Source: Pseudomonas furukawaii (GTDB taxonomy: Bacteria; Pseudomonadota; Gammaproteobacteria; Pseudomonadales; Pseudomonadaceae). From it: 64,000 nucleotides of DNA. The translations under genes and the position numbers were made by a program. How positions within the stretch are numbered: position 1 is the first letter of the stretch; each line of letters begins with the position of its first letter. The notes below the pieces were generated by a model that ran no database searches, was not told the origin of the DNA, and saw nothing but the letters and a program-made list of their open reading frames with translations. This document shows positions 1-64,000 of this stretch, piece by piece. The stretch lies in NCBI RefSeq assembly GCF_002355475.1, contig NZ_AP014862.1, forward strand, positions 4,402,001 through 4,466,000. Reading direction: 5' to 3'.

Positions 1-42
1 CGAAAGAAGAAGCCCCGAGACGCGGCGGCGCGACTCGGGGCT
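1..42 (-). terminator. Intrinsic terminator downstream of flgL
   Basis: On the minus strand a 9-bp GC-rich stem (AGCCCCGAG / CTCGGGGCT) is followed by TTCTTCTTTC. It lies 22 nt past the flgL stop and probably ends the flgF-to-flgL transcript. Confidence 0.75.
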
Positions 43-63
43 CCGGTGGACAGGGGGGGTGGA

Positions 64-1314
64 TCAGCCCAGCTTGTTGAACAGACTCAGCCCGGCGATC
101 TTCACGTAGCTCTGCTGGGACGCCTCCAGGATGATCGACTGGAACGACAGCCGCGACAGCGCCTCGGCGTAGTCCAGTTCGCGCAGTTCGGCCTGCACGG
201 ACTGGTTCACCAGGGTCACGTCCTCGTTGTCGGTGAGGGTGGACTCGATGACGTTCAGGCGCGCGCCGATGTCGCCGCGCACCGAGTCCACGACCGTCAT
301 GCCGTTGTCCAGGTTGGCCAGCGCCTCGGCCACGGAATCGCGCACCTGGAGGTTGCCCGCCGGCGTGTCCGGCGCGTTTTCCAGCGCCATGCGCAGGTTG
401 GCGATGGTGTCGAGGATGCCCTGCTTCTGCTGGCTGGCCTGGGGGGTCACCTCGATGGTCTCGCCGCCCACGGGCAAGCCATCGAACTTGATGTGCATGC
501 CACGGAACACCACTTCATCGGCGGTGCCGTCGTCCGTATCCACCGAGCCGCTACCGAGCACGGGGGTGGTGGTGCCCAGTTCGAAGATTTCGTAGCTGCC
601 GGCATCGGGGTTGCCGAAGACGATCTCGATGCCGGCATCGGGGAACGGCGGGCTGCCGGTGAAGGACACCTCGTCCTGCACCAGGGGCGCCGACGGACTC
701 AGGGTGGAGCCGGCCGGGCTGTTGGTCAGGGCGCTGTCGAGGCGCCCGGCGTTGATCACGTTCTCGAAGATGCGCTTGCCGTTGTCGCTGATGGGCACCT
801 GCAGGGAGCTGGCGATCTGCAGCTTGCGCTGGCCTTCGTCGCCCTCGTAGCTGTAGCTGCCGTCGGCGTTGCGCACGAAGGGCTGGGTCTTGCCCTGGAA
901 GCCGGAAAAGATGTACTCGCCCCGGGCGTTGCGGGTGTTCATCAGGCTCAGCAGCTCGTCTTCGCGCTCCTTGAGCTCGGCGGCGATGGACTTGCGGTCG
1001 GCGGCGCTGAGGGCGCCGTTGCCGGCCTCCCCCGCCAGCTCGCGAACACGCTGGAGCACGGTGTTCACCGAATTCAGCGTCACCTCTTCCTGGTTCAGGC
1101 TGTTCTTCGCCGCGGTGAGGTTGGCGCTGTACTGCTCCAGCACGCCCTGCTGCTGATCCAGTTGCAGGAGGCGAACCGAGGCCACCGGGTCGTCGGCCGG
1201 CGTGAGGATGCGGTTGCCGGTGCTGATCTGTTCCTGGGTGCGGGTGACATTGGAGTAGTTCCGCTGCAGGCCCGCGACGCCGTTGTTGTATTGCTGGAGG
1301 GTGGAAATGCGCAT
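64..1314 (-). CDS. flgL: Flagellar hook-associated protein 3 (hook-filament junction) FlgL
   Basis: FlgL forms the outer of the two junction layers between hook and flagellin filament and is exported by the flagellar type III apparatus. The 416-aa product begins MRISTLQQYNNG and has the flagellin-like coiled-coil N-terminus (about residues 1-140) and C-terminus ending in KIAGLSLFNKLG. The central region (about 170-330), rich in Gly, Ser and Asp, is the surface-exposed domain. It follows flgK by 11 nt on the same strand and is the last gene of the flgF-L operon, with a terminator just beyond. The length is normal for the family. Confidence 0.96.
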   Translation of the reverse strand: MRISTLQQYNNGVAGLQRNYSNVTRTQEQISTGNRILTPADDPVASVRLLQLDQQQGVLEQYSANLTAAKNSLNQEEVTLNSVNTVLQRVRELAGEAGNGALSAADRKSIAAELKEREDELLSLMNTRNARGEYIFSGFQGKTQPFVRNADGSYSYEGDEGQRKLQIASSLQVPISDNGKRIFENVINAGRLDSALTNSPAGSTLSPSAPLVQDEVSFTGSPPFPDAGIEIVFGNPDAGSYEIFELGTTTPVLGSGSVDTDDGTADEVVFRGMHIKFDGLPVGGETIEVTPQASQQKQGILDTIANLRMALENAPDTPAGNLQVRDSVAEALANLDNGMTVVDSVRGDIGARLNVIESTLTDNEDVTLVNQSVQAELRELDYAEALSRLSFQSIILEASQQSYVKIAGLSLFNKLG

Positions 1315-1325
1315 GGCGGGCTCCG

Positions 1326-3377
1326 TCAGCGGAAGGTGCTCATCAAGGTATCGAACAGGCTGCGCGCAACTTGAATCACTTGCGACGAGGCGTTGTAGTA
1401 CTGCTCGAACTTGATCAGGTTGGCCGCCTCTTCGTCCAGGCTCACGGCCGACAGCGAATCCCGGTTGTCGGTGGCCTGCTTGAGGATCGCGGTACTGGCC
1501 TCGCTGTCCACCCGCGCCTGGGCGGTCAGGGTGCCGACGCGCTCCACCAGTTGGCCGTAACCGTCGGAGAAGCTCATGCCGGAGCCGCTGGACAGCGCAT
1601 CCACGGCCACCGTGGCCTTGGACTGCAGGTCCACCAGCTTGAGGGCGTTGCGGTTGTCGGAGACGCCGCTGGTGCTGACCGCCAGGCTGAAGCTGTCGCC
1701 GGTTTCCGCGCGACCGCTGAAGCTCTGGGTGATCTGGTACTCCTGGGTGGTCGCCGGGGTGCCGGTGGTCACCGAGACGGTGTAGCTGAGCTCGTTGGTC
1801 TGCCCCGGATTCACGCTGAGGTTGCCGGAGGTCGGCTGGGTGATGGTCACGCCGGCGGGCAGGCCGGAGAACGACAGGGTCCCGGGCGTGCCGGCCGTGT
1901 AGTTCAGGGTGATGGACGAGATCGCCGCCAGGTGCTCCTGGCTCATGGGTTGCAGCACGTTGTCGATGCTGGGCTGGCCGATGCTGCCGGTGCCCTTGTT
2001 CTGGACGTTGGCTTCCGAATGCAGGGGCGAGGCGAATGCCAGCTGGTCGGCCTGGTCCAACACCGCCGCGATGTCCTTGGACGCCGAGCGGGTCGGCTGC
2101 AGCAGGAAGCGGTCGCCGGTGGTCGGCGCAGGCGTCCCCAGGCTGATCTGGAACCCCTGGCTGCGGCCGTCGCCGTCGGTGATGCTGAGGGTGCCGGACG
2201 GCGTGCTGTCGGTGACCACCATCTGCTGGTTGTCGCTCAGGCGGCGCACCTTGTAGGGCGGCGTCGCGCTGGCGTCGTAGTCCATCTGGTAGTCGCTGGT
2301 GCCGAGCAGGCTGGTATCGGTGATGTTCATCGCCGGCTGGGCATTGCTGTTGCCCGAGAACGCCTTGACCCGCAGGGCCGCCAGGGCGGGGTCGTTGAAG
2401 TCGCCGAAGAGCGCGGCCCCCACCTGCCCTTTCAGGTCCAGGCCCTGGCCGAGCTGGGTGTTGACCTGGTCGCTCACCGCCAGCGCCAGGCGCCCCAGGG
2501 AATTCATGGCCGAATCCAGCGTCTCGCTGCGATAGCGAATCAGGCCGCCCAGCTCGCCGCCGCTGAGCAGCGTGGTGACGCCCTGGCGTGAATCGCCGCT
2601 GACGAACTCGATCTCGAAACGGCTGGGATCGCCCTTGCCGGGCACGGCTTCCAGGCGGTTGGCGGAGCTGCCCACCACCAGGGGCTGGCCGGTGCCGACG
2701 AAGATGCTCTGGGTGCCATCGCTCTGCGGCACCACACTGACGCCGACATAGGTGGAAAGCTGGCGGATCGCCTCCTCCCGCGCATCCAGGAGGTCGTTGG
2801 GTGTCTGGCCATTGGCGGCGGCCACGGCGATGGAATCGTTCAGGCTGGCGATGGAGCCGGCCAGGCGGTTCACCTGGTCGCTGACCGCGGACAGCTGCTT
2901 GTTCAGCGAGTCGTTCTGCGCGGACAGTCGGTCGTGGATGGTGTTGAAACGCCGGGCCAGGCCATCCGCCTCAGACAACACCAGGTCCCGCGCCGGAATG
3001 TTGGCGGGGTCCTCGGCGGCCGTCTGCAGGGCGGCGAAGAAGCTCTTCAGCGACGGCGTGACGCCGGTGGTGGTGCCGGAGAGCAGCGAGTCCAACTGGT
3101 CGATCTGGCTCTTGTAGGCTCCCACGTCGCTGGAGAGCGAGGTGGTGTTGCGCAGCTGGGTGGTGAGGAATTCGCTGTAGCTGCGACGGATGTCCGTCAG
3201 CGCCACACCGCTGCCGATGTAGCCCGAGCCGGAGAACTGCGGCAGGGTCGTCGCCTGGGTCGCGCTCTGCCGGGAGAAGCCGGGTGTGTTGACGTTGGCG
3301 ATGTTGTGGCCGGTGATGGTGAGCTGCGATTGGCTCACGCGCAGCCCGGACAGGCCAATGTTCAGCAAGTCAGCCAT
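1326..3377 (-). CDS. flgK: Flagellar hook-associated protein 1 FlgK
   Basis: FlgK is the inner junction protein between hook and filament. The 683-aa protein starts MADLLNIGLSGLRVSQSQ and carries the rod/hook signature (GHNIANVNTPGFSRQ) near residues 23-37. The C-terminal helix (about 640-683, ending ARSLFDTLMSTFR) matches the flagellar basal-body C-terminal motif. The middle 500 residues form the variable outer domain. It sits 10 nt after flgJ and 11 nt before flgL, so the three are almost certainly co-transcribed. Confidence 0.96.
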   Translation of the reverse strand: MADLLNIGLSGLRVSQSQLTITGHNIANVNTPGFSRQSATQATTLPQFSGSGYIGSGVALTDIRRSYSEFLTTQLRNTTSLSSDVGAYKSQIDQLDSLLSGTTTGVTPSLKSFFAALQTAAEDPANIPARDLVLSEADGLARRFNTIHDRLSAQNDSLNKQLSAVSDQVNRLAGSIASLNDSIAVAAANGQTPNDLLDAREEAIRQLSTYVGVSVVPQSDGTQSIFVGTGQPLVVGSSANRLEAVPGKGDPSRFEIEFVSGDSRQGVTTLLSGGELGGLIRYRSETLDSAMNSLGRLALAVSDQVNTQLGQGLDLKGQVGAALFGDFNDPALAALRVKAFSGNSNAQPAMNITDTSLLGTSDYQMDYDASATPPYKVRRLSDNQQMVVTDSTPSGTLSITDGDGRSQGFQISLGTPAPTTGDRFLLQPTRSASKDIAAVLDQADQLAFASPLHSEANVQNKGTGSIGQPSIDNVLQPMSQEHLAAISSITLNYTAGTPGTLSFSGLPAGVTITQPTSGNLSVNPGQTNELSYTVSVTTGTPATTQEYQITQSFSGRAETGDSFSLAVSTSGVSDNRNALKLVDLQSKATVAVDALSSGSGMSFSDGYGQLVERVGTLTAQARVDSEASTAILKQATDNRDSLSAVSLDEEAANLIKFEQYYNASSQVIQVARSLFDTLMSTFR

Positions 3378-3387
3378 GACTCATGCC

Positions 3388-4551
3388 TCATATCCTGGTA
3401 GTGGTGCCGCCGACTGCCGCGACGGTCTGGTACGTCTGCATGCCACGGGCGATCTGGGTGATCTTGCGGGCGTACTGGGGGTCGGTGGCGTAGCCCGCCT
3501 TCTGCAGTTCGCGGACGAACTGTTCAGGCTTGTCGGCGACATCCAGGGCGTTGTCGTAGCGGTTGTTGTTCTCGAGGAAGCTCACGTAGTCGTGGAAGCT
3601 CTGCTCGAAGGAGTCGTAGGCACGGAAGGACGCCGCTTCCTTCACCGGCCTACCGGCCTTGTACTCGGTGGTCATCACCCGCGCCGACTCGCCATCCCAG
3701 GCCCTGTGGGCCTTGATGCCGAACAGGTTGTGGCTGCTGCTGCCGTCGCCCTGGCGGATGATGGACTTGCCCCAGCCAGTCTCCAGCGCGGCCTGGGCCA
3801 CCAGGTAGCGGGGGTCGACGCCGATGCGCTCGGCGGCCTTCTCGGCCATGGGCAGCAGGGTCTGGATGAACTCATCGCGAGAGGCGAAGACGCGCTTGCC
3901 GGCAGCCCGGGTGGTATCGGCTCCCACCACCGGCTGGCGCTCCGGCGCGGGGTAGCTGCGGGTCGTCGACCAGTCCTTGGCGGCCAGGGCCGCGCCGGCC
4001 TGCTCTTCGACCGATGGCGCGACGCCGCTCACCTGGCGGTCGGCGAGACGACCGGGCAGCGACAGGCGACGCTGGTTGATGAGCCTGGAGTCGTCGCGGA
4101 CCGGCTCGGCGGCCTCGGCCGCCTTCGCCACCGGCTTGCCGCCGTCCACCGGCCAACTGGCCTGGGCCCCGGACTGCACCTGGGCGAAGGGGTTGGGCCG
4201 CTCGGCATGGCCGGTCTTCGACAGCTGCCGGGTCAGCACATCCGCCAGCCCAAGGCCACGGCCCTGCTTGGAGAGGGTCACGGCCAGCTGCTGGTCATGC
4301 ATCTCCTGGTAGGTCTTGGTCTCGTTGCTGTTGAGGTAGTTGCCCTCGGCGAAGGCCTCGCCGGCCTGGCGCATGGACTTCATCATCTCGTTGAGGAACA
4401 GCGACTCGAATTCCTGGGCCACCTTGCGGATGTTGCCTTCGCTGTCGCGGTCCTTGCCCACCTTGAGCTGGCTCAGGCGGTTGAGGTCGGTGTAGGCGCC
4501 GCTGTCCAGCTTGGAGCCGGCGGCCAGGCCTGCGGAGAGTCTCGAATTCAT
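3388..4551 (-). CDS. flgJ: Flagellar rod assembly protein / peptidoglycan hydrolase FlgJ
   Basis: FlgJ caps the growing rod and opens the peptidoglycan so that the rod can pass. The 387-aa protein has the N-terminal scaffolding domain (about residues 1-110, with KVAQEFESLFLNEMMKSMR), a Pro/Ala-rich linker, and a C-terminal glucosaminidase domain (about 228-380). That domain contains the catalytic Glu in AALETGWGKS and the HNLFGIKA motif. Two-domain FlgJ is the form expected in gamma-proteobacteria. It lies 9 nt downstream of flgI and upstream of flgK in the same operon. Confidence 0.95.
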   Translation of the reverse strand: MNSRLSAGLAAGSKLDSGAYTDLNRLSQLKVGKDRDSEGNIRKVAQEFESLFLNEMMKSMRQAGEAFAEGNYLNSNETKTYQEMHDQQLAVTLSKQGRGLGLADVLTRQLSKTGHAERPNPFAQVQSGAQASWPVDGGKPVAKAAEAAEPVRDDSRLINQRRLSLPGRLADRQVSGVAPSVEEQAGAALAAKDWSTTRSYPAPERQPVVGADTTRAAGKRVFASRDEFIQTLLPMAEKAAERIGVDPRYLVAQAALETGWGKSIIRQGDGSSSHNLFGIKAHRAWDGESARVMTTEYKAGRPVKEAASFRAYDSFEQSFHDYVSFLENNNRYDNALDVADKPEQFVRELQKAGYATDPQYARKITQIARGMQTYQTVAAVGGTTTRI

Positions 4552-4560
4552 GGTCCCTCC

Positions 4561-5661
4561 TCAGATCACGATCAGGTCGGCCTGCAGGGCGCCCGCCTGC
4601 TTCAGCGCTTCGAGGATGGCCATCAGGTCCGAGGGCGCGGCGCCCACCTGGTTCACCGCCCGGACGATCTCGTCCAGCGTGGTGCCGGGACCGAACTTGA
4701 ACATCGGCTTGGCTTCCTGCTCGGCGCTCACCCGGGAACGCGGAACCACTGCGGTTTCGCCACCGGAGAAGGCGCCGGGCTGGCTGACGATGGGGTCCTC
4801 GGTGATGGTCACGGTCAGGCTGCCGTGGGTCACCGCGGCCGGCTGCACCTTGACGTTCTGGCCGATGACGATGGTGCCGGTGCGGGAGTTGATGATGACC
4901 TTGGCCACGGCCTGGCCCGCCTCGATCTCCAGGTTCTCGATCACCGAGAGGTAATCCACCCGCTGGTTGGGGTCCAGGGGCGCGCTGACCCGCACCGAGC
5001 CGCCGTCCACGGCCTGGGCGACGCCCGGGCCCAGCAGCCCGTTGAGCTTGTCGACGATGTTCTTGGCGGTGGTGAAGTCGGGACGGTTGAGGTTCAGGGT
5101 GAGGAAGTTGCCCTGGTCGAAACCACTGGGCACCGGACGCTCGACGGTGGCGCCGGAGGGAATGCGGCCGGAAGACGGGACGTTGACGGTGATCTTCGAG
5201 CCGTCGCTGCCTTCGGCGTCGAAGCCGCCCACCACCAGGTTGCCCTGGGCGATGGCGTAGACGTTGCCGTCGATCCCCTTCAGCGGGGTCATCAGCAGGC
5301 TGCCACCGCGCAGGCTCTTGGCGTTGCCGATGGAGGAAATGGTCACATCGATCGCCTGCCCCGGCTTGGCGAAGGGCGGCAGGTCGGCGTGGATGGAAAC
5401 CGCCGCGACGTTCTTCAGCTGCACGTTGCCGGAATTGGCCGGCACCTTGATGCCGAACTGCGCCAGCATGTTGTTGAAGGTCTGCAGGGTGAAGGGCGTC
5501 TGGGTGGTCTGGTCGCCGGTGCCGTTGAGCCCCACCACCAGGCCGTAGCCGATCAGCTGGTTGCTTCGCACGCCCTGGATGCTGGCCAGGTCCTTCAGGC
5601 GCTCGGCCTGGGCGCCGCCAGCGGCGAGCAGCAGGCAGAGGGCGGTGATCAAGCGCTTCAT
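4561..5661 (-). CDS. flgI: Flagellar P-ring protein FlgI
   Basis: FlgI polymerises in the periplasm into the P-ring, the peptidoglycan bushing around the rod. The product has a Sec signal peptide ([19 protein letters not shown]) and then [21 protein letters not shown], the conserved start of the mature protein, and ends in ADLIVI. I chose the ATG at 5661 (366 aa) because GAGG lies 6 nt upstream. An in-frame ATG at 5673, overlapping the flgH stop as ATGA, would add four residues and has no visible Shine-Dalgarno. Export to the periplasm is by Sec, unlike the type III-exported axial proteins around it. Confidence 0.95.
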
Positions 5662-5672
5662 GGTCGGCCTCA

Positions 5673-6386
5673 TCAGAACGGGAACATCGGGCTCAGGAAG
5701 AAGCGATCGAACCAGCCGGGCTGGCTGGCATCGGCGAAGGCACCGGTACCCGAGTAGGTGATGCGCGCATCCGCCACGCGGGTCGAGGACACGGTGTTGT
5801 CGGTGCTGATGTCATCGGCCCGGACCATGCCGGTGATGCGCACCAGCTCGTCACCGGTGTTCAGGGTCAGCCATTTTTCGCCGCGCACGGCGAGGATGCC
5901 GTTGGGCAGGACCTCGGCCACGGTGACGGTGACCGAACCGGACAGACTGTTGCTCTGCCCGGCCTGGGCGTCGCCCTGGGCATCGCGGGACGCACCGTAC
6001 TCGGCATCCAGGGACAGGCGCGCCGCGTCCAGCGGGTTGAGGCCGCCATTGGGGTTGTTCACCGAGACGCCGCCGCCGAACAGGGAGGTCAGGCCGACGC
6101 TGGTGTTGCTGTCCTTCTGGATCTGCGAGCGGGCGTTCTTGCTGGCCTGGGTCCGTTCGTTGAGGGTGATGGTGATGATGTCGCCCACGCGGTAGGCCTT
6201 GCGGTCGTCGTAGAGGTTGGTCTCGAACCCGGCCTGGTAGATGGCGCCATTGTTCTGCGCCGCCGGCAGCGGGGTACGCGGCAGCACCGGCGCATAGTAG
6301 GGGTCGTTGGGTCGCGGAGCCGGCTGGACACAGCCCTGGACCAGGGTGATGCCGAGCAGCGGGACAAGAAAGATCAGCCGGTTCAT
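5673..6386 (-). CDS. flgH: Flagellar L-ring lipoprotein FlgH
   Basis: FlgH forms the outer-membrane L-ring. The 237-aa precursor has a lipoprotein signal with lipobox VQGC (Cys19), so it is lipidated and sorted to the outer membrane. The mature part holds [19 protein letters not shown] and [14 protein letters not shown], both typical of FlgH, and ends in the usual short aromatic tail (FFLSPMFPF). It is directly upstream of flgI, overlapping its alternative start, and directly downstream of flgG, matching the order of ring assembly. Confidence 0.96.
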
Positions 6387-6404
6387 GGCGACTACCTCAG
6401 GGCG

Positions 6405-7190
6405 TTACAGGTTCTGCGTGACGAAGGCGAGCATCTGGTCGGAGGTGGAGATCACCTTGGAATTCATCTCGTAGGCGCGCTGGGTGGTGATCATGTTCAC
6501 CAGCTCCTCCACCACGCTGACGTTGGAGTTCTCCAGGGTGTTCTGCAGCACGACGCCCAGGCCGTTGAGGCCGGGGGTTCCCACCTGGGGCGCGCCACTG
6601 GAGGCGGTCTCCAGGAACAGGTTGTTGCCGATGGCCTGCAGGCCCGCCGGGTTGACGAAGTCCGAGGTCTGGATGTTGCCGACCACCTGCGCCGCCGGGT
6701 TGCCGACGGTGGTGATCGAGACGGTGCCGTCCTCGCCCACGGTGAAGGTCTGCACGTCGGTGGGCAGCACGATCGCAGGCTCCAGGGCGAAGCCCTGGGA
6801 GGTGACGATCTGGCCGTCGGAGTTGAGGTGGAAGCTGCCGTCGCGGGTATAGCCGACGGTGCCGTCGGGCATCAGGATCTGGAAGAAACCCCGGCCGTTC
6901 ACCGCCATGTCCAGCGGCTGCTCGGTGGTCTGCAGGCTGCCCTGGGTGAAGATCTTCTGGGTGCCGGCGATGCGCACACCGGTGCCCAGCTGCAGGCCGG
7001 TGGGCAGCTCGCTGTCCTGGCTGGTCTGGCCGCCGGGCTGGCGACGGATCTGGTACAGGAGGTCCTCGAACTCGGCGCGGTCGCGTTTGAAGCCCGTGGT
7101 CGACACGTTCGCCAGGTTGTTGGAAATGGTGGTCATGTTCATGTCCTGGGCGGACAGGCCGGTCTTGCTGACCCAGAGTGCCGGAAGCAT
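6405..7190 (-). CDS. flgG: Flagellar distal rod protein FlgG
   Basis: FlgG builds the distal rod. Starting at the ATG at 7190 (MLPALWVSKTGLSAQD) gives 261 aa, the usual FlgG length. The open frame continues nine residues further upstream, but that stretch holds the ribosome-binding region (GAGAAG) and no FlgG homology. The N-terminal rod motif is TISNNLANVSTTGFKRDRAEFEDL, and the C-terminal helix contains VEELVNMITTQRAYEMNSK, the basal-body C-terminal signature shared by axial proteins. It follows flgF and precedes flgH. Confidence 0.95.
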   Translation of the reverse strand: MLPALWVSKTGLSAQDMNMTTISNNLANVSTTGFKRDRAEFEDLLYQIRRQPGGQTSQDSELPTGLQLGTGVRIAGTQKIFTQGSLQTTEQPLDMAVNGRGFFQILMPDGTVGYTRDGSFHLNSDGQIVTSQGFALEPAIVLPTDVQTFTVGEDGTVSITTVGNPAAQVVGNIQTSDFVNPAGLQAIGNNLFLETASSGAPQVGTPGLNGLGVVLQNTLENSNVSVVEELVNMITTQRAYEMNSKVISTSDQMLAFVTQNL

Positions 7191-7235
7191 CGTCTTCTCC
7201 TCGGGCGCCGGAAACATGGCGCCGCGTGCTGGTGA

Positions 7236-7979
7236 TTAGCTGAATTGCAAGACCCGCGCCATCGCCGAGGCATTGTCCTCGGCGGTACGCATCATCTTCA
7301 CGGAAAGCTCGAACTGCCGGGACAGGGAGAGGATCGCGGTCATCTCCTCCACGGCGTTGACGTTGCTCGCCTCGAGGAACCCGGAGGTCACCTTGACGGC
7401 GGCGTCGGCCTGCACCAGCTGCTGCGGGTCCTTCACCCGGATCAGGCCGTCGGCGCCTTTCTCCAGTTGCCGGGGGTCGGGATTGACCAGCTTGATGCGG
7501 TCCACCTCGGCCACCACGTTGGGGGCCTCGCCCAGAGCGCGGATGCTGATGGTGCCATCCTGGCCGATCTCGACCTTCTCTTCCGGCGGAATGGCGATGG
7601 GCCCGGCATTGCCGATCACCGGCAACCCGTTGCCGGTGCGCAACTGGCCCAGGGCATCGATCTGCAGGCTGGCGGTGCGCACATAGGCTTCGCCGCCATC
7701 GGGCGCCTGGACGGCGATCCAGCCCTGTCCGTCGATCGCCACGTCCAGGTCGCGGCCGGTCTCCTGCAGGGCGCCGGGGGTGAAGTCGGTACCCGGGCGC
7801 TCGGTCATGGCATAGACCCGCGACGGAAAGCTGTCGCCGAACACCGGCATGGACCGCGCCTGCTCGAAGTCGCGACGGAATCCGCTGGTGGAGATGTTGG
7901 CCAGGTTATTGGCGTGAGCCCGCTGGGCCAGGCTGTTCTGGCTGGCTCCGCTCATCGCGACGTACAGCATCTTGTCCAT
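7236..7979 (-). CDS. flgF: Flagellar proximal rod protein FlgF
   Basis: FlgF is a minor proximal rod subunit. The 247-aa protein opens MDKMLYVAMSGASQNSLAQ and has the axial-family NLANISTSGFRRDFEQ segment near residue 27 and the C-terminal VNAVEEMTAILSLSRQFE helix. It is the first gene of the second flagellar transcription unit: a sigma-54 promoter lies about 50 nt upstream and a terminator separates it from flgE. Confidence 0.95.
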   Translation of the reverse strand: MDKMLYVAMSGASQNSLAQRAHANNLANISTSGFRRDFEQARSMPVFGDSFPSRVYAMTERPGTDFTPGALQETGRDLDVAIDGQGWIAVQAPDGGEAYVRTASLQIDALGQLRTGNGLPVIGNAGPIAIPPEEKVEIGQDGTISIRALGEAPNVVAEVDRIKLVNPDPRQLEKGADGLIRVKDPQQLVQADAAVKVTSGFLEASNVNAVEEMTAILSLSRQFELSVKMMRTAEDNASAMARVLQFS

Positions 7980-8029
7980 GAATCTCTCCGAGTGGGCCTT
8001 GACGCCCCTTGACGCGTTGCAGGCTACTC

Positions 8030-8045
8030 AGCAAGCGCCGTGCCA
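8030..8045 (-). promoter_or_regulatory. Sigma-54 (-24/-12) promoter for flgFGHIJKL
   Basis: Read on the minus strand the 16 bases are TGGCAC-GGCGC-TTGCT, a perfect match to the RpoN consensus (TGGCAC, 5-nt gap, TTGCW). It is about 50 nt before the flgF ATG. In Pseudomonas, class II/III flagellar promoters of this type are activated by the enhancer-binding proteins FleQ or FleR. Confidence 0.88.
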
Positions 8046-8087
8046 ACCCCGAGATTCATCCGCAAGACATTGAAATTAAAGGATTTT

Positions 8088-8119
8088 CAAGAAAAAACAA
8101 AGGCCCTCTGCAGGGCCTT
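8088..8119 (-). terminator. Intrinsic terminator between flgE and flgF
   Basis: Minus-strand hairpin AGGCCCT-GCAG-AGGGCCT followed by TTGTTTTTTCTTG. It sits between the end of flgE and the flgF promoter, so flgBCDE and flgF-L are separate transcripts. Confidence 0.8.
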
Positions 8120-8285
8120 GTCAAAGCGCTGGCGGCGAGGGGATGCCGCCAGCGGCAAGGGAATTTGCCGCTCGGGCTCCACAGGCGACTCCGGAGCCCG
8201 CACCCTACCCAGCTGCTTAGCGATTGAAATCGCTCCTGCAGGCAGATGCGGATGAGCTCGCGAGCTAGAGCCAGGCCAGGCGGAA

Positions 8286-8337
8286 GTGGCCCGAGGAAGC
8301 GGAGTTTACGACTGTAAATGAGCATTCCTCGGGTCAC
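8286..8337. repeat. 52-nt symmetric hairpin element in the flgE-flgF gap
   Basis: Two 24-nt arms flank a GACT loop: GTGGCCCGAGGAA ... TTTAC pairs with GTAAA ... TTCCTCGGGTCAC, interrupted by a short central internal loop. The flgE-flgF gap is 392 nt and holds no convincing gene. Besides the sigma-54 promoter and terminator it contains this element and a second inverted repeat around 8148-8196 (GGGCTCC / GGAGCCC). Confidence 0.6.
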
Positions 8338-8371
8338 TTGCAACGACGCATGGCCGACGCGCAGCCGCTCA

Positions 8372-9709
8372 TCAACGCAGGTTGATGATGGTCTGGGTCA
8401 CGGCGTCTTCGGTCTGGATGGTCTTGGCGTTCGCCTGGTAGTTGCGCTGGGCGACGATCAGGTTCACCAGCTGGTCCGACAGTTCGACGTTGGAGTCCTC
8501 CAGCGCGCCGGCCTGCAGGGCGCCCAGGGTGCCGGAGCGCGGCGTACCCACCACCGGCTCGCCGGACTCGAAGGACTGCACCCAGCCGGTCTTGCCTACC
8601 GGGGTCAGGCCCTGGACGTTGGCGAAGTTGGCGAGGATCACCTGGCCCTGCACCTTGGATTGGCCGTTGGTGTAGCGGGCGAAGATCACGCCGGTGTCGT
8701 CGATTTCCAGGCCGGCCAGCTGGCCGGTGGTGTAGCCGTCCTGGCTGATGCTGTTCACCGCGAAGGCGCTGGAGTATTGGGTGGAGCCGCGGATATCGAG
8801 GCTGATGCCAGCGGCGTTGGCGACGGCACCGTTGGCCGACCAGGTGGCCGGGGTGGCGCCGTCGGATTTGGCCGGAACCCAGTCGTCCATGTTGAACAGG
8901 CCGGTGGCCGGGTCGTAGTTCAGCTCGCCACCGGCGGCCATGCCTGCCGTGTCCAGGCTGCCATCGGTGTTGAACAGCAGGCTCGAGGTGTGCGGGTCGG
9001 TGCTGGTGGGGTCGGACGGGTTACGGCCATCCACCAGGACCGCCATGGTCCAGTTGTTGCTGACCGGCGGGGTGGCGGCCGGGTCCGCATTGTTGATGAA
9101 GTATTGGGTCATGACATGGGCGTTGCCCTGGGAGTCATAGATGTTGACCGAGGTGGACGAGGTGTAGGTGGTCGGGTCGCTCGGGTCGAACGGGGTATTG
9201 GTCGGCGCCTTGGTGGTGGAGTTCAGGTTGAACTTCTGGGCGACCTCGGTGGTGGCCCTGGGCGCCTGGTTCGCGGTCTGGATCTGCAGGTCGCTGACCA
9301 CGCCGTTCTGGACGTTGCCGTTGCCGTCGATGCCGTAGCCCTGCAGCCGGTAGCCGAAATTGTTGACGATGTAGCCATTGCGGTCCGTGCCGAAGTAGCC
9401 GGCGCGCGTGTAGCTGATTTCACCGTTGTTGCTGGTCTGGAAGAAGCCGTTGCCGTTGATGGCCAGGTCCAGGGCGTTCTGGGTGTAGTTGATGTTGCCC
9501 TGGTTGAACAGCTGGGACACATCGCCCAGCGACACGCCACTGCCCTGGGCGTTCTTGCCGGTACCGAGCACCGAGGCGGCATAGACGTCGGCGAACTCCG
9601 CGCGGGATTGCTTGAAGCCCGCGGTGCCTGCGTTGGCGATGTTGTTGCCGGTGACGTTGAGGTCGCTGGTAGCCGCCCGCAGGCCGCTGAGACCGATGTT
9701 GAACGCCAT
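8372..9709 (-). CDS. flgE: Flagellar hook protein FlgE
   Basis: FlgE polymerises into the flexible hook, the universal joint between rod and filament. The 445-aa product starts MAFNIGLSGLRAATSDLNV and has the rod/hook N-terminal motif NNIANAGTAGFKQSRAEF. The D1 and hook-specific insert domains occupy roughly residues 80-360, and the C-terminus has LSDQLVNLIVAQRNYQANAK. It is the last gene of the flgBCDE unit, following flgD by 45 nt. The length is near the 440-460 aa usual in Pseudomonas. Confidence 0.96.
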   Translation of the reverse strand: MAFNIGLSGLRAATSDLNVTGNNIANAGTAGFKQSRAEFADVYAASVLGTGKNAQGSGVSLGDVSQLFNQGNINYTQNALDLAINGNGFFQTSNNGEISYTRAGYFGTDRNGYIVNNFGYRLQGYGIDGNGNVQNGVVSDLQIQTANQAPRATTEVAQKFNLNSTTKAPTNTPFDPSDPTTYTSSTSVNIYDSQGNAHVMTQYFINNADPAATPPVSNNWTMAVLVDGRNPSDPTSTDPHTSSLLFNTDGSLDTAGMAAGGELNYDPATGLFNMDDWVPAKSDGATPATWSANGAVANAAGISLDIRGSTQYSSAFAVNSISQDGYTTGQLAGLEIDDTGVIFARYTNGQSKVQGQVILANFANVQGLTPVGKTGWVQSFESGEPVVGTPRSGTLGALQAGALEDSNVELSDQLVNLIVAQRNYQANAKTIQTEDAVTQTIINLR

Positions 9710-9754
9710 TTCTATCTCCTTTGCCGGTGCTTCCCGGCGATCGTTTCCGGGAAG

Positions 9755-10438
9755 TTACTGACCGATGACCTGGACCTTGGACAGGCCGACGCTGCCGATA
9801 CCGGCAAGGTTGAGCATCAGCTCGCCGCCGTTCTGCGCCAGGGTCACGCTGTCGACGTTGGCCGGCAGCATGGTGTAGAGCGCCTTGGTCTCGCCGCCGT
9901 ACTGGGCCTGGGCCTCGAACTTGTAGGTGCCCGGCTGCATCAGTTTGCCGCTGGAGTCCTTGCCGTCCCACATGAAGCTGACGCTGCCGGCACTCTGCTC
10001 ACCGAGGCTGATGCGATTCACCAGGGTGCCGGAGCTGTCGTAGACGTTGACCCAGACGTTGCTGCTGGACACCGGCAGCACGGCGCTGGCCTTGAAGGTC
10101 TCGCTGGTATCCACCACGGCCTTCTCGCTGGGGACTATGACCTTGCGCCCCACCAGGGACGAGGCCTGCAGGGCCTGGGACGACTGGTAGCCTGAGAGCA
10201 GCGAACCCATGCTGCTGTTCAGTTTCTCGATGCCCTCCACCTGGCTGAACTGGGCCAGCTGGGCGATGAACTCGCCGTTTTCCTGGGGCGACATCGGGTC
10301 CTGGTTGTTCAACTGGGCCACCAGCAGCTCGAGGAACTCGTTCTTGCCGAGGTCGTTCGACTTGGTGGCTTCGCTCTTGAGGGCGTACTGATCCAGGATC
10401 GACTGGCTGTCAGTGGTGGCGACGTTACTGATACTCAT
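9755..10438 (-). CDS. flgD: Flagellar hook cap / assembly scaffold FlgD
   Basis: FlgD caps the growing hook and is discarded afterwards. The 227-aa protein has the N-terminal FlgD domain (LGKNEFLELLVAQLNNQDPM, about residues 28-47, then QENGEFIAQLAQFSQVEGIE) and a C-terminal FlgD Ig-like/Tudor region (FMWDGKDSSGKLMQPGTY). No signal peptide is present, as expected for type III export. It lies between flgC and flgE. Confidence 0.95.
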   Translation of the reverse strand: MSISNVATTDSQSILDQYALKSEATKSNDLGKNEFLELLVAQLNNQDPMSPQENGEFIAQLAQFSQVEGIEKLNSSMGSLLSGYQSSQALQASSLVGRKVIVPSEKAVVDTSETFKASAVLPVSSSNVWVNVYDSSGTLVNRISLGEQSAGSVSFMWDGKDSSGKLMQPGTYKFEAQAQYGGETKALYTMLPANVDSVTLAQNGGELMLNLAGIGSVGLSKVQVIGQ

Positions 10439-10454
10439 GCTGGCTCACTCCCTG

Positions 10455-10901
10455 TCACTGACCGAGGGTCAGCACTTTCTGCATCATCTGCTTGGCGGTG
10501 TTCATCATCTCGACGTTGGTCTGGAAGGAACGGCTGGCGGAGATCATGTCTGCCATTTCCTCCACCACGTTGACGTTCGGGTAGTAGACGTAGCCCTCGG
10601 CGTTGGCCGCCGGGTGGTTGGGCTCGTAGCGCGGGGTCAGGGTGCTCTGGTCCTCCACCACGCCCAGCACCTCGACGCCGGCACCGGACTGGTCCTGGTC
10701 GGCGAACAACGAGCCACGGTCGCCGTTGCCCAGGCTGTCCTGGAACACGGTGGCGAACACCGGGTGGCGTGCGCGGTAGGTCGTGTCGAGGCTGGAGGAC
10801 ACCGTCTCGGCGTTGGCGATGTTGCTGGAAATGGTGTTCAGCCGGGTGTTCTGGGCACTCATGCCGGAGCCGGCGATGCTGAAGATGCTGGACAGGGACA
10901 T
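10455..10901 (-). CDS. flgC: Flagellar proximal rod protein FlgC
   Basis: FlgC is a proximal rod subunit. The 148-aa protein begins MSLSSIFSIAGSGMSAQ and has RLNTISSNIANAETVSSS, the N-terminal axial motif. The C-terminal half contains VYYPNVNVVEEMADMISASRSF, the FlgC/FlgG-type C-terminal motif, and MMNTAKQMMQKVLTLGQ at the end. It follows flgB by 14 nt and precedes flgD by 16 nt. Confidence 0.95.
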   Translation of the reverse strand: MSLSSIFSIAGSGMSAQNTRLNTISSNIANAETVSSSLDTTYRARHPVFATVFQDSLGNGDRGSLFADQDQSGAGVEVLGVVEDQSTLTPRYEPNHPAANAEGYVYYPNVNVVEEMADMISASRSFQTNVEMMNTAKQMMQKVLTLGQ

Positions 10902-10915
10902 GTCGGGTCGCTCCG

Positions 10916-11323
10916 TTATTCGCCGCGCAGGGCCTTGGTCAGGCCGTTGAACTTGCTGTTGAGGAGGGTGAAGCTGGCCTGGAACTGCATGGCGTTCTCG
11001 GTGTAGTTCGCCTGCTCCAGCTGGGCATCCACGGTGTTCTGGTCGATGGCCGCCTGGAACGGAATCCGGTACTTCAGCGCCGCGTCGCCCATGTCGAAGC
11101 CATCGGCTTCAATGTGGCGTTCGTGGGTGGTGGCGGCGTGGAAGGCGCCCTGGGCCTGCTTATCCGCCTGCTGCGCCAGCACGGCGGAAAAGTCCAGGTC
11201 GCGAGCCTTGTAGTTCGGGGTGTCGGCGTTGGCGATGTTGTTGGCCAGGACCTCACCGCGCTGGGCGCGGAAGCTGAGGGCTTGCTGATGGATGCCGAGG
11301 GCCTTTTCGAAGCTGATGCTCAT
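10916..11323 (-). CDS. flgB: Flagellar proximal rod protein FlgB
   Basis: FlgB is the most proximal rod subunit. Starting at ATG 11323 (MSISFEKALGIHQQALSFR) gives 135 aa, normal for FlgB. A start 45 nt further upstream is possible, but that stretch would lie only about 7 nt after the expected transcription start. The motif VLANNIANADTPNYKARDLDF marks the N-terminal axial region. It is the first gene of flgBCDE, with a sigma-54 promoter directly upstream. Confidence 0.95.
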   Translation of the reverse strand: MSISFEKALGIHQQALSFRAQRGEVLANNIANADTPNYKARDLDFSAVLAQQADKQAQGAFHAATTHERHIEADGFDMGDAALKYRIPFQAAIDQNTVDAQLEQANYTENAMQFQASFTLLNSKFNGLTKALRGE

Positions 11324-11370
11324 GTCCGGAACCTTTGCCAGTGGCAATCTGGTTTGCTTGCCTGACATTC

Positions 11371-11386
11371 AGCAAAGGCCGTGCCA
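11371..11386 (-). promoter_or_regulatory. Sigma-54 (-24/-12) promoter for flgBCDE
   Basis: Minus-strand TGGCAC-GGCCT-TTGCT is a perfect RpoN match, 48 nt from the flgB ATG. It has the same TGGCACGG start and exact spacing as the flgF promoter, so the two rod/hook operons are probably co-regulated. Confidence 0.9.
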
Positions 11387-11504
11387 TCTTTGTTTTTCCT
11401 TTATTTTCAATACCTTGAATAAAGGACACCCGGCAATAAGCGGCAAGAGGGTTCCGCTGTCGGCGCTGGAGCGGCAAAGCGGCAAGAGGGTGTTTGCCGC
11501 CAGC

Positions 11505-11840
11505 AGCCGGCATGCCGGCGAATGACGCGGAGCCGTTCGCGAGCAAGCTCGCTCCTACAGGGCACGTGCGAACCTCACGCTGTAGGAGCCGGCTTGCCGG
11601 CGAATGGCGCGAAGCCGTTCGCGAGCAAGCTCGCTCCTACAGGGTAGGTGCGGGCCTCACGCTGTAGGAGCCGGCTTGCCGGCGAATGACGCAGACCCGT
11701 TCGCGAGCGAGCTCGCTCCTACAGGGTAGGTGCGGGCCTCACGTTGTAGGAGCCGGCTTGCCGGCGAATGGCGCGGAGCCGTTCGCGAGCAAGCTCGCTC
11801 CTACAGGATCGTAGGAGCCGGCTTGCCGGCGAAGCTCGCC
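11505..11840. repeat. REP/BIME array A (82-bp period)
   Basis: The 534-nt gap between flgB and the MarR gene is mostly REP sequence. Units with stem GCCGGCTTGCCGGC (starting GTAGGAG at 11582, 11664, 11746 and 11811) alternate with inverted units of stem GCGAGCAAGCTCGC. The first three spacings are 82, 82 and 65 bp. Each pair is head-to-head, the BIME layout seen with RAYT-mobilised REPs in Pseudomonas. No coding sequence is supported here. Confidence 0.85.
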
Positions 11841-11857
11841 TGCAGGGAAGCCGGCGC

Positions 11858-12280
11858 TCAGGGCTTGATCTGCTTCAGCTCGTTCAGAAGCTCGATCAGC
11901 TGCTGCAGCTTCTGCTCGCCGAACTGCTCCTGGATCTTCTGGTAGTTGGCTTCCATCCCCTCGCTCATGGAGATGAAGCACTGGTGGCCCTTCTCGGTGA
12001 GGTTCACCAGCACACGGCGCTGGTCCTGGGGGGCCTTGCGCCGCGAGACCATCCCGTCCCGCTCCAGCCGCGCCAGCACTCCGGTCATGCTGGGCTTGAG
12101 GATGCAGGCGAGTTCCGCCAACTGATAACTCTCCAGCTCGCCATGCTGGCGCAGCAGGCGGATGACCCGCCATTGCTGTTCGGTGAGGTCATGCTGGTTG
12201 AGCAGGGGACGGAAGAAACTCATGGCCGCTTCGCGGGCCTGGAGCAGGGTCAGGGTCAGGGAGGGTCTTGGGCTGGGCAT
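11858..12280 (-). CDS. hpaR: MarR-family regulator, HpaR-like
   Basis: This is a winged-helix repressor of the MarR family. It closely resembles HpaR, the homoprotocatechuate-operon regulator, in SLTLTLLQAREAAMSFFRP, LTEQQWRVIRLL and LAELACILKPSMTGVLARL (recognition region about residues 55-75) and the wing region DQRRVLVNLTEKG. ATG 12280 gives 140 aa, the HpaR length; the longer open frame adds 29 unconserved residues. No hpa catabolic genes are in the window, so the target is unknown. It stands alone between a REP array and a small secreted protein gene. Confidence 0.8.
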   Translation of the reverse strand: MPSPRPSLTLTLLQAREAAMSFFRPLLNQHDLTEQQWRVIRLLRQHGELESYQLAELACILKPSMTGVLARLERDGMVSRRKAPQDQRRVLVNLTEKGHQCFISMSEGMEANYQKIQEQFGEQKLQQLIELLNELKQIKP

Positions 12281-12465
12281 GTCAGGGCAGGCTTGAGGAT
12301 TATTCGTGAAGAGTTTAACGAAGAACCTCACAGCCCCCAAGAAGCATCGAACAGGTCGGCCGGACACAGCCCTCAGGGCGGGTCAGACGCTTCCCCTGTC
12401 GCCCGGCTGACTCGAATCCGCACGGACAGAAACCGGGACTCGGGAAATGGCTTTCCATCTTCAGG

Positions 12466-12729
12466 TCAACCGTTACTGCAACCCTGACCGAAGACCCTGT
12501 ATTCGAGTTTATGAATCCTGCCTTGATGGTCCTGGTAAATCATATAAGCCGGGACAACTCCGCAGGCGTTCGGGATATCGCTTCTGGACAGGACTTTCGC
12601 AATATCCAGCTCCATTCCGTAATGGTATCGCTCGACTGCAGGTTCTTCGGCAACGCTGCTTTCCGCCTGCTCGGCGGCGAAGACGAACGCAGGCAGGCCG
12701 GCCAGCGCCAGCAGGGCAAGTAGTTTCAT
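12466..12729 (-). CDS. Small secreted DUF2790 protein
   Basis: The 87-aa precursor has a signal peptide (MKLLALLALAGLPAFVFA, cleavage after FA). The mature part is about 69 aa with YHYGMELDIAKVLSRSD and a conserved C-terminal EYRVFGQGCSNG, the hallmark of the Pseudomonas DUF2790 family. Two cysteines (in NACGVV and GQGC) could form a periplasmic disulfide. Family members are often multi-copy and induced by metals or stress, but their biochemical role is not established. It has its own upstream region and no obvious operon partner. Confidence 0.85.
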   Translation of the reverse strand: MKLLALLALAGLPAFVFAAEQAESSVAEEPAVERYHYGMELDIAKVLSRSDIPNACGVVPAYMIYQDHQGRIHKLEYRVFGQGCSNG

Positions 12730-12905
12730 CGCGGGACTCTCGGATAGATGAAGTTTGAAACTTCGACCCGCTCTCCACGAACGGGTCGAAGGTACAGCGC
12801 AACACCTTTCGGTGAAGTTTCACGGTAGGTGCCAACTTGTGGGAGGCGGGATGATTCTAGTGGCGCGGATAGTGGCGAAACAGCGCAGTTCCATCCAAAG
12901 ACCCT

Positions 12906-13817
12906 TTACTGGGCGAACAACAATCCATTGAGCAGGCCGGAACTATCGGGGGCTTCGCCGCCCTCGCCGATCACCACGGTGCAGGTCATCCCCGCAGCCA
13001 GCAGTACGTCGTCGGGAATGTCATCCAGGTGGATGCGCACCGGCACCCGCTGGGCGAGCCGCACCCAGTTGAAGGTGGGGTTCACGTCGGCGATGAGTTC
13101 CCGGCTCTGTGGGTTGTCGCGGTCGTAGATGCCCCGGGCGATGCTGTCCACGCGGCCGGTGAGGCGCTGGCCGCCCATGAGTCGCAGTTCGGCCCGGTCA
13201 CCCACCTGGATGCGCGGCAGCCGGGTTTCCTCGAAGTAGCCGTTGACGTAGAAGGACCCATCCGCCACCAGTGCCATGCTGGCCTCGCCGCGCTGGGCGA
13301 AATCACCCTTGTAGACATTCAGGTTGGTGACATGGCCCGCCATGGGCGCGCGCACCTCGGTACGCGCCAGGTCGAGCCGCGCCGCGTCCAGCGCCGCCAC
13401 GGCCTGCCGATAGTCCGCTCGGGCGACGGCGGCCAGGCGGCTGGCATCCTCGCGGCTTTCCCGGGACACCACCAGGTCGTCCATGTCGGCGCGGCGGTCG
13501 GCGTTCTCCTTGCGCATCTCCAGGGCCGCCTTGCGCGCGTCCACCAGGGCCTCGGCTTCCTTCACCCGCACCGCGTAGTGCTCCGGGTCGATGCGCATCA
13601 GCAGATCCCCCGCCGCCACCCGCTGGTTGTCCCGCACCACGACCTCAACCACCAGGCCGGCCACGTCGGGGGCGATGTTGACCACATCCGCGCGCACCCG
13701 GCCATCGCGGGTCCAGGGGGCGTCCATGTAGTGCTGCCAGAGGGTGCGTACCAGCAGCACCGCCAGGGCGAGGACGGACAGGGTGACGCCGACGCTGATG
13801 AGTCGCTTCAGGGACAT
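12906..13817 (-). CDS. HlyD/EmrA-family membrane fusion protein of an aromatic acid-type efflux system
   Basis: This periplasmic adaptor links an inner-membrane pump to an outer-membrane channel. The 303-aa protein has an N-terminal membrane anchor (about residues 8-26), biotinyl-lipoyl half motifs (VNIAPDVAGLVVEVVVRDNQ and VRAPMAGHVTNLNVYKGDFA) and a helical hairpin between them. It resembles AaeA-type adaptors. It is the last of four minus-strand genes (outer-membrane factor, FUSC pump, DUF1656 protein, adaptor) spaced 7-9 nt apart or overlapping, which implies one complex and one transcript. Confidence 0.88.
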   Translation of the reverse strand: MSLKRLISVGVTLSVLALAVLLVRTLWQHYMDAPWTRDGRVRADVVNIAPDVAGLVVEVVVRDNQRVAAGDLLMRIDPEHYAVRVKEAEALVDARKAALEMRKENADRRADMDDLVVSRESREDASRLAAVARADYRQAVAALDAARLDLARTEVRAPMAGHVTNLNVYKGDFAQRGEASMALVADGSFYVNGYFEETRLPRIQVGDRAELRLMGGQRLTGRVDSIARGIYDRDNPQSRELIADVNPTFNWVRLAQRVPVRIHLDDIPDDVLLAAGMTCTVVIGEGGEAPDSSGLLNGLLFAQ

Positions 13818-13824
13818 GGGGGCC

Positions 13825-14025
13825 TCAACGGTAGATGGTCAGCGCCAGGGCGCCATAGAGACAGGTGAACAGGCCGACGCGCAGCAGCGCCGGGTGCCAG
13901 GCATGGCGGTAGAGGCCGCACCAGGCGAACAGGCGGTCCAGGCCCCAGCCCAGCAGGAAGGCCAGCAGGAACAGCAAGGTCAGGGTCGGCAGGTAGACGC
14001 CGAGGACGGCGATTTCACGGGGCAT
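13825..14025 (-). CDS. DUF1656 small membrane protein (AaeX-like)
   Basis: The 66-aa protein starts MPREIAVLGVYLPTLT and has two predicted membrane segments (about residues 10-27 and 45-62). This matches the DUF1656/AaeX family, whose genes are nearly always found between a FUSC pump and its HlyD adaptor. The start overlaps the end of the pump gene by 11 nt, suggesting coupled translation. Its molecular role is unknown; a small accessory subunit of the pump is the usual guess. Confidence 0.85.
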   Translation of the reverse strand: MPREIAVLGVYLPTLTLLFLLAFLLGWGLDRLFAWCGLYRHAWHPALLRVGLFTCLYGALALTIYR

Positions 14026-16177
14026 GGGCCACTCCTTGCCGGGGGCTGTCCGCGACCTGCCGGGGCAGCGGGTTCTGCGGGTCCAGCAACGAGCTGCGGA
14101 TGAAGTGCAGGTAGCTCTGCAGGCGCCGCAGGGGCGAGGTCTCGAACTGCGGCGCACAGGGTTCGGCGGTGCCCCGGACGCTGTCGATGGCCTGCTCCAC
14201 CGCCAGCAACGCCCGCTGCCGGTTGGCCTCGGAGGGCAGGATGAACAGCCGCACCAGGGCCCGTCCCATGGCACGGATGGCCTGACGCCAGGGCATGGAT
14301 TCGGCGTAGCAGGACAACGCCGGCAGCCGGGCCTGCTCCAGGCGCAGCTCGATCACCGCATGCCCCACCTCCTGCACCAGGAACATCCAGCGCAGCAGCT
14401 GTCGCTGCACGTCCGGACGGCCGGCGGAATAGAGGTAGGCCTGGTTGAGCAGGTCGCGGGTGCCGCTTTCGAAGCCCGACACCAGGCCCTTCAAGCGTCC
14501 GCTCACCGCACGCACCACGCACAGGCGCAGGTCCCGCTCCAGGCGGCGCCAGAGCCAGGGCTGGTTGGGCGGCAGCAGCACGGCGGCGGCGACGGTGGCC
14601 AGGGCCATGGACAGCACCGAGGCCAGGTATTCGTTGAGCAGGCGGTGCGGGTCGAACAGGGTCTGGTTGGCCGGCACCGAATGCATGCCGAACCAGACCA
14701 GCAGCCCCAGGCCGGCGCCCGCACTCCGGGGCCGAGCCAGCAGCCAGGCGCCCAGGGCCACCACCGGCGCCAGGGCGCAGCAGAGCAAGGCGAAGCCATC
14801 CAGGTGCGGCAACACCCGGAAGGTCATGAGGACGCCCAGGCAGGCGCCGGCCGAGGCCCCCAGTGCCAGTTGCAGCGACAGCCGGCGGGGATTGGAGGAG
14901 GAGGACGCCAGCGCCGATACCATGCCGATGGTCATGGCGAAGGTGCCACCGCTGGGCCAGGCGGTGGCCATCCAGAACAGGCTGAGGACGAGGATCAGCA
15001 GGCCGCTACGCAAGCCGGCGATGGCCGCCGCCACCGGGTTGGCGCGGGGGCGGAAGCTCTCCTTCCACTGCTCCCGCTGATGGCGATCGTCCAGCAGCGA
15101 GGCGTGGGTCTGGGCGTAGTTGTGCAGATCGTCGGCGAAGCGATAGAGCAGTTCGGCGGCGGTGTCGTAGTCCAGCCCCTGGGCCTCCGAGGGCTGCTGC
15201 ACGGCGAGCTGAGCACGGCCGGCGCGAATCAGCGGCATCAACTCCTGCTTGCAGGCCTCCAGGCGCGCGGCCAGCTCGGACGCCTCGGCTTCACTGCTGA
15301 GTCGATCCCGCAGCGGGGCCAGCAGGCGGGCGACCTCCGCCAGGCAGGGCTGCAAGGCCTCCAGCACGCCGCCGCCCTGCCCCACGGACAGGCGCCGGAG
15401 CAACTGGTGCAGGCCATGGAAGCGGGTCGAGAGCACCATGAACTCATTGTTCAACCGGGCCAGCCGTCCGCTGCGCATGCGCATCTGCGGGTCCTCGAAG
15501 GCGGTGGCGTTGCGCAGGTTCTCCAGGCTCACGGCGGCAGCGGCGAAGCGCGCATTGGCGGCGTCGAAGCGCACGCTATCGAGCCCGCCGCGCAGCCCTT
15601 CGCAGGCGAAGGCGGCGAAGTCACGGAAACGCCCTTGCAGGGTATTGCGCAGGTCGACGCGGCTGCTCTGGGGCAGGACCAGCCCGCTCACCAGGCCGGT
15701 GCAGAGGATGCCCAGGCCGATCTCCAGCACCCGCCAGAGCGCCAGCATGAAGGCATCGTCGGGGTGGCGGGTGGCCGGCAGGCCGATCATCACCGCCGTG
15801 TAACCCGCCAGCACGCAGGCGTAGCCGCGAAAGTCCCGGTAACGCGCGGCGCCCGCCGTGCAGAGGCCGATCCAGAGCGCCAGGCAGAGCATGAACAGCA
15901 CCCGTTCCTGGTTGAACAGGGCGATCAGCAGCACCATCACCGACAGCCCCAGCAAGGTGCCGATGATGCGGTAGAAGCTCTTGGCCAGGACCTGTCCGCT
16001 CTGCGGCTGCATGACGATGAACACCGTCACCAGCACGGTGCCCGGCTGCGGCAGTTCGAGTCGGTAGGCCAGCCAGAGGGCGAGGAAAGCGGTGAGCAGG
16101 GCCTTGCAGACGAAGGCCCAGGTCAGGCCGTCACTGCGCGCCCACTCGGCCAGCGCGCGGTTGAAGGAGCGAACCAT
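14015..16177 (-). CDS. FUSC-family inner-membrane efflux protein (AaeB-like)
   Basis: This is the inner-membrane component of an efflux system related to AaeB (p-hydroxybenzoic acid export) and to fusaric acid resistance proteins. The 720-aa protein has two sets of membrane helices (about residues 25-175 and 385-530), each followed by a soluble helical domain, the FUSC layout. The first set includes LPQPGTVLVTVFIVMQPQSG. It sits 9 nt after the outer-membrane factor gene and overlaps the DUF1656 gene. The substrate cannot be read from sequence; aromatic or phenolic acids are the family expectation. Confidence 0.88.
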   Translation of the reverse strand: MVRSFNRALAEWARSDGLTWAFVCKALLTAFLALWLAYRLELPQPGTVLVTVFIVMQPQSGQVLAKSFYRIIGTLLGLSVMVLLIALFNQERVLFMLCLALWIGLCTAGAARYRDFRGYACVLAGYTAVMIGLPATRHPDDAFMLALWRVLEIGLGILCTGLVSGLVLPQSSRVDLRNTLQGRFRDFAAFACEGLRGGLDSVRFDAANARFAAAAVSLENLRNATAFEDPQMRMRSGRLARLNNEFMVLSTRFHGLHQLLRRLSVGQGGGVLEALQPCLAEVARLLAPLRDRLSSEAEASELAARLEACKQELMPLIRAGRAQLAVQQPSEAQGLDYDTAAELLYRFADDLHNYAQTHASLLDDRHQREQWKESFRPRANPVAAAIAGLRSGLLILVLSLFWMATAWPSGGTFAMTIGMVSALASSSSNPRRLSLQLALGASAGACLGVLMTFRVLPHLDGFALLCCALAPVVALGAWLLARPRSAGAGLGLLVWFGMHSVPANQTLFDPHRLLNEYLASVLSMALATVAAAVLLPPNQPWLWRRLERDLRLCVVRAVSGRLKGLVSGFESGTRDLLNQAYLYSAGRPDVQRQLLRWMFLVQEVGHAVIELRLEQARLPALSCYAESMPWRQAIRAMGRALVRLFILPSEANRQRALLAVEQAIDSVRGTAEPCAPQFETSPLRRLQSYLHFIRSSLLDPQNPLPRQVADSPRQGVAHAP

Positions 16178-16186
16178 GGTGGGTCC

Positions 16187-17695
16187 TCAGGGCTTGGGGA
16201 GAAATCGCAGGCGGGGTTGCCGTGGCACCAGGTCCGCTTCGTCCGGGCCAGCGGGCTCGGGCTGCACGCCGCCGCCGAGGGCCAGGAGCAGGTCGGCCTG
16301 GGCGGTGAGCAGGGCGGCCTCCACCTCCCGCTGCCTGAGCTGGCGCCGGAACAGCGGCGGCTGGGCATCCAGCACCGCGTCGAAACCGGTCAGGCCCCGC
16401 TGCTGGGCCAGCAGGGCGAGGTCGCAGGTGGCGCGGGCGGCGGCCACGGCCTCGGCGGCAAGCCGTCGCTGCTGCTGGAGGGAGTGGATGCGCACCAGGC
16501 CGTCGGACACCTGGCGCAGGGCATTGACCAGGGTCTGGTTGTAGCGCTCCACCGCCAGGTCGTAGCCAGCGGTGGCGGCGCCCAGTTGCCCCCGGCGCAG
16601 GCCGCCGTCGAACACCGGCAGCGACAGCGCCGGGCCCAGGTGGTAGGTGAGGCTGTCGTAGCGCAGGAAATCCAGCATGCCGCCCTGGGTGGCGCTGGAG
16701 CCGACACCGCCCAGCAGGTCGATGTTGGGATAGAAGCCGGCCTTGGCCACCTCGATGCCCCGCGCCTCCGCTGCCACCGCCCAGCGACTGGCCACCAGGT
16801 CGGGGCGCCGTCCCAGCAGCTCCAGCGGCAGCTTGTCGGGCAGCCCGGGCATGCGTTGCAAGTCGAGGCGCGGACGCTGCAGGCGGTCCCCTTCCCCCGG
16901 CCCCCTGCCGGCGAGGGCCGCCAGCTGGTGCCGCACGAGCGCGATGGATTCGTCCAGGGCGTCGATACGCCTGTGGGTTTCGGGCAGTTCCGCCTCCACG
17001 CGGCTGACCTCCAGGCGCGTGCCGATGCCATCGCGCAGGCGTCGCTGGGCCAGGGCCAGGCGCTGCTCCTGTTGCGCCAGGCTTGCCTGCGCCACATCGC
17101 GTTCGCCGTGCAGCAGGGCCAGGCCGATGTAGCTGCGTACCAGGTTGCCCTGGAGCTCCAGCGCTGCCAGGCGCGCCTCCGCCCCGCGCATCCGCGCCTG
17201 GTCCAGGGCCTGCGCGCTGCGACTGCGCTCCCGTCCCCAGAGGTCCAGGTCGTAGGAAAAGCCCAGCAGGCTGGTGTTGTTCCAGCTGGTGGTGCGCGCC
17301 AGGTCGCCAGGACCATAGAAATAGTCGTCCGGCCAGCGCTTGCGTTGCAGGCTGGCGTCGAGGTTCGCCTGGGGCCGTTCGGCGGACTCCACCGCACCGA
17401 CCAGGGCGCGGGCCTGACGGACCCGCGCGGCCGCCATGGCGAGTGTGGGGCTTTCGGCAAGGGCCATCTCCATCCAGGCGTCCAGCTGCGGATCACCATA
17501 GGCGCGCCACCAGCGGGCGTCGGGCCAGCGGGCCTCCCGTTCAGCCTGGCGAATGGCGCGGCCGGCATCGACGGCGGCGACATCGAGACGCTCGCTCCGG
17601 GGAGCGATGCCCTGGCTGTCGATGCAGGCGGTGAGGGAGAGGACAACGAGAAACAGGCCGGCGCCTGGAAGGCCGGACCAAGGATTGCGGAGCAC
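16187..17695 (-). CDS. Outer membrane efflux lipoprotein (NodT family)
   Basis: This is a TolC-like outer-membrane channel. I chose the GTG at 17695, which gives 502 aa and a lipoprotein signal with lipobox LTAC; the open frame runs 86 codons further upstream without homology. Two OEP repeats follow (about residues 60-260 and 275-480), with WPDARWWRAYGDPQLDAWM typical of the NodT group. It is the first gene of the efflux operon and diverges from a LysR-type regulator across a gap of about 170 nt. NodT-type factors usually work with RND or FUSC/HlyD pumps, as here. Confidence 0.85.
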   Translation of the reverse strand: MLRNPWSGLPGAGLFLVVLSLTACIDSQGIAPRSERLDVAAVDAGRAIRQAEREARWPDARWWRAYGDPQLDAWMEMALAESPTLAMAAARVRQARALVGAVESAERPQANLDASLQRKRWPDDYFYGPGDLARTTSWNNTSLLGFSYDLDLWGRERSRSAQALDQARMRGAEARLAALELQGNLVRSYIGLALLHGERDVAQASLAQQEQRLALAQRRLRDGIGTRLEVSRVEAELPETHRRIDALDESIALVRHQLAALAGRGPGEGDRLQRPRLDLQRMPGLPDKLPLELLGRRPDLVASRWAVAAEARGIEVAKAGFYPNIDLLGGVGSSATQGGMLDFLRYDSLTYHLGPALSLPVFDGGLRRGQLGAATAGYDLAVERYNQTLVNALRQVSDGLVRIHSLQQQRRLAAEAVAAARATCDLALLAQQRGLTGFDAVLDAQPPLFRRQLRQREVEAALLTAQADLLLALGGGVQPEPAGPDEADLVPRQPRLRFLPKP

Positions 17696-17864
17696 TGCGG
17701 CGGACCCTGAATGGGTGGAACGAGCTGAAGTGGCGGCGATTCTAGGGGGGGCGCGTGCCGAGGATAAGGCGACGGATAGATGAAGGATTGTGTACTGAAT
17801 CAGCCATAATCCCCCGACACACTCCGTGACAAAATTCGCCTCCCTTCCCGGGCCAGGACCCTCA

Positions 17865-18896
17865 ATGGACATCCTCTTCAACATGCGCGCCTTCGTCTGC
17901 GTGGCGGAGACCGGCAGCTTCACCGCAGCCGCCCAGCGCATGGACCTGACCACCTCCTACATCTCCCGCGCAGTCGCCACCCTCGAAACCCACCTGCGCA
18001 CCCGCCTGCTGCACCGCACGACCCGCCGCATCGCGCTCACCGAGGCCGGCCAGCGCTACCTGCACCGCTGCGAACAGATCCTCGGCTACATCGAGGAGGC
18101 GGAGGCCGAAGCCAGCGAGGCCCATGCACGGCCGGTGGGCAATCTGAAGGTCCACGCCATGACCGGAATCAGCCAGCACTACCTGATCAAGGCCATCGCC
18201 GGGTACAGCGAGAAGTACCCGGACGTCAGCTTCGACCTGACCCTGGCCAACCGCACCACCGACATCCTCGACGAGGGCTACGACATTTCCGTGGTGATCG
18301 CCCAGGAGCTGCCGGATTCCGGGTTCATTTCCAAGCAGCTGGGCACCACCTACAGCGTGCTCTGCGCCTCGCCGGGCTACGTGGAGAAGCACGGCGCGCC
18401 GCGCCAGCCCGCCGACCTGTCGCGGCACCGCTGCCTGCGCCTGGTGAACAATGTGATGGCCCTGGACAAGTGGCTGCTGGACGGACCGGACGGCCAGGAA
18501 CTGGTCCCTGTCACCCAGACGCCCTTCCAGGTGAACACCGCCGATGCCATGACCGAGGCCATCAAGGCCGGCATCGGCATCGGCGTGCTCCCGGTGTACT
18601 CGGCCATCAGCGGCCTCAAGGACGGCAGCCTGATGCGGGTGCTGCCGAGCCACAGCCTGTTTCCCCTGGGCATCTACGCCCTGTATCCGTCGCGGCAGTT
18701 CCTCGATGCGAAGATCCGCACCTGGGTGGAGTTCCTCCGCGAATTCCTGCCCGAGCGGGTCGCGGCGGACGAGCAGGCGGTAGCGGCGTTCAGCCTGAGG
18801 CTGGGCACTCCGGGAGGAGCCGGCTTGACGGCGAATGGTGCGGAGGTATTCGCGGGCAAGCCCGCTCCTACAGCGGAGCGGGACTCGACATCGTAG
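17865..18896 (+). CDS. LysR-family regulator divergent from the efflux operon
   Basis: This is a LysR-type activator/repressor with an N-terminal winged helix (MDILFNMRAFVCVAETGSF, helix-turn-helix about residues 15-40) and a periplasmic-binding-like co-inducer domain (about 90-295). ATG 17865 is preferred over 17826 because it matches the family start. Being divergent from the four-gene efflux operon, it is the likely regulator of that operon, as AaeR is for aaeXAB. The last 27 residues or so (from GGAGLTANGA to the end) are encoded by a REP element, and the TAG stop comes from the next REP unit, so the native C-terminus has been replaced or extended. Confidence 0.88.
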   Translation: MDILFNMRAFVCVAETGSFTAAAQRMDLTTSYISRAVATLETHLRTRLLHRTTRRIALTEAGQRYLHRCEQILGYIEEAEAEASEAHARPVGNLKVHAMTGISQHYLIKAIAGYSEKYPDVSFDLTLANRTTDILDEGYDISVVIAQELPDSGFISKQLGTTYSVLCASPGYVEKHGAPRQPADLSRHRCLRLVNNVMALDKWLLDGPDGQELVPVTQTPFQVNTADAMTEAIKAGIGIGVLPVYSAISGLKDGSLMRVLPSHSLFPLGIYALYPSRQFLDAKIRTWVEFLREFLPERVAADEQAVAAFSLRLGTPGGAGLTANGAEVFAGKPAPTAERDSTS

Positions 18897-19105
18897 GAGC
18901 CGGCTCGCCGGCGAATGGTGCGGCCCCTTCGCGGGCAAGCCCGCTCCTACAGCGGCGCGGGACCCGACATCGTAGGAGCCGGCTCGCCGGCGAATGGTGC
19001 GGACCCTTCGCGGGCAAGCCCGCTCCTACAGCGGCGCGGGACCCGGCATCGTAGGAGCCGGCTCGCCGGCGAACCGCACGGTCCCTTCGCAGGCGAGCCC
19101 GCCCC
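18813..19105. repeat. REP/BIME array B (79-bp period)
   Basis: Units starting GTAGGAGCCGGCTCGCCGGCGAA at 18893, 18972 and 19051 (plus a diverged copy at 18813) alternate with inverted GCGGGCAAGCCCGC stems. The period is 79-80 bp and the intervening GCGGCGCGGGACCCG spacers are nearly identical. The first unit lies inside the LysR reading frame and the last abuts the 3' end of nirD. Confidence 0.85.
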
Positions 19106-19121
19106 CGGAGATTCGGCGGGG

Positions 19122-19490
19122 TTACAACCCCACCTCCACCACTTCGCCATTGAGGCGCACCGGCCAGGTCCGCAGGCGCTGCTCCGGGTATTCGAGGCAG
19201 GTCCCGTCTTCCAGGCGGTAGTGCTGCTTGTAGAGGGGCGAGGCGATCACCAGGTCGCCGCCAAGGTGCCCGACGATACCCCGGCCGATCACATTGGCGC
19301 CGGCATGGGGGTCGTGGTTGTCCACGGCGAACAGTTGCCGCCCCTCTTCTGCGTCCGGCAGGTAGAAGAGCGCCACCTGGGCGCCGTCCAGCCAGGCCAC
19401 CACGCCGGAATTGGGCACCAGGTCCTGGCGACTGCAGAGCACCTGCCACTGGGGAGAAACGTCGATACGTTGTGCGTTGACCGGGGCCAT
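19122..19490 (-). CDS. nirD: Assimilatory nitrite reductase (NADH) small subunit NirD
   Basis: NirD is the Rieske-like small subunit that works with NirB in cytoplasmic reduction of nitrite to ammonium. The 122-aa protein has the NirD core (WQVLCSRQDLVPNSGVVAW, FAVDNHDPHAGANVIGRGIV, YRLEDGTCLEYPEQ). Rieske Cys/His ligands are largely absent, as is typical of proteobacterial NirD. Its ATG overlaps the nirB stop (ATGA), giving translational coupling and balanced subunits. Transcription runs from nirB into nirD and then into a REP array. Confidence 0.95.
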   Translation of the reverse strand: MAPVNAQRIDVSPQWQVLCSRQDLVPNSGVVAWLDGAQVALFYLPDAEEGRQLFAVDNHDPHAGANVIGRGIVGHLGGDLVIASPLYKQHYRLEDGTCLEYPEQRLRTWPVRLNGEVVEVGL

Positions 19491-22042
19491 CAGACCACCT
19501 CCTCGGCTAGGGGAATCAGGGTGAGCTCGGCCGCCTTCGCCGGACGAATCTGCCCACGCTCGTTGACGAAATGAACATCCGGATCACCGCGACCGTCGTT
19601 GACGAAGGTACGGAAGCGCTTGAGCTTCTCCGGGTCCTGGATGGCGTTGGCCCACTCGCACTCGTAGCGGTCCACCACCAGTTGCATCTGCGCCTCCAGC
19701 TCGGCCGCCAGGCCCAGGCTGTCGTCGAGGATCACCGCCTTGAGGTAGTCCAGGCCGCCTTCCAGGCTCTCGCGCCACACCGACGTGCGCTGCAGCTTGT
19801 CGGCGGTGCGGATGTAGAACATCAGGAAGCGGTCGATGATGCGGATCAGGCTCTCGTCATCCAGGTCGGTGGCGAACAGCTCGGCGTGGCGCGGACGCAT
19901 GCCGCCGTTGCCGCAGACGTAGAGGTTCCAGCCCTTCTCGGTGGCGATCACGCCCACGTCCTTGCTCTGGGCCTCGGCGCACTCGCGGGTGCAGCCGGAC
20001 ACGGCGAACTTCAGCTTGTGGGGCGAGCGCAGGCCCTTGTAGCGGTGCTCGATGTCCAGGGCCATCTTCACGCTGTCCTGCACCCCGTAGCGGCACCAGG
20101 TGCTGCCCACGCAGGACTTCACGGTGCGGGTGGACTTGCCGTAGGCATGGCCGGTTTCGAAACCGGCGGCGATCAGCTCGGCCCAGATATCCGGCAGTTC
20201 GTGGAGCTGGGCGCCGAACAGGTCGATGCGCTGGCCGCCGGTGATCTTGGTGTAGAGCTTGTACTTCTTCGCCACCTCGCCAATGGCGATCAGGCCTTCC
20301 GGGGTGATCTCGCCGCCCGGGATGCGCGGCACCACCGAGTAGGTGCCGTTCTTCTGCATGTTGGCCATGAAGGTGTCGTTGGTGTCCTGCAGGGGCACCA
20401 GCCAGGGCTCCTGGATCGGGCGGTTCCAGCAGGACGCGAGGATGGAGCCGACGGCCGGCTTGCAGATCTCGCAGCCCACATGGCCACGGCCGTGCTTGGC
20501 GAGCATTTCCTCGAAGGTCTCGATGCCCTCCACACGCACCAGGGCGTAGAGCTCCTGACGGGTGTAGGCGAAGTGTTCGCAGAGGCTCTTGTCCACCGCC
20601 ACGCCACGGGCCGACAGCTCGTGCTCCACCACCTGCTTGAGCAGCGCGGCGCAGCCGCCGCAGCCGGTGGCCGCCTTGGTGCAGGCCTTGACCCCGGCGA
20701 CATCGGTGCAGCCGTTGTCGATGGCGGAACAGATGGCGCCCTTGCTGACGTTGTGGCAGGAGCAGACGGTGGCCGTGGCCGGCAGCGCGTCGGCGCCCAG
20801 CGCCGGGGCGCCCTCGCCCGCCGGCAGGATCAGGCTGGCCGGGTCGGCGGGCAGCGCGATGCCGTTCTGCACGTACTGCAGCAGGGTGTCGTAGTAGCTG
20901 TTGTCCCCCACCAGCACCGCGCCCAGGGCCTGCTTGCCGTCGGCGGATACCACCAGGCGGCGGTAGCTGGAGGTGGCTTCATCGATGAAACGGTAGCTGC
21001 GGGCACCCGGCAGCGCGCCGTGGGCGTCGCCAATGGAGCCCACGTCCACCCCCAGCAGCTTCAGCTTGGTGGACATGTCCGCGCCGATGAAGGGGTCGGC
21101 CTCCTCGCCGCAGAGCTGGGCGGCGACGCTGCGGGCCATCTGGTAGCCCGGCGCGACCAGGCCGAAGATGCTGCCGTTCCAGGCCGCGCACTCGCCGATG
21201 GCGAAGATGTCCGGGTCGGAGCTCAGGCATTGGCCGTCGATGGCGATACCGCCCCTTGGGCCGAGTTCCAGGCCGCACGCGCGGGCCAGGGCGTCCTGGG
21301 GACGGATGCCGGCGGAGAAGACGATCAGGTCGGTTTCCAGGAAATCCTCGCCGGCGAAGTTCATCCGGTAGCGGTAGTCCTCGCCCGCGCTGATGGACTG
21401 GGTGGCCTTGGACAGGTGAACGCCTACGCCCAAGGCCTCGATGCGCGCCTTCAGCGCCTGGCCGCCCTGGTCGTCCAGTTGCACCGGCATCAGGCGCGGG
21501 GCGAACTCCACCACATGGGCGTCGAGGCCCAGGGACTTGAGCGCATTGGCCGCCTCCAGGCCCAGCAGGCCGCCGCCCACCACCACGCCCCGGCGGGCGG
21601 ACGTCGCCGCCGCGCGGATGGTGTCGAGATCCGCCAGGGTGCGGTAGACCAGGCGCGAATCCCCCTCGGCACCCTCGATGGGCGGCACGAAGGGATAGGA
21701 ACCGGTGGCCAGCACCAACTTGTCGTAGGCCACGCAACCCTGGGCGGTGATCACCTCGCGGCGGGCGCGGTCGATCTCCAGCACCGGTACGCCCAGGTGC
21801 AGGGTCACCCCCGGCGTCTGGTACAGGCTGGCTTCGCCCAGGGCGAGGGATTCGGCATCGCGGCCGCCGAAGTACTCCGAGAGGTGCACGCGGTCGTAGG
21901 CGCGCAGCGGCTCCTCGCTGAACACCTGGATGCGGTAGCGATCCAGCGCGCCACGCTCGATGAGTTGCTCGACGCAGTGGTGACCCACCATGCCGTTGCC
22001 GATGACGACCAGCGTTTGCAGATCAGGGTTGGAAGTGTTCAT
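19490..22042 (-). CDS. nirB: Assimilatory nitrite reductase (NADH) large subunit NirB
   Basis: NirB carries six-electron reduction of nitrite to ammonium in nitrate assimilation. In order it shows an N-terminal FAD motif (VVIGNGMVGHHC), an NAD motif (VVVGGGLLGLEAA, about residue 145), a BFD-like [2Fe-2S] domain (VCSCHNVSKGAIC, about 420), the nitrite/sulfite reductase half-domain, and the siroheme/[4Fe-4S] cysteines (C-x5-C in CVGSTWC, C-x3-C in CTREC). ATG 22042 gives 850 aa; an in-frame GTG lies 9 nt upstream. An intrinsic terminator ends 40 nt before the start, so expression probably needs antitermination. Confidence 0.96.
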   Translation of the reverse strand: MNTSNPDLQTLVVIGNGMVGHHCVEQLIERGALDRYRIQVFSEEPLRAYDRVHLSEYFGGRDAESLALGEASLYQTPGVTLHLGVPVLEIDRARREVITAQGCVAYDKLVLATGSYPFVPPIEGAEGDSRLVYRTLADLDTIRAAATSARRGVVVGGGLLGLEAANALKSLGLDAHVVEFAPRLMPVQLDDQGGQALKARIEALGVGVHLSKATQSISAGEDYRYRMNFAGEDFLETDLIVFSAGIRPQDALARACGLELGPRGGIAIDGQCLSSDPDIFAIGECAAWNGSIFGLVAPGYQMARSVAAQLCGEEADPFIGADMSTKLKLLGVDVGSIGDAHGALPGARSYRFIDEATSSYRRLVVSADGKQALGAVLVGDNSYYDTLLQYVQNGIALPADPASLILPAGEGAPALGADALPATATVCSCHNVSKGAICSAIDNGCTDVAGVKACTKAATGCGGCAALLKQVVEHELSARGVAVDKSLCEHFAYTRQELYALVRVEGIETFEEMLAKHGRGHVGCEICKPAVGSILASCWNRPIQEPWLVPLQDTNDTFMANMQKNGTYSVVPRIPGGEITPEGLIAIGEVAKKYKLYTKITGGQRIDLFGAQLHELPDIWAELIAAGFETGHAYGKSTRTVKSCVGSTWCRYGVQDSVKMALDIEHRYKGLRSPHKLKFAVSGCTRECAEAQSKDVGVIATEKGWNLYVCGNGGMRPRHAELFATDLDDESLIRIIDRFLMFYIRTADKLQRTSVWRESLEGGLDYLKAVILDDSLGLAAELEAQMQLVVDRYECEWANAIQDPEKLKRFRTFVNDGRGDPDVHFVNERGQIRPAKAAELTLIPLAEEVV

Positions 22043-22081
22043 AGGTAGCACCCGGCCAAGCCAATCAGGTTTTCTGGGGGC

Positions 22082-22118
22082 AAAAAAAAAGCGCCTGGAA
22101 CTCGAAAGTCCCAGGCGC
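22082..22118 (-). terminator. Leader terminator (attenuator) of nirBD
   Basis: Minus-strand 12-bp stem GCGCCTGGGACT / AGTTCCAGGCGC closes a TTCG tetraloop and is followed by nine T residues. It lies within the leader, upstream of the nirB ATG, so full-length nirBD mRNA requires read-through. Confidence 0.88.
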
Positions 22119-22157
22119 CTTTGCCTGTTCGTTATAGGGTGTCGCCGGGCCTCGCTG

Positions 22158-22199
22158 CCGGGCGCACCTGTCAGCCCGGAAGCCTGATCGCCATTGATC
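22158..22199 (-). promoter_or_regulatory. Putative ANTAR-type dual-hexaloop RNA in the nirBD leader
   Basis: On the minus strand the first hairpin is GATC-AATGGC-GATC (22186-22199). Six nt later comes CCGGGC-TG-ACAGGT-GC-GCCCGG (22158-22179). Both candidate hexaloops have A at position 1 and G at position 4, the signature bound by ANTAR antiterminators such as NasR/NasT, and a terminator follows about 40 nt on. The second stem has a 2x2 mismatch under the loop. The rest of the 533-nt nirB-higB gap holds no convincing gene. Confidence 0.6.
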
Positions 22200-22547
22200 C
22201 ACCGGGCCGCCCTCCGCAGTGGTCGCGTTGGGCCTGTGAGCCTCTATGCAGTGGCTGTGCCAGTTCACCGACAAGGGCCTGGTGCCGCCGCGCGGAGGCC
22301 CCAGGCACGGGCCTTCCAGAGCCGACGCCGCCGATACGTAAGCTCACTCGGCGAGCTCTGCCACGCCCCCGGCCAGCGTCCCAAAACAGTGCTCGTTCCG
22401 CCCAATCGCCCCAAGCCGGTGCCCGCAACGCGATCGCCAGGGGGCAGTTGCGCGCCTTGTCCAGGCCCTACGACAGGTTGCGCAGAGGCCGACAGGCCGA
22501 CGCCCCCAGGGCCGATTGGTCGATGGACTGGAAGCCGTCTAAGTTGA

Positions 22548-22566
22548 CTATCGCAATTTGCTATAG
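22548..22566. promoter_or_regulatory. Palindromic operator upstream of higBA
   Basis: CTATcGCAAtTTGCtATAG is a 19-bp inverted repeat (arms CTATnGCAA / TTGCnATAG) ending 9 nt before the higB start. It overlaps TTGACT and TATAGG promoter-like elements. Position and symmetry fit autorepression by the HigA-type antitoxin. Confidence 0.6.
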
Positions 22567-22575
22567 GGATATGGC

Positions 22576-22860
22576 ATGCACATAATCACTCAGAAGCGCA
22601 TCTGGGAGGCGAAGGAGCGATGGCCTGAAGCCGCTTCGGCCCTGGACGCCTGGTATCGCCTGATGGGTCGCCTGGAGCCGACGGATTTCGCCGACATGAA
22701 GCAGACCTTCCCCAGCGTGGACAAGGTCGGCGACAAGCATGTGTTCGATATCGGTGGCAACAAGCTCCGCCTGATCGCGGTCGTGGACTATCGCTTCAGA
22801 AAAGTCTTCATCCGTGCCGTACTCGACCATCGCGAGTACGACCGCAACCATTGGAAGTGA
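22576..22860 (+). CDS. higB: HigB-family mRNA interferase toxin
   Basis: This type II toxin of the HigB family (ribosome-dependent mRNA cleavage) has 94 aa with MHIITQKRIWEAKERWPEAASALDAW at the N-terminus and the family core FADMKQTFPSVDKVGDKHVFDIGGNKLRLIAVV, ending HREYDRNHWK. The toxin gene comes first, as is characteristic of higBA. The downstream antitoxin starts 8 nt after the stop. A palindrome overlapping the promoter suggests autoregulation. Confidence 0.88.
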   Translation: MHIITQKRIWEAKERWPEAASALDAWYRLMGRLEPTDFADMKQTFPSVDKVGDKHVFDIGGNKLRLIAVVDYRFRKVFIRAVLDHREYDRNHWK

Positions 22861-22868
22861 GGTGCCAA

Positions 22869-23270
22869 ATGGACGACCGCTTGAAACTGGCCAAGGCACA
22901 CTGGCACTTCGTTGCCCCGCTGCTCACCCCTCCCCGCTCCGAAGCGGACTACCGAACCCTGGTGGACGCCCTGGACGAGCTGCTGGACGAGATCGCGGGA
23001 GCACCGGAGCACCCGCTGGGCGGTCTGGCCGCGCAGATGGGCGAGCTGATCGCCGCCTACGATGCGGTTCACTTCCCCATGCCCAAGGCCCCGGGACGAG
23101 AAGTGCTGCGTCTGCTGATGCAGGAGCACGGACTGAGCCAGGGCGACCTGCCCGAGGTGGGCGCACAGTCCGTGGTCTCGGAAATCCTGGCGGGCAAGCG
23201 TCAGCTGAACGTCCGCCAGATCCGTGCCCTGGTGGAGCGCTTCCAGGTACCCGCCGACCTCTTCATCTGA
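22869..23270 (+). CDS. higA: HigA-family antitoxin with C-terminal helix-turn-helix
   Basis: This antitoxin partner and DNA-binding autorepressor is 133 aa from ATG 22869, preceded by GAGGT; an in-frame ATG 18 nt upstream inside higB is less likely. The N-terminal part (about 1-70) is helical and acidic (RTLVDALDELLDEIAG), as in other long HigA proteins. The C-terminal XRE-like helix-turn-helix is about residues 78-130 (EVLRLLMQEHGLSQGDLPE, VVSEILAGKRQLNVRQIRAL). It ends 3 nt before the convergent nitrilase gene. Confidence 0.87.
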   Translation: MDDRLKLAKAHWHFVAPLLTPPRSEADYRTLVDALDELLDEIAGAPEHPLGGLAAQMGELIAAYDAVHFPMPKAPGREVLRLLMQEHGLSQGDLPEVGAQSVVSEILAGKRQLNVRQIRALVERFQVPADLFI

Positions 23271-23273
23271 TCC

Positions 23274-24113
23274 TCAGGCCAGCAGTCCACCCTCGCCATA
23301 AAGCCCCGGACGGCGGTCCTGGTGCAGGTGATTGTGGCGGCTGATGCGCTTGTCGCGGGCCTCCGCCAGGTTCAGCGTCGCCAGCAGCAACTGCTCGCCA
23401 CCCTCCTCCACCGGACCGGCGAGGGGATAGCCGTCGGAGTCGACTATCACCGAGCCCTGCACCCAATCCACGCCGCGCTCGTGGCCGTGGCGGTCGCAGG
23501 CGGCGATGAACAGGCGGTTGACCGAGGCGTTGGCCTGCACCCGCACCACTTCCGCCGGCCTTTCCAGGGGCGGACGCGGTGCCCGGGGCCAGTTCACCGG
23601 GGCGCAGATCAGCTCGGCGCCGGCCAGGGCCGGCAGGCGCACCCATTCGGGGAACTCCAGGTCGTAGCAGATCATCAGGGCGATCCGCCCGAAGGCGGTG
23701 TCCACCACCGGGGGCGGCTCGGTGCCGGCGCTGAAGATGGTGTTCTCTCCGTCCCAGAGGTGGGCCTTGCGGTAGATCGCCCGCACGCCGCTGGCGTCCA
23801 CCAGGGCCGCGCTGTTGGCCACGCCGCCCTCCTCCAGCTGCTCGCAGAAGCCGCCGACGATGACCACGCCAAGCTCTCGGGCCAGTGCCCGCCACAGTTG
23901 CAGCGCGGGACCATCGCGGGTTTCGGCGAGCGTCCGGGCTTCCTCCAGGTCATGGAAGACGTAGCCGCTCTGGGCCAGCTCCGGCAGCACCAGGATCTGC
24001 GCCCCATGCCGGGCCGCATCGCGGATCGCCCGCTCGCCGATGCGCCGGTTGTAGGCCAGGTCGCCCACCCGGGGCGCAATCTGGCAGCACGCCACCACGC
24101 TGTATGCGCTCAT
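23274..24113 (-). CDS. Carbon-nitrogen hydrolase (nitrilase superfamily)
   Basis: This enzyme hydrolyses a C-N bond of an amide, nitrile or carbamoyl amine. The 279-aa protein has the full nitrilase triad: Glu45 (VLPELAQSGY), Lys116 (YRKAHLWD) and Cys149 (LMICYDLEFPEW). The length and motif spacing fit the amidase / N-carbamoyl amine branch rather than true nitrilases. It lies 104 nt downstream of an NCS1 nucleobase-type transporter on the same strand, so the likely substrate is a compound imported by that transporter, such as a ureide or pyrimidine breakdown product. This is inference. Confidence 0.88.
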   Translation of the reverse strand: MSAYSVVACCQIAPRVGDLAYNRRIGERAIRDAARHGAQILVLPELAQSGYVFHDLEEARTLAETRDGPALQLWRALARELGVVIVGGFCEQLEEGGVANSAALVDASGVRAIYRKAHLWDGENTIFSAGTEPPPVVDTAFGRIALMICYDLEFPEWVRLPALAGAELICAPVNWPRAPRPPLERPAEVVRVQANASVNRLFIAACDRHGHERGVDWVQGSVIVDSDGYPLAGPVEEGGEQLLLATLNLAEARDKRISRHNHLHQDRRPGLYGEGGLLA

Positions 24114-24217
24114 TGAATCGTTCTCCCTGTTGTCTCGTTGGATCGAAGGGGCTTCGCCTTCCGCTGGCCCGGATGCAATCCGGGGAACCCGAGCGCCGCG
24201 CCTGGATGGCTTCCAGG

Positions 24218-25702
24218 CTAGGACTGCCCGCTGGCGAGGATGTCCTCCTCGCGGATGCCGGCGATGACAAGGCGCTCGGCTTCCAGGTCGAGGGAACGGC
24301 TGAGGACGAGGTAGGTCAGGCCGGACACCGCCAGCCCCACCAGCCAGGCGATGTCCACGCCGTCCAGCAGGCGCGCCACCGGGCCGACGAATACCGCCTC
24401 GCCACTGCCGGCATCGACGATGCAGAAGAACGGAATCATGCAGGCGAAGCCCACCAGGTAAGCGAGGATGCCGCGCATCTGCCAGGCGCCGTAGAGGCCA
24501 TTGGGCGTGAAGAAATGGGGGATGGCGTAGCGCCCCCTGCGGACGAAGAAGTAGTCCACCAGGTTCACCGCGGTCCAGGGCACCAGGAAGTAGAGCATCA
24601 GCACCAGCACGGTGTTGAGGATGGCGATGCCGCTGCCACGCAGGCTCAGCACGCAGGCCAGCAGCAGCAGGGTGATGCAGAGGATCGCCAGCACCCGCGC
24701 CCGGGGCGTGGGGCGGATGGGGCGGACGGAGTCGATGCCGGTGAGCAACGTCAGCATGGCGCTGTAGGTGTTCAGGGCGATCACCGGCAGGAAACCCAGC
24801 ACCGAGACCACCACCAGCAGATGACCCAGCCCCGGCAGCAGCGCCGAGCCGATGCGGTCCAGCGCCACCAGGGCGTCGGAGGCCTGGAGCAGCTCCGCCA
24901 TCCAGGCGCCCAGGCCGATCATCCAGGCACCGGAGAGGGACGCGCCGAGGAACACCGCCGCGATCAGCTTCCAGCGGACGGTGTGCCTGGGCAGGTAGCG
25001 CGAGTAGTCCGAGACATAGGGTGCGTAGGCGATGTTGTAGCTGGCCGCGATGGCGAACTGGGTGGCGAAGGCGACCCCGTTGAAGCCCAGGGTCGAGGGC
25101 TCGGCCGGCGCCGCGCCCCAGCCTGCGCCGAACATCAGGGCCAGGGTGACCAGGGTATAGAGCGGCAGGGTGACCAGCAGCGCCCACTTGAAGGCCCGGT
25201 GCATCAGGTCATGGCCGTAGATGGCCAGCAAGGCCCCCACGGAGATCACGGCGCAGGCGACCGGCAGCGGCGCCAGGCCGAAGACGTTACGCAGGCCCTC
25301 CATGATCAGCGTGACATTGACCAGATTGAAGCCGACGAACACGAACAAGGTCGCCAGCAGCGCCAGGACCACGCCGCGATAGCCGAACTGGGCCCGCGAC
25401 TGGATCATCTGCGGCAGCCCCATTTCCGGCCCCTGGGAACCATGGAAGGCCATGAACAGCGTGCCGAACATGATGCCCAGGGCGCCGGCCAGGGTGGTCC
25501 ACAGCGCCGAAAGCCCCAGGCTCGGGCCGACGAAGCCGATGGAGAGGGTGAAGAAGTGGAAGTTGCCGAGGAACCAGAACGGGCCCTGGCTGGCGAGCCG
25601 CCCGTGGCGCTCGGACTCGGGAATGTAGTCGATGGAACGGCCTTCGATGGCCAGCCCCGCGCCGGACTCGGCGCTGCGGGCGATAGGGGTGGACCCGGAC
25701 AT
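24218..25702 (-). CDS. NCS1-family nucleobase:cation symporter (CodB/allantoin permease type)
   Basis: This inner-membrane symporter for purines, pyrimidines or related ureides has 494 aa from ATG 25702, preceded by GAGGAG. It has about 12 hydrophobic segments, starting at GPFWFLGNFHFFTLSIGFVG. It has NCS1-type features: MGLPQMIQSRAQFGYRG in the loop after helix 2 and YVSDYSRYLP near the middle. It is co-oriented with the nitrilase-family hydrolase and divergent from a LysR regulator, forming a transport/hydrolysis/regulation unit. Confidence 0.87.
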   Translation of the reverse strand: MSGSTPIARSAESGAGLAIEGRSIDYIPESERHGRLASQGPFWFLGNFHFFTLSIGFVGPSLGLSALWTTLAGALGIMFGTLFMAFHGSQGPEMGLPQMIQSRAQFGYRGVVLALLATLFVFVGFNLVNVTLIMEGLRNVFGLAPLPVACAVISVGALLAIYGHDLMHRAFKWALLVTLPLYTLVTLALMFGAGWGAAPAEPSTLGFNGVAFATQFAIAASYNIAYAPYVSDYSRYLPRHTVRWKLIAAVFLGASLSGAWMIGLGAWMAELLQASDALVALDRIGSALLPGLGHLLVVVSVLGFLPVIALNTYSAMLTLLTGIDSVRPIRPTPRARVLAILCITLLLLACVLSLRGSGIAILNTVLVLMLYFLVPWTAVNLVDYFFVRRGRYAIPHFFTPNGLYGAWQMRGILAYLVGFACMIPFFCIVDAGSGEAVFVGPVARLLDGVDIAWLVGLAVSGLTYLVLSRSLDLEAERLVIAGIREEDILASGQS

Positions 25703-25940
25703 GGAGCGTCTCCTCGATCTTGTTCTTGTGTGGGGCGGCAACGCCCTCGAACCGCGTGATGAACATCGAATCCATCTATGTTGACCGAAGCGGACCCTGG
25801 CCCCCTTCGCCCTTGGCGAAGTAGGCTGGCGCGCACCGGCAAGGCTCGTACCACCATGCCTGCGGGCATCCGCCGCAACCGCCGAAGGCCAATCTAGGGC
25901 GGGTCGGTGAGCCGTAAAATACCCGCCCCACACTGTTCAC

Positions 25941-25956
25941 ATAGATCGCGACCTAT
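25941..25956. promoter_or_regulatory. LysR-type box between the NCS1 operon and its regulator
   Basis: ATAG-N8-CTAT (ATAGATCGCGACCTAT) is an inverted repeat of the T-N11-A class, about 20 nt upstream of the LysR start and inside the divergent intergenic region. It is a candidate autoregulatory/activation site. Confidence 0.5.
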
Positions 25957-25977
25957 ATGAGTCGCCCGAGGTCAAGC

Positions 25978-26880
25978 ATGCTGGGCAACGTATCGGAACT
26001 GGATATCCGCCTGATCCGGGTCTTTCTCGCGGTGGTGGAGGCCGGGGGCGTCTCCGCCGCCCAGGCCCTGCTCAACACCAGCCAGCCCACCATCAGTGCG
26101 CAATTGGCCGCGCTGGAGACCCGCCTGGGCTTCCGCCTCTGCGAACGGGGACGCGCCGGCTTCGCCGTGACGCCCCGGGGCGCCCAGTTCCTCGACGCGG
26201 CCCGGCGCTTCCTGGCCGCCGCGGAAGGCTTCCGGGTGGAGGTGCAGCAGATCAACCGCACCCTCAGCGGCACCCTCGGCGTGGGCCTGATGGGGCAGCT
26301 GGACCCGCAGGCGAACAAGCGCCTCGCCCTGGCCATCTCGCGTCTGCGGGCGCGCAACCAGGGGCTGTACTTCCAGTTCACCGAGCTGTCGTCCAGCTTC
26401 CTCGAGGAGCGGCTGGTGAATGGCCACCTGGACCTGGCGATCGGCTATTTCTGGCGCCGGCTGGACAGCCTCGACTACCTGGCGCTGTTCCGCGAAACCC
26501 AGATCGCCTACTGCGGCGCCGGTCACCCGTTGTACGGGCAGGCCGGCGCCCTGCCGCGCGAGGCGGTGACCGGATACGAATGGGTCTGGCCCAGCCATCC
26601 GCTCCCGGAGATGCCCGCGCCCACCGAACTGGAACGTCTGACCGCGCTGACCGACAGCATGGACGGCGCCGCCATGCTGATCCTCTCCGGCCAGCACCTG
26701 GGCTTTCTGCCCCAGCACTACGCCAGTGGTCACGTCGAGCAGGGGCAATTGCGCGCCTTGAACCCCGACCGGCTGCGCTACGAGGTGGACTTCCAGGTCG
26801 CGGTGCGGCGGTCGGCGAGGCAGGGGGAGCTGGTCAGCGCCTTCCTGGAGGCGCTGGTGGACGTCTTCGAGGTGCCTTGA
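25978..26880 (+). CDS. LysR-family regulator of the NCS1/hydrolase operon
   Basis: This 300-aa LysR-type regulator has its winged helix near residues 8-65 (SELDIRLIRVFLAVVEAGG, SQPTISAQLAALETRLG) and a co-inducer domain at about 85-298. I chose ATG 25978 because GAGG precedes it at proper distance; ATG 25957 would add seven residues. It diverges from the transporter/hydrolase operon and probably responds to that operon's substrate. The stop codon lies inside a bidirectional terminator hairpin shared with the convergent chemoreceptor gene. Confidence 0.87.
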   Translation: MLGNVSELDIRLIRVFLAVVEAGGVSAAQALLNTSQPTISAQLAALETRLGFRLCERGRAGFAVTPRGAQFLDAARRFLAAAEGFRVEVQQINRTLSGTLGVGLMGQLDPQANKRLALAISRLRARNQGLYFQFTELSSSFLEERLVNGHLDLAIGYFWRRLDSLDYLALFRETQIAYCGAGHPLYGQAGALPREAVTGYEWVWPSHPLPEMPAPTELERLTALTDSMDGAAMLILSGQHLGFLPQHYASGHVEQGQLRALNPDRLRYEVDFQVAVRRSARQGELVSAFLEALVDVFEVP

Positions 26881-26891
26881 AGGGCACCTCG
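26868..26891. terminator. Bidirectional hairpin between convergent LysR and MCP genes
   Basis: CGAGGTGCC and GGCACCTCG form a 9-bp stem around a 6-nt loop. The stem includes the last LysR codons. There is no long T run on either side, so it may act only weakly. Confidence 0.5.
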
Positions 26892-26901
26892 GCAGCCCCC
26901 G

Positions 26902-28527
26902 TCAGACCGAGAACTTCGCCACCAGGCCGTTCAGGTCCACCGCCAGGCGCGACAGCTCCTGGCTGGAGGCGCTGGTCTGATCGGCGCCGGCGGAGGTCTG
27001 CACCGCCAGGTCGCGGATGTTCACCAGGTTGCGGTCCACTTCACGGGCCACCTGGGCCTGTTCCTCCGAGGCGCTGGCGATCACCAGGTTGCGTTCGTTG
27101 ATCTCGGCGATGGCGCGGGTGATGTCTTCCAGCGCCTCACCGGCGGCCTGGGCCACCTGCAGGGTGGACTGGGCGCGCCCCATGCTGTTCTGCATGGCGC
27201 CGACGGCCTTCTCGGTGCCCTGCTGGATGCCGTTGATCATCTGTTCGATTTCCGCCGTGGACTGCTGGGTGCGGTGGGCCAGGGCGCGCACCTCGTCGGC
27301 CACCACGGCGAAGCCCCGGCCCTGCTCGCCCGCCCGCGCGGCCTCGATGGCGGCGTTGAGCGCCAGCAGGTTGGTCTGCTCGGCGATGGCGCGGATGACG
27401 TTGAGCACCTGGGAGATATTGCGCACCTCGACCGCCAGTTGCCCCACTTCCTCGGAGGTGACCGTCACGTCATTGGCCAGCTGGCTGATGGACTCCACGG
27501 TCTGGCGCACCCGGTCTCGACCGTCCTGGGCGGTGCGGTCGGTGTGCCGGGAGGCCTCGGAGGTGGTGACGGCGTTGCGCGCCACTTCCTCGACGGCGGC
27601 GGTCATCTCGTTCACCGCGGTGGCGGCCTGCTCGATCTCGGTGTTCTGCCGGTGCAGGCCACGGGTGGAGTCCTCGGTGACCGCGTGCAACTCCTCCGAG
27701 GCCGAAGCCAGCTGGGTGGAGGAGTCGGCGATGCGCTGAAGGGTGTCCCTCAGGTTCTGCTGCATCTCCCGCAGGGCGTGCAGCAACTGCGCCGGCTCGT
27801 CGCTGCCGGTCACCTGGATGCGATGGGTCAGGTCGCCGGACGCCACGGTGCGCGCCACGTCGACCGCCTGGGCCAGGGGGCGGACGATGCTGCGGGTCAG
27901 CAGCAGGGCGATGGCGAGGGTCAGGGCGGCGGTCACGGCCATGGTCGCGGCGATCAGGGTGATGGCCTGCGCGAAGACCCGATCGCTTTCCTGGGTGGCT
28001 CGTTGGGCGCCCGCCTTGTTGATCTCGGTCAGGTCGAGCATCTCCCGCGTCAGCTCGGAGGCCAGGTCGTTGAGCTTGGTGTTGATGATGTCGATGGCTT
28101 CGGCGCGAGCCCCCTGCAGCATCTTGCTCTGCACCAGTTGCTGCTGCTCCAGGTAGCGGGACAGGGCCGCCTGGAACTCGGCGAAGGCGACGCGCTCCGT
28201 CTCGGTGGAAATCAGCGACTGGTAACGCGCCTCCGCGTCCTTGGCCTGCCGCTTGATTTCATCGATCCGATCGCTGGTGGACTTCAGCGCGGTGTTGCCG
28301 CGCAGCGCCAGCATGCTCAGGGTCAGCGCGCGGACCCGGGAGGTCGCGGTGTTGAGCTCGTTGACGGTGACGATGGCGGGCAACCAGTTCTGGTCAACCT
28401 GCTGCGCCATGGCGTCCATCCGCTTCATCTGGTAGAGGGCGACGCCACCCAGGATCAGGCTGAGCACCGTCAGCACGGCAAATCCCAGGCCCGCCCTGAG
28501 GCCGATCTTCAAGTTCCTGAAATCCAC
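26902..28527 (-). CDS. Methyl-accepting chemotaxis protein (4HB-type sensor)
   Basis: This transmembrane chemoreceptor signals to CheA/CheW. I place the start at GTG 28527 (541 aa) because AAGGAG sits 6 nt upstream; the open frame's seven additional codons would encode that ribosome site. It shows TM1 (about residues 7-27), a helical four-helix-bundle-sized periplasmic domain (about 28-180), TM2 (about 185-205), HAMP, then a long coiled-coil signalling domain with the invariant tip [19 protein letters not shown]. No C-terminal CheR-docking pentapeptide is seen (it ends LVAKFSV). The ligand is unknown. Confidence 0.92.
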
Positions 28528-28819
28528 TCTCGACTCCTTTTCTGACAAGTGTGTTCATTGCCGATGCGACCCGTTTCCGCCGCCAGGCTTCCGGGATGAC
28601 CAGACAGCCAAGGTCTGGCGACTGGAAGCGCATGGCCAGGCAATGGCAGGGGTGAATCGATGATCATCAAACGCGCGCGGGAAAGCGCTGGGAGGCTTGC
28701 ACCAGCGGAACCGGGGGCGCCGGGGCCAATGGCAGCGGCAGAATACTCCGGTTGCGGGTCTGAATGCATCGCCCGGTAAAGCCAGAATGACATCATCGTC
28801 TGCGCGGTAACGGATCCTG
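28528..28819. other. Intergenic region upstream of the MCP gene
   Basis: About 290 nt with no supported gene. The only structure I see is an inverted repeat CCAGAC-N7-GTCTGG at 28600-28618. No clear FliA or sigma-54 promoter was recognised. Confidence 0.5.
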
Positions 28820-29090
28820 CATTCGCCGGCAAGCCGGCTCCGCCGTAGCGGCTCGCCCGCGAACATCTACGCACCCTTCGCCGGCAAGCCGGCTCCTACA
28901 AAATCCAACCCCGCCGTAGGAGCGGGCTCGCCCGCGAACATTTCCGCCCCCTTCGCCGGCAAGCCGGCTCCTACGAAATCCAACCCCGTCGTAGGAGCGG
29001 GCTCGCCCGCGAACATCTCCGCACCCTTCGCCGGCAAGCCGGCTCCTACGAAATCCGGTCCCGCCGTAGGAACGGGCTTGCCCGCGAACA
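28820..29090. repeat. REP/BIME array C (75-bp period)
   Basis: Units GTAGGAGCGGGCTCGCCCGCG at 28916, 28991 and 29066 (diverged copy at 28845) alternate with inverted GCCGGCAAGCCGGC stems. The period is exactly 75 bp in the intact part. The array lies directly at the 3' end of the ycaC-like gene, where it could act as a transcript end or mRNA stabiliser. Confidence 0.85.
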
Positions 29091-29095
29091 CCTGC

Positions 29096-29716
29096 TTACT
29101 TGGCGTTGGAGGAGAAGCTCTGCATCAGGTTGGCGTAGGCCGGCAGGTGCCCGGCCAGCAGGCCGCCGAAGCCTTCGATGTCGTTGCGCCAGTCACGATG
29201 CAGCTCGCACCCCACGGCGAACCAGTTCATCAGCTGGGCGCCGGCCTGGCTCATGCGGTTCAGCGCGGCATCGCGCACCACCGGGTTGAAGGTGCCGGAG
29301 GCGTCGGTCACCACGAACACGTCGTAGCCCTCGGCCAACGCGGACAGGGTCGGGAAGGCCACGCAGACGTCGGTCACGACGCCGGCGATGATCAGCTGCT
29401 TCTTGCCGGTGGCCCTCACCGCCTTGACGAAGTCCTCGTTGTCCCAGGCGTTGATGTTGCCGTGGCGGGCGATATAGGGCGCGTCCGGGAACATGGCCTT
29501 CAGTTCCGGCACCAGCGGGCCGTTGGGGCCGGACTCGAAGCTGGTGGTGAGAATGGTCGGCAGGTTGAAGAACTTGGCGATATCGGCCAGGGCCAGCACG
29601 TTGTTCTTGAACTCGTCGGGGGTGAAGTCCCGCACCAGCGACAGCAGGCCGGCCTGGTGGTCCACCAGCAGGACGGCGGCGTCGTTCTTGTCCAGACGCT
29701 TGTAGGGAGTAGCCAT
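29096..29716 (-). CDS. ycaC: Isochorismatase-family cysteine hydrolase, YcaC type
   Basis: This 206-aa cytoplasmic hydrolase starts at ATG 29716, after GGAG. The catalytic triad of the isochorismatase fold is visible: Asp in AVLLVDHQAGLL, Lys in the central region, and Cys in GVVTDVCVAFPTL. It matches YcaC of E. coli and Pseudomonas in length and in the HGNINAWDNEDFVKAVRATG segment. YcaC proteins form octamers or hexadecamers and their physiological substrate is not known. It is transcribed alone, away from the divergent secreted-protein gene. Confidence 0.9.
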   Translation of the reverse strand: MATPYKRLDKNDAAVLLVDHQAGLLSLVRDFTPDEFKNNVLALADIAKFFNLPTILTTSFESGPNGPLVPELKAMFPDAPYIARHGNINAWDNEDFVKAVRATGKKQLIIAGVVTDVCVAFPTLSALAEGYDVFVVTDASGTFNPVVRDAALNRMSQAGAQLMNWFAVGCELHRDWRNDIEGFGGLLAGHLPAYANLMQSFSSNAK

Positions 29717-30015
29717 GGAAGTTCTCCTTGCTTGGGTTGTGCGCCGGTCTCGGAAGCCGGCGGCGCCGTGGATAGCCTGGCGAGCACGGCCAGGCCCTGA
29801 ACACCTGGGAAGGGAAAGGTTAGGCAAGGCGCGTGACCCGGCGCTGACACGCAGGCCCGGCACGACGAACGGTCGTGCCCGACCCTGCCCGGCAAGACAC
29901 ACAGGGTCCGGGGAAAATGGGGCGCGTGGCGACAAGCGGCGAAGGTCCGCGAAAACCAATGCCCGGCGATGCTGTCCATAATGACGCGCCCTTCACGCGC
30001 CTCCGGGAGGCCCAG

Positions 30016-30630
30016 TTGTCCGCAGCAACCCCGCTCAACCTGCTCCGCCAGTCCATCCTCGCCCTGTCCCTGTTCGCCACCGCCGCCGTCGCCTGTCCCA
30101 ACGGGCAGTCCAGGGTCTGCGTGGTGACCTGCTTCTGCGCGCCCGGCCAGCCCGGGGACATCGCCCCGCTGCTGGAGCAGGTCAACGGCATGGCGGCGAG
30201 CAGCCTGCAGCAGTGGATCCAGCAGTCCCGGGCGCAGATGCCGGAAAGCGACCTGCGCCCCATCCCCCTGCACATCCGCGCCCAGCTGGAGCCCTACTAC
30301 GACCTGCGGGTACTGGACACCGCCCGCTACAAGGTGGGCGTGGGCCAGGAACTGGACGCCGCCAGCACCCTGATGCAGAACCCCGACGTGCAGGCCGTGA
30401 CCCTGGTGGACGTGATCGTCTTCCGCCACCCGGAGGACGCCGAGGACGACGTCGCCCTCTGGGCCCATGAACTCTTCCATGTGCAGCAGTACCTGGACTG
30501 GGGCGTGGAAGACTTCGCCCGCCGCTACACCCAGGACTTCAACGCGGTGGAAGCCCCCGCCTACAAGATCCAGGCCGATGTGGCCCGCGCGCAGAAACCC
30601 GGGGTCACCACCGCCGCCCGGCAGCCCTGA
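30016..30630 (+). CDS. Secreted protein with HELFH zinc-binding motif (DUF4157-like)
   Basis: I propose a TTG start at 30016 because GGGAGG lies 5 nt upstream and it gives a clean signal peptide (hydrophobic ILALSLFATAAVA, then CPNG). An ATG at 29959 is the alternative. The mature part, about 180 aa, contains HELFHVQQY (about residues 151-159), a zincin HExxH motif of the kind found in DUF4157/eCIS-core proteins, and a downstream Glu (AVEAPAYKIQAD) that could be the third ligand. Four Cys near the mature N-terminus (CPNG, VCVVTCFC) are unusual. The function is not known and protease activity is not proven. Confidence 0.7.
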   Translation: MSAATPLNLLRQSILALSLFATAAVACPNGQSRVCVVTCFCAPGQPGDIAPLLEQVNGMAASSLQQWIQQSRAQMPESDLRPIPLHIRAQLEPYYDLRVLDTARYKVGVGQELDAASTLMQNPDVQAVTLVDVIVFRHPEDAEDDVALWAHELFHVQQYLDWGVEDFARRYTQDFNAVEAPAYKIQADVARAQKPGVTTAARQP

Positions 30631-30783
30631 GGCGACGGATCGCAACGCTTCAGTGCCGGGGATGGCGCTCTCGGTGACCGGTCTGTTCCTCGGGGCCGAC
30701 GCCAGCGTTCCCAGGCGTCATCCGGCAAACACCGGAGCTCGCCGGCGGGAAGGTTGCGAGCGTGCGAGGCCGAAAGCCCAGCC

Positions 30784-31449
30784 CTAGCCCTTCTGCTCGA
30801 TGAACTCGATCATCCGCTCATTGCCATCGAGGATATCGGTGCAGATGGCCTCGCGTGCGGCGGTCCCATTGCCCTGCTGCAAGGCACGAAGCACCTCCCA
30901 GTGGTGATCGATGGCCATGCGTTCGTTGAAGCTGCCGTATGCGAGCGCGATCAGCGGGCCGGTGCGCATCCACAGGCTGTCGAGGAAGCCGCCCAGCAGC
31001 GGCATGCCGGCGATGTCGGCCAGGGCGTAATGGAAGGCCTGGTTGAGCTTGAGGGCAGCGGCCAGGTCATCGGCGTGAATGGCCGCCAGGTTGTCGCGGA
31101 TGTTGCTCTCCAGCATCGCCAGTTGCGCCGGGGTCACCCGGGAAGCGGCGGTTTCCGCCGCCAGGCCCTCCAGGGCCAGGCGGATGCTGCGGATCTCGAG
31201 GTACTGCTCGCGAGTCAGCACCGGCACGCGGATATCCCGGGGGGTCTTCAGCACCAGGGCCTGCTCCTTGGCCAGTTGCAGGATGGCGTCACGCACAGGG
31301 GTCACGCTGGTGCCCAGTTGCTCCGCGAGGTCGCGGATGCGCAGCTTGTCGTCCGGCCGGAAGCGCCCGCTGATCAAGGCCTCCCGCAGCAGGCCATAGA
31401 TGCTGCTGCCGAGGTAGGCATGATTGAGGTCTTGGATCGGGTAGTTCAT
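30784..31449 (-). CDS. GntR-family regulator (FadR/FCD subfamily)
   Basis: This 221-aa transcription factor starts at ATG 31449 (MNYPIQDLNHAYLG). The N-terminal winged helix (about residues 12-80) contains LRIRDLAEQLGTSVTPVRDAILQLAKE. The C-terminal FCD ligand domain (about 88-212) has the conserved Asp/His metal-binding pattern around LNQAFHYALADIAG and AIDHHWEVLRAL. It follows the SDR gene on the same strand. A 14-bp palindrome in the SDR-binding protein intergenic region is its likely operator. Confidence 0.88.
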   Translation of the reverse strand: MNYPIQDLNHAYLGSSIYGLLREALISGRFRPDDKLRIRDLAEQLGTSVTPVRDAILQLAKEQALVLKTPRDIRVPVLTREQYLEIRSIRLALEGLAAETAASRVTPAQLAMLESNIRDNLAAIHADDLAAALKLNQAFHYALADIAGMPLLGGFLDSLWMRTGPLIALAYGSFNERMAIDHHWEVLRALQQGNGTAAREAICTDILDGNERMIEFIEQKG

Positions 31450-31522
31450 GGATGGCTCATCCGCTGCCGTGGGGTCGCCGGCGGAATGATCGGGTTTTCC
31501 ACAGGCGAACGCCAGCATCGCC

Positions 31523-32257
31523 TCAGACATGCTGACCGCCATTCACGTGGATTTCCGCCCCATTCACATAGGAGGCGCCACGGGTGCAGAGGAAATGCAC
31601 CAGCGCCGCCACTTCCTCCGGCTGTCCCAGGCGATGCAGGGGGATGTCCCGCTCGACGATCTGCTCGGTGCCGGACGACAGGATCGAGGTCTCGATCTCC
31701 CCCGGGGCGATGGCGTTGACCCGTACGCCGTAGGGACCGAAGTCATGGGCCATCTCCCGGGTCAGCGCCGCCAGCGCGGCCTTGGAGCAGGCATAGGCGG
31801 CACCCGCGAAGGGATGCACCCGGGAACCGGCGATGGAGGTGACGTTGATCACGCTCCCCTGGGCGGCCTTCAGCTCGTCGAACAGCCCCCTCGCCAGCAG
31901 CGCGGTGCTGAACAGGTTGACGTTGAAGACCTTGAGCCAGGTCCCGTAGTCGGAGGCCAGCACGCCCAGTCGCTCGCCCTCCTCTCCCTTCGGGGAAATG
32001 CCGGCGTTGTTCACCAGCGCATCCAGACGCCCACCGAGCTTTTCCCGCAGCAGCGGCAGGCTGGCCTCGACGCTGTGGATATCTTCCAGGTCCAGGTGGA
32101 TGTGGTTCAGCACCCCCTCGGCCCAGGGGCAATCCTCCACCCAGTCCTGGCGCGAGGCGGTGAACACCCGCCAGCCGGCGGCGTTGAAGTGCTTGACGGT
32201 GGCGTGGCCGATGCCTCGGCTGGCGCCGGTCAACAGCAGGGTCTTGGGGTGGCTCAT
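31523..32257 (-). CDS. Short-chain dehydrogenase/reductase
   Basis: This classical NAD(P)-dependent SDR of 244 aa has the cofactor loop TGASRGIG (residues 10-17), NNAG (about 83-86) and the catalytic Ser141 (VTSIAGS), Tyr155 and Lys159 (YACSK). It oxidises or reduces a hydroxyl/keto group on an unknown substrate. It is transcribed ahead of the GntR regulator gene and divergently from the binding protein-kinase-lyase operon. It may therefore act on the same compound or an upstream intermediate. Confidence 0.88.
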   Translation of the reverse strand: MSHPKTLLLTGASRGIGHATVKHFNAAGWRVFTASRQDWVEDCPWAEGVLNHIHLDLEDIHSVEASLPLLREKLGGRLDALVNNAGISPKGEEGERLGVLASDYGTWLKVFNVNLFSTALLARGLFDELKAAQGSVINVTSIAGSRVHPFAGAAYACSKAALAALTREMAHDFGPYGVRVNAIAPGEIETSILSSGTEQIVERDIPLHRLGQPEEVAALVHFLCTRGASYVNGAEIHVNGGQHV

Positions 32258-32306
32258 GACGGACTCCGGTGGCGGGGTGATGGCGTCAGCCTACACCAGT
32301 AAAAAT

Positions 32307-32320
32307 TATGATGCATCATA
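32307..32320. promoter_or_regulatory. Perfect 14-bp palindrome TATGATGCATCATA (probable GntR operator)
   Basis: The sequence equals its own reverse complement. It lies in the 270-nt divergent region between the SDR-GntR operon and the binding protein operon, about 50 nt from the SDR start. FCD-type GntR regulators often bind TGNATGCATNCA-like palindromes centred on ATGCAT, so it is the natural site for the adjacent regulator. Confidence 0.65.
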
Positions 32321-32527
32321 TTCCAAATATGTTTTAATCCCCCTGCCCCGTGACAACGACAACAAGACGTGAGGTTCTCGATGCGCCACCTGCATGTACC
32401 GGCCGCGCTCAGGCGTCAGCCGGCCCCGAAGGACGCACCGCGCGTGCGCCATCACGACAGTTCCTGCCTTCCCCTTGAAGCTGCCATCACCCATCCGAGC
32501 CCCCGAGGCTCGTCCAGGAGAGACCGC

Positions 32528-33559
32528 ATGACCAAGAAAGTCGCAGTACTGGCCCTGCTGAGCGCTTGCGCCACGCCGTTGTTCGCCGACGACAGCCTGA
32601 CCGTGGTGTCCTTTGGCGGCGACAACCGCCAGGCCCAGGAAAAAGCCTTCTACCAGCCCTTCAGCGCCTCCCAGGGCACCACTATCCGGGCCGCCGACTA
32701 CAACGGCGAGATGGCCAAGATCAAAGTCATGGCCGATACCGGCCAGACCACCTGGGACGTGGTGGAGGTGGAAACCCCGGAGCTGCTGCGCGGCTGCAGC
32801 GAGGGCCTGTTCGAGCCGCTGGACTGGAGCCGGATCGGCCAGCAGGCGGACTTCCTCCCCGCCGCCGTCAGTGAGTGCGGCGTGGGCATCTTCATCTGGT
32901 CCACGGTACTGACCTACGACGCCACCCGCCTGGGCGGCGCGCCGCAGAGTTGGGCGGACTTCTGGGACCTGGAGAAATTCCCCGGCAAGCGCGGGCTGCG
33001 CCGGGGCGCCAAGTTCACCCTGGAGATCGCCCTGCTCGCCGACGGCGTGCCCCAGCAGGACCTCTACACGACACTCGCCACCCAGGAGGGCATCACCCGC
33101 GCCTTCCGCAAGCTCGACCAGATCAAGTCCAGCATCCAGTGGTGGGAGGCCGGCGCCCAGCCCCTGCAGTGGCTGGCCGCCGGTGACGTGGTCATGACCT
33201 CCGCCTACAACGGCCGGGTCACCACCGCCCAGAAGGAGGGCCAGCCCTTCAGCATCCAGTGGAACGGCAGCCTCTACGACCTGGACCACTGGGCCATCGT
33301 CAAGGGCAGCCCCAACAAGGCGCAGGCCGAGCGTTTCATCGCCTTCGCCAGCGAACCGGAGCAGCAACGGGACTTCGCCACGGCCATCCCCTACGGCCCG
33401 AGCAATATCCACACCCTCGCGCTGCTGGACGCCGCCATCCGCCAGAACCTGCCCACCGCACCCGACAACCTGGCGAACGCCCGCGCCATGGATACCGAGT
33501 TCTGGATCGACCACGGCGAGGAACTGGAGGAACGGTTCAACGCCTGGGCCAGCAAGTGA
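32528..33559 (+). CDS. Periplasmic substrate-binding protein (polyamine/PotD-like, orphan)
   Basis: This extracytoplasmic binding protein of an ABC importer has 343 aa from ATG 32528, preceded by AGGAGA. It has a signal peptide (MTKKVAVLALLSACATPLFA) and a spermidine/putrescine-binding (SBP family 1/8) fold: LTVVSFGGDNRQAQEKAFYQPF, TTWDVVEVETPELLRGC, VVMTSAYNGRV. No ATPase or permease gene is next to it, so it must borrow a transporter encoded elsewhere. It is followed 58 nt later by the kinase gene in what looks like one operon, linking import with phosphorylation. Confidence 0.87.
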   Translation: MTKKVAVLALLSACATPLFADDSLTVVSFGGDNRQAQEKAFYQPFSASQGTTIRAADYNGEMAKIKVMADTGQTTWDVVEVETPELLRGCSEGLFEPLDWSRIGQQADFLPAAVSECGVGIFIWSTVLTYDATRLGGAPQSWADFWDLEKFPGKRGLRRGAKFTLEIALLADGVPQQDLYTTLATQEGITRAFRKLDQIKSSIQWWEAGAQPLQWLAAGDVVMTSAYNGRVTTAQKEGQPFSIQWNGSLYDLDHWAIVKGSPNKAQAERFIAFASEPEQQRDFATAIPYGPSNIHTLALLDAAIRQNLPTAPDNLANARAMDTEFWIDHGEELEERFNAWASK

Positions 33560-33617
33560 GGATCGGGCCGGCCCCTCGCGGGCCGGCCACCAGCCTGTTT
33601 TCATCGGAGTCGATGCA

Positions 33618-34685
33618 ATGTCGCTACAGCAAGCCATAGTCCACGACCAACTGCTGCAATCCGCCCCGGCGCAGGTCAGCGATGCCGAGGCCGCAGAGGT
33701 TATCCAGCGCCACTTCGCCCTCAGCGGGCGCCTGGAACGACTCGGTGGCGAACGAGACCTGAACTTCCGCGTGCTTTGCGAGGATGGCTCGTCGCGCCTG
33801 CTCAAGCTCTCGCATCCCCTGGAGGACCCGGAGGTGGTGGACTTCCATAACGGCGCCATGCGCCGCCTCGAGGAGCGTGACCCCGAACTTCCGGTGCAGC
33901 GGGTCTACCCCACCCGGGACGGCCATTTCATGGCCGAGGCGGATATCGCGGGCCAACGCCTGATCGCGCGCCTGCTGTCCTTCGTCGACGGCCTGCCGCT
34001 GCATCGGGTGGCGGTGCGCAGCCCGGCGTTGCGCCGCAACCTGGGTGAAGCGCTCGCCCGCTTCGACCGCGCCCTGGAAGGCTTCGACCATCCCGCCGCC
34101 GATCACGAACTGCTCTGGGACATGCAGCATGCCCAGCGCTTGCGCCCCCTGCTGGTGTACATCGAACAGGGCCTACGCCGCGACCTGGTGGAAAGGTGCC
34201 TCGACACCTATGTCAGGGACGTCCTGCCGCGCCTGCCCGGGCTACGCCGCCAGGTGATCCACAATGACCTCAATCCCCATAACCTGATCGTCGATGCCGC
34301 GCACCCCGAGCAACTGCGCAACATCCTCGACTTCGGCGACATGGTCCGCGCGCCGAGAGTCAATGACCTGGCCGTGGCCGCCTCCTACCAGTTGGACACC
34401 TCCGGCGACGTCCTAGCGCCGGCCCTGGAGTTCATCGCCGCCTACCACACCTGCAACCCCCTGGAGGCCGCGGAAGTCGAGCTGCTGCCGGAGCTGATCG
34501 CAACGCGGCTCGCCCTGACCCTGTGCATCAACTCCTGGCGCGCCGTGATCCACCCGGAAAACCGCGACTACATCCTGCGCAACACGGAACGCGCCTGGTC
34601 CAGCCTCGAGCGGCTGGTCCAGGTCTCTCACCTCGAGGTCCACAGGAGGACCCGCCACGCCTGCATCCAGGAGATACGCCCATGA
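33618..34685 (+). CDS. Small-molecule kinase, APH/choline-kinase fold (hydroxylysine- or homoserine-kinase-like)
   Basis: This 355-aa protein of the aminoglycoside phosphotransferase superfamily has a GERDLNFRVL nucleotide-loop region (about 44-53), Lys63 for ATP, the Brenner motif HNDLNPHN (about 215-222) and the metal-binding DFG (ILDFGDM). The N-terminal GERDxNF pattern is typical of kinases paired with AGXT2-like phospho-lyases (human HYKK, 5-hydroxylysine kinase). The stop overlaps the start of the PLP enzyme gene (ATGA), so the two are made together. I infer that it phosphorylates a hydroxy-amino compound whose phosphate the next enzyme eliminates. A housekeeping homoserine-kinase role is less likely. 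Confidence 0.8.
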   Translation: MSLQQAIVHDQLLQSAPAQVSDAEAAEVIQRHFALSGRLERLGGERDLNFRVLCEDGSSRLLKLSHPLEDPEVVDFHNGAMRRLEERDPELPVQRVYPTRDGHFMAEADIAGQRLIARLLSFVDGLPLHRVAVRSPALRRNLGEALARFDRALEGFDHPAADHELLWDMQHAQRLRPLLVYIEQGLRRDLVERCLDTYVRDVLPRLPGLRRQVIHNDLNPHNLIVDAAHPEQLRNILDFGDMVRAPRVNDLAVAASYQLDTSGDVLAPALEFIAAYHTCNPLEAAEVELLPELIATRLALTLCINSWRAVIHPENRDYILRNTERAWSSLERLVQVSHLEVHRRTRHACIQEIRP

Positions 34686-36007
34686 GCATGATCAACGGCT
34701 TCAGCGCCGCCGACGCCGAGCGCCTGTCCGCCCACGAACGAAGCCTGATCGAACGCCGCGAGCGCCTGCTCGGCCCGGCCTACCGGCTGTTCTACGAACG
34801 CCCGCTGCACACCGTGCGTGGCGAAGGCGTCTGGCTGTTCGACGACCAGGGGCGCCGCTACCTGGATGCCTACAACAACGTCGCCTCCGTGGGTCACTGC
34901 CACCCCCGTGTGGTGAGCGCCATCAGCCGCCAGGCGGCGCAGCTCAACACCCATACCCGCTACCTGCAGGAAGGCATCCTCGACTACGCCGAGCAACTGC
35001 TGGGCACCTTTCCCGACTACCTGGAACGGGTGATGTTCACCTGCACCGGCAGCGAGGCCAACGACCTTGCCCTGCGCATCGCCCGCCATCACACCGGCGG
35101 CACCGGCGTCATCATCACCCGCTTCGCCTACCACGGCGTCACCGGCGACCTCGCTGAACTCTCGCCGTCGCTGGGCGCGGGCATCCGCCTCCCGGCCCAC
35201 GCCCGTACCGTTCTCGCGCCGGACGCCTACCGACTGGGCGCCGACCAGGTGGCCGCCACGCTCGCGGCCGACGTCCGCGCAGCCATCGACGACCTGCGCG
35301 CCCAGGGCATCCGCCCCGCCGCGTTGCTGCTGGACGGCATTTTCTCCAGCGACGGCGTGTTCCCGGGCCCCGCCGGCTTCCTCGCCGAAGCGGTGGCGCT
35401 GGCCCAGGCGGAAGGCCTGCTGTACATCGCCGACGAGGTGCAATCGGGTTTCGCCCGCACCGGCGACGCCTTCTGGGGCTTCGAGCGCCACGGCGTGCGC
35501 CCCGACCTGGTGACCCTCGGCAAGCCCATGGGCAACGGCCAGCCCATCGCCGGCCTGGTGGGCCGGGCCGAGGTGGTGGACGGGTTCGGCCGCAACCTGC
35601 GCTACTTCAACACCTTCGGCGGCAACCCGGTCTCCTGCGCCGCCGGGCAGGCGGTGCTGGACGTCATTCGTGACGAGGAACTGCAAGCACGGGCCAGGGA
35701 GACCGGTCGCTACCTGCTGCAAGGCCTCGGGCGCCTGCAGCAGCGCCATGCCCTGATCGGCGATGTCCGCGGAGCTGGGCTGTTCCTCGGCGTGGAACTG
35801 GTGAAGGACCGAGCCAGCCAGGCCCCCGCCGCCGCCGAAACCCGGCGGGTGGTCAACGCCATGCGCGAGCGCGGCGTCCTAATCAGCGCGGCGGGCCCCC
35901 TGGAGAACATCCTGAAGATCCGTCCGCTGCTGGCCTTCGAGCGGGAACACGCGGACCTGCTGCTGGAAACGCTGGACGCCGCGCTGGACGAGGTCGGGGC
36001 GCCATGA
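34682..36007 (+). CDS. Class III PLP aminotransferase-fold enzyme, AGXT2-like phospho-lyase candidate
   Basis: This 441-aa fold-type I PLP enzyme has the PLP lysine at 281 (TLGKPMGNGQPIAG) and the Asp that contacts the pyridine nitrogen at 251 (IADEVQSGF). The GKPMGNGxPxA segment and LLDGIFSSDG resemble the AGXT2L1/AGXT2L2 group, where relatives act as O-phosphoethanolamine and 5-phosphohydroxylysine phospho-lyases rather than transaminases. Overlap with the upstream kinase gene supports a kinase-then-eliminate pathway releasing aldehyde, ammonia and phosphate. A simple omega-transaminase remains possible. Confidence 0.82.
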   Translation: MSMINGFSAADAERLSAHERSLIERRERLLGPAYRLFYERPLHTVRGEGVWLFDDQGRRYLDAYNNVASVGHCHPRVVSAISRQAAQLNTHTRYLQEGILDYAEQLLGTFPDYLERVMFTCTGSEANDLALRIARHHTGGTGVIITRFAYHGVTGDLAELSPSLGAGIRLPAHARTVLAPDAYRLGADQVAATLAADVRAAIDDLRAQGIRPAALLLDGIFSSDGVFPGPAGFLAEAVALAQAEGLLYIADEVQSGFARTGDAFWGFERHGVRPDLVTLGKPMGNGQPIAGLVGRAEVVDGFGRNLRYFNTFGGNPVSCAAGQAVLDVIRDEELQARARETGRYLLQGLGRLQQRHALIGDVRGAGLFLGVELVKDRASQAPAAAETRRVVNAMRERGVLISAAGPLENILKIRPLLAFEREHADLLLETLDAALDEVGAP

Positions 36008-36032
36008 CGGACGCCCCCGCCAAACGCCAGAA

Positions 36033-36056
36033 GGCCTGAAGCACAGGCTTCAGGCC
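36033..36056. terminator. Bidirectional hairpin between convergent lyase and RidA genes
   Basis: GGCCTGAAGC and GCTTCAGGCC form a perfect 10-bp stem around a 4-nt loop. It sits in the 65-nt convergent gap. No strong T run follows on either strand. Confidence 0.6.
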
Positions 36057-36072
36057 GCCGCCGGGAAAGGAC

Positions 36073-36417
36073 TCAAGCGCTGCGATACGCCAGCACCCTG
36101 ATCTCCACGGCGTAGCCGCCCAGGCCGCTCTCCACGCAGGCGCGCACCGGTTTCGGGCAGCCCTCGATCCAGGCGTCGTAGACCTCGTTGAAGGCATCGA
36201 AGTCGCGGTAGTCGGCCAGCCAGGCCTGTACCCGGACCAGGTCCCGGCGGCTGACGCCAACGCGCTCCAGCAAGGCGTCGATGCTGGCCAGCGCCTGGCG
36301 CGCCTGGGCGCGGACATCCAGCGAGGGATCATCGGCGCAGATCCCCGCCGTCTCGAAGAAGGGCCCGTAGGCGACGGCCTGGGCCATGCGCCGGCCTTCG
36401 TCAAATCGCTCGATCAT
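36073..36417 (-). CDS. RidA/YjgF/Rid family protein
   Basis: RidA-type proteins hydrolyse reactive enamine/imine intermediates released by PLP enzymes. The 114-aa protein starts at ATG 36417 (MIERFDEGRRMAQAVAYG) and follows AAGGGAG. It has a core resembling ALASIDALLERVGVSRRDLV and ends in CPKPVRACVESGLGGYAVEIRVLA, which keeps an Arg (PVRACVE) in the position needed for deaminase activity. It follows the aldehyde dehydrogenase gene by 92 nt and may belong to the same operon. Its presence supports PLP-dependent elimination chemistry in this island. Confidence 0.88.
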   Translation of the reverse strand: MIERFDEGRRMAQAVAYGPFFETAGICADDPSLDVRAQARQALASIDALLERVGVSRRDLVRVQAWLADYRDFDAFNEVYDAWIEGCPKPVRACVESGLGGYAVEIRVLAYRSA

Positions 36418-36509
36418 GCTCAGCTCCCTTGAAAAAAGCGCACCGGACGGCGCGGCGAGCGGACCCGCCCGGTGCAAAGGACGACCGCGAACGGTCGTCA
36501 CCTGACGGT

Positions 36510-37928
36510 TCAGCTCAACTCGTTGATGCACACCACCTTGGGCTGCGTCATGTCCTCGTAGGCGAAGCGCACGCCCTCGCGCCCCAGGCTGCCGTACTTG
36601 AAGCCGCCGAAGGGCATGGCATCGAAGCGGTAGTCGGACGAATCGTTGATCATCACGCCGCCGGCCTCGATCCGCCGCGCGGCCCAGAGGGCGCGGCGCA
36701 GGTCGCGGGTGAAGATGCCGGCGTGCAGGCTGTACTCCGGCTCGTTGGCCAGGGCCACGGCGTCTTCCAGGGTCTCGAAGGACTCCAGCACCACCACCGG
36801 CGCGAAGACTTCCTGGCGCCAGAGGCGGCTGCGATGGTCCACCCCTTCCAGCACCGTGGGGTGGTAGAGCGCGCCTTCCCGGCGCTGGCCACAGAGCAGG
36901 GTCGCCCCTTCGGCGAGGGCTTCCGCCACCACCTGCTCGGTGGCGCGGGCGGCCTGTTCGGTGATCATCGGGCCCATGTCGCTGTCCGGCCGGGACGGGT
37001 CGCCCACCACCAGCGCCCGGGTCCGGGCCAGGAAGCGCTCGCGGAACTCGGCATAGATCGAAGCCTGCACCAGGATGCGCTGGGTGCCGATGCAGTTCTG
37101 CCCGGCCGCCCAGAAGGCGCCGGAGACACAGGACTCGACGGTGGCCTCCAGTTCGCAGTCGTCCAGCACCAGCACCGGGGCGTTGCCGCCCAGGTCCATC
37201 GCCAGCTTCTTCAGGCCGGCGGTGCGGGCGATGTGCTCACCGGTGACGAAGCCGCCGGTGAAGGAAATCATCCGCACCTCCCGGGCCGAGGTCAGCGCCT
37301 TGCCCAGGTCCGCGCCGCCGGTGGCGAGGGTCACCACCTCGCTCGGCAGGCCCGCCTCGCGCAGGCAATCCACCAGCCTGCACGCCGACAGTGGCGCCAA
37401 CTCGGACGGCTTGAGCAGGACGCCATTGCCGCCGGCGATGGCCGGCCCAAGCTTGTGCGCCACCAGGTTCAGCGGGTCGTTGTAGGGCGTGATTGCGACG
37501 ATCAGCCCCAGGGGCTCGCGGGAGAACCAGCCCTGGCGGGACTCGGAGCCCTCGTAGGCGTCGAAGGGCACCACCTCGCCCGCGTTGCGCCGGGCCTCCT
37601 CGGCCGAGAGCTTCAGGGTGTTGATGCAGCGCTTCACTTCCTTCTGCGCCTGGCGCAGGGTCTTGCCGGCCTCGGCGACGATCAGGGCGGCAAAAGCGGC
37701 GGCGTCCTGCTCCACCCGCCGCGCGGCCTCCTCGAGGATGGCGGCGCGCCGGTGCCGGGGTAGCGCGGCGCAGCGGCGCACGCCTTCGCGGGCGGTCGCC
37801 AGCAGCGCGGGAACATCGGCGACGGTCAGGCAGGGCACGCTGCCGACATGGCTGCCATCGAAGGGATTGCGGACCTCGATGGCGGTGTTCTCAGCGGTCT
37901 TGGCCAGGGCCAGGGACGAGAGGGTCAT
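36510..37928 (-). CDS. NAD(P)-dependent aldehyde dehydrogenase
   Basis: This ALDH of 472 aa starts at ATG 37928, 6 nt after GGAG; an in-frame TTG 6 nt upstream is less likely. The oxyanion Asn (TPYNDPLN), cofactor Lys (LLKPSEL), SFTGG loop and nucleophile Cys279 (GQNCIG) are present. The usual LELGG general-base Glu is replaced by Asp245 (MDLGGNAP). It begins 15 nt after homoserine dehydrogenase on the same strand, so aspartate semialdehyde (to aspartate) or aminoadipate semialdehyde are plausible substrates. The assignment is inference from neighbours. Confidence 0.87.
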
Positions 37929-37943
37929 GGGCAACTCCTGGGC

Positions 37944-38987
37944 TCACTGGCGGCCGTGGGTGGCGTGGAGGGCGACGATATCGGAGAGCAGCGCGAAGGC
38001 GGTCTCGATGCGACCGGCCCCCGGCCCGGACAGGGTGACCGCGCCCAGCAGCTCGGTGTTGAAGGCCAGGGCGTTGGTGGCCCCGGTGATCCCGGCCAGC
38101 GGGTGGCCGAGGTCCAGCTTGCGGGCCTCGACCCGCGCCGATACCGAACCGTCGGCCTGACGCTGGGCGGAGCCGATCAGCTTCCAGCGGGCGCCCTCCT
38201 CCCGTGCCTGGGCCAGGTCGGCCGGGGTCAGGGCGCTGATGCCGCTGCAGGCCACGTCGCTGACCGAGAGGTGGGCGTCCAGCAGTTCGTTGGCGAGGAT
38301 CACCACCTTCAGGCGCACGTCGTGGCCTTCCACATCCGCCGTCGGATCGGCCTCGGCATAGCCCAGCTCCTGGGCCTTGGCCACCGCCGCGTCGAAGCCG
38401 AGACCCTCCTCCATGCGGGTCAGCACGTAGTTGGAGGTGCCGTTGAGGATGCCCTCGAAGCCGACGATGCCAGCGCCCGGCAGCGTCTGCCGCGCCATGC
38501 GGATCACCGGGGTGCCGCTCATCACCGCGCCCTCGTACTCGAAGGCCACGCCGTTGCGTCGGGCCAGGGCCTTGAGCTCGGCACCGTGCAGGGCGATCGG
38601 CCCCTTGTTGGTGGTGACCACATGCTTGCCGCTTTCCAGGGCCCAGCGGCAGAAGGTGGCGGCCGGCTCGCCGTCCACCGGGTTGGTGAAGGTGGCCTCG
38701 GCGATGAGGTCGGCGCCGGACTGCTTGATCACCGCCTCGTTGAAGGCTTCGGCGGTGCCGCCCGGCAGGGTGGCGAAGGCGCCCTTGATCGCCGGCAGGT
38801 CCGCCAGCTGGGCGGCGTCCAGGCCGTCGCGGTCGATGAGGGAGCCGAGGAAGAGGTCGGTGACCCCGACGATCTTCAGGCTGAAGCCCAGCTCGCGCTG
38901 CCAGGCTGCGTTGCGCTCGGCCACCAGGCGGGCCAGGCCACGGTTCACACCACCAAAGCCCACCAGGGCGATCTTGTATTCGGTCAT
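37944..38987 (-). CDS. hom: Homoserine dehydrogenase, ACT-less (probably catabolic)
   Basis: This enzyme interconverts homoserine and aspartate 4-semialdehyde with NAD(P). The 347-aa protein starts MTEYKIALVGFGGVNRG (Rossmann loop with Asn in place of the common Gly in GxVG) and follows GGAGG. Catalytic region: Lys128 in VTTNKGP and ADPTADVEGHDVRLK with Lys227. It lacks the C-terminal ACT domain of the feedback-regulated biosynthetic form. It sits upstream of an aldehyde dehydrogenase with a 15-nt gap, which suits oxidation of homoserine to aspartate rather than threonine synthesis. Confidence 0.87.
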   Translation of the reverse strand: MTEYKIALVGFGGVNRGLARLVAERNAAWQRELGFSLKIVGVTDLFLGSLIDRDGLDAAQLADLPAIKGAFATLPGGTAEAFNEAVIKQSGADLIAEATFTNPVDGEPAATFCRWALESGKHVVTTNKGPIALHGAELKALARRNGVAFEYEGAVMSGTPVIRMARQTLPGAGIVGFEGILNGTSNYVLTRMEEGLGFDAAVAKAQELGYAEADPTADVEGHDVRLKVVILANELLDAHLSVSDVACSGISALTPADLAQAREEGARWKLIGSAQRQADGSVSARVEARKLDLGHPLAGITGATNALAFNTELLGAVTLSGPGAGRIETAFALLSDIVALHATHGRQ

Positions 38988-39153
38988 CAGGTGCCTCCAA
39001 TCCGGCGTTTGCTCGATGGAGTCAGCCTAAGAGCCGGCCAGTGGCAGTTGAATAGGCCAATCCGCTGTATTTATTGGGCGTTTTGCCCAGTGCCGGAACG
39101 GCCCACGCGGGCTCGTCCGGAGGGGCTACAGAGGTGCGGAAATGGCGCAGACG

Positions 39154-39186
39154 AAAAGGCCCCGGCACGCGTGGCGTGCCGGGGCC
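39154..39186 (-). terminator. Intrinsic terminator after the Lrp gene
   Basis: Minus-strand 13-bp stem GGCCCCGGCACGC / GCGTGCCGGGGCC with a 3-nt loop is followed by TTTTCG. It ends the LysR/threonine-synthase-like/Lrp transcript, so homoserine dehydrogenase must have its own promoter in the following 165 nt. Confidence 0.85.
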
Positions 39187-39211
39187 CGGGTCCTGGAGCG
39201 AGGGGATGGGC

Positions 39212-39649
39212 TCAGATGACTGCGGAGAGCACGAAGGAGGTAACGGTATTGGCGACGCCGGGCATGGCGGAGATTTCCCGCCAGACGCCGTGGACGCGGT
39301 CCGGCGTGGCGGCTTCGACCCGCAGCATCAGGTCGAACTCGCCGCTCATCACGTCGCACTGCGTCACCTCGGGAATGGCCCGCAGGTCCCGCAGCACTTC
39401 CTCGCCGCGCATGCGGTCGTGGCGGTAGACGAAGATCACCGCGCTGATCAGCGCCGCCGCGCGGCGGCCGTCGCCCACCTTGAGGGTGTAGCCCTGGATG
39501 GCGCCGTCCCGCTCCAGGCGTTCGATGCGCTGGCGCACGGCATTGCGTGACAGGTTGACCTTGGTGCCCAGTTCGGCGTGGGCGATCCGCGCATTGGCGG
39601 TCAGTTCGGCCAGTATCCGCTCATCCAGCGGGTCGAGGATTCGCTTCAT
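39212..39649 (-). CDS. Lrp/AsnC-family regulator
   Basis: This 145-aa feast/famine regulator starts at ATG 39649 (MKRILDPLDERILAELTANAR). The N-terminal helix-turn-helix (about 20-45, AELGTKVNLSRNAVRQRIERLE) is followed by a RAM domain (about 68-140, with VTQCDVMSGEFDLMLRV) that binds amino acids. It is 13 nt downstream of the threonine-synthase-like gene and upstream of the homoserine dehydrogenase/aldehyde dehydrogenase genes, so it probably senses the island's amino acid. It is not global Lrp, judging by its location. Confidence 0.88.
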   Translation of the reverse strand: MKRILDPLDERILAELTANARIAHAELGTKVNLSRNAVRQRIERLERDGAIQGYTLKVGDGRRAAALISAVIFVYRHDRMRGEEVLRDLRAIPEVTQCDVMSGEFDLMLRVEAATPDRVHGVWREISAMPGVANTVTSFVLSAVI

Positions 39650-39662
39650 CGCGGCAAATTCC

Positions 39663-41033
39663 TCAGGCCCCGGCCAGGGCCTGGCGCAGGCCCTCCAGGT
39701 CGGTGCGGGCATAGCGCCGCGCGTGTGCAAGGGGTGTTGCCGGGGCGGGCGGTGGCGATGGCCAGGCGCCCAGGCTGGCCAGCAGCGTGGCGGATTTTTC
39801 CGGGGCGATCTGGCCCAGGGTGACCATCGGCGTGACCACGCTGCGGCGGTAGAGCCGCGCGGCCAGTACGCCGGTGGCGGTGTGCGGGTCCATGGGCAGG
39901 CCGGTGTCGCGGAACAGCGAGACGATCTCCGCCTCGGTCTGGGCGTCGTCCACTGCGTAGGAGTCGATCAGCATCCGCGCCTGCAGCCATTGCGGGTTGC
40001 CGATGCTCAGTTCGCCGGTGGCCTCCAGGCGCTCCATCAGGCCGCGCACGGCCTGGTCATCGTGGTCGTAGAGCTCCCACACCAGCCGCTCGACGTTGGA
40101 GAACACCGAGAAATCCATGGCCGGCGACAGGGTCGAGCTGGCCTCTCGGGTGCCGTAGCGGTTGCGGTGGATGAACTGGTGCAGGGCGTCGTTGCGGTTG
40201 GTGGAGACGATGATCTGGTTCACCGGCAGGCCCATTTTCTGCGCCACGTAGCCGGCGTAGACCTCGGCGAAGCTGGCGGCGGGAATGCTGAAGCCGATGG
40301 GGCGCTGGCCGCCTCCCAGCTGCAGGGCGGCGTGGAAGTAGAAGACGATCTGCGCCAGCACGCCGACCCAATTGGAGGAGTTGAAGCCGATGGCCAGGTG
40401 CTCGCTGGGCCATTGGGCGAAGAGCCGCGACACCAGCCGCTGGCAGTCGTCGAAGCTGCCCTCAAGGGGATAGCCGCGCACCCGCTCGGACTCGGCGGCC
40501 TGCAATGCCGCCAGGCGGTCCGCCGGCACGCCGCGCTCCGGGTAGAGCATCACCACCCGGCTGCGGCGGCACTCGCCGAAGGCGGCGACGGCCGCGAGGC
40601 CCGTATCGCCGTTGGTAGCACCGAGCACCAGGGCCTCGCGCCCCTCCCGTTCGAGGAAGTGACTGGCCAGGCGCGCATGCAACTGGGCGGCGAAATCCTT
40701 GGAGGACCGGGTGGGCCCGTGGAACAGCTCCAGCACCCACTCGTTGCGGTCCACCTGGCGCAAGGGCGCGATGGCGCGGTGACCGAAGCGCTGGTAGCAG
40801 GCCTTCAGCAGCGCGCGCAGTTCGTCCTCGGCGATCGACTCGCCGACGAAGGGCGCGATCACCCGCCAGGCCAGCTCCTCGAAGGGCAGCCAGGACCAGG
40901 TGGCGATCTCCTGCACGCTGAACACCGGCAGGCTGGCCGGCACGAAGAGGCCGCCATCGGGGGCCAGCCCCGACAGCACGACGCTGCGGAAATCCGCGCG
41001 CACGGCGGCGCTGCGGGTACTCAGGTAATGCAT
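39663..41033 (-). CDS. Threonine synthase-like PLP enzyme with altered active site
   Basis: This fold-type II PLP enzyme of 456 aa is clearly related to ThrC over its full length (MHYLSTR, PDGGLFVP, ELFHGPT, TNRNDALHQF, DPHTATGV). The PLP lysine is retained as Lys112, but its surroundings differ from canonical ThrC: LAFKDFALQ is RSSKDFAAQ, the phosphate loop GATSGDTGSAA is GATNGDTGLAA (138-148), and VPTGNFGDI is IPAASFAEV (250-258). It follows a LysR gene by 14 nt. I regard it as a catabolic or otherwise neofunctionalised paralogue, perhaps acting like THNSL2 on O-phosphohomoserine, not as the housekeeping enzyme. Confidence 0.8.
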   Translation of the reverse strand: MHYLSTRSAAVRADFRSVVLSGLAPDGGLFVPASLPVFSVQEIATWSWLPFEELAWRVIAPFVGESIAEDELRALLKACYQRFGHRAIAPLRQVDRNEWVLELFHGPTRSSKDFAAQLHARLASHFLEREGREALVLGATNGDTGLAAVAAFGECRRSRVVMLYPERGVPADRLAALQAAESERVRGYPLEGSFDDCQRLVSRLFAQWPSEHLAIGFNSSNWVGVLAQIVFYFHAALQLGGGQRPIGFSIPAASFAEVYAGYVAQKMGLPVNQIIVSTNRNDALHQFIHRNRYGTREASSTLSPAMDFSVFSNVERLVWELYDHDDQAVRGLMERLEATGELSIGNPQWLQARMLIDSYAVDDAQTEAEIVSLFRDTGLPMDPHTATGVLAARLYRRSVVTPMVTLGQIAPEKSATLLASLGAWPSPPPAPATPLAHARRYARTDLEGLRQALAGA

Positions 41034-41047
41034 GTTCACTCCCGAAA

Positions 41048-41938
41048 TCAGGTGGATCGATGGGCCTGGGCCACCAGCCAAATGGCGAAGGCCTGGGCAT
41101 CCGGGTGCAGCTCGGTGCCGGAGCCGCTGACCAGGTAGAAGGATTCGCTGGCCTCGATGCGGCAGTCGAACAGCTCCACCAGGCGCCCTTCGCGCAACAG
41201 GTCCTCGACCATGGACGAGCGCGCGAGCGCGATGCCCTGCCCCAGCTCCGCCATGCGCAGGGTGGAGACCAGGGTGTCGAACTGCGGGCCGGTGGCGTAG
41301 TCCACGTCCTCGGCGCCGGCGCGCTGCAGCCAGTAGCCCCAGCCCTCCTCGTAACCCAGCACATGGAGCAGGGGATGGCGGGCGACATCCCGTGGTTCGC
41401 GCAGGGGGCCCTGTGCCAGCAGCTCCGGCGAGCAGACCGGGAACAGGGTGTCCCAGGTCAGCCGCTGGGACAGCAGGCCCGGCCACTGGCCGTGACCCCA
41501 GCGGATTTCCACATCGTCCTCGCCGTCCAGTTCCTTCACCCAGAGGTTGCTGATGTAGCGGATATCCAGCTGCGGATGGGCCCGACGAAAGTCCGCCAGC
41601 CTGGGTGCCAGCCAGAAATGCAGGAACGACAGGCTGCCCCTGACCTTGATCGGCCGGCGCTTGTGCTGGCCGAAGATCTCGTTGGTGCCCACCGCCAGCC
41701 GGGTGATGGCGTCCTGCACCACGGGCAGGTAGGACTGGCCCTCTTCGGTGAGCCCGAGCCCCCGGGGCAGGCGCTTGAACAGCGCCACCCCGAGGTGGCT
41801 TTCCAGCTGCCGGATCTGCTGGCTGACGGCGCCCTGGGTCAGGTGCAGTTCCTCCGCCGCATGGGTGAAGTTGAGGTACCGCGCCGAGACTTCGAAGGCT
41901 CGCAGCCAGTTCAGGGGAGGCAGGGCTTTCGGATTCAT
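41048..41938 (-). CDS. LysR-family regulator (GcvA-like)
   Basis: This 296-aa LysR protein starts MNPKALPPLNWLRAFEVSAR, the N-terminus of the GcvA/AmpR/TrpI branch. The helix-turn-helix is at about residues 23-45 (FTHAAEELHLTQGAVSQQIRQLE) and the co-inducer domain at about 95-290. It is co-directional with the threonine-synthase-like and Lrp genes downstream (14-nt gap) and 38 nt downstream of the amino acid permease gene. It is therefore embedded in the operon rather than divergent, and may autoregulate. Confidence 0.87.
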   Translation of the reverse strand: MNPKALPPLNWLRAFEVSARYLNFTHAAEELHLTQGAVSQQIRQLESHLGVALFKRLPRGLGLTEEGQSYLPVVQDAITRLAVGTNEIFGQHKRRPIKVRGSLSFLHFWLAPRLADFRRAHPQLDIRYISNLWVKELDGEDDVEIRWGHGQWPGLLSQRLTWDTLFPVCSPELLAQGPLREPRDVARHPLLHVLGYEEGWGYWLQRAGAEDVDYATGPQFDTLVSTLRMAELGQGIALARSSMVEDLLREGRLVELFDCRIEASESFYLVSGSGTELHPDAQAFAIWLVAQAHRST

Positions 41939-41976
41939 GGTCGGGACCTCGGGACGGCGGAGTGGGAAGGAATCGC

Positions 41977-43416
41977 TCAGGCCGCCTCGGGCACCCTAGC
42001 CGGGGCCACGGGCGAAACCTGGCGCCGTTCGCGCAGCTTGCGGGTCACCCAGTAGACGAAGTAGCACCAGGCAATGAACGGCACGCCGAAGTAGAGCGCA
42101 ACTCGCTGGGCCGGATCAAAGGCAATCCCGATGCAGGCCAGCGCGCAGCAGAGCAAGGCGCCCAGGGGCACCCAGGGATAGCCGCGCACGCGGAAGCCCA
42201 GGTCCTCCAGGCGACCGCCGTTGGCCAGGTAATGGCGACGGAAGGCCATCTGGCTCGCGGCGATGCTCATCCACACCACCACCACCGCCAGGCCGGAGAT
42301 GGACACCAGGGCGAGGTAGACGGTATCCGGTGCGAACACGCTGGAGAGCAGCGAGGCGATGCTGCCGGCCATGCTCACGACGATGGCGTTGAACGGCGTG
42401 CCCATGCGGCTCAGGGTGCCGAAGCGCTTGGGCATGTGGCCCTGGTCGCTGAGGGTCCAGAGCATCCGCGAGGCGGCGTAGAGGCCGGAGTTGGCCGCCG
42501 ACAGCAGCGCGCTGATGATCACGAAGTTCATGATGTCGGCCGAATAGGGAATGCCGATGGACTCGAACACCGTGACGAAGGGGCTTTCCACCAGGCCGGC
42601 CTGCTCGCGGGGCAGCAGGGTCGCCAGCACGAAGATGGTGCCGACGAAGAACAGCGCCAGGCGGACCACCGTGGTGCGGATCGCCTTCGGCACGTTGCGT
42701 TGCGGGTCGCGCGTCTCGCCGGCGGCGATGCCGATCAGCTCGGTGCCGGAGAAGGCGAAGGCGACCGCCAGCAGGGTCATGGCGATGGACCAGAAACCGG
42801 TGGGAAACAGCCCCTCGCGGGTGAAGTTGGCCAGTCCCGCGCTCTGCACCTGCTGGGTCTCGAAGATGCCGAAGATGGCGCCACCGCCGACCACCAGGAA
42901 GGCCACCACGGCCAGGACCTTGACCAGCGACAGCCAGAACTCGGTCTCGGCGAACAGTCGCACCGACACCACGTTGCTGATGAACACCGTCAGGGCGAAC
43001 AGCGCGCTCCAGATCCACACCGGGGTCTCGGGGAACCAGCGCACCATGAGGATGCCGGCAGCGGTGAACTCCGAGCCGATGGCCACCGTCCAGGTCAGCC
43101 AGTAGAGCCAGGCCACGGTGTAGCCGGTGCCCGCGCCGAGGTAGCGGGAGGCGTAGCTGCTGAACGAACCGGTTTCCGGCATGTGCACGGCCAGTTCGCC
43201 CAGGCACATCATCACCATGTACACCATCACCGCGCCGATGATGTACGCGATCACCGCGCCCAGCGGTCCCGCCTGGTTCACCGTGTAGCCGGAGGTGAGG
43301 AACAGCCCGGTGCCGATGACCCCGCCCAGCGCCAGCATGACGATGTGGCGGGTCTGCATGTCCTGTTTGAAACCAGGCCCCGATGTCGCTTTGTCGTTTG
43401 TTGTATGTAGGGACAT
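41977..43416 (-). CDS. APC-superfamily amino acid permease (AAT family)
   Basis: This inner-membrane amino acid:proton symporter has 479 aa from ATG 43416 (MSLHTTND) and 12 predicted membrane segments. Family motifs include [15 protein letters not shown] (helix 1), the [15 protein letters not shown] stretch, and [17 protein letters not shown] between helices 6 and 7. AAT members carry diverse amino acids including GABA, proline, lysine and S-methylmethionine, so the substrate cannot be assigned. It follows the cystathionine-gamma-synthase family gene across a 144-nt AT-rich gap and precedes the LysR gene. Confidence 0.88.
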
Positions 43417-43560
43417 ATGTTGAATCTCATGAAAGTTTACGGACAAGGACGCTTCTGCGAACAACTTCAAGGCAGAACCAAACTGATTGCCGTCAGGTAT
43501 TTTTATTGTTCCGTTTCATGATCGACTCGCTGACTCTCCGGCCAGGAGTTGGGGCGAATG

Positions 43561-44838
43561 TCAGATTTCCACCTCGGTGCGACATTCGGTGAGGGATGGA
43601 AGGGAGTGGACTGGGGATGAGCAGGACAGCTCCTCATGAACGCAGGCGAACGCCTGCTTGAGATCGGCCAGGAGATCCTCGGTCTCCTCGATGCCGACCG
43701 AGACTCGCACCAGTCCCTCGGAAATCCCCAGGGCCAGGCGCTCCTCCAGGGTGTTTTCCACATGGCTGGTGGTGCGTGCGGGACCGTAGATGGTCTCCAC
43801 CGCCCCGAGGTTGCCGGCACGGTGCGCATAGCGAAGGCGCGGCAGCAGGCGGACCACGGTGTCCATGCCGCCGCGCAGCACGAAGCTGACGATGGCGCCG
43901 AAGCCGCGCATCTGCCCTCGGGCGATGGCATGCCCCGGATGGCTGGGCAGGCCCGGATAGTTCACCGCCTCCACCAGCGGTTCGGTCAGCAGGTACTCGG
44001 CCAGCGCCTGGGCACTGCGCTGCTGCTGGCGCAGGCGCAGGGCCAGGGTCTTGATGCCACGGATGATGAGGAAGGCGGAGAAGGCGTCCAGCGCGGCGCC
44101 GTTGATCTCGCGGTAGTGCCGCACGCTGGCCATCAGGCTTTCGGCGCCGCAGGCGATGCCGCCCAGGGCGTCACCGTGACCGGAGAGGAACTTGGTGGCG
44201 CTGTGCACCACCAGGTCCACGCCCAGGGCCAGGGGGTTCTGGTTGAGGGGCGTGGCGAAGGTGTTGTCCGCCACCACCAGGGCGCCGACGCGCTTGGCCG
44301 CGGCCACCAGGCGGCGGACGTCCAGCACCTTGAGCGTCGGGTTGGTGGGGGTTTCCAGGTACAGCAGGTCGCAGCCACGGGCGATTTCCGCCTCGATGGC
44401 CTCGGTATCCAGGGTGTCGCAGAGCACCACGTCCACGCCCATGCGCGGCAGGAACTCCTCGAAGATCTTGTTGGTGCCGCCGTAGCTGTCGCGGGTCGAG
44501 ACCACGCGCTTGCCCTGGCACAGGAAGGTGTGCAGCACCGCGCTGATGGCGGCCATGCCGCTGCTGAAGGCCACCGCCGATTCCGCGCCCTCCAGCTCGC
44601 AGAGCTTGGCTTCCAGGGTCGCCACCGTCGGGTTGCTCATGCGGCTGTAGATATAGCCTTCGCGCTGGCCCAGGGCGACCTCGTACCAATGATCGACATC
44701 CTGATAACCGTAGGCGGCGCTGACCACGATCGGCGTTTGCGTTGCGTTGTAAGGATGTCCGTCCTGCTCTCCGGCCCAGACGACTTGAGTACCCATTCCC
44801 GCAACTTCACCGCGAGCAGTTTCCGATTTCTTGTTCAT
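43561..44838 (-). CDS. Cystathionine gamma-synthase/lyase family PLP enzyme
   Basis: This Cys/Met-metabolism PLP enzyme of 425 aa has the PLP lysine at 216 (SATKFLSGHGD), the phosphate-binding SSGM (92-95), the stacking Tyr in DSYGGT and YSRMSNPT at the subunit interface. The family includes gamma-synthases, gamma-lyases and methionine gamma-lyase. Key specificity residues cannot be assigned with confidence. It is the first gene of the minus-strand run containing the permease, the threonine-synthase-like enzyme and homoserine dehydrogenase, so gamma-elimination or replacement on a homoserine- or methionine-like substrate is likely. Confidence 0.85.
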   Translation of the reverse strand: MNKKSETARGEVAGMGTQVVWAGEQDGHPYNATQTPIVVSAAYGYQDVDHWYEVALGQREGYIYSRMSNPTVATLEAKLCELEGAESAVAFSSGMAAISAVLHTFLCQGKRVVSTRDSYGGTNKIFEEFLPRMGVDVVLCDTLDTEAIEAEIARGCDLLYLETPTNPTLKVLDVRRLVAAAKRVGALVVADNTFATPLNQNPLALGVDLVVHSATKFLSGHGDALGGIACGAESLMASVRHYREINGAALDAFSAFLIIRGIKTLALRLRQQQRSAQALAEYLLTEPLVEAVNYPGLPSHPGHAIARGQMRGFGAIVSFVLRGGMDTVVRLLPRLRYAHRAGNLGAVETIYGPARTTSHVENTLEERLALGISEGLVRVSVGIEETEDLLADLKQAFACVHEELSCSSPVHSLPSLTECRTEVEI

Positions 44839-45024
44839 CTCTAATCCCGAATCCGCAAGACAACATCACGAAGCAGTTCTGCTTGCCGGCGAATATAGGG
44901 AATGGATAACCCCCTGAAAAACGATGATATCCGGGCCTGAGACCCGCTTTTTTTAATGGCTGCGAAGGGGCGGAATCGAACGCAGGCGACGCGACCGACT
45001 ACCCGGCAGGGCGCGAATGCGAAG

Positions 45025-45047
45025 GACCCCGGAGCGGAGTCGGGGCC
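45025..45047 (-). terminator. Weak hairpin downstream of the dCache MCP gene
   Basis: GACCCCG / CGGGG-type stem (GGCCCCGACTCCG... on the minus strand) about 60 nt past the stop, followed by TTCGCATTCG. The 270-nt gap up to the next gene shows nothing else that I can support. Confidence 0.4.
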
Positions 45048-45108
45048 TGGCCATGCGGGAGGGGAAGGAGGCCGGCGCCCCGGAGCGGGTCGCCGGCAGG
45101 AGGGAAAA

Positions 45109-47049
45109 TCAGGCCTTGAAGCGCCCGACCAGACCGTGGAGCTGCTCGGACAACTGCACCAGCTCGTGGGAGTCGCGCCGGGCCGACTGCGCCAGGTTCT
45201 CCACCAGCAGCGCATCGTCCTGGATCTGCGCGATGTGCCGGTTGATGTCCTCGGCCACCTGGTGCTGCTCTTCGGCGGCCGTGGCGATCTGGGTGTTCTG
45301 ATCGCGAATATGGTCCACCGCGCCGCGGATCTGTTCGAAGCTTTCACTGGCCTGGCTGATGCGTTCGACGCTGGCTCGGGACATCTCCAGGCTGCTCTGC
45401 ATCTGCCGGGTGACCTCCTGGGTACGCCGCGCCAGTCCACCCAGCAGGCCATCGATCTCGCCGGTCGACGACGCCGTGCGCTGCGCCAGGGCTCGCACCT
45501 CGTCGGCCACCACCGCGAAGCCCCTGCCCTGCTCGCCCGCCCGCGCCGCCTCGATGGCGGCGTTCAGCGCCAGCAGGTTGGTCTGCTCGGCGATGGAGCG
45601 GATGGTGTCGAGGATGGCATTGATGTTCTGGCTGTCCTGCTCCAGCCCCTGCAGCGCCTCGGCGGACTGCTTCAGGTTCTCGCTCAGGCGCAGCACGCTG
45701 TCGGTGGCCCCTTCGATCTGCGTCTGCCCGGTATGCACCTGGCGCTGGCCCTCGTCGGCCGAGGTCGCCGCCTGGCTGCAGGAGCGCGCCACTTCGTTGG
45801 CCGTGGCGACCATTTCATTGAACGCGGTGGATACCAGTTCCACCGCACCACGCTGGCGCTCGGCGACCTCGGCCATCTCCCGCGCCACCCGGGTGGTGCC
45901 ATCGGAGGTGTGACGCAGGGCCGCCGAGGCCTCGATGATGCGCTGCACCAGTTGGCGAATGGCACCGAGGAACTGGTTGAACCAGCCGGCGAGCACGGCG
46001 GTTTCGTCCTTGCCGTTGACCGTCAGGCTGCGGGTGAGGTCGCCTTCGCCCTGGGCGATCCCCTCCAGGCCGCTGGCCACGCCACGAATCGGGTTGACGA
46101 TGAGGTTGGCGAACAGGGCCCCGAGCACGGCGAAAAGCACCGCCAGCACGACGACGACGATGCCGATCTGCCAGGCCAGGCCGTTGGCCTTGGCCATCAC
46201 CTCGCCGTGCTCGATCAGGCCGATGAAGCGCCAGCCGAGGGTGGGCGAGGCCCAGACGTTGGCCATGTAGCGCGTGCCGTCGAGCTCCACCTCGGCCAGC
46301 CCCTGGGTATCCGCCAGCCGCGCGTAGTCGCCGCCGAGGTCCTTGAGGGGCTTGAAGTTGTGGCTGGCGTCGTGCGGGTCCACCAGCACGTTGCCATTGT
46401 CTTCCACCAGCATCAGGTAGCCGGTCTCGCCGATGCGGATCTGCTTGACCAGGTCGGTCAGCTGCTTCAGCGACACGTCCAGCCCCACCACGCCGGAGAG
46501 CGTGCCCTGGGCGTCGTTCACCGTGCGTACCGTGCCGAGCAGCACGGTGTCGTCCGGCGCCCAGTAGTAGGCGGCGGTGCGCACCGTCTTGCCCGGCGCC
46601 GCCACGGCGGCCTGGTACCAGGGGCGCTGGCGCGGGTCGTAGTGCTTCAGGTCCGGGTCGGCCGGCCAGGTCGCGTAGCCGCCGTCGACGCGCCCGTAGG
46701 ACAGGTAGGCGGTCGTGGGATGGGACTTGGCGAAGTTGCCGAAGAGGGTTTCCAGGGCCTGGCTGGTCTCGGTCAGGGGAATCCCCGGGGCATCGGCCGA
46801 CACATAGCTCTTGAGGTCCCTGGCCTCCACCACCTGGGGCAACGAGGCGATGTACTCCACGTTCTCGCTGATGCCACGGAAGAACATCGCCATGGCGTTG
46901 TCGACCTGGCGGATCTCCCGCTGGCTGCCGTCGAGGAAGTCGGTCTCCGCCTGGGTCCGCAGGTTGTAGATCACCACCGCGGCCACCAGGAGGATGGGCA
47001 CGCACGCGATGGCCGCGAAGGCACAGGTCAGCTTCTGCTTGATGTTCAT
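45109..47049 (-). CDS. Methyl-accepting chemotaxis protein with dCache sensor (amino-acid type)
   Basis: This 646-aa chemoreceptor has TM1 (about 10-30), a periplasmic dCache_1 domain (about 35-285), TM2 (about 292-312), HAMP and the MA signalling domain with tip [19 protein letters not shown]. In the membrane-distal pocket I read Tyr137, Arg142, Trp144, Tyr145, Tyr161 and Asp191. This closely follows the spacing of the amino-acid-binding dCache motif of Pseudomonas PctA (Y121, R126, W128, Y129, Y144, D173). An L-amino acid ligand is therefore likely. A FliA-type promoter lies upstream. Confidence 0.92.
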
Positions 47050-47116
47050 TACATGGACTCTCGGGAGTGGGAACACGCCAGGTGCGAATACGCAGATGGC
47101 GAAGGGCGCTACCGGA

Positions 47117-47143
47117 CTATCGGCGCTGCCCGCCACTCCTTGA
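47117..47143 (-). promoter_or_regulatory. FliA (sigma-28) promoter for the dCache MCP
   Basis: Minus-strand TCAAGGAG-N11-GCCGATAG matches the flagellar/chemotaxis sigma-28 consensus (TCAAGTTT-N11-GCCGATAA) at the key positions. It is about 68 nt before the MCP start. The rest of the 307-nt gap to yghU shows only GC-rich inverted repeats. Confidence 0.7.
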
Positions 47144-47356
47144 GGAGGGGTGTCGCAAGCGAAGTGGAACATGTCGTTAAGAGGTGAAACGCCCCTGCGC
47201 CCGCCTCCCTCGCCCTCTGCGGGACGTGCCGTCCGGCGCCCCGCCGCGTTGTACAGCACCTGCGGGGGATCAGGCCCCAGGGTCGTGGCACGGTGCGGAA
47301 ACGACCCGCTGCACGCGGCCCCCGCAGGGTGAGCCGCGTGTTCAGCGGGGAGCGTC

Positions 47357-48202
47357 CTAGGGGCGGTCCAGGTCTGCGGCGGCGTGCCGTTCCGGGCACT
47401 GCTCCGCAGGGTCGCCCCAGGTGCGGTTGACCCGGCGACCACGCTGGACCGCCGGACGCTGGGCGACTTCCTCGGCCCAGCGCTGAACATGGGTGTACTC
47501 ATGCACCGACAGGAACTCGCCGGCCGAATAGAGGTTGCCGCGCACCAGTTCGCCGTACCAGGGCCAGACGGCGATATCGGCGATGCTGTAGCCGTCCCCC
47601 GCCAGGTAGCGGCACTCCGCCAGGCGCCGGTCCAGCACGTCCAGCTGGCGCTTGGCTTCCATGCTGAAGCGGTCGATGGCGTACTGGAACTTCTCCGGCG
47701 CGTAGGCATAGAAATGCCCGAAGCCGCCGCCCAGATAGGGCGCCGCGCCCATCTGCCAGAACAGCCAGTTCAGCGTCTCGGTGCGCGCGGCCCGGTCGGT
47801 GGGCAGGAAGTGGCCGAACTTCTCCGCCAGGTAGAGCAGGATCGAGCCCGACTCGAAGACGCGGATGGGCGATTGCTCACTGCGATCCAGCAGGGCCGGG
47901 ATCTTGGAGTTGGGGTTCACCTCGACGAAGCCGCTGGAGAACTGCTCGCCCTCGCCGATGCGGATCAGCCAGGCGTCGTACTCGGCCCCGGAAACGCCGA
48001 GCGCCAACAGCTCTTCCAGCAGGATGGTCACCTTGACCCCATTGGGCGTGGCCAGGGAATACAGCTGCAGCGGATGCCGCCCCACCGGCAGCTCGCGCTC
48101 ATGGGTCGGGCCCGCCACCGGCCGGTTGATGTTGGCGAAGGCACCGCCGGACGGCGCGAGGTGCTGCCAGACCCTGGGTGGAACGTAGCGTTCTTCGGAC
48201 AT
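47357..48202 (-). CDS. yghU: Glutathione S-transferase family, YghU/Nu-class disulfide-bond oxidoreductase
   Basis: This 281-aa protein is longer than classical GSTs because of the YghU-type N-terminal extension ([26 protein letters not shown]). The thioredoxin-like domain follows (about 42-130, with [18 protein letters not shown]), then the helical domain (about 140-265). Nu-class enzymes bind two glutathiones and have disulfide reductase and organic peroxide activity. The TPNG motif supplies the conserved Thr/Asn used there instead of a catalytic Ser/Tyr. It is transcribed alone. Confidence 0.92.
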
Positions 48203-48422
48203 GGATTTCCCCCTGTGTGTCGAGCTGGGTACATCGGGCCGAGCGCCTGGAAACCAGGCCGTCGCCCGCGCGGAAAGAGGCAGGTTATGACACGCCTCGC
48301 CGTCGCCGGACCAGCAGTAATACTACGCAGCGCGACTGCGGATGCTCACCTGGAACTCAGGGGCCAGGCTTGATTCGACGGCGATGGGCGCCTTGCAGAC
48401 TGGCAGGTGCTGCGCTTCAGGG

Positions 48423-48451
48423 TTGACGCTCACAACCGGTTGCTCTAGCTT
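48423..48451 (+). promoter_or_regulatory. Putative sigma-70 promoter of the CHASE2-M48 operon
   Basis: TTGACG, a 17-nt spacer and TAGCTT lie about 48 nt upstream of the CHASE2 start. The leader that follows is locally AT-rich (ATGGCATTTTGAAAGC). Confidence 0.5.
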
Positions 48452-48498
48452 TCGGCGGCGTAATGGCATTTTGAAAGCATGGATACGTTTTTTCAGGG

Positions 48499-49833
48499 AT
48501 GTTGAACCTATTCTCCTGGTTCTCGGGGCGCCAGTACGCCTTCGGGGCCTTCATCGTGGCGCTCGCCCTGCTGGACCCGTTCGGGCTGACCAGTTCGACG
48601 GACGACGCCTCGGCCAAGTGGCTGAACCGGATCTTCGCCAGCTTCTACCCCGATACCGGGCAACGGAACACGGTCGTCATCCTCATCGACGATGAGTACC
48701 TGTTGCGCAACGACACCTATTGGCCCATGCCCTACTCCGAGCAGAGCAAGCTGTTCAAGCGGCTGCTCGCCTACAAGCCGGATGCCGTATTCGTCGACCT
48801 GCTCTATAGCCACGATCACTCCCGGGACGATGCAAGGCAGAGCAGCCAACTGCTGGCCAACGTGTTCGAACGCTACAAGCACCAGGGCATACCGTTGTTG
48901 CTGGCCAACACGGGCCTCGAGCGCGGCAAGGACGGGCAGATCAACACCCTGCCACGCTTCTCTGGCGTAACCTCCCCCACCCTGGTGGCCTGGAGTGGCT
49001 TCGGCGACCATTACCCGCTTGCGATTCGAACGGCCGTGGGCGATCTGGAAACCCCGGCACTCGAGCTCTATCGCCGCTACTGCCAGAAGAACGCCTGTGA
49101 ACCGCTGCCAGAAGATGCCGCCGCAGCCATCTCACTGCCCCCCATCGCCTTGCAATGGGGGCTGAAGATGTCGGCGAAGCAGTCCCTGGTGGCGCCGGTC
49201 GGCCATTGTTCGACGCCGGGGGTCATCGACCAACTGCTCCAGGCGATCTTCTGGAAGCTGGGCAGCGAAGCCGAATCCAATTGCGCCTACAGCCTGACGC
49301 TGAGGGCCGGCGACCTGGAGGCGAACGGACCGGAAGAACGCGAACTGCTCAGCCACCTGCTGCGGGGCAAGCTGGTGCTCGTCGGCGCCCAGATCACCTC
49401 GGCCGGCGACCTCGTTCAATCCCCACTGCATGGCAAGGTGCCCGGTATCTACATCCACGCCATGGCACTGGACAACTTGATCGCCTGGGGAACCGATTAC
49501 TACCACTCCCCCGCCAACCTGTTCGGCAGTGACATCGACTGGCTGGATATGGTGGAGCTCGCCCTGCTCCTGCTCATCGCGGTACTCAAGAAAGCACACG
49601 AAAGAGATACCTGGAGCTGCGCCCACTGGCGCAGCTGGCACTCGTGGTGCGTCGTGCTGCTCCTGCTGGCCACGCTGTCGGGAGTCCTCCATTTCATGAG
49701 CATCACCCCAGCCAACATCCTCGGCATCCTGCTCCTGTCGCTGGTGCTGTTCAGCGACAAGCTCGAAGAAATCGTCAATGCAAGCCACCGGAAAGGGGCG
49801 CTCCCCCCTGCAACTCAAGGAACCCAGAGATGA
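48499..49833 (+). CDS. CHASE2 sensor-domain membrane protein without output domain
   Basis: CHASE2 is an extracytoplasmic sensory domain usually fused to kinases or cyclases. The 444-aa protein has one N-terminal membrane segment (about 10-28), a periplasmic CHASE2 region (about 35-345, with NTVVILIDDEYLLRND, PDAVFVDLLYSHDHSRDD, GKLVLVGAQITSAGD, VPGIYIHAMALDNLI) and three C-terminal membrane segments (about 350-366, 380-400, 402-420). Only about 20 residues follow, so there is no catalytic output. The stop overlaps the start of the next gene (ATGA). I infer it passes its signal to the two secreted partners or holds them at the membrane. Confidence 0.82.
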   Translation: MLNLFSWFSGRQYAFGAFIVALALLDPFGLTSSTDDASAKWLNRIFASFYPDTGQRNTVVILIDDEYLLRNDTYWPMPYSEQSKLFKRLLAYKPDAVFVDLLYSHDHSRDDARQSSQLLANVFERYKHQGIPLLLANTGLERGKDGQINTLPRFSGVTSPTLVAWSGFGDHYPLAIRTAVGDLETPALELYRRYCQKNACEPLPEDAAAAISLPPIALQWGLKMSAKQSLVAPVGHCSTPGVIDQLLQAIFWKLGSEAESNCAYSLTLRAGDLEANGPEERELLSHLLRGKLVLVGAQITSAGDLVQSPLHGKVPGIYIHAMALDNLIAWGTDYYHSPANLFGSDIDWLDMVELALLLLIAVLKKAHERDTWSCAHWRSWHSWCVVLLLLATLSGVLHFMSITPANILGILLLSLVLFSDKLEEIVNASHRKGALPPATQGTQR

Positions 49834-50192
49834 TCAGAACCTCCCTGCTGCTGCTCGCAACCCTGGCAACGCAAGCCGCCCTGGCGTCACCTCCGGTGGT
49901 CGAGGCCTTTCTCGCCGACCCCGTGGCCGTGCTCGATGAACAGGGCAAGCTCCAGCGGGAAGTCGCGCGCCAGGAGCTGCCCGGCCAGCCCCTGACCGTC
50001 CTGCAGTACAACGAAGACCTGGAACTGGTGCAGGTGGAGCTGTCCGGGCAAAAGATCTGGCTGGATACCGTTGACCTGCGCCTGAACCCCAGCAAGATCG
50101 TGAAGCTGCCCTGCCAGAAGCTGCCCACCAGTCAGGCGACGGATCAGCACAACAACTCCACCATCGGCTTCGGCGCGGGATGCAGCCAATGA
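49830..50192 (+). CDS. Small secreted protein in the CHASE2-M48 operon, SH3-like
   Basis: This 120-aa precursor has a signal peptide (MIRTSLLLLATLATQAALA). The mature part is about 100 aa, with a beta-rich stretch (FLADPVAVLDEQGKLQREV, LTVLQYNEDLELVQVELSGQKIWLDTVDLRL) resembling bacterial SH3-like domains. Two Cys occur (LPCQKL and the third-last residue GCSQ). The gene is coupled at its start to the CHASE2 gene, and its stop precedes the M48 start by 11 nt. The family is not one I can name. A periplasmic linker between the CHASE2 sensor and the M48 lipoprotein is a guess. Confidence 0.75.
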   Translation: MIRTSLLLLATLATQAALASPPVVEAFLADPVAVLDEQGKLQREVARQELPGQPLTVLQYNEDLELVQVELSGQKIWLDTVDLRLNPSKIVKLPCQKLPTSQATDQHNNSTIGFGAGCSQ

Positions 50193-50203
50193 GGAGTCGA
50201 CAG

Positions 50204-51781
50204 GTGAAACGCTCGCTTCTCGCACTCTCCGCGATCACCGGCCTCGCACTGTCGGGCTGCGAAACCATGAAAGGCGCCGACGACGCCTTGATCAATCTTG
50301 TGGGGCCCTCCACCCAATCACGATTTGACGGCCGCTATATCGAGCAATCGGACGTCCGCGGCTACTATCGCCTGGACCCGCAGAAGCTCGGCGAACAGCG
50401 CCTGAGCTTCGATGGCCGCGCGGTGCCCGCAGGCGAAATCCGCCAGCAGAACCTGGTGCGGATTCCCGAGTTGGAAAGCTACCTGCAGGGCATCGTCACT
50501 CGTCTGTCCAAAGGCTGGCCGGGCGAGCTGCCGCCCATGCAGGTCCGCCTGGTGGACAGCTACGGCTTCGGCCCCTCAGCCGACCGTTTCGGCACGATCT
50601 TCGTGCCCTTGGGCATGCTCGACAACGTGGAGAGCGAGGACGAGATCGCCGCCATGCTCGGCCATGAAATGAGCCACCTGCTGCTGCGTCACCACGACCG
50701 AATGGCGGCCTTTCAGCAGCAGAAGGAGCTGATGACCACCGTGGCCACGACAGTGGTGGTGGCTGCAGTTGCCTCCAATACGGGCGTGGACAAGAGCTCG
50801 GGCTCCCTGAAACTCATCAGCAAGGACCCACTGGGCACCCAGAAGACCATCGGCAACACCGTGCTCTACACCGCCCTGGCGAACAGCTTCTCCGACAACG
50901 TATGGAGCACCGCCTGGGGCCGCAGCCAGGAAGACCAGGCTGATCTGCTTGGAACCGACCTGATGATCCGCAGCGGTTACGCCCCCCGTGCGGCGAGCCA
51001 CAGCCTGCAGCGCCTGAACGACTTCCAGGGCAAACAGGAGCCCCTGCTCAAGGGCTTCCTCGAGTCACGCAAGTCCGCGATGCAGGAATCCCTCGAACAG
51101 TTCAACCTGAACCGCTTCACACAGGAGCTGAATGTAATGCTCAACCAGGGACTGAGCACCACGATCACCTCCGCTGGCCAGTACCTCAACCGCTCGCACA
51201 TGTCGCCCATGGACCGCGACGAGGAACTGCGCCACTACCTGCAACGGGAATACCGGCAGGAACGCAGGGCTCGCGTGGATCGCCGCAGCTGGCCCAAGGT
51301 GCGCGACTCCCAAGCGGTGGCGGCGTCCATGCAGGCCTACAAGGACGCCTACGGAGCCACCGTGGCCTTGGAGCAGAACAAGGTTCGCGAGGCCAGGTTG
51401 CTGGTGGACCGCGCGTTGGCCTCCCCGGTGAAGAACCAGCCCGGCATCCGCCGCACGGCATTCAACCTGCACCTGGCCGAAGGCAATGGCCGTGAAGCCC
51501 TCAAGGACCTGCAAGCCATCGACGACTGGTCCCTGGCCGGCCCGTCCATCTACGACCTGATGATCAGCTACCACCTCAAGAACGGTGATCCCCAGGCTGC
51601 GCTGAGTATGATCGGGCGCGCCGAGAGCAACCTGGGCTCGGAAGAGCTCTTCATCAACGAAAAGCTGCTGGCCAACCAGCAACTGAAGAACGAACCCGAG
51701 GTGCAGCGGGTCCTCGCGCGCTGCCAGCAATACCCCTCACGCAAGGCCAACTGCAGCAAGCTGGCGCCGAAGAAGGCCTGA
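50204..51781 (+). CDS. M48-family zinc metalloprotease, outer-membrane lipoprotein type
   Basis: I place the start at GTG 50204, 7 nt after GAGGAG, giving 525 aa; an ATG at 50189 overlaps the previous stop but lacks a good ribosome site. A lipoprotein signal (KRSLLALSAITGLALSGC) precedes the mature chain. The peptidase domain carries HEMSH (residues 154-158) and a downstream ligand Glu in SQEDQADLLGTDLM, as in M48 proteases. The C-terminal part (about 360-525) is helical and TPR-like. It resembles BepA/LoiP-type periplasmic proteases but in a different operon context. It is the last gene, followed by a hairpin. Confidence 0.87.
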   Translation: MKRSLLALSAITGLALSGCETMKGADDALINLVGPSTQSRFDGRYIEQSDVRGYYRLDPQKLGEQRLSFDGRAVPAGEIRQQNLVRIPELESYLQGIVTRLSKGWPGELPPMQVRLVDSYGFGPSADRFGTIFVPLGMLDNVESEDEIAAMLGHEMSHLLLRHHDRMAAFQQQKELMTTVATTVVVAAVASNTGVDKSSGSLKLISKDPLGTQKTIGNTVLYTALANSFSDNVWSTAWGRSQEDQADLLGTDLMIRSGYAPRAASHSLQRLNDFQGKQEPLLKGFLESRKSAMQESLEQFNLNRFTQELNVMLNQGLSTTITSAGQYLNRSHMSPMDRDEELRHYLQREYRQERRARVDRRSWPKVRDSQAVAASMQAYKDAYGATVALEQNKVREARLLVDRALASPVKNQPGIRRTAFNLHLAEGNGREALKDLQAIDDWSLAGPSIYDLMISYHLKNGDPQAALSMIGRAESNLGSEELFINEKLLANQQLKNEPEVQRVLARCQQYPSRKANCSKLAPKKA

Positions 51782-51810
51782 CCCTGCCACAGCGCCATCG
51801 TCCCTGAAGT

Positions 51811-51834
51811 GGGGCACGCCCCGGGGCGTGCCCC
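51811..51834 (+). terminator. Hairpin after the M48 gene
   Basis: GGGGCACGCCCC and GGGGCGTGCCCC form a perfect 24-nt palindrome 30 nt past the stop. No strong T run follows, so efficiency is uncertain. Confidence 0.6.
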
Positions 51835-51965
51835 AGTCCTTGGTCACCACTCCGCTCACGAGCCGCAGGCCGGATCGGTGCCCTGGCAAGTGGGCTGTGA
51901 ATCACTCCCCAGACCAATCCCGCCCGGCGCACAATAGGCCTCCCCACGCGCGAGGCAGACCCTGC

Positions 51966-53462
51966 ATGAAGACCCCAGGCGGCATGTTGCTCACAGGCAT
52001 CGAGCTGGACCGCGCCAGCCCGGTGCCGCTCTATCGCCAGCTGTACCTGCAGGTTCGCAAGCAGATCCTCTCCGGCCGGCTTCCCGGCGGCACCCGCCTG
52101 CCCTCGACGCGCACCCTGTGCAAGGAACTGGGGCTGTCGCGCATCACCCTGCTCAACGCCTTCGACCAGCTCACCGCCGAGGGTTTCCTGGCGTCCCGCA
52201 CCGGCGCCGGCTCCTATGTCGGCCACGAATGGGAGGGACGCCGCGCGGCCACCGATGAGCCTCGCAAGCCGCCCCGGCTGTCGAGCATGAGCCACGCGGT
52301 GCATTCCCTGCGCAGCGACCACTTCAGCGGCGTCTCCTACAGCACCTGGGCGCCGGACTGCCCCACCTCCTTCCTGCCCAGCCATCCGGCCTACGATGCC
52401 TTCCCCGTGCAGGCCTGGAAGCGCCTGATGAACCGTCACCTGCGCAAGCCGGGCAAGGCCGAGCTCGGCTACGGCGAGCTCAAGGGCCTGCTGCGGCTGC
52501 GCGAGGCGATCGTCGAGTACGTGGCCGATGCGCGCGGTATCGAATGCAGCGTCGACCAGGTGGTGATCACCTCCGGCGCCCAGCAGGCGTTCAACCTGCT
52601 GGGCATGCTGCTGCTCGATCCCGGCGACGGCGTCTGGATGGAGGACCCCGGCCACATCGCCGCGCGCATCGCCTTCCAGGCCCAGGGCTGCCGCCTGGTG
52701 CCCCTGCCCATCGACGACCAGGGCCTGGACGTGCAGCAGGGCGTGCGCGACTGCCCCGACGCGCGCCTGGCCTTCACCACCCCCTCGCGCCAGCACCCGC
52801 TGGGCACCACCATGAGCTACGCGCGACGCCAGGAGCTGATCGACTGGGGCGGCCGCGGCCAGGGCTGGATCATCGAGGACGATTGCGACAGCGAGTTCCG
52901 CTACGTGGGCCGCCCCCTGCCAGCCCTCTACGCCATGGATCCCTGGGGCCGGGTCATCTACGTGGGAACCTTCAGCAAGGTGCTCTATCCCTCGCTGCGC
53001 CTGGGCTACGTCATCCTTCCCGAGGACCTGGTGGAGCCGTTCTGCGCCATTCGCGCGGTGATGGACCGCAGCCCTTCCACCCTGCACCAGGCGACGGTCG
53101 CCGATTTCATGCTGGAAGGGCATTTCCTCGGCCACATCCGCCGCATGCGCAACCTCTACCAGGCGCGCCAGGCCTGCCTGCTGGAGGCCCTGCAACGCCA
53201 TTTGGGCGGCTTTCTCTCGGCGAATCCGGTGGAGTCCGGCCTGCACCTGATGGGCTGGCTGCCCGACGACCAGGACGACGACCAACTGGCCCGCCAGCTC
53301 GGCGAGCACCAGGTCTACACCTACGCGCTGCGCGACTACTGCGTCCGTCACCGGCTGCCGCCGGGGTTGCTGCTGGGCTTCGCCGCCACGCCGGAGCAGC
53401 AGGCCGAGCGCCGCGTGCAGGAGCTCGCCCAGGCCCTGACGTCCCTGGGCCTGCTGACCTGA
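51966..53462 (+). CDS. MocR/GabR-type regulator (GntR winged helix fused to aminotransferase fold)
   Basis: This PLP-dependent transcription factor is 498 aa from ATG 51966. The GntR winged helix (about 18-85) contains SPVPLYRQLYLQVRKQIL and RTLCKELGLSRITLLNAFDQL. A linker leads to a fold-type I aminotransferase domain (about 115-490) with the PLP lysine at 338 (GTFSKVLYPSLRLGY) and EDDCDSEFRY upstream. Such regulators usually control adjacent genes in response to an amine or amino acid; here the TIM-barrel/MFS pair lies just downstream on the same strand with candidate direct-repeat operators in between. Confidence 0.9.
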   Translation: MKTPGGMLLTGIELDRASPVPLYRQLYLQVRKQILSGRLPGGTRLPSTRTLCKELGLSRITLLNAFDQLTAEGFLASRTGAGSYVGHEWEGRRAATDEPRKPPRLSSMSHAVHSLRSDHFSGVSYSTWAPDCPTSFLPSHPAYDAFPVQAWKRLMNRHLRKPGKAELGYGELKGLLRLREAIVEYVADARGIECSVDQVVITSGAQQAFNLLGMLLLDPGDGVWMEDPGHIAARIAFQAQGCRLVPLPIDDQGLDVQQGVRDCPDARLAFTTPSRQHPLGTTMSYARRQELIDWGGRGQGWIIEDDCDSEFRYVGRPLPALYAMDPWGRVIYVGTFSKVLYPSLRLGYVILPEDLVEPFCAIRAVMDRSPSTLHQATVADFMLEGHFLGHIRRMRNLYQARQACLLEALQRHLGGFLSANPVESGLHLMGWLPDDQDDDQLARQLGEHQVYTYALRDYCVRHRLPPGLLLGFAATPEQQAERRVQELAQALTSLGLLT

Positions 53463-53486
53463 AGCGGTCCGCGCGGACACTCAAAA

Positions 53487-53516
53487 TGGCTATGACAACC
53501 TGAAAGAAGTGGCTAT
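53487..53516. promoter_or_regulatory. Direct repeat TGGCTAT (candidate MocR operator)
   Basis: TGGCTAT occurs at 53487 and 53510, 23 nt apart (about two helical turns), and AATGGCGCTAT occurs inverted just downstream (53524-53534). MocR proteins typically bind such direct repeats. It is in the 125-nt gap before the TIM-barrel gene. Confidence 0.5.
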
Positions 53517-53587
53517 AGGTATAGCGCCATTCCAGAGCGATAAAAGACTCGCCGGCCACCCCGGCGTCGCTATCAGGAATGACAACA

Positions 53588-54655
53588 ATGAACGCTATCC
53601 AAGCCCGATTCGCCGCCCTGCTGAGTCACAACGTCGGGGCGGACAGCCCGCCCCCACCGCTCACCCCCGTCCTTGCCCGTCGCCTTCTGGAACGCCTGGA
53701 CAGCCTGCGCCTGTTCGCCCACGGCTACCCCTTGCTGACCAACCTCACCCAGGGTCGGGCCACCCCCGAGGACATGCTCGACTTCGCCTACCGGCATGAA
53801 CTCGACGGCCTCGCGTTGCACCTGCTGGACGGCGAGCACAACAGCCTGTCGCGCATGTCCGCCGAGCGCCTCGCGGCCTTCGCCGACAAGGCACGCGCCC
53901 TGGGCCTCGACGTCCACCTGGAGATCAGCAGCACCCGCCCCGAGGACGTCGACCAGGCCGTGGCCATCGCCCGCGCCATCGGCAGCCGCAATATCCGCGT
54001 CTATTCCCGCTACGAGGGCCACCTGTCGCGGGTGATGGACCTGATCGAAGTCGACCTGCGCCGCCTGGCGCAGCTGGCCGACCAGCACGACCTCAACTTC
54101 GACTTCGAGCAGCACGAGGAGCTCAAGAGTGCAGAGATCAGCGCCCTGCTGCGCCGCGTCGGTCACCCACGGCTCAACGCCCTGTTCGACTTCGGCAACA
54201 TGATCAACGCCTGCGAACGCCCGCTGCCGGCGCTGGCCAACCTCGCCCCCTTCATCCGCCAGGTGCACCTCAAGGGCGTGCGCGTGGTGCCCGAGCGCAA
54301 CGGCTACGGCCATTACGGCGTGCTCCAGGGCAGCGCCGAGGACCAGTTGCCCGGCGCGCGCATGCTGCTGGAGCTGCTCCTGCTGGGCGACAGCGCACCC
54401 CAGGTGGTGGCCTTCATCCTGGAGCAGGAAAACCACTACATCGCCCCCGCCTTCCGGGAGGTCGGGGAAGACGCCGATCCCTTCATCCCCTATCGCGAAA
54501 TGAGCGAGACGCCGTTGCCGCCGGGTTACAGCCTCGAACGCATGCTCGCCGACGAACACCGCTGGGCCAACAACCAGGTGCGCCATGTGCGCGGCCTGCT
54601 GGCCGAACTGCGCCTGCTGGCCGAGCTGACGCTGGACGCCGCCGAACGCAACTGA
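53588..54655 (+). CDS. Xylose isomerase-like TIM-barrel protein (sugar phosphate isomerase/epimerase family)
   Basis: This AP-endonuclease-2/xylose-isomerase-like TIM barrel has 355 aa from ATG 53588 (MNAIQARFAALL); an ATG 9 nt upstream overlaps AGGA and is less likely. Metal-ligand-type residues appear in LEISSTRPEDVDQA, NFDFEQHEELKSAE, LNALFDFGNMINACE (Asp in DFGN), and VHLKGV (His). The last strand carries FILEQENHY. The family includes isomerases, epimerases and aldolases acting on sugars or inositol-like compounds; the substrate here is unknown. It pairs with a downstream MFS transporter (51-nt gap). Confidence 0.78.
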   Translation: MNAIQARFAALLSHNVGADSPPPPLTPVLARRLLERLDSLRLFAHGYPLLTNLTQGRATPEDMLDFAYRHELDGLALHLLDGEHNSLSRMSAERLAAFADKARALGLDVHLEISSTRPEDVDQAVAIARAIGSRNIRVYSRYEGHLSRVMDLIEVDLRRLAQLADQHDLNFDFEQHEELKSAEISALLRRVGHPRLNALFDFGNMINACERPLPALANLAPFIRQVHLKGVRVVPERNGYGHYGVLQGSAEDQLPGARMLLELLLLGDSAPQVVAFILEQENHYIAPAFREVGEDADPFIPYREMSETPLPPGYSLERMLADEHRWANNQVRHVRGLLAELRLLAELTLDAAERN

Positions 54656-54706
54656 CCGGTCGCCCCAAGCGGCCCCCGACAACTCCGGAAACTGTGGAGA
54701 ACAACA

Positions 54707-55966
54707 ATGACAGCACAGGCTAAAGCCAAATGGCTCCGTTTCCTGGTCCTCGTCCTCGGCGGCGGGACCATCTACAAACTGGCCAACCTCAAGGACGCCT
54801 TCTACATCCCGATGCAGGAGCACATGGGGCTGACCCACACCGAAATCGGCACCCTGCTCAGCGCCAACGCCATCATCGCCACCGCGCTGTTCGTGCTGGG
54901 CGGCTTCCTGGCCGACCGCTTCGAAACCCGCAAACTGATTCCCCTGGGACTGATAGGCACCGGCGCCCTGGGCCTGTACCTGGCCAGCTTCCCCGGCTTC
55001 AGCCAGCTCCTCATCGTCTTCGCCCTGCTGGCCGTGTGCGCCGACTGCATCTTCTGGCCCTCCCTGCTCAAGGCCATCCGCAACCTCGGTGACAACGGTG
55101 AACAGGGGCGCATGTTCGGCTTCCTGGAAGGCGGCCGTGGCGTGGTGGACACCCTGGTGGCCTTCTCCGCCCTCGGCGTCTTCGTCGCCCTGGGCTCGGG
55201 TGCCGCCGGGCTCAAGGCCGCCATCCTGTTCTACTCCTGCATCGACATCGGCGTCGGCCTGCTGACCCTGTTCCTGCTGCGCAACGCGCCCCAGGCAAGC
55301 GGCAACCGCGAACCGATGGGCCTGGCCGGCCTGATGGAAGCCGTGCGCATGCCCGGCATCTGGCTGGTGAGCCTGAACGTCTTCATGGTCTACATCGTCT
55401 ACTGCGGCCTGACCTACTTCATCCCCTACCTGAAGGACATGTACCAGCTGCCGGTGGCCCTGGTGGGCGCCTACGGCATCATCAACCAGTACTTCCTCAA
55501 GGTCCTCGGCGGCCCCGCCGGCGGCTTCATCGCCGACAAGGCCGTGAAGAGCCCGAGCCGTTACCTGAAGTGGGCCTTCCTGGCACTGCTGCCGCTGATG
55601 GGCGTGATCCTCGCCATCCCCCACGGCGAGAGCTTCATCTATGCCGGCATGGCCGCCACCCTGTCCTTCGCCCTGGTGGTGTTCACCATGCGTGGCGTGT
55701 TCTGGGCACCCATGAGCGAAGTCGGCATCCCCTCGCGCATCAGCGGCTCGGCGTTCGGCATCGGCTGCCTGATCGGCTACGCGCCCGGCATGTTCGCCTA
55801 CATCATCTACGGCGCGCTGCTCGACCAGTATCCGGGCGAACAGGGCTACACCTACGTCTTCACCCTGATGAGCGTGCTGGCCGTGATCGGCTTCCTGGTC
55901 TCCAGCCTGCTGCATCGCTCGGTGAACTGCCGCGTCGCCGCCCCGACGGGCGAATCGCTGGCCTGA
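54707..55966 (+). CDS. Major facilitator superfamily transporter (YihN-like)
   Basis: This 419-aa transporter with about 12 hydrophobic segments follows GGAG. The loop between helices 2 and 3 has GGFLADRFETRKL, the MFS signature. The N-terminus (TIYKLANLKDAFYIPMQEHMGLTHTEIGTLLS) resembles YihN-type putative sugar-acid/sulfosugar transporters. It is co-transcribed with the TIM-barrel gene and likely imports that enzyme's substrate. A 17-nt palindrome (GGTGCGCAGTGCGCACC, 56004-56020) lies 38 nt past the stop and may end the transcript. Confidence 0.83.
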   Translation: MTAQAKAKWLRFLVLVLGGGTIYKLANLKDAFYIPMQEHMGLTHTEIGTLLSANAIIATALFVLGGFLADRFETRKLIPLGLIGTGALGLYLASFPGFSQLLIVFALLAVCADCIFWPSLLKAIRNLGDNGEQGRMFGFLEGGRGVVDTLVAFSALGVFVALGSGAAGLKAAILFYSCIDIGVGLLTLFLLRNAPQASGNREPMGLAGLMEAVRMPGIWLVSLNVFMVYIVYCGLTYFIPYLKDMYQLPVALVGAYGIINQYFLKVLGGPAGGFIADKAVKSPSRYLKWAFLALLPLMGVILAIPHGESFIYAGMAATLSFALVVFTMRGVFWAPMSEVGIPSRISGSAFGIGCLIGYAPGMFAYIIYGALLDQYPGEQGYTYVFTLMSVLAVIGFLVSSLLHRSVNCRVAAPTGESLA

Positions 55967-56211
55967 TCGGGCGGCCTGGGATCCCGCACGGGCGCGCTGT
56001 AGCGGTGCGCAGTGCGCACCCTGCGGATAGCGCTGCAAGGCCGTTATCCGGTAGCGGGATGCAGTCCGGGAGCGAGGCTCCGCCTTGTCCCCGGATTTCA
56101 TCCAGGCTACCGGCGGCACGCACGCGGGCTCCGGTGTCCTGGACGCAGTGCGCGCACGATGACCTAGCCTGTCGCGCACCCGATAGAGATGGAAAATCGT
56201 CCAGAGTCATA

Positions 56212-56581
56212 GTGGAAATTCATCCATTACGTGGACGAATTTACACCACGTATCCTCGCTGCATCCGCCCCCTGGCCCTGAACGCCCTGAACGACACGCC
56301 GGTGCTGCTGATCAACGGCGCGCGCCAGACAGGCAAGAGCACCCTGGCCAGTGGACTTCATCCTGGAAAGCCGGCGTGGCGAGTTGGTCGGGATCGAAGT
56401 GAAGGCATCGACCACGCTCTCCAGCAAGGACTTCAACGGCCTGCGTCATCTGCGTGAAACGACGCCGCGGCAGTTCAAGCGCGGCATCGTCTTCTACACC
56501 GGCGAACAGGTGGTGCCTTTCGATGAACAGCTGCTGGCCGTCCCTCTCTCGCTGTTCTGGCAATCGGGCGTGGGGAGCTGA
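56212..56581 (+). pseudogene. Remnant of an AAA/DUF4143-type ATPase with a large internal deletion
   Basis: The 5' part (from about GTG 56212) reads YPRCIRPLALNALNDTP and the Walker A loop NGARQTGKSTLA, the N-terminus of ATP-binding proteins of the AAA_14/DUF4143 family. Directly after GGCCAG at about 56350 the reading frame shifts and the sequence is VDFILESRRGELVGIEVKAS, the DUF4143 C-terminal nuclease-like part, running to the stop at 56581. About two thirds of the roughly 380-aa protein is missing. The 245 nt upstream holds only GC-rich inverted repeats. Confidence 0.82.
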
Positions 56582-56628
56582 GTCGACCAAGCGACCTTTA
56601 CGCCGACCAGGGACGGGCACACGCCGTA

Positions 56629-57267
56629 TCAAGAAGCCCCGGCAACCCCATGACGACTGTAGAAACGCTCCAGCTCGCGGGTCTGGGGCTCGACCCCGGT
56701 GAAGATCCGCAAATACTCGGGGATGTACTTCAGGCGCTCCTCCAGGGGTTCCCGGGTCTTCATGCTGATGTAGCCGATCTGCGTCAGGTAGATGGAACGG
56801 GCGCGGGTGTAGGCCGCGTCGTGCTCGAAGCCGAAGCGCGCGAACATCCGCGTCAGGGCCTCGACCCGTTGCGCATCGGCCTTATTGATCTCCTCGGCCA
56901 CGTCTTCGGACTGCAGCGCCCAGCTGCGCATGGCGAACTCGAACTGGGAGTCGAACAGCGCGCTGTCCAGCCAGCAGTCGAAGACATTCAGGATCGCCTC
57001 GGTGATGGACTCGGCGTAGGCCTGGGTCCGCTCCACCAGGTTCCGGGTGTTCTTGTGCCTCCAGCGCTCGATCAGCGCCTCCAGCAACGCTTCCCGATCC
57101 TCGAAGAACCAGTAGAAGCTGGTCCGGGAAAGATTCAGCTTCTTGGCCAGCGGCAGGACCTTCACCGCATCCACCCCTGACTCCGTCAGGCTCTCGTAGG
57201 CCGCGTTGAGCCAGCCCTCCGGGGAGCCGCGTCCTGCCGCTTCCTGGCCATTCGTCGTTGTTTTCAT
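56629..57267 (-). CDS. TetR-family regulator of the divergent flavoprotein operon
   Basis: This 212-aa TetR-type repressor has an N-terminal helix-turn-helix (about 25-60, with ESLTESGVDAVKVLPLAKKL and LSRTSFYWFFEDREALLEAL) and a C-terminal helical ligand domain. It diverges from the oxidoreductase gene with 124 nt between, where TGTACA and ACACTAGTGT palindromes overlap a good promoter. It should repress the 57392-63846 operon until an inducer is present. Confidence 0.88.
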   Translation of the reverse strand: MKTTTNGQEAAGRGSPEGWLNAAYESLTESGVDAVKVLPLAKKLNLSRTSFYWFFEDREALLEALIERWRHKNTRNLVERTQAYAESITEAILNVFDCWLDSALFDSQFEFAMRSWALQSEDVAEEINKADAQRVEALTRMFARFGFEHDAAYTRARSIYLTQIGYISMKTREPLEERLKYIPEYLRIFTGVEPQTRELERFYSRHGVAGAS

Positions 57268-57328
57268 TCACGCGTTTCCTGACATCCGATTGGTTTCCCG
57301 CCGTCCATGTACACAAAAGACCACTAAC

Positions 57329-57358
57329 TTGACACTAGTGTACACAGCGACCTATGGT
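57329..57358 (+). promoter_or_regulatory. Sigma-70 promoter with overlapping TetR-type operator
   Basis: TTGACA (57329-57334), an 18-nt spacer and TATGGT (57353-57358) form a promoter ending 34 nt before the oxidoreductase start. The perfect palindrome ACACTAGTGT (57332-57341) overlaps the -35, and TGTACA occurs at 57339 and again at 57308. Repressor binding here would block the promoter. Confidence 0.65.
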
Positions 57359-57391
57359 CAGTTCGCCTGATGACCTGTCTGCGAGACCGAT

Positions 57392-59431
57392 ATGAACAAT
57401 AACGATCCGCTCCTGCAGCCCTATCGCCTGAAGCACCTGACACTTCGCAACCGCATCATCACCACGTCCCACGAGCCGGCCTATCCCGAGGAGGGAATGC
57501 CGAAGCAGCTCTACCGGGCCTACCACGTCGAACGGGCCAAGGCCGGGGTCGCCATGACCATGACCGCCGGCTCGGCCGCTATTTCCCGGGATAGTCCGCC
57601 GGTTTTCAACAACATTCTTGCGTACAAGGACGAAGTGGTCGGCTGGCTCAAGGACCTCACCGACGAATGCCATGAGCATGGCGCGGCGGTGATGATCCAG
57701 CTCACCCACCTGGGCCGGCGCACACGCTGGGACAAGGGCGACTGGCTGCCGGTGGTGTCGCCGTCCCACAATCGCGAGCCCGCCCACCGAGCCTTCCCCA
57801 AGCGATTGGAGAGCTGGGACATCGAGCGGATCATCCGCGATTACGCCGATGCCGCCGAGCGCATGCAGGCCGCGGGGATGGACGGGATCGAACTGCAAGC
57901 CTACGGCCACCTGATGGACCAGTTCTGGTCGCCCCTGACCAACGAACTCGACGGCCCCTACGGCGGCTCGTTGCAGAATCGCCTGCGCTTCACCTTCGAC
58001 GTGCTCAGGGCCATCCGCCAGCGCGTCGGCACGGATTTCATCGTCGGCATCCGCTACACCGCCGACGAGGCCTTGCAGGGCGGCCTGCGGAAGGAAGAAG
58101 GCCTGGAGATCTCCAGGCTGCTGAAAGACAGCGGCATGATCGACTTCCTCAACGTGATTCGCGGCAACATCGCCACCGATGCCGGCCTGACCGACGTGAT
58201 CCCGGTACAGGGCATGCGCAACGCGCCGCACCTGGATTTCGCCGGGGAAATCCGCTCGCTCACCGGCTTTCCCACCTTCCACGCCGCCAAGATTCCCGAC
58301 GTCGCCACCGCCCGCCACGCCATCGCCTCGGGGCGGGTGGACATGGTCGGGATGACCCGCGCGCACATGACCGACCCCCATCTCGTGCGCAAGATCATCG
58401 AAGGCCGCGAGGAGCAGATCCGCCCCTGCGTGGGCGCCAACTATTGCCTGGACCGCATCTACAACGCCGGCGCCGCCTACTGCATCCACAACGCCGCGAC
58501 CGGCCGCGAAACCACCATGCCCCATGACGTGCCCAGGGCCCCCGCCAGGCGCAAGGTGGTCATCGTCGGCGCCGGCCCCGGAGGCCTGGAGGCGGCCCGT
58601 GTGGCGGGCGAGCGCGGGCACGAGGTGGTGGTGTTCGAGGCGGCCGACAAGCCCGGCGGGCAGGTCCGCCTGACGGCGCGCTCCGAGCGCCGCAAGGAGA
58701 TGATCAGCATCATCGACTGGCGCATGGCCGAATGCGCCAGGCTGGGCGTCAGGTTCCACTTCAACCTCTGGGCCGATGCCGCTGCCATCCGCGAGGAGGG
58801 GGCCGACGTGGTCATAGTCGCCACCGGCGGTTTGCCCCATACCGAGGTGCTGGCGCGCGGCAATCAGTGGGTGGTGTCGAGCTGGGACATCCTCTCCGGC
58901 GATGCGAGGCCCGGGCGCAACGTCCTGGTCTATGACGACGCCGGCGACCACGCGGGCCTGCAGGCCGCCGAACTCATCGCCCGGAGCGGCGCCCGGGTGG
59001 AGATCATGACCCCGGACCGCGCCTTCGCCCCGGAGGTGATGGGCATGAACCTGGTGCCCTACATGCGCTCGCTGCAGCGGCTCGACACCACCTTCACCGT
59101 CACCTATCGGCTCAAGGCCGTCGACCGGGACGGGGACCTGCTGCTCGCCACCCTCGGCACCGACTACAGCGATCTCGAGAAGACCCGCCACTTCGACCAG
59201 ATCGTCGTCAACCACGGCACCCGGCCCCTGGACGAGCTGTACGTGGAGCTCCAGCCCCTGTCCACCAACCAGGGCGCGGTGGAGTACCAGGACCTGATCC
59301 TGGGGCGGCCGCAGCAGGTGAAGACCAACCCGGACGGGCACTTCCAGCTGTTCCGGATCGGCGATGCGGTGTCATCGCGCAACACCCATGCGGCGATCTA
59401 CGACGCCCTGCGGCTGGTCAAGGACCTCTAG
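57392..59431 (+). CDS. FMN/FAD oxidoreductase, DgcA/StcD-like (demethylating flavoprotein family)
   Basis: This 679-aa protein has an N-terminal OYE-like FMN TIM barrel (about 1-360), an iron-sulfur segment, and a C-terminal FAD/NAD module (VVIVGAGPGGLEAARVAGE, about 390-408). This is the layout of trimethylamine dehydrogenase, 2,4-dienoyl-CoA reductase and the Pseudomonas dimethylglycine (DgcA) and stachydrine (StcD) demethylases. The cluster segment CVGANYCLDRIYN ... YCIHN shows three Cys: the second of the usual CxxCxxxC set is Ala, as I recall for DgcA-type members. It is the first gene of a TetR-controlled operon. Confidence 0.82.
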   Translation: MNNNDPLLQPYRLKHLTLRNRIITTSHEPAYPEEGMPKQLYRAYHVERAKAGVAMTMTAGSAAISRDSPPVFNNILAYKDEVVGWLKDLTDECHEHGAAVMIQLTHLGRRTRWDKGDWLPVVSPSHNREPAHRAFPKRLESWDIERIIRDYADAAERMQAAGMDGIELQAYGHLMDQFWSPLTNELDGPYGGSLQNRLRFTFDVLRAIRQRVGTDFIVGIRYTADEALQGGLRKEEGLEISRLLKDSGMIDFLNVIRGNIATDAGLTDVIPVQGMRNAPHLDFAGEIRSLTGFPTFHAAKIPDVATARHAIASGRVDMVGMTRAHMTDPHLVRKIIEGREEQIRPCVGANYCLDRIYNAGAAYCIHNAATGRETTMPHDVPRAPARRKVVIVGAGPGGLEAARVAGERGHEVVVFEAADKPGGQVRLTARSERRKEMISIIDWRMAECARLGVRFHFNLWADAAAIREEGADVVIVATGGLPHTEVLARGNQWVVSSWDILSGDARPGRNVLVYDDAGDHAGLQAAELIARSGARVEIMTPDRAFAPEVMGMNLVPYMRSLQRLDTTFTVTYRLKAVDRDGDLLLATLGTDYSDLEKTRHFDQIVVNHGTRPLDELYVELQPLSTNQGAVEYQDLILGRPQQVKTNPDGHFQLFRIGDAVSSRNTHAAIYDALRLVKDL

Positions 59432-59482
59432 CCGCGCATTCGTCCACCGCCGTGCCCCGACGTTCTCCGTGGAGGTTGTCCC

Positions 59483-60790
59483 ATGCAAAGGAATCCCCTG
59501 CCCACCTGGCTGAACGATGCTCCCCACGAACACAGCCTGCGCTTTCGCGATGACGCCGAAGTCACCGCCCACCGCATGGCCCCCGTCGACGCGGCGCTGC
59601 TCGAAGCCCACGCTGCCATCGACCGCAAGGCGCTGCGACGCTACCGGCTGGAGCGCATCCGCCAGCAACTGCGCGAGCACGACTACGCCGGCATCCTGCT
59701 CGCCGACCCCATCAACATCCGCTACGCCACCGACACCAACAACCTCGGACTCTGGGTGATGCACTCCCCCAGCCGCTACGTCTTCATCGCCACGGACGGC
59801 CCGGTGGTGCTCTTCGACTTCAGCAGCAGCCGGCACAACAGCGAGCACATCGAAACCCTGGACGAAATCCGTCCGGCCACCCCCTGGCTGTACTTCCTCG
59901 CCGGCCCGCGCGTGCAGGAAAAGGCCGAGCGCTGGGCCCGGGAGGTAGCCGAACTGGTCAGGCGCCAGGGTGCCGGCAACCGGCGACTTGCCGTGGATCG
60001 CTGCGACCCCTGGGGCGCCGAGCGGCTGGTCCGCAAGGGCCTGCAACTGTTCGATGCCCAACCCCTGATGGAGCAGGCACGCCTGATCAAGTCCGCCGAG
60101 GAGATCGCCAGCCACCGCGTGTCCATGGACGTCTGCGACCTCGCCATCGCCCGGATGCGCGCCAGTCTGGTTCCCGGCATCACCGAGAACCAACTGTGGA
60201 GCATCCTCCACGGCACCAACGTCGCCCAGGGCGGGGAATGGGCGGAGAGCCGCCTGCTGAGCTCCGGCCCTCGCACCAATCCCTGGTTCCAGGACGCCTC
60301 GGACAGGGTCATCGAAGCCGGCGAAATGGTCTGCTTCGACACCGACATGGTCGGCCCCGGTGGCTACCTCTCGGACATCTCCCGCAGCTTCATCTGCCCC
60401 GGCAAGGCGGCGACCGCCGTCCAGCGCGACCTGCTGGAAATCGCCGCGCAGCAGATCACCCACAACCTCGACCTGCTGCGCCCTGGCCTGTCCTTTCGCG
60501 AGTTCGCCGAACGCTGCTGGCCGGTGCCCGAACGCTACGAGCACAACCGCTACATGATGATGCTGCACGGCGTCGGGCTGGTGGACGAGTACCCCAGCGT
60601 GGCCTACGCCGTGGACTTCGCCGAATGGGGCTACGACGGGCTGTTCCAGGAAAACATGGTCGTTTCGGTGGAAAGCTACATCGGCGAACAGGGCGGCCAC
60701 CAAGGCGTGAAGCTGGAGGAACAGGTCCTGATCACGGCCCGGGGAGCGGTCAAGCTCTCACACACCCCATTGCTCGACCTCGACCGATAG
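59483..60790 (+). CDS. M24-fold metalloenzyme, DddP-like (DMSP lyase family candidate)
   Basis: This 435-aa protein follows GGAGG. The creatinase/aminopeptidase P fold has an N-terminal domain (about 40-180) and a C-terminal pita-bread domain. I read the metal ligands Asp286 and Asp288 (CFDTDMVG), Asp298 (LSDISRSF), His362 (LHGVGLVDEYP), Glu397 (VSVESY) and Glu412 (VKLEEQ), plus Asp368. The spacings match those I recall for DMSP lyase DddP (D295, D297, D307, H371, D377, E406, E421) exactly, offset by nine. Ordinary Xaa-Pro peptidases lack this Asp. Its neighbours (demethylase-type flavoprotein, importer) fit an onium compound, but another substrate is possible. Confidence 0.75.
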   Translation: MQRNPLPTWLNDAPHEHSLRFRDDAEVTAHRMAPVDAALLEAHAAIDRKALRRYRLERIRQQLREHDYAGILLADPINIRYATDTNNLGLWVMHSPSRYVFIATDGPVVLFDFSSSRHNSEHIETLDEIRPATPWLYFLAGPRVQEKAERWAREVAELVRRQGAGNRRLAVDRCDPWGAERLVRKGLQLFDAQPLMEQARLIKSAEEIASHRVSMDVCDLAIARMRASLVPGITENQLWSILHGTNVAQGGEWAESRLLSSGPRTNPWFQDASDRVIEAGEMVCFDTDMVGPGGYLSDISRSFICPGKAATAVQRDLLEIAAQQITHNLDLLRPGLSFREFAERCWPVPERYEHNRYMMMLHGVGLVDEYPSVAYAVDFAEWGYDGLFQENMVVSVESYIGEQGGHQGVKLEEQVLITARGAVKLSHTPLLDLDR

Positions 60791-60849
60791 CCAAGCGGTT
60801 GCCACTGGTACGCAGGCGGCACGCCTGCCCGGCCCGGAGATCAACAACA

Positions 60850-61656
60850 ATGAACAGCCTGACCGCCAACACCGCCCTCCCGACACCAGGCCGTACACCC
60901 ACTGCCGAACCGCTGCTGCGCCTGGAATCCATCCACAAGGATTTCGGCCCCTACGCCGTGCTGCATGACCTGTCCTTCGAGATGAGCAAAGGCGAGGTGG
61001 TGGCCATCATCGGTCCCAGCGGATCGGGCAAGAGCACCCTGCTGCGCTGCATCAACCAGCTGGAGCCGCCGACCCGGGGCCGGGTGAGCATCGGCGACCT
61101 GAGCATCGAAGCCGGGCGACCGCTGCCCAGGAGCGCCCTGCTGAAACTGCGCCGTCGCGTCGGCATGGTGTTCCAGTCGTTCAACCTCTTTCCCCACCTC
61201 ACGGTGCTGGGCAACGTCAGCCTGGCCCAGGTCCGCACCCTGGGCCGCAGCCCGAAGGAGGCGGACGCTCGCTCCCTCCAGCTGCTGGAGCGCGTCGGGC
61301 TCGCCGACAAGGCCGGGCAGTACCCGACGCGCTGCTCCGGCGGCCAGCAGCAGCGCATCGCCATCGCCCGGGCCCTGGCGCTGGAACCTGAGCTGATGCT
61401 GTTCGACGAGCCCACCTCGGCCCTGGACCCCGAGCTCGGCCTGGAAGTGCTGGCGGTGATGAAGGAGCTGGCCCGTGACGGCATGTCGATGATCGTCGTG
61501 ACCCATGAAATGCACTTCGCCGAAACGGTGTCCGACCGGGTGGTGGTCATGGCGGACGGCCGCATCATCGAACAGGGGCCCAGCCTGAAGGTCATGCGAG
61601 AGCCGGAAAACGAGCGGGTGATCCGCTTCCTCCGGGCCGTGTGGAACCGCACATGA
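60850..61656 (+). CDS. ABC transporter ATP-binding protein (polar amino acid type)
   Basis: This 268-aa ATPase starts at ATG 60850. It has Walker A GPSGSGKST, Q-loop VFQSFNLF, signature CSGGQQQR (Cys in place of the usual first Leu), Walker B LMLFDEPTSALD and the H-loop VTHEM. It energises the two permeases encoded downstream; its stop overlaps the first permease start (ATGA). The closest family is the PAAT group (GlnQ/HisP/ArtP-like). Confidence 0.93.
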   Translation: MNSLTANTALPTPGRTPTAEPLLRLESIHKDFGPYAVLHDLSFEMSKGEVVAIIGPSGSGKSTLLRCINQLEPPTRGRVSIGDLSIEAGRPLPRSALLKLRRRVGMVFQSFNLFPHLTVLGNVSLAQVRTLGRSPKEADARSLQLLERVGLADKAGQYPTRCSGGQQQRIAIARALALEPELMLFDEPTSALDPELGLEVLAVMKELARDGMSMIVVTHEMHFAETVSDRVVVMADGRIIEQGPSLKVMREPENERVIRFLRAVWNRT

Positions 61657-62294
61657 CCGACCTCCTCCTGACCCTGCTGCACGGCGTACCCTGGACCCTC
61701 GCCGTCACCCTCTGCGCTTTCGCGATGGGCGCGGTCCTCGGCTTCCCGCTCTGCGCGCTGCGCCTGTCCGGCTTCGCCCCCTGCCGGGTCCTGGCGGCCC
61801 TGCTGGTGCTGACCCTGCGATCCATCCCGCCCATCGTCTGGCTGTTCTTCATCTTCTTCGGCATCGGCGGCGGCTACATCGACCTCTCCCCGTTCGCGGC
61901 GGCGGTGCTGGGCCTGGGCCTGATCACCGGCGCACACCTGTCCGAGGTCTATCGCGGCGCCTTCGCGGCGATCCCCGCCGGCCAGCACGAGGCCGCCAAC
62001 GCCCTCGCCCTGACGGCTCCCCAACGCTTCTTCGACGTGGTGCTGCCGCAACTGGTGCGCATCGCCATCCCCGCCTCGGCCACCTATGCCATCGGCCTGC
62101 TCAAGGATTCCGCCATCGCCTCGACCCTGGGCGTCGGCGAGATCAGCTTCCAGGCCTACCAGGAGTCCCAGCGCAGCTTCCAGGGGCTGGAGGTCTACAG
62201 CGCGGCGGCGCTGCTCTATCTGGCCCTCAGCGCGCCAGCGGCGCTTTTTTCCCGCTGGCTGTCCGCCACGCTGAAACGGAGGATCGCCCCATGA
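61653..62294 (+). CDS. ABC transporter permease (polar amino acid type) 1
   Basis: This 213-aa inner-membrane permease starts at ATG 61653, overlapping the ATPase stop. It has about five hydrophobic segments, and the EAA loop that docks the ATPase reads HEAANALALTAPQRFFDVVLPQ. It forms a heterodimer with the next gene's product, whose start overlaps this stop (ATGA). Confidence 0.92.
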   Translation: MTDLLLTLLHGVPWTLAVTLCAFAMGAVLGFPLCALRLSGFAPCRVLAALLVLTLRSIPPIVWLFFIFFGIGGGYIDLSPFAAAVLGLGLITGAHLSEVYRGAFAAIPAGQHEAANALALTAPQRFFDVVLPQLVRIAIPASATYAIGLLKDSAIASTLGVGEISFQAYQESQRSFQGLEVYSAAALLYLALSAPAALFSRWLSATLKRRIAP

Positions 62295-62953
62295 CCGAAC
62301 TGCTCACGCTCTGGGCCGCCTGGCTGCCGGAACTCTGGACGGGCTTCGTGCTGTCCATGCAGGTCACCGTCGCCAGCCTGGGCCTGGGCATCGTCCTGGG
62401 ACTGGTGCTGGCGCTCGGGGTGTCCGCGCCGAGCCGACTGCTCCGCTACCCCGCGCTGGCCATCGTCGAACTGGGGCGCGGCGCGCCGGTGCTCATCCTC
62501 CTGCAGTACCTCTACTTCGGCCTGCCCTCGGTGAACCTGACCCTGACCTCATTCTGGGCGGCGGCGCTGGCCATGGCCTACTGCACCGCCGCCTACACCA
62601 GCGAGATCATCCGGGGCGGCCTGGAGGCCGTGGCCCGGGGGCAGGCCGAAGCCGCCGAAGCCATCGGCCTCGGCCGCCTCGACGCCCTGCGCTTCGTGAT
62701 CCTTCCCCAAGCCCTGCGGGTGGCGCTGCCGCCCCTGCTGGGCTTCTCCATCATGATGTTCCAGGCCTCGTCCCTGTGTTTCACCATCGCCCTGCCGGAA
62801 ATCGTCAGCCGCGCCTCGGCCATCGGCTCATCCACCTTCGAGTACATGCCCGTGCTGACCCTCGCCGGCCTGATGTACGCCGCCGTCTGCGCCCCCGCGA
62901 CCCTGGGCGTGGCGGCACTGGAAGAGAGACTGGCGCCCGGCGGGCGGGGCTGA
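62291..62953 (+). CDS. ABC transporter permease (polar amino acid type) 2
   Basis: This 220-aa membrane protein has about five segments, and its EAA loop reads AEAAEAIGLGRLDALRFVILPQ. It overlaps the first permease gene by 4 nt. The substrate-binding protein gene follows after 59 nt. Confidence 0.92.
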   Translation: MTELLTLWAAWLPELWTGFVLSMQVTVASLGLGIVLGLVLALGVSAPSRLLRYPALAIVELGRGAPVLILLQYLYFGLPSVNLTLTSFWAAALAMAYCTAAYTSEIIRGGLEAVARGQAEAAEAIGLGRLDALRFVILPQALRVALPPLLGFSIMMFQASSLCFTIALPEIVSRASAIGSSTFEYMPVLTLAGLMYAAVCAPATLGVAALEERLAPGGRG

Positions 62954-63012
62954 TGCCCTCGCCCGGGTCCCTGCCACCCCCGCTCCAGCCGTCAACAAGA
63001 AGAGGTGAAGAC

Positions 63013-63846
63013 ATGAACCGCTCACTCATCGCCATCCTCCACTCGGCGCTTCTGCTCGCCGCCATGGCCAGCACCTCCCTGGCCCGGGCGGACTGCACCC
63101 CGAAACACGCATTCGACACCCTCAGCCCCGGGGTCCTCACCGTCGCGGCCTGGGTCTTCCCGCCCTACTCCATCCCGGGCCCCGGCCATCGCCTGGGCGG
63201 CGTCGACGGCGAGATCATCACCCGCATCGCGGCCCGGGAATGCCTGACGCTCAAGGTCACCGTGCTCGACCCGGCGGCGGTCATCCAGTCGGTCATCTCC
63301 GGGCGGGCCGACGTCGGCATCGGCGACTGGTACCGCACGACCGAACGCAGCAAGGCGCTGGGGCTATCCGCCCCGCTGTACCTGGACAAGATGGGCATCA
63401 TTTCCGCCGAGGGTTACTCGCAGATCGCCCAGCTGGACGGCAAGCGCATCGGCACCGTGCAGGGCTACCTCTGGGTGGATGACCTGAAGAAAGCCTTCGG
63501 CGACAACCTGGTGCTCTACCCCAACCCTGTGGCCATGGCCCAGGACCTGGCCTCCAGGCGGATCGAGGTCGGCGCCGACAGCTTCGCCGTGGGCATCGCC
63601 TCCCAGCGGAAGGGGGCGTACAAGGGCAAGGTCATCAAGGTATCCGAGCCCGACCCACGCATTCGGGCCACGCTCCAGCCGGGACAGACCGGCTTCCCCT
63701 TCACCAGGACCAACGCAGCGCTGGAAGCCGCGCTCAATGCCAATATCCAGGCCATGCACGAGGCGGGGGAAATCGCCGACATCCTCGTCTCCTTCGGCCT
63801 CGACCGCAGCGCGGCCGACGTGGGTCCGCCGCGCATGATCGAATAG
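63013..63846 (+). CDS. Periplasmic substrate-binding protein of the ABC importer
   Basis: This 277-aa precursor starts at ATG 63013, after AGGTG. It has a signal peptide (MNRSLIAILHSALLLAAMASTSLARA, cleaved before DCTP) and an SBP family 3 fold: LTVAAWVFPPYSIP, VDGEIITRIAARECLTLKV, GRADVGIGDWYRTTERSKAL, GKRIGTVQGYLWVDDLKKAFG. SBP_bac_3 proteins usually bind amino acids; Trp and Tyr around the pocket (WVFPPY, GDWYRT) would also suit an onium headgroup, which is inference. It closes the operon; a REP cluster follows. Confidence 0.9.
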   Translation: MNRSLIAILHSALLLAAMASTSLARADCTPKHAFDTLSPGVLTVAAWVFPPYSIPGPGHRLGGVDGEIITRIAARECLTLKVTVLDPAAVIQSVISGRADVGIGDWYRTTERSKALGLSAPLYLDKMGIISAEGYSQIAQLDGKRIGTVQGYLWVDDLKKAFGDNLVLYPNPVAMAQDLASRRIEVGADSFAVGIASQRKGAYKGKVIKVSEPDPRIRATLQPGQTGFPFTRTNAALEAALNANIQAMHEAGEIADILVSFGLDRSAADVGPPRMIE

Positions 63847-63855
63847 CGCCCGTCT

Positions 63856-63957
63856 CGTAGGAGCCGGCTTGCCGGCGAATGGCGGGGATGGGTTCGCGAG
63901 CAAGCTCGCTCCTACAGCGAATCGTGCGAACCCTTTCGCGAGCAAGCTCGCTACTAC
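63856..63957. repeat. REP cluster D at the right edge
   Basis: GTAGGAGCCGGCTTGCCGGCGAA is followed by two inverted GCGAGCAAGCTCGC units (about 63895 and 63936, the second with CTACTAC in place of CTCCTAC). It has the same unit types as array A near the flagellar genes. The window ends before the next gene. Confidence 0.8.
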
Positions 63958-64000
63958 GCGCATGGCGCGGATCGGCGGAAATCACCGCGTCCGTCCGGTC

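Follow-up and report, generated by a model that had tools for sequence, protein, structure and literature searches.

The question raised by this locus is whether the genes at 30784-44838 of the window (the whole 64,000-nucleotide stretch of Pseudomonas furukawaii DNA analysed here) belong together. An earlier note had described them as a single hydroxy-amino-acid island in which a kinase/lyase branch and a dehydrogenase branch run in parallel. Comparison with relatives splits the block instead into two conserved cassettes of recognisable enzyme families, modules A and B, which meet at a 65-bp convergent gap (36008-36072). We infer the reactions and substrates proposed for both.

Gene content and the border between the cassettes

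All genes previously listed for the block were found at their positions, and their families, assigned with Pfam and NCBIfam, are borne out. Codon-position GC is typical of coding sequence in all of them, and no Rfam model matches at the gathering threshold anywhere in the window. The features are as follows.

30784..31542, minus: GntR/FCD regulator (Pfam FCD, GntR; 75-91% identical next to the SDR gene in loci L101-L105)
31523..32257, minus: short-chain dehydrogenase (SDR; adh_short_C2; 86-91% in L101-L105)
32528..33559, plus: periplasmic binding protein of GABA/polyamine/opine type (SBP_bac_8)
33618..34685, plus: APH-fold small-molecule kinase (Pfam APH)
34682..36007, plus: AGXT2-like class III PLP enzyme, probable phospholyase (Aminotran_3; 4-base overlap with the kinase gene)
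36008..36072, no strand: border between modules A and B, 65-bp convergent gap
36073..36417, minus: RidA-type enamine/imine deaminase, optional member (Ribonuc_L-PSP; in 11/46 full module B loci)
36510..37928, minus: aldehyde dehydrogenase (ALDH; Aldedh), proposed for aspartate semialdehyde to aspartate
37944..38987, minus: ACT-less homoserine dehydrogenase (Homoserine_dh; NF004912, 467.5 bits, cut-off 373; 65% to the pRL8 enzyme)
39212..39649, minus: Lrp/AsnC regulator (Pfam; 57-70% in rhizobial loci L051-L065)
39663..41033, minus: threonine-synthase (ThrC) paralogue (Thr_synth_N and PALP; 46% to the genome's other ThrC)
41048..41938, minus: GcvA-like LysR regulator (profile matches)
41977..43416, minus: APC permease of S-methylmethionine permease (MmuP) type (AA_permease; 56% to E. 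coli MmuP)
43561..44838, minus: cystathionine-gamma-synthase (CGS) family PLP enzyme (Cys_Met_Meta_PP; NF006097)

For the GntR/FCD regulator an alternative start at 31449 is possible. Several finer points of the earlier description stand as well: the homoserine dehydrogenase has no ACT match, the binding protein is an orphan in a block without ABC partners, and the overlap of the kinase and lyase genes makes their translational coupling plausible.

The border is sharp in related genomes. Coming from module A, alignable DNA stops at 35994 in L101, while on the module B side it begins at 36083 in L004. In P. otitidis the DNA of module B is 91% identical and module A is absent. Module A (30784-36007) is intact in five of the 14 kinase loci inspected, and module B is missing from the stretches fetched for all 14; the module A set occurs in 0 of 80 homoserine-dehydrogenase loci. 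Four other genomes carry both modules (G009, G013, G040, G546), on separate contigs or 1.9 Mb apart. Lack of co-conservation of the two convergent halves had been named in advance as grounds for giving up the island, and no such co-conservation is seen in the relatives' loci. RidA, which the earlier note had placed with the kinase/PLP-lyase branch, accompanies the dehydrogenase half where it is present and is unmatched in the 14 kinase loci.

An integrated island, whose branches would share a substrate or have related ones, might be argued from the adjacency of the modules in the window and from what they have in common (PLP enzymes, amino substrates). Of 148 family genomes, five hold both module B and the module A lyase, where 1.1 would be expected by chance (P=0.0014; no correction for kinship, and no linkage of the two), and an association at the genome level may exist. 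In addition, contig C43 of G007 carries a complete module B and, 11.8 kb from its RidA gene, a kinase-lyase pair paralogous to that of module A (37/57% identical). Here, however, other genes intervene and a different type of kinase is involved, and in G012 and G013, which also combine a paralogous pair with module B, the distance is 1.6 Mb or the two lie on separate contigs. In P. boanensis (L006) a homologue of the binding protein (63%) is found about 7 kb beyond RidA. Given the synteny across relatives, we reject the integrated island, which is largely refuted and highly improbable. Judged by gene order, modules A and B are chance neighbours in this Pseudomonas that were inherited separately. 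Very probably, then, the locus is best explained by two independent cassettes, with module B acting as a catabolic operon via homoserine and module A in a breakdown of the amino-alcohol type.

Candidate substrates of module A

Module A probably breaks down an amino alcohol. The periplasmic binding protein would capture a small amine, the kinase would phosphorylate a hydroxyl adjacent to the amine-bearing carbon, and the lyase would then form an aldehyde by eliminating phosphate and ammonia. The module would also include the SDR and GntR proteins. That kinase and PLP lyase form a functional pair, as the earlier note proposed, is supported by their adjacency in 14/14 loci and their fusion into one open frame in three of these. 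The lyase is closest in sequence to characterised phospholyases (PDB 5g4i, phospholyase, 413 bits; 6tor, ethanolamine-phosphate phospho-lyase, 358), and the next match is a transaminase at 197. The chemistry of a kinase with an AGXT2-like lyase is already known: in the described systems (5g4i; human-type 6tor, with small-molecule kinases) the lyase is of the same family, and in the loci inspected the kinase adjoins it or shares an open frame with it. Module A differs by adding a binding protein, an SDR and a GntR regulator.

Among PDB entries the binding protein matches 9d57, 6dgv (GABA sensor) and 4eq7; it has paralogues of 63% and 58% identity elsewhere in the genome, the latter with genes for an ABC ATPase and a permease next to it. 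The SDR has as best PDB match 4x54 (330 bits), an entry whose name says no more than SDR-family oxidoreductase. The kinase matches PRK06148 over the N-terminal part of that model (263 bits), and its sole PDB match, a weak one of 30 bits, is 6ef6, which we take to be the aminopropanol kinase of M. smegmatis.

Degradation of 4-amino-3-hydroxybutyrate, hydroxylysine or ethanolamine through this same kinase/phospholyase chemistry has close to an even chance of being correct. It would suit the GABA-type binding protein and the rank of the ethanolamine-phosphate lyase as second-best PDB match of the lyase, but a substrate-specific marker is absent, and no NCBIfam model for such a kinase or lyase scores above its cut-off. 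An aminoacetone/1-aminopropan-2-ol route, in which dehydrogenase, kinase and phospholyase would yield propionaldehyde without a microcompartment, seems somewhat unlikely. The kinase's match to 6ef6 points in this direction, though at a low score, and the SDR is not close to the presumed microcompartment aminopropanol dehydrogenase (6ci8/6ci9), which is not among its 48 PDB matches at E<=1e-25. Similar GntR, APH, aminotransferase and dehydrogenase families are carried by the Rhodococcus Aut (RMM) aminoacetone microcompartment cluster, as described in PMC6620236. Module A, however, has no ALDH, and no shell proteins were found among the proteins scanned around the locus.

Module B and the homoserine route

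In module B (36073-44838) all genes are on the minus strand, in the order CGS, permease, LysR, ThrC-like, Lrp, homoserine dehydrogenase, ALDH, RidA. The seven core genes are present in 46 of the 80 homoserine-dehydrogenase loci, with identical order and strand in 46/46. Nine of 148 family genomes have both the CGS and the ThrC-like gene, and no others have either; the homoserine dehydrogenase is found in these nine and in one more. We take PP_0659-PP_0665 of P. putida to be module B. Two loci, in P. protegens (L048) and Pseudomonas sp. LD120 (L050), hold the homoserine dehydrogenase-ALDH pair without other module B genes.

Module B probably turns homoserine into aspartate. The MmuP-type permease would import an amino acid, from which the CGS-family enzyme probably makes homoserine by stripping off a gamma substituent; the dehydrogenase would oxidise this to aspartate semialdehyde and ALDH would complete the route to aspartate. 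RidA, where present, would clear an enamine by-product, with Lrp and LysR as regulators. The least secure parts of this explanation are what the CGS enzyme does and where the ThrC-like protein fits in.

The last two steps, already proposed in the earlier note, gain support from the homoserine region of Rhizobium 3841 plasmid pRL8, where homologues of the dehydrogenase and ALDH (65% identical each) are adjacent and one of Lrp (57%) is nearby. In loci from Pseudomonas, rhizobia and Arthrobacter, too, ALDH comes after homoserine dehydrogenase. The dehydrogenase match is the only one on pRL8 and so would be pRL80071. The pRL8 region differs in its annotated ABC transporters and homoserine kinase, and nothing in the 21-kb pRL8 stretch matches the CGS, permease or ThrC-like protein of the window at E<=1e-10. 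PMC10228743 and PMC3333776 connect the pRL8-type dehydrogenase with the use of homoserine and describe such an enzyme as oxidising, with induction in the pea rhizosphere; the region itself is credited to Vanderlinde 2014, as cited in PMC10228743. The conversion of homoserine to aspartate has a precedent in Rhizobium.

A CGS-family lyase feeding such a route is also known, from canavanine operons of Pseudomonas canavaninivorans and Rhizobium (L117, L119), which combine it with homoserine dehydrogenase and ALDH; canavanine lyase is reported to yield homoserine (PMC10018355). R. leguminosarum pRLN3 carries an operon in which a B3/4 gene accompanies a CGS-family gene placed ahead of this dehydrogenase pair. 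Module B has an APC permease rather than an ABC transporter and an additional ThrC-like gene, and its CGS enzyme is 36% identical to that of the canavanine operon. In a tree of 37 rows (Pseudomonas rows thinned; the CGS gene of L132, unreported by the gene caller, left out) it falls in a clade with 100/100 support, apart from the ten-row clade with L117. This separate clade, together with the absence of a B3/4 gene (no B3_4 match among 20 proteins scanned from 26902-51781), leads us to reject a canavanine lyase. A methionine gamma-lyase is rejected as well (381.3 bits against a cut-off of 549.7), with YGGT instead of the cysteine: the motif occupies the position of methionine gamma-lyase Cys116 in 45/45 Pseudomonas rows of the alignment, which omits the truncated L016. 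The enzyme does exceed the cut-off of NF006097 (PRK08249 cystathionine gamma-synthase family; 723.5 bits against 600), a model that names no substrate. Outside Pseudomonas, homologues of 58-59% identity turned up at E<=1e-120 in three of 369 genomes, the window's own not counted; save for a 29% ALDH in L132, no other module B gene stands beside them in the stretches fetched, and they give no clue to the substrate.

The threonine-synthase paralogue, termed divergent in the earlier note, scores 158.6 bits against the thrC (TIGR00260) cut-off of 167.1, measured on an over-long ORF, and its PT(L/V)AFKD and TSGDT active-site motifs are altered in 46/46 aligned copies, with the PLP lysine retained. 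The motif changes argue against the usual threonine-synthase substrate. Like the MmuP type of the permease, they also speak against plain homoserine catabolism. In that scheme the permease would import homoserine, the CGS enzyme would produce 2-oxobutyrate by deaminating either homoserine or its O-acyl form, and O-phosphohomoserine would be left to the ThrC-like protein. Nonetheless this reading has a fair, though less than even, chance. P. cichorii L040 has the ThrC-Lrp-homoserine dehydrogenase-ALDH part without CGS and permease; on pRL8 an annotated homoserine kinase adjoins Lrp, where Pseudomonas has the ThrC-like gene; and RidA suits an enamine-forming lyase. Module B itself has no homoserine kinase, and the module A kinase, at 38.6 bits, stays below the cut-off of 271 for one.

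It might also be argued that module B serves S-methylmethionine (SMM), imported by the MmuP-type permease and split by the CGS enzyme into dimethyl sulfide and homoserine on the way to aspartate, with the ThrC-like protein as a new PLP lyase on a similar gamma-activated substrate. We consider this quite unlikely. The permease is 56% identical to MmuP of the E. coli mmuP-mmuM system but has no mmuM neighbour, and its 642.7 bits against NF008484 (S-methylmethionine permease) are below the equivalog cut-off of 716. The genome has two S-methyl_trans genes, a short one about 1.6 Mb away and one that is a 1256-aa frame. A search of the S-methylmethionine literature found nothing on such an operon.

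Two portable cassettes and their meaning

The earlier note knew of no description of its combination of genes. This holds for the exact seven-gene set of module B in the open-access literature searched, but the core logic had already been described. The variant features of module B are a CGS clade outside canavanine lyase, an MmuP-like permease and a ThrC paralogue with altered motifs.

Recognizing two portable cassettes guards against a wrong substrate inference from chance adjacency. The seven-gene cassette is common in Pseudomonas, and its ThrC-like and ALDH members are readily misread as housekeeping enzymes. An SMM-hydrolysing activity has long been reported from soil bacteria; if the SMM reading were true, module B would supply a gene for it and would make Pseudomonas a widespread source of dimethyl sulfide.

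Two modules in the 14-kb block

The window (C1:4402001-4466000) belongs to a genome of 6.24 Mb, and every gene that the earlier note had listed was found there, with the families as stated. Start codons were refined by eye from candidate starts.

Features of the block (window positions; starts refined by eye)
30784-36007, module A: GntR regulator, SDR, binding protein, APH kinase and AGXT2-like lyase
32528, start of the binding protein gene
34682, start of the lyase gene
36073-44838, minus strand, module B: cystathionine-gamma-synthase family enzyme (CGS), permease, LysR, ThrC-like enzyme, Lrp, homoserine dehydrogenase (HSD) and aldehyde dehydrogenase (ALDH), plus the optional RidA
36417, minus strand, start of RidA
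37928, minus strand, start of ALDH
39649, minus strand, start of Lrp
41033, minus strand, start of the ThrC-like gene
43416, minus strand, start of the permease gene

Chemoreceptor genes of the 4HB and dCache types lie on both sides of the block (26902-28548 and 45109-47709); because the listed dCache frame runs into a GST-family gene (47357-48202), the dCache gene probably starts later than listed. Elsewhere in the window, flagellar rod and hook genes (64-10438) and a FUSC-HlyD-OEP efflux set with a LysR gene (12906-18896) are ordinary.

Judged by comparison of loci, the block is best read as two modules. The single island of both halves, put forward earlier for hydroxy amino acids, is not borne out. 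An HSD scan of named genomes covered the best 80 of 94 confirmed relatives with up to 10 kb per side (some loci end early at contig ends), and none of these 80 loci holds the module A set. Module A-type proteins reach 40% identity in just two of them, L054 with a GntR (43%) and L006 with a binding protein (63%) about 7 kb beyond RidA and near another ALDH. Conversely, a kinase search over 95 relatives (E<=1e-20) gave 16 matches in 15 genomes, and module B is absent from all 14 stretches of 12-20 kb fetched around these matches (14 of the 15 outside the window; G019 left out).

DNA alignments show the same division. Pseudomonas otitidis DSM 17224, the nearest named relative found (protein identity of 91-98% over the seven core genes of module B and 82% for RidA), aligns over 36432-44961 at 91% and over 36083-36437 (RidA) at 83%, with module A missing beyond. 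A locus with intact module A (L101) aligns over 30790-35994 at 83%, without module B, and both alignments end at the 65-bp convergent gap. The YcaC-type hydrolase gene beyond module A (about 29094-29730) has an 81% identical match in P. otitidis (L004, 14975-15614), 1.7 kb beyond RidA and in opposite orientation relative to module B; module A may therefore have entered near this gene, together with a rearrangement. A protein with an eCIS core domain adjoins module A (29875-30630; 30000-30590 aligned), and its homologue in L101 (11739-12503; 70% by blastp) lies on the opposite side of the module.

One genome, G007, qualifies the split: on a single contig it carries module B in full and, 11.8 kb away from the RidA gene and with other genes between, a second type of kinase-lyase pair (37/57% identical to the window's). 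Two other genomes have this second type along with module B; in G012 a distance of 1.6 Mb separates the two, and G013 has them on separate contigs. Module B and an orthologue of the module A lyase occur together in five of 148 family genomes, the window's included. Three of the others, G009, G013 and G546, are draft assemblies with the two modules on separate contigs, and in G040 the distance is 1.9 Mb; the 20-kb stretches that hold module A in G009, G013 and G040 (L102, L101 and L103) lack module B. As 1.1 such genomes are expected (hypergeometric P = 0.0014, kinship ignored), a weak ecological association between the two modules may exist.

The kinase-lyase module

In the window, the last four bases of the kinase frame are also the first four of the lyase frame. 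The two genes are adjacent in all 14 kinase loci and lie within one open frame in three (L112-L114), while the complete set from GntR to lyase is present in five (L101-L105). Of the 148 family genomes, 18 have a lyase orthologue with 79% identity or more. The best PDB matches of the lyase are a phospholyase (5g4i) and an ethanolamine-phosphate phospho-lyase (6tor), with transaminases far lower. Given this likeness and the adjacent or fused APH kinase, the predicted pathway is phosphorylation of an amino alcohol by the kinase, after which the lyase would eliminate the product to an aldehyde. Comparison of the SDR with PDB gave no substrate clue. The binding protein is similar to proteins that bind GABA, polyamines and opines; elsewhere in the genome, a paralogue has genes for an ABC ATPase and a permease as its neighbours, and this system could lend its membrane parts to module A.

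The second kinase-lyase type (L107-L111 and contig C43 of G007) is 36-39/57-59% identical to the window's pair. By Pfam, its neighbours in L108 are Lrp, ALDH, OCD, PALP, cupin and DAO, with homologues in L107, L109 and L110. The Lrp and ALDH genes are consistent with an aldehyde product; OCD, PALP, cupin and DAO are reminiscent of ectoine use. Another cluster of the window's genome (C1:4280700-4287400; L140, 4712-11394) holds a 63% identical binding-protein paralogue, a class III aminotransferase, an APC permease, an ALDH and an SDR, and is likely an amine-catabolism locus.

Conservation of module B and its ThrC-like enzyme

Counting a gene as present at 55% identity or more and at least half length, all seven core genes occur in 46 of the 80 HSD loci (best 80 of 94 relatives), with identical order and strand throughout; RidA accompanies 11. 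These 46 loci represent 45 assemblies (L018 and L019 share one contig), and Pseudomonas is the genus in every title but that of one MAG, L031 (Paucimonas). In L016 (about 5.1-10.0 kb), the gap between Lrp and HSD is about 5 kb instead of the usual <1 kb, so something is inserted. Nine of the 148 family genomes have CGS (E<=1e-130), and the same nine have the ThrC-like gene (E<=1e-140); HSD (E<=1e-90) is found in these nine and in G528. In L040 the ThrC-like gene stands with Lrp, HSD and ALDH although CGS and permease are absent.

Aligned with three reference ThrC sequences, one of them the genome's other ThrC (46% identical), the ThrC-like enzyme retains the PLP lysine. The alignment holds 46 copies, that of L040 and 45 from full loci (the split gene of L015 is left out). 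All of them read PTx(S/A/T)(S/A)KDF or PSGSAKDF in place of the PT(L/V)AFKDF of the references, and NG(D/E)T in place of SGDT, which the three references share. A further site reads NS(S/T/N)NW against NSINW in two references; E. coli differs there. Among 120 listed of 478 protein database matches, the first change is found in 120 and the second in 117, and the organism names given are Pseudomonas or Metapseudomonas.

Homoserine in module B

The earlier note suggested that HSD and ALDH could convert homoserine to aspartate. HSD scores above the NF004912 cut-off, and the Rhizobium plasmid pRL8 carries genes 65, 65 and 57% identical to HSD, ALDH and Lrp. According to excerpts of PMC10228743, the R. 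leguminosarum UPM791 orthologue of HSD lies close to a homoserine-catabolism gene cluster (Vanderlinde 2014, cited there), and it belongs to a dehydrogenase family that strongly prefers to oxidise homoserine (Liang 2022, cited in the same paper); an excerpt of PMC3333776 reports pRL80071 as up-regulated in the pea rhizosphere. Homoserine oxidation by HSD is therefore well supported, and ALDH would carry on to aspartate. A plasmid search found HSD on 56 records, 47 of them from Rhizobium, Sinorhizobium, Agrobacterium or Mesorhizobium. By its position, PP_0665 of P. putida KT2440 may be the module B ALDH. PMC5141268 lists PP_0665 among the glyceraldehyde-3-phosphate dehydrogenase genes and reports no significant transcription of it in the tested conditions; if the two are the same, that annotation is doubtful.

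A CGS-family gene feeding HSD and ALDH is a known architecture, because R. leguminosarum pRLN3 and M. huakuii pMHb have such a gene between ABC transporter genes and the HSD-ALDH pair, and the canavanine operon, as excerpted from PMC10018355, is preceded by a B3/4 gene and encodes a canavanine-gamma-lyase yielding homoserine and hydroxyguanidine. On pRLN3 (L117), an upstream gene likewise carries a B3/4 domain annotation, and the CGS-family gene there is, by its neighbourhood, probably the characterised lyase. The module B enzyme, one of four CGS-family genes in the genome, differs: its clade of 8 rows (support 100/100; two rows from outside Pseudomonas) is separate from the 10 rows of canavanine-type enzymes in a 37-row tree with several long branches. 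It passes the cut-off of NF006097, a family without assigned function, and reads YGGT at what we take to be the position of the methionine gamma-lyase cysteine.

The permease is 56% identical to the S-methylmethionine permease MmuP of E. coli. In the actinobacterium Leucobacter musarum (L076, 3693-12450), an MmuP-type permease (57% identical) accompanies HSD, ALDH, Lrp and a CGS from the 10-row clade, which suggests cationic, gamma-substituted amino acids as the substrates of such permeases. S-methylmethionine as substrate of module B would fit both permease and chemistry.

Searches of the open-access PMC literature gave no description of this precise set of seven genes, of its CGS clade or of its ThrC paralogue, an absence that is weak evidence of novelty. 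The parts and logic of the modules are of known kinds; the cassette, the clade and the paralogue may be new features.
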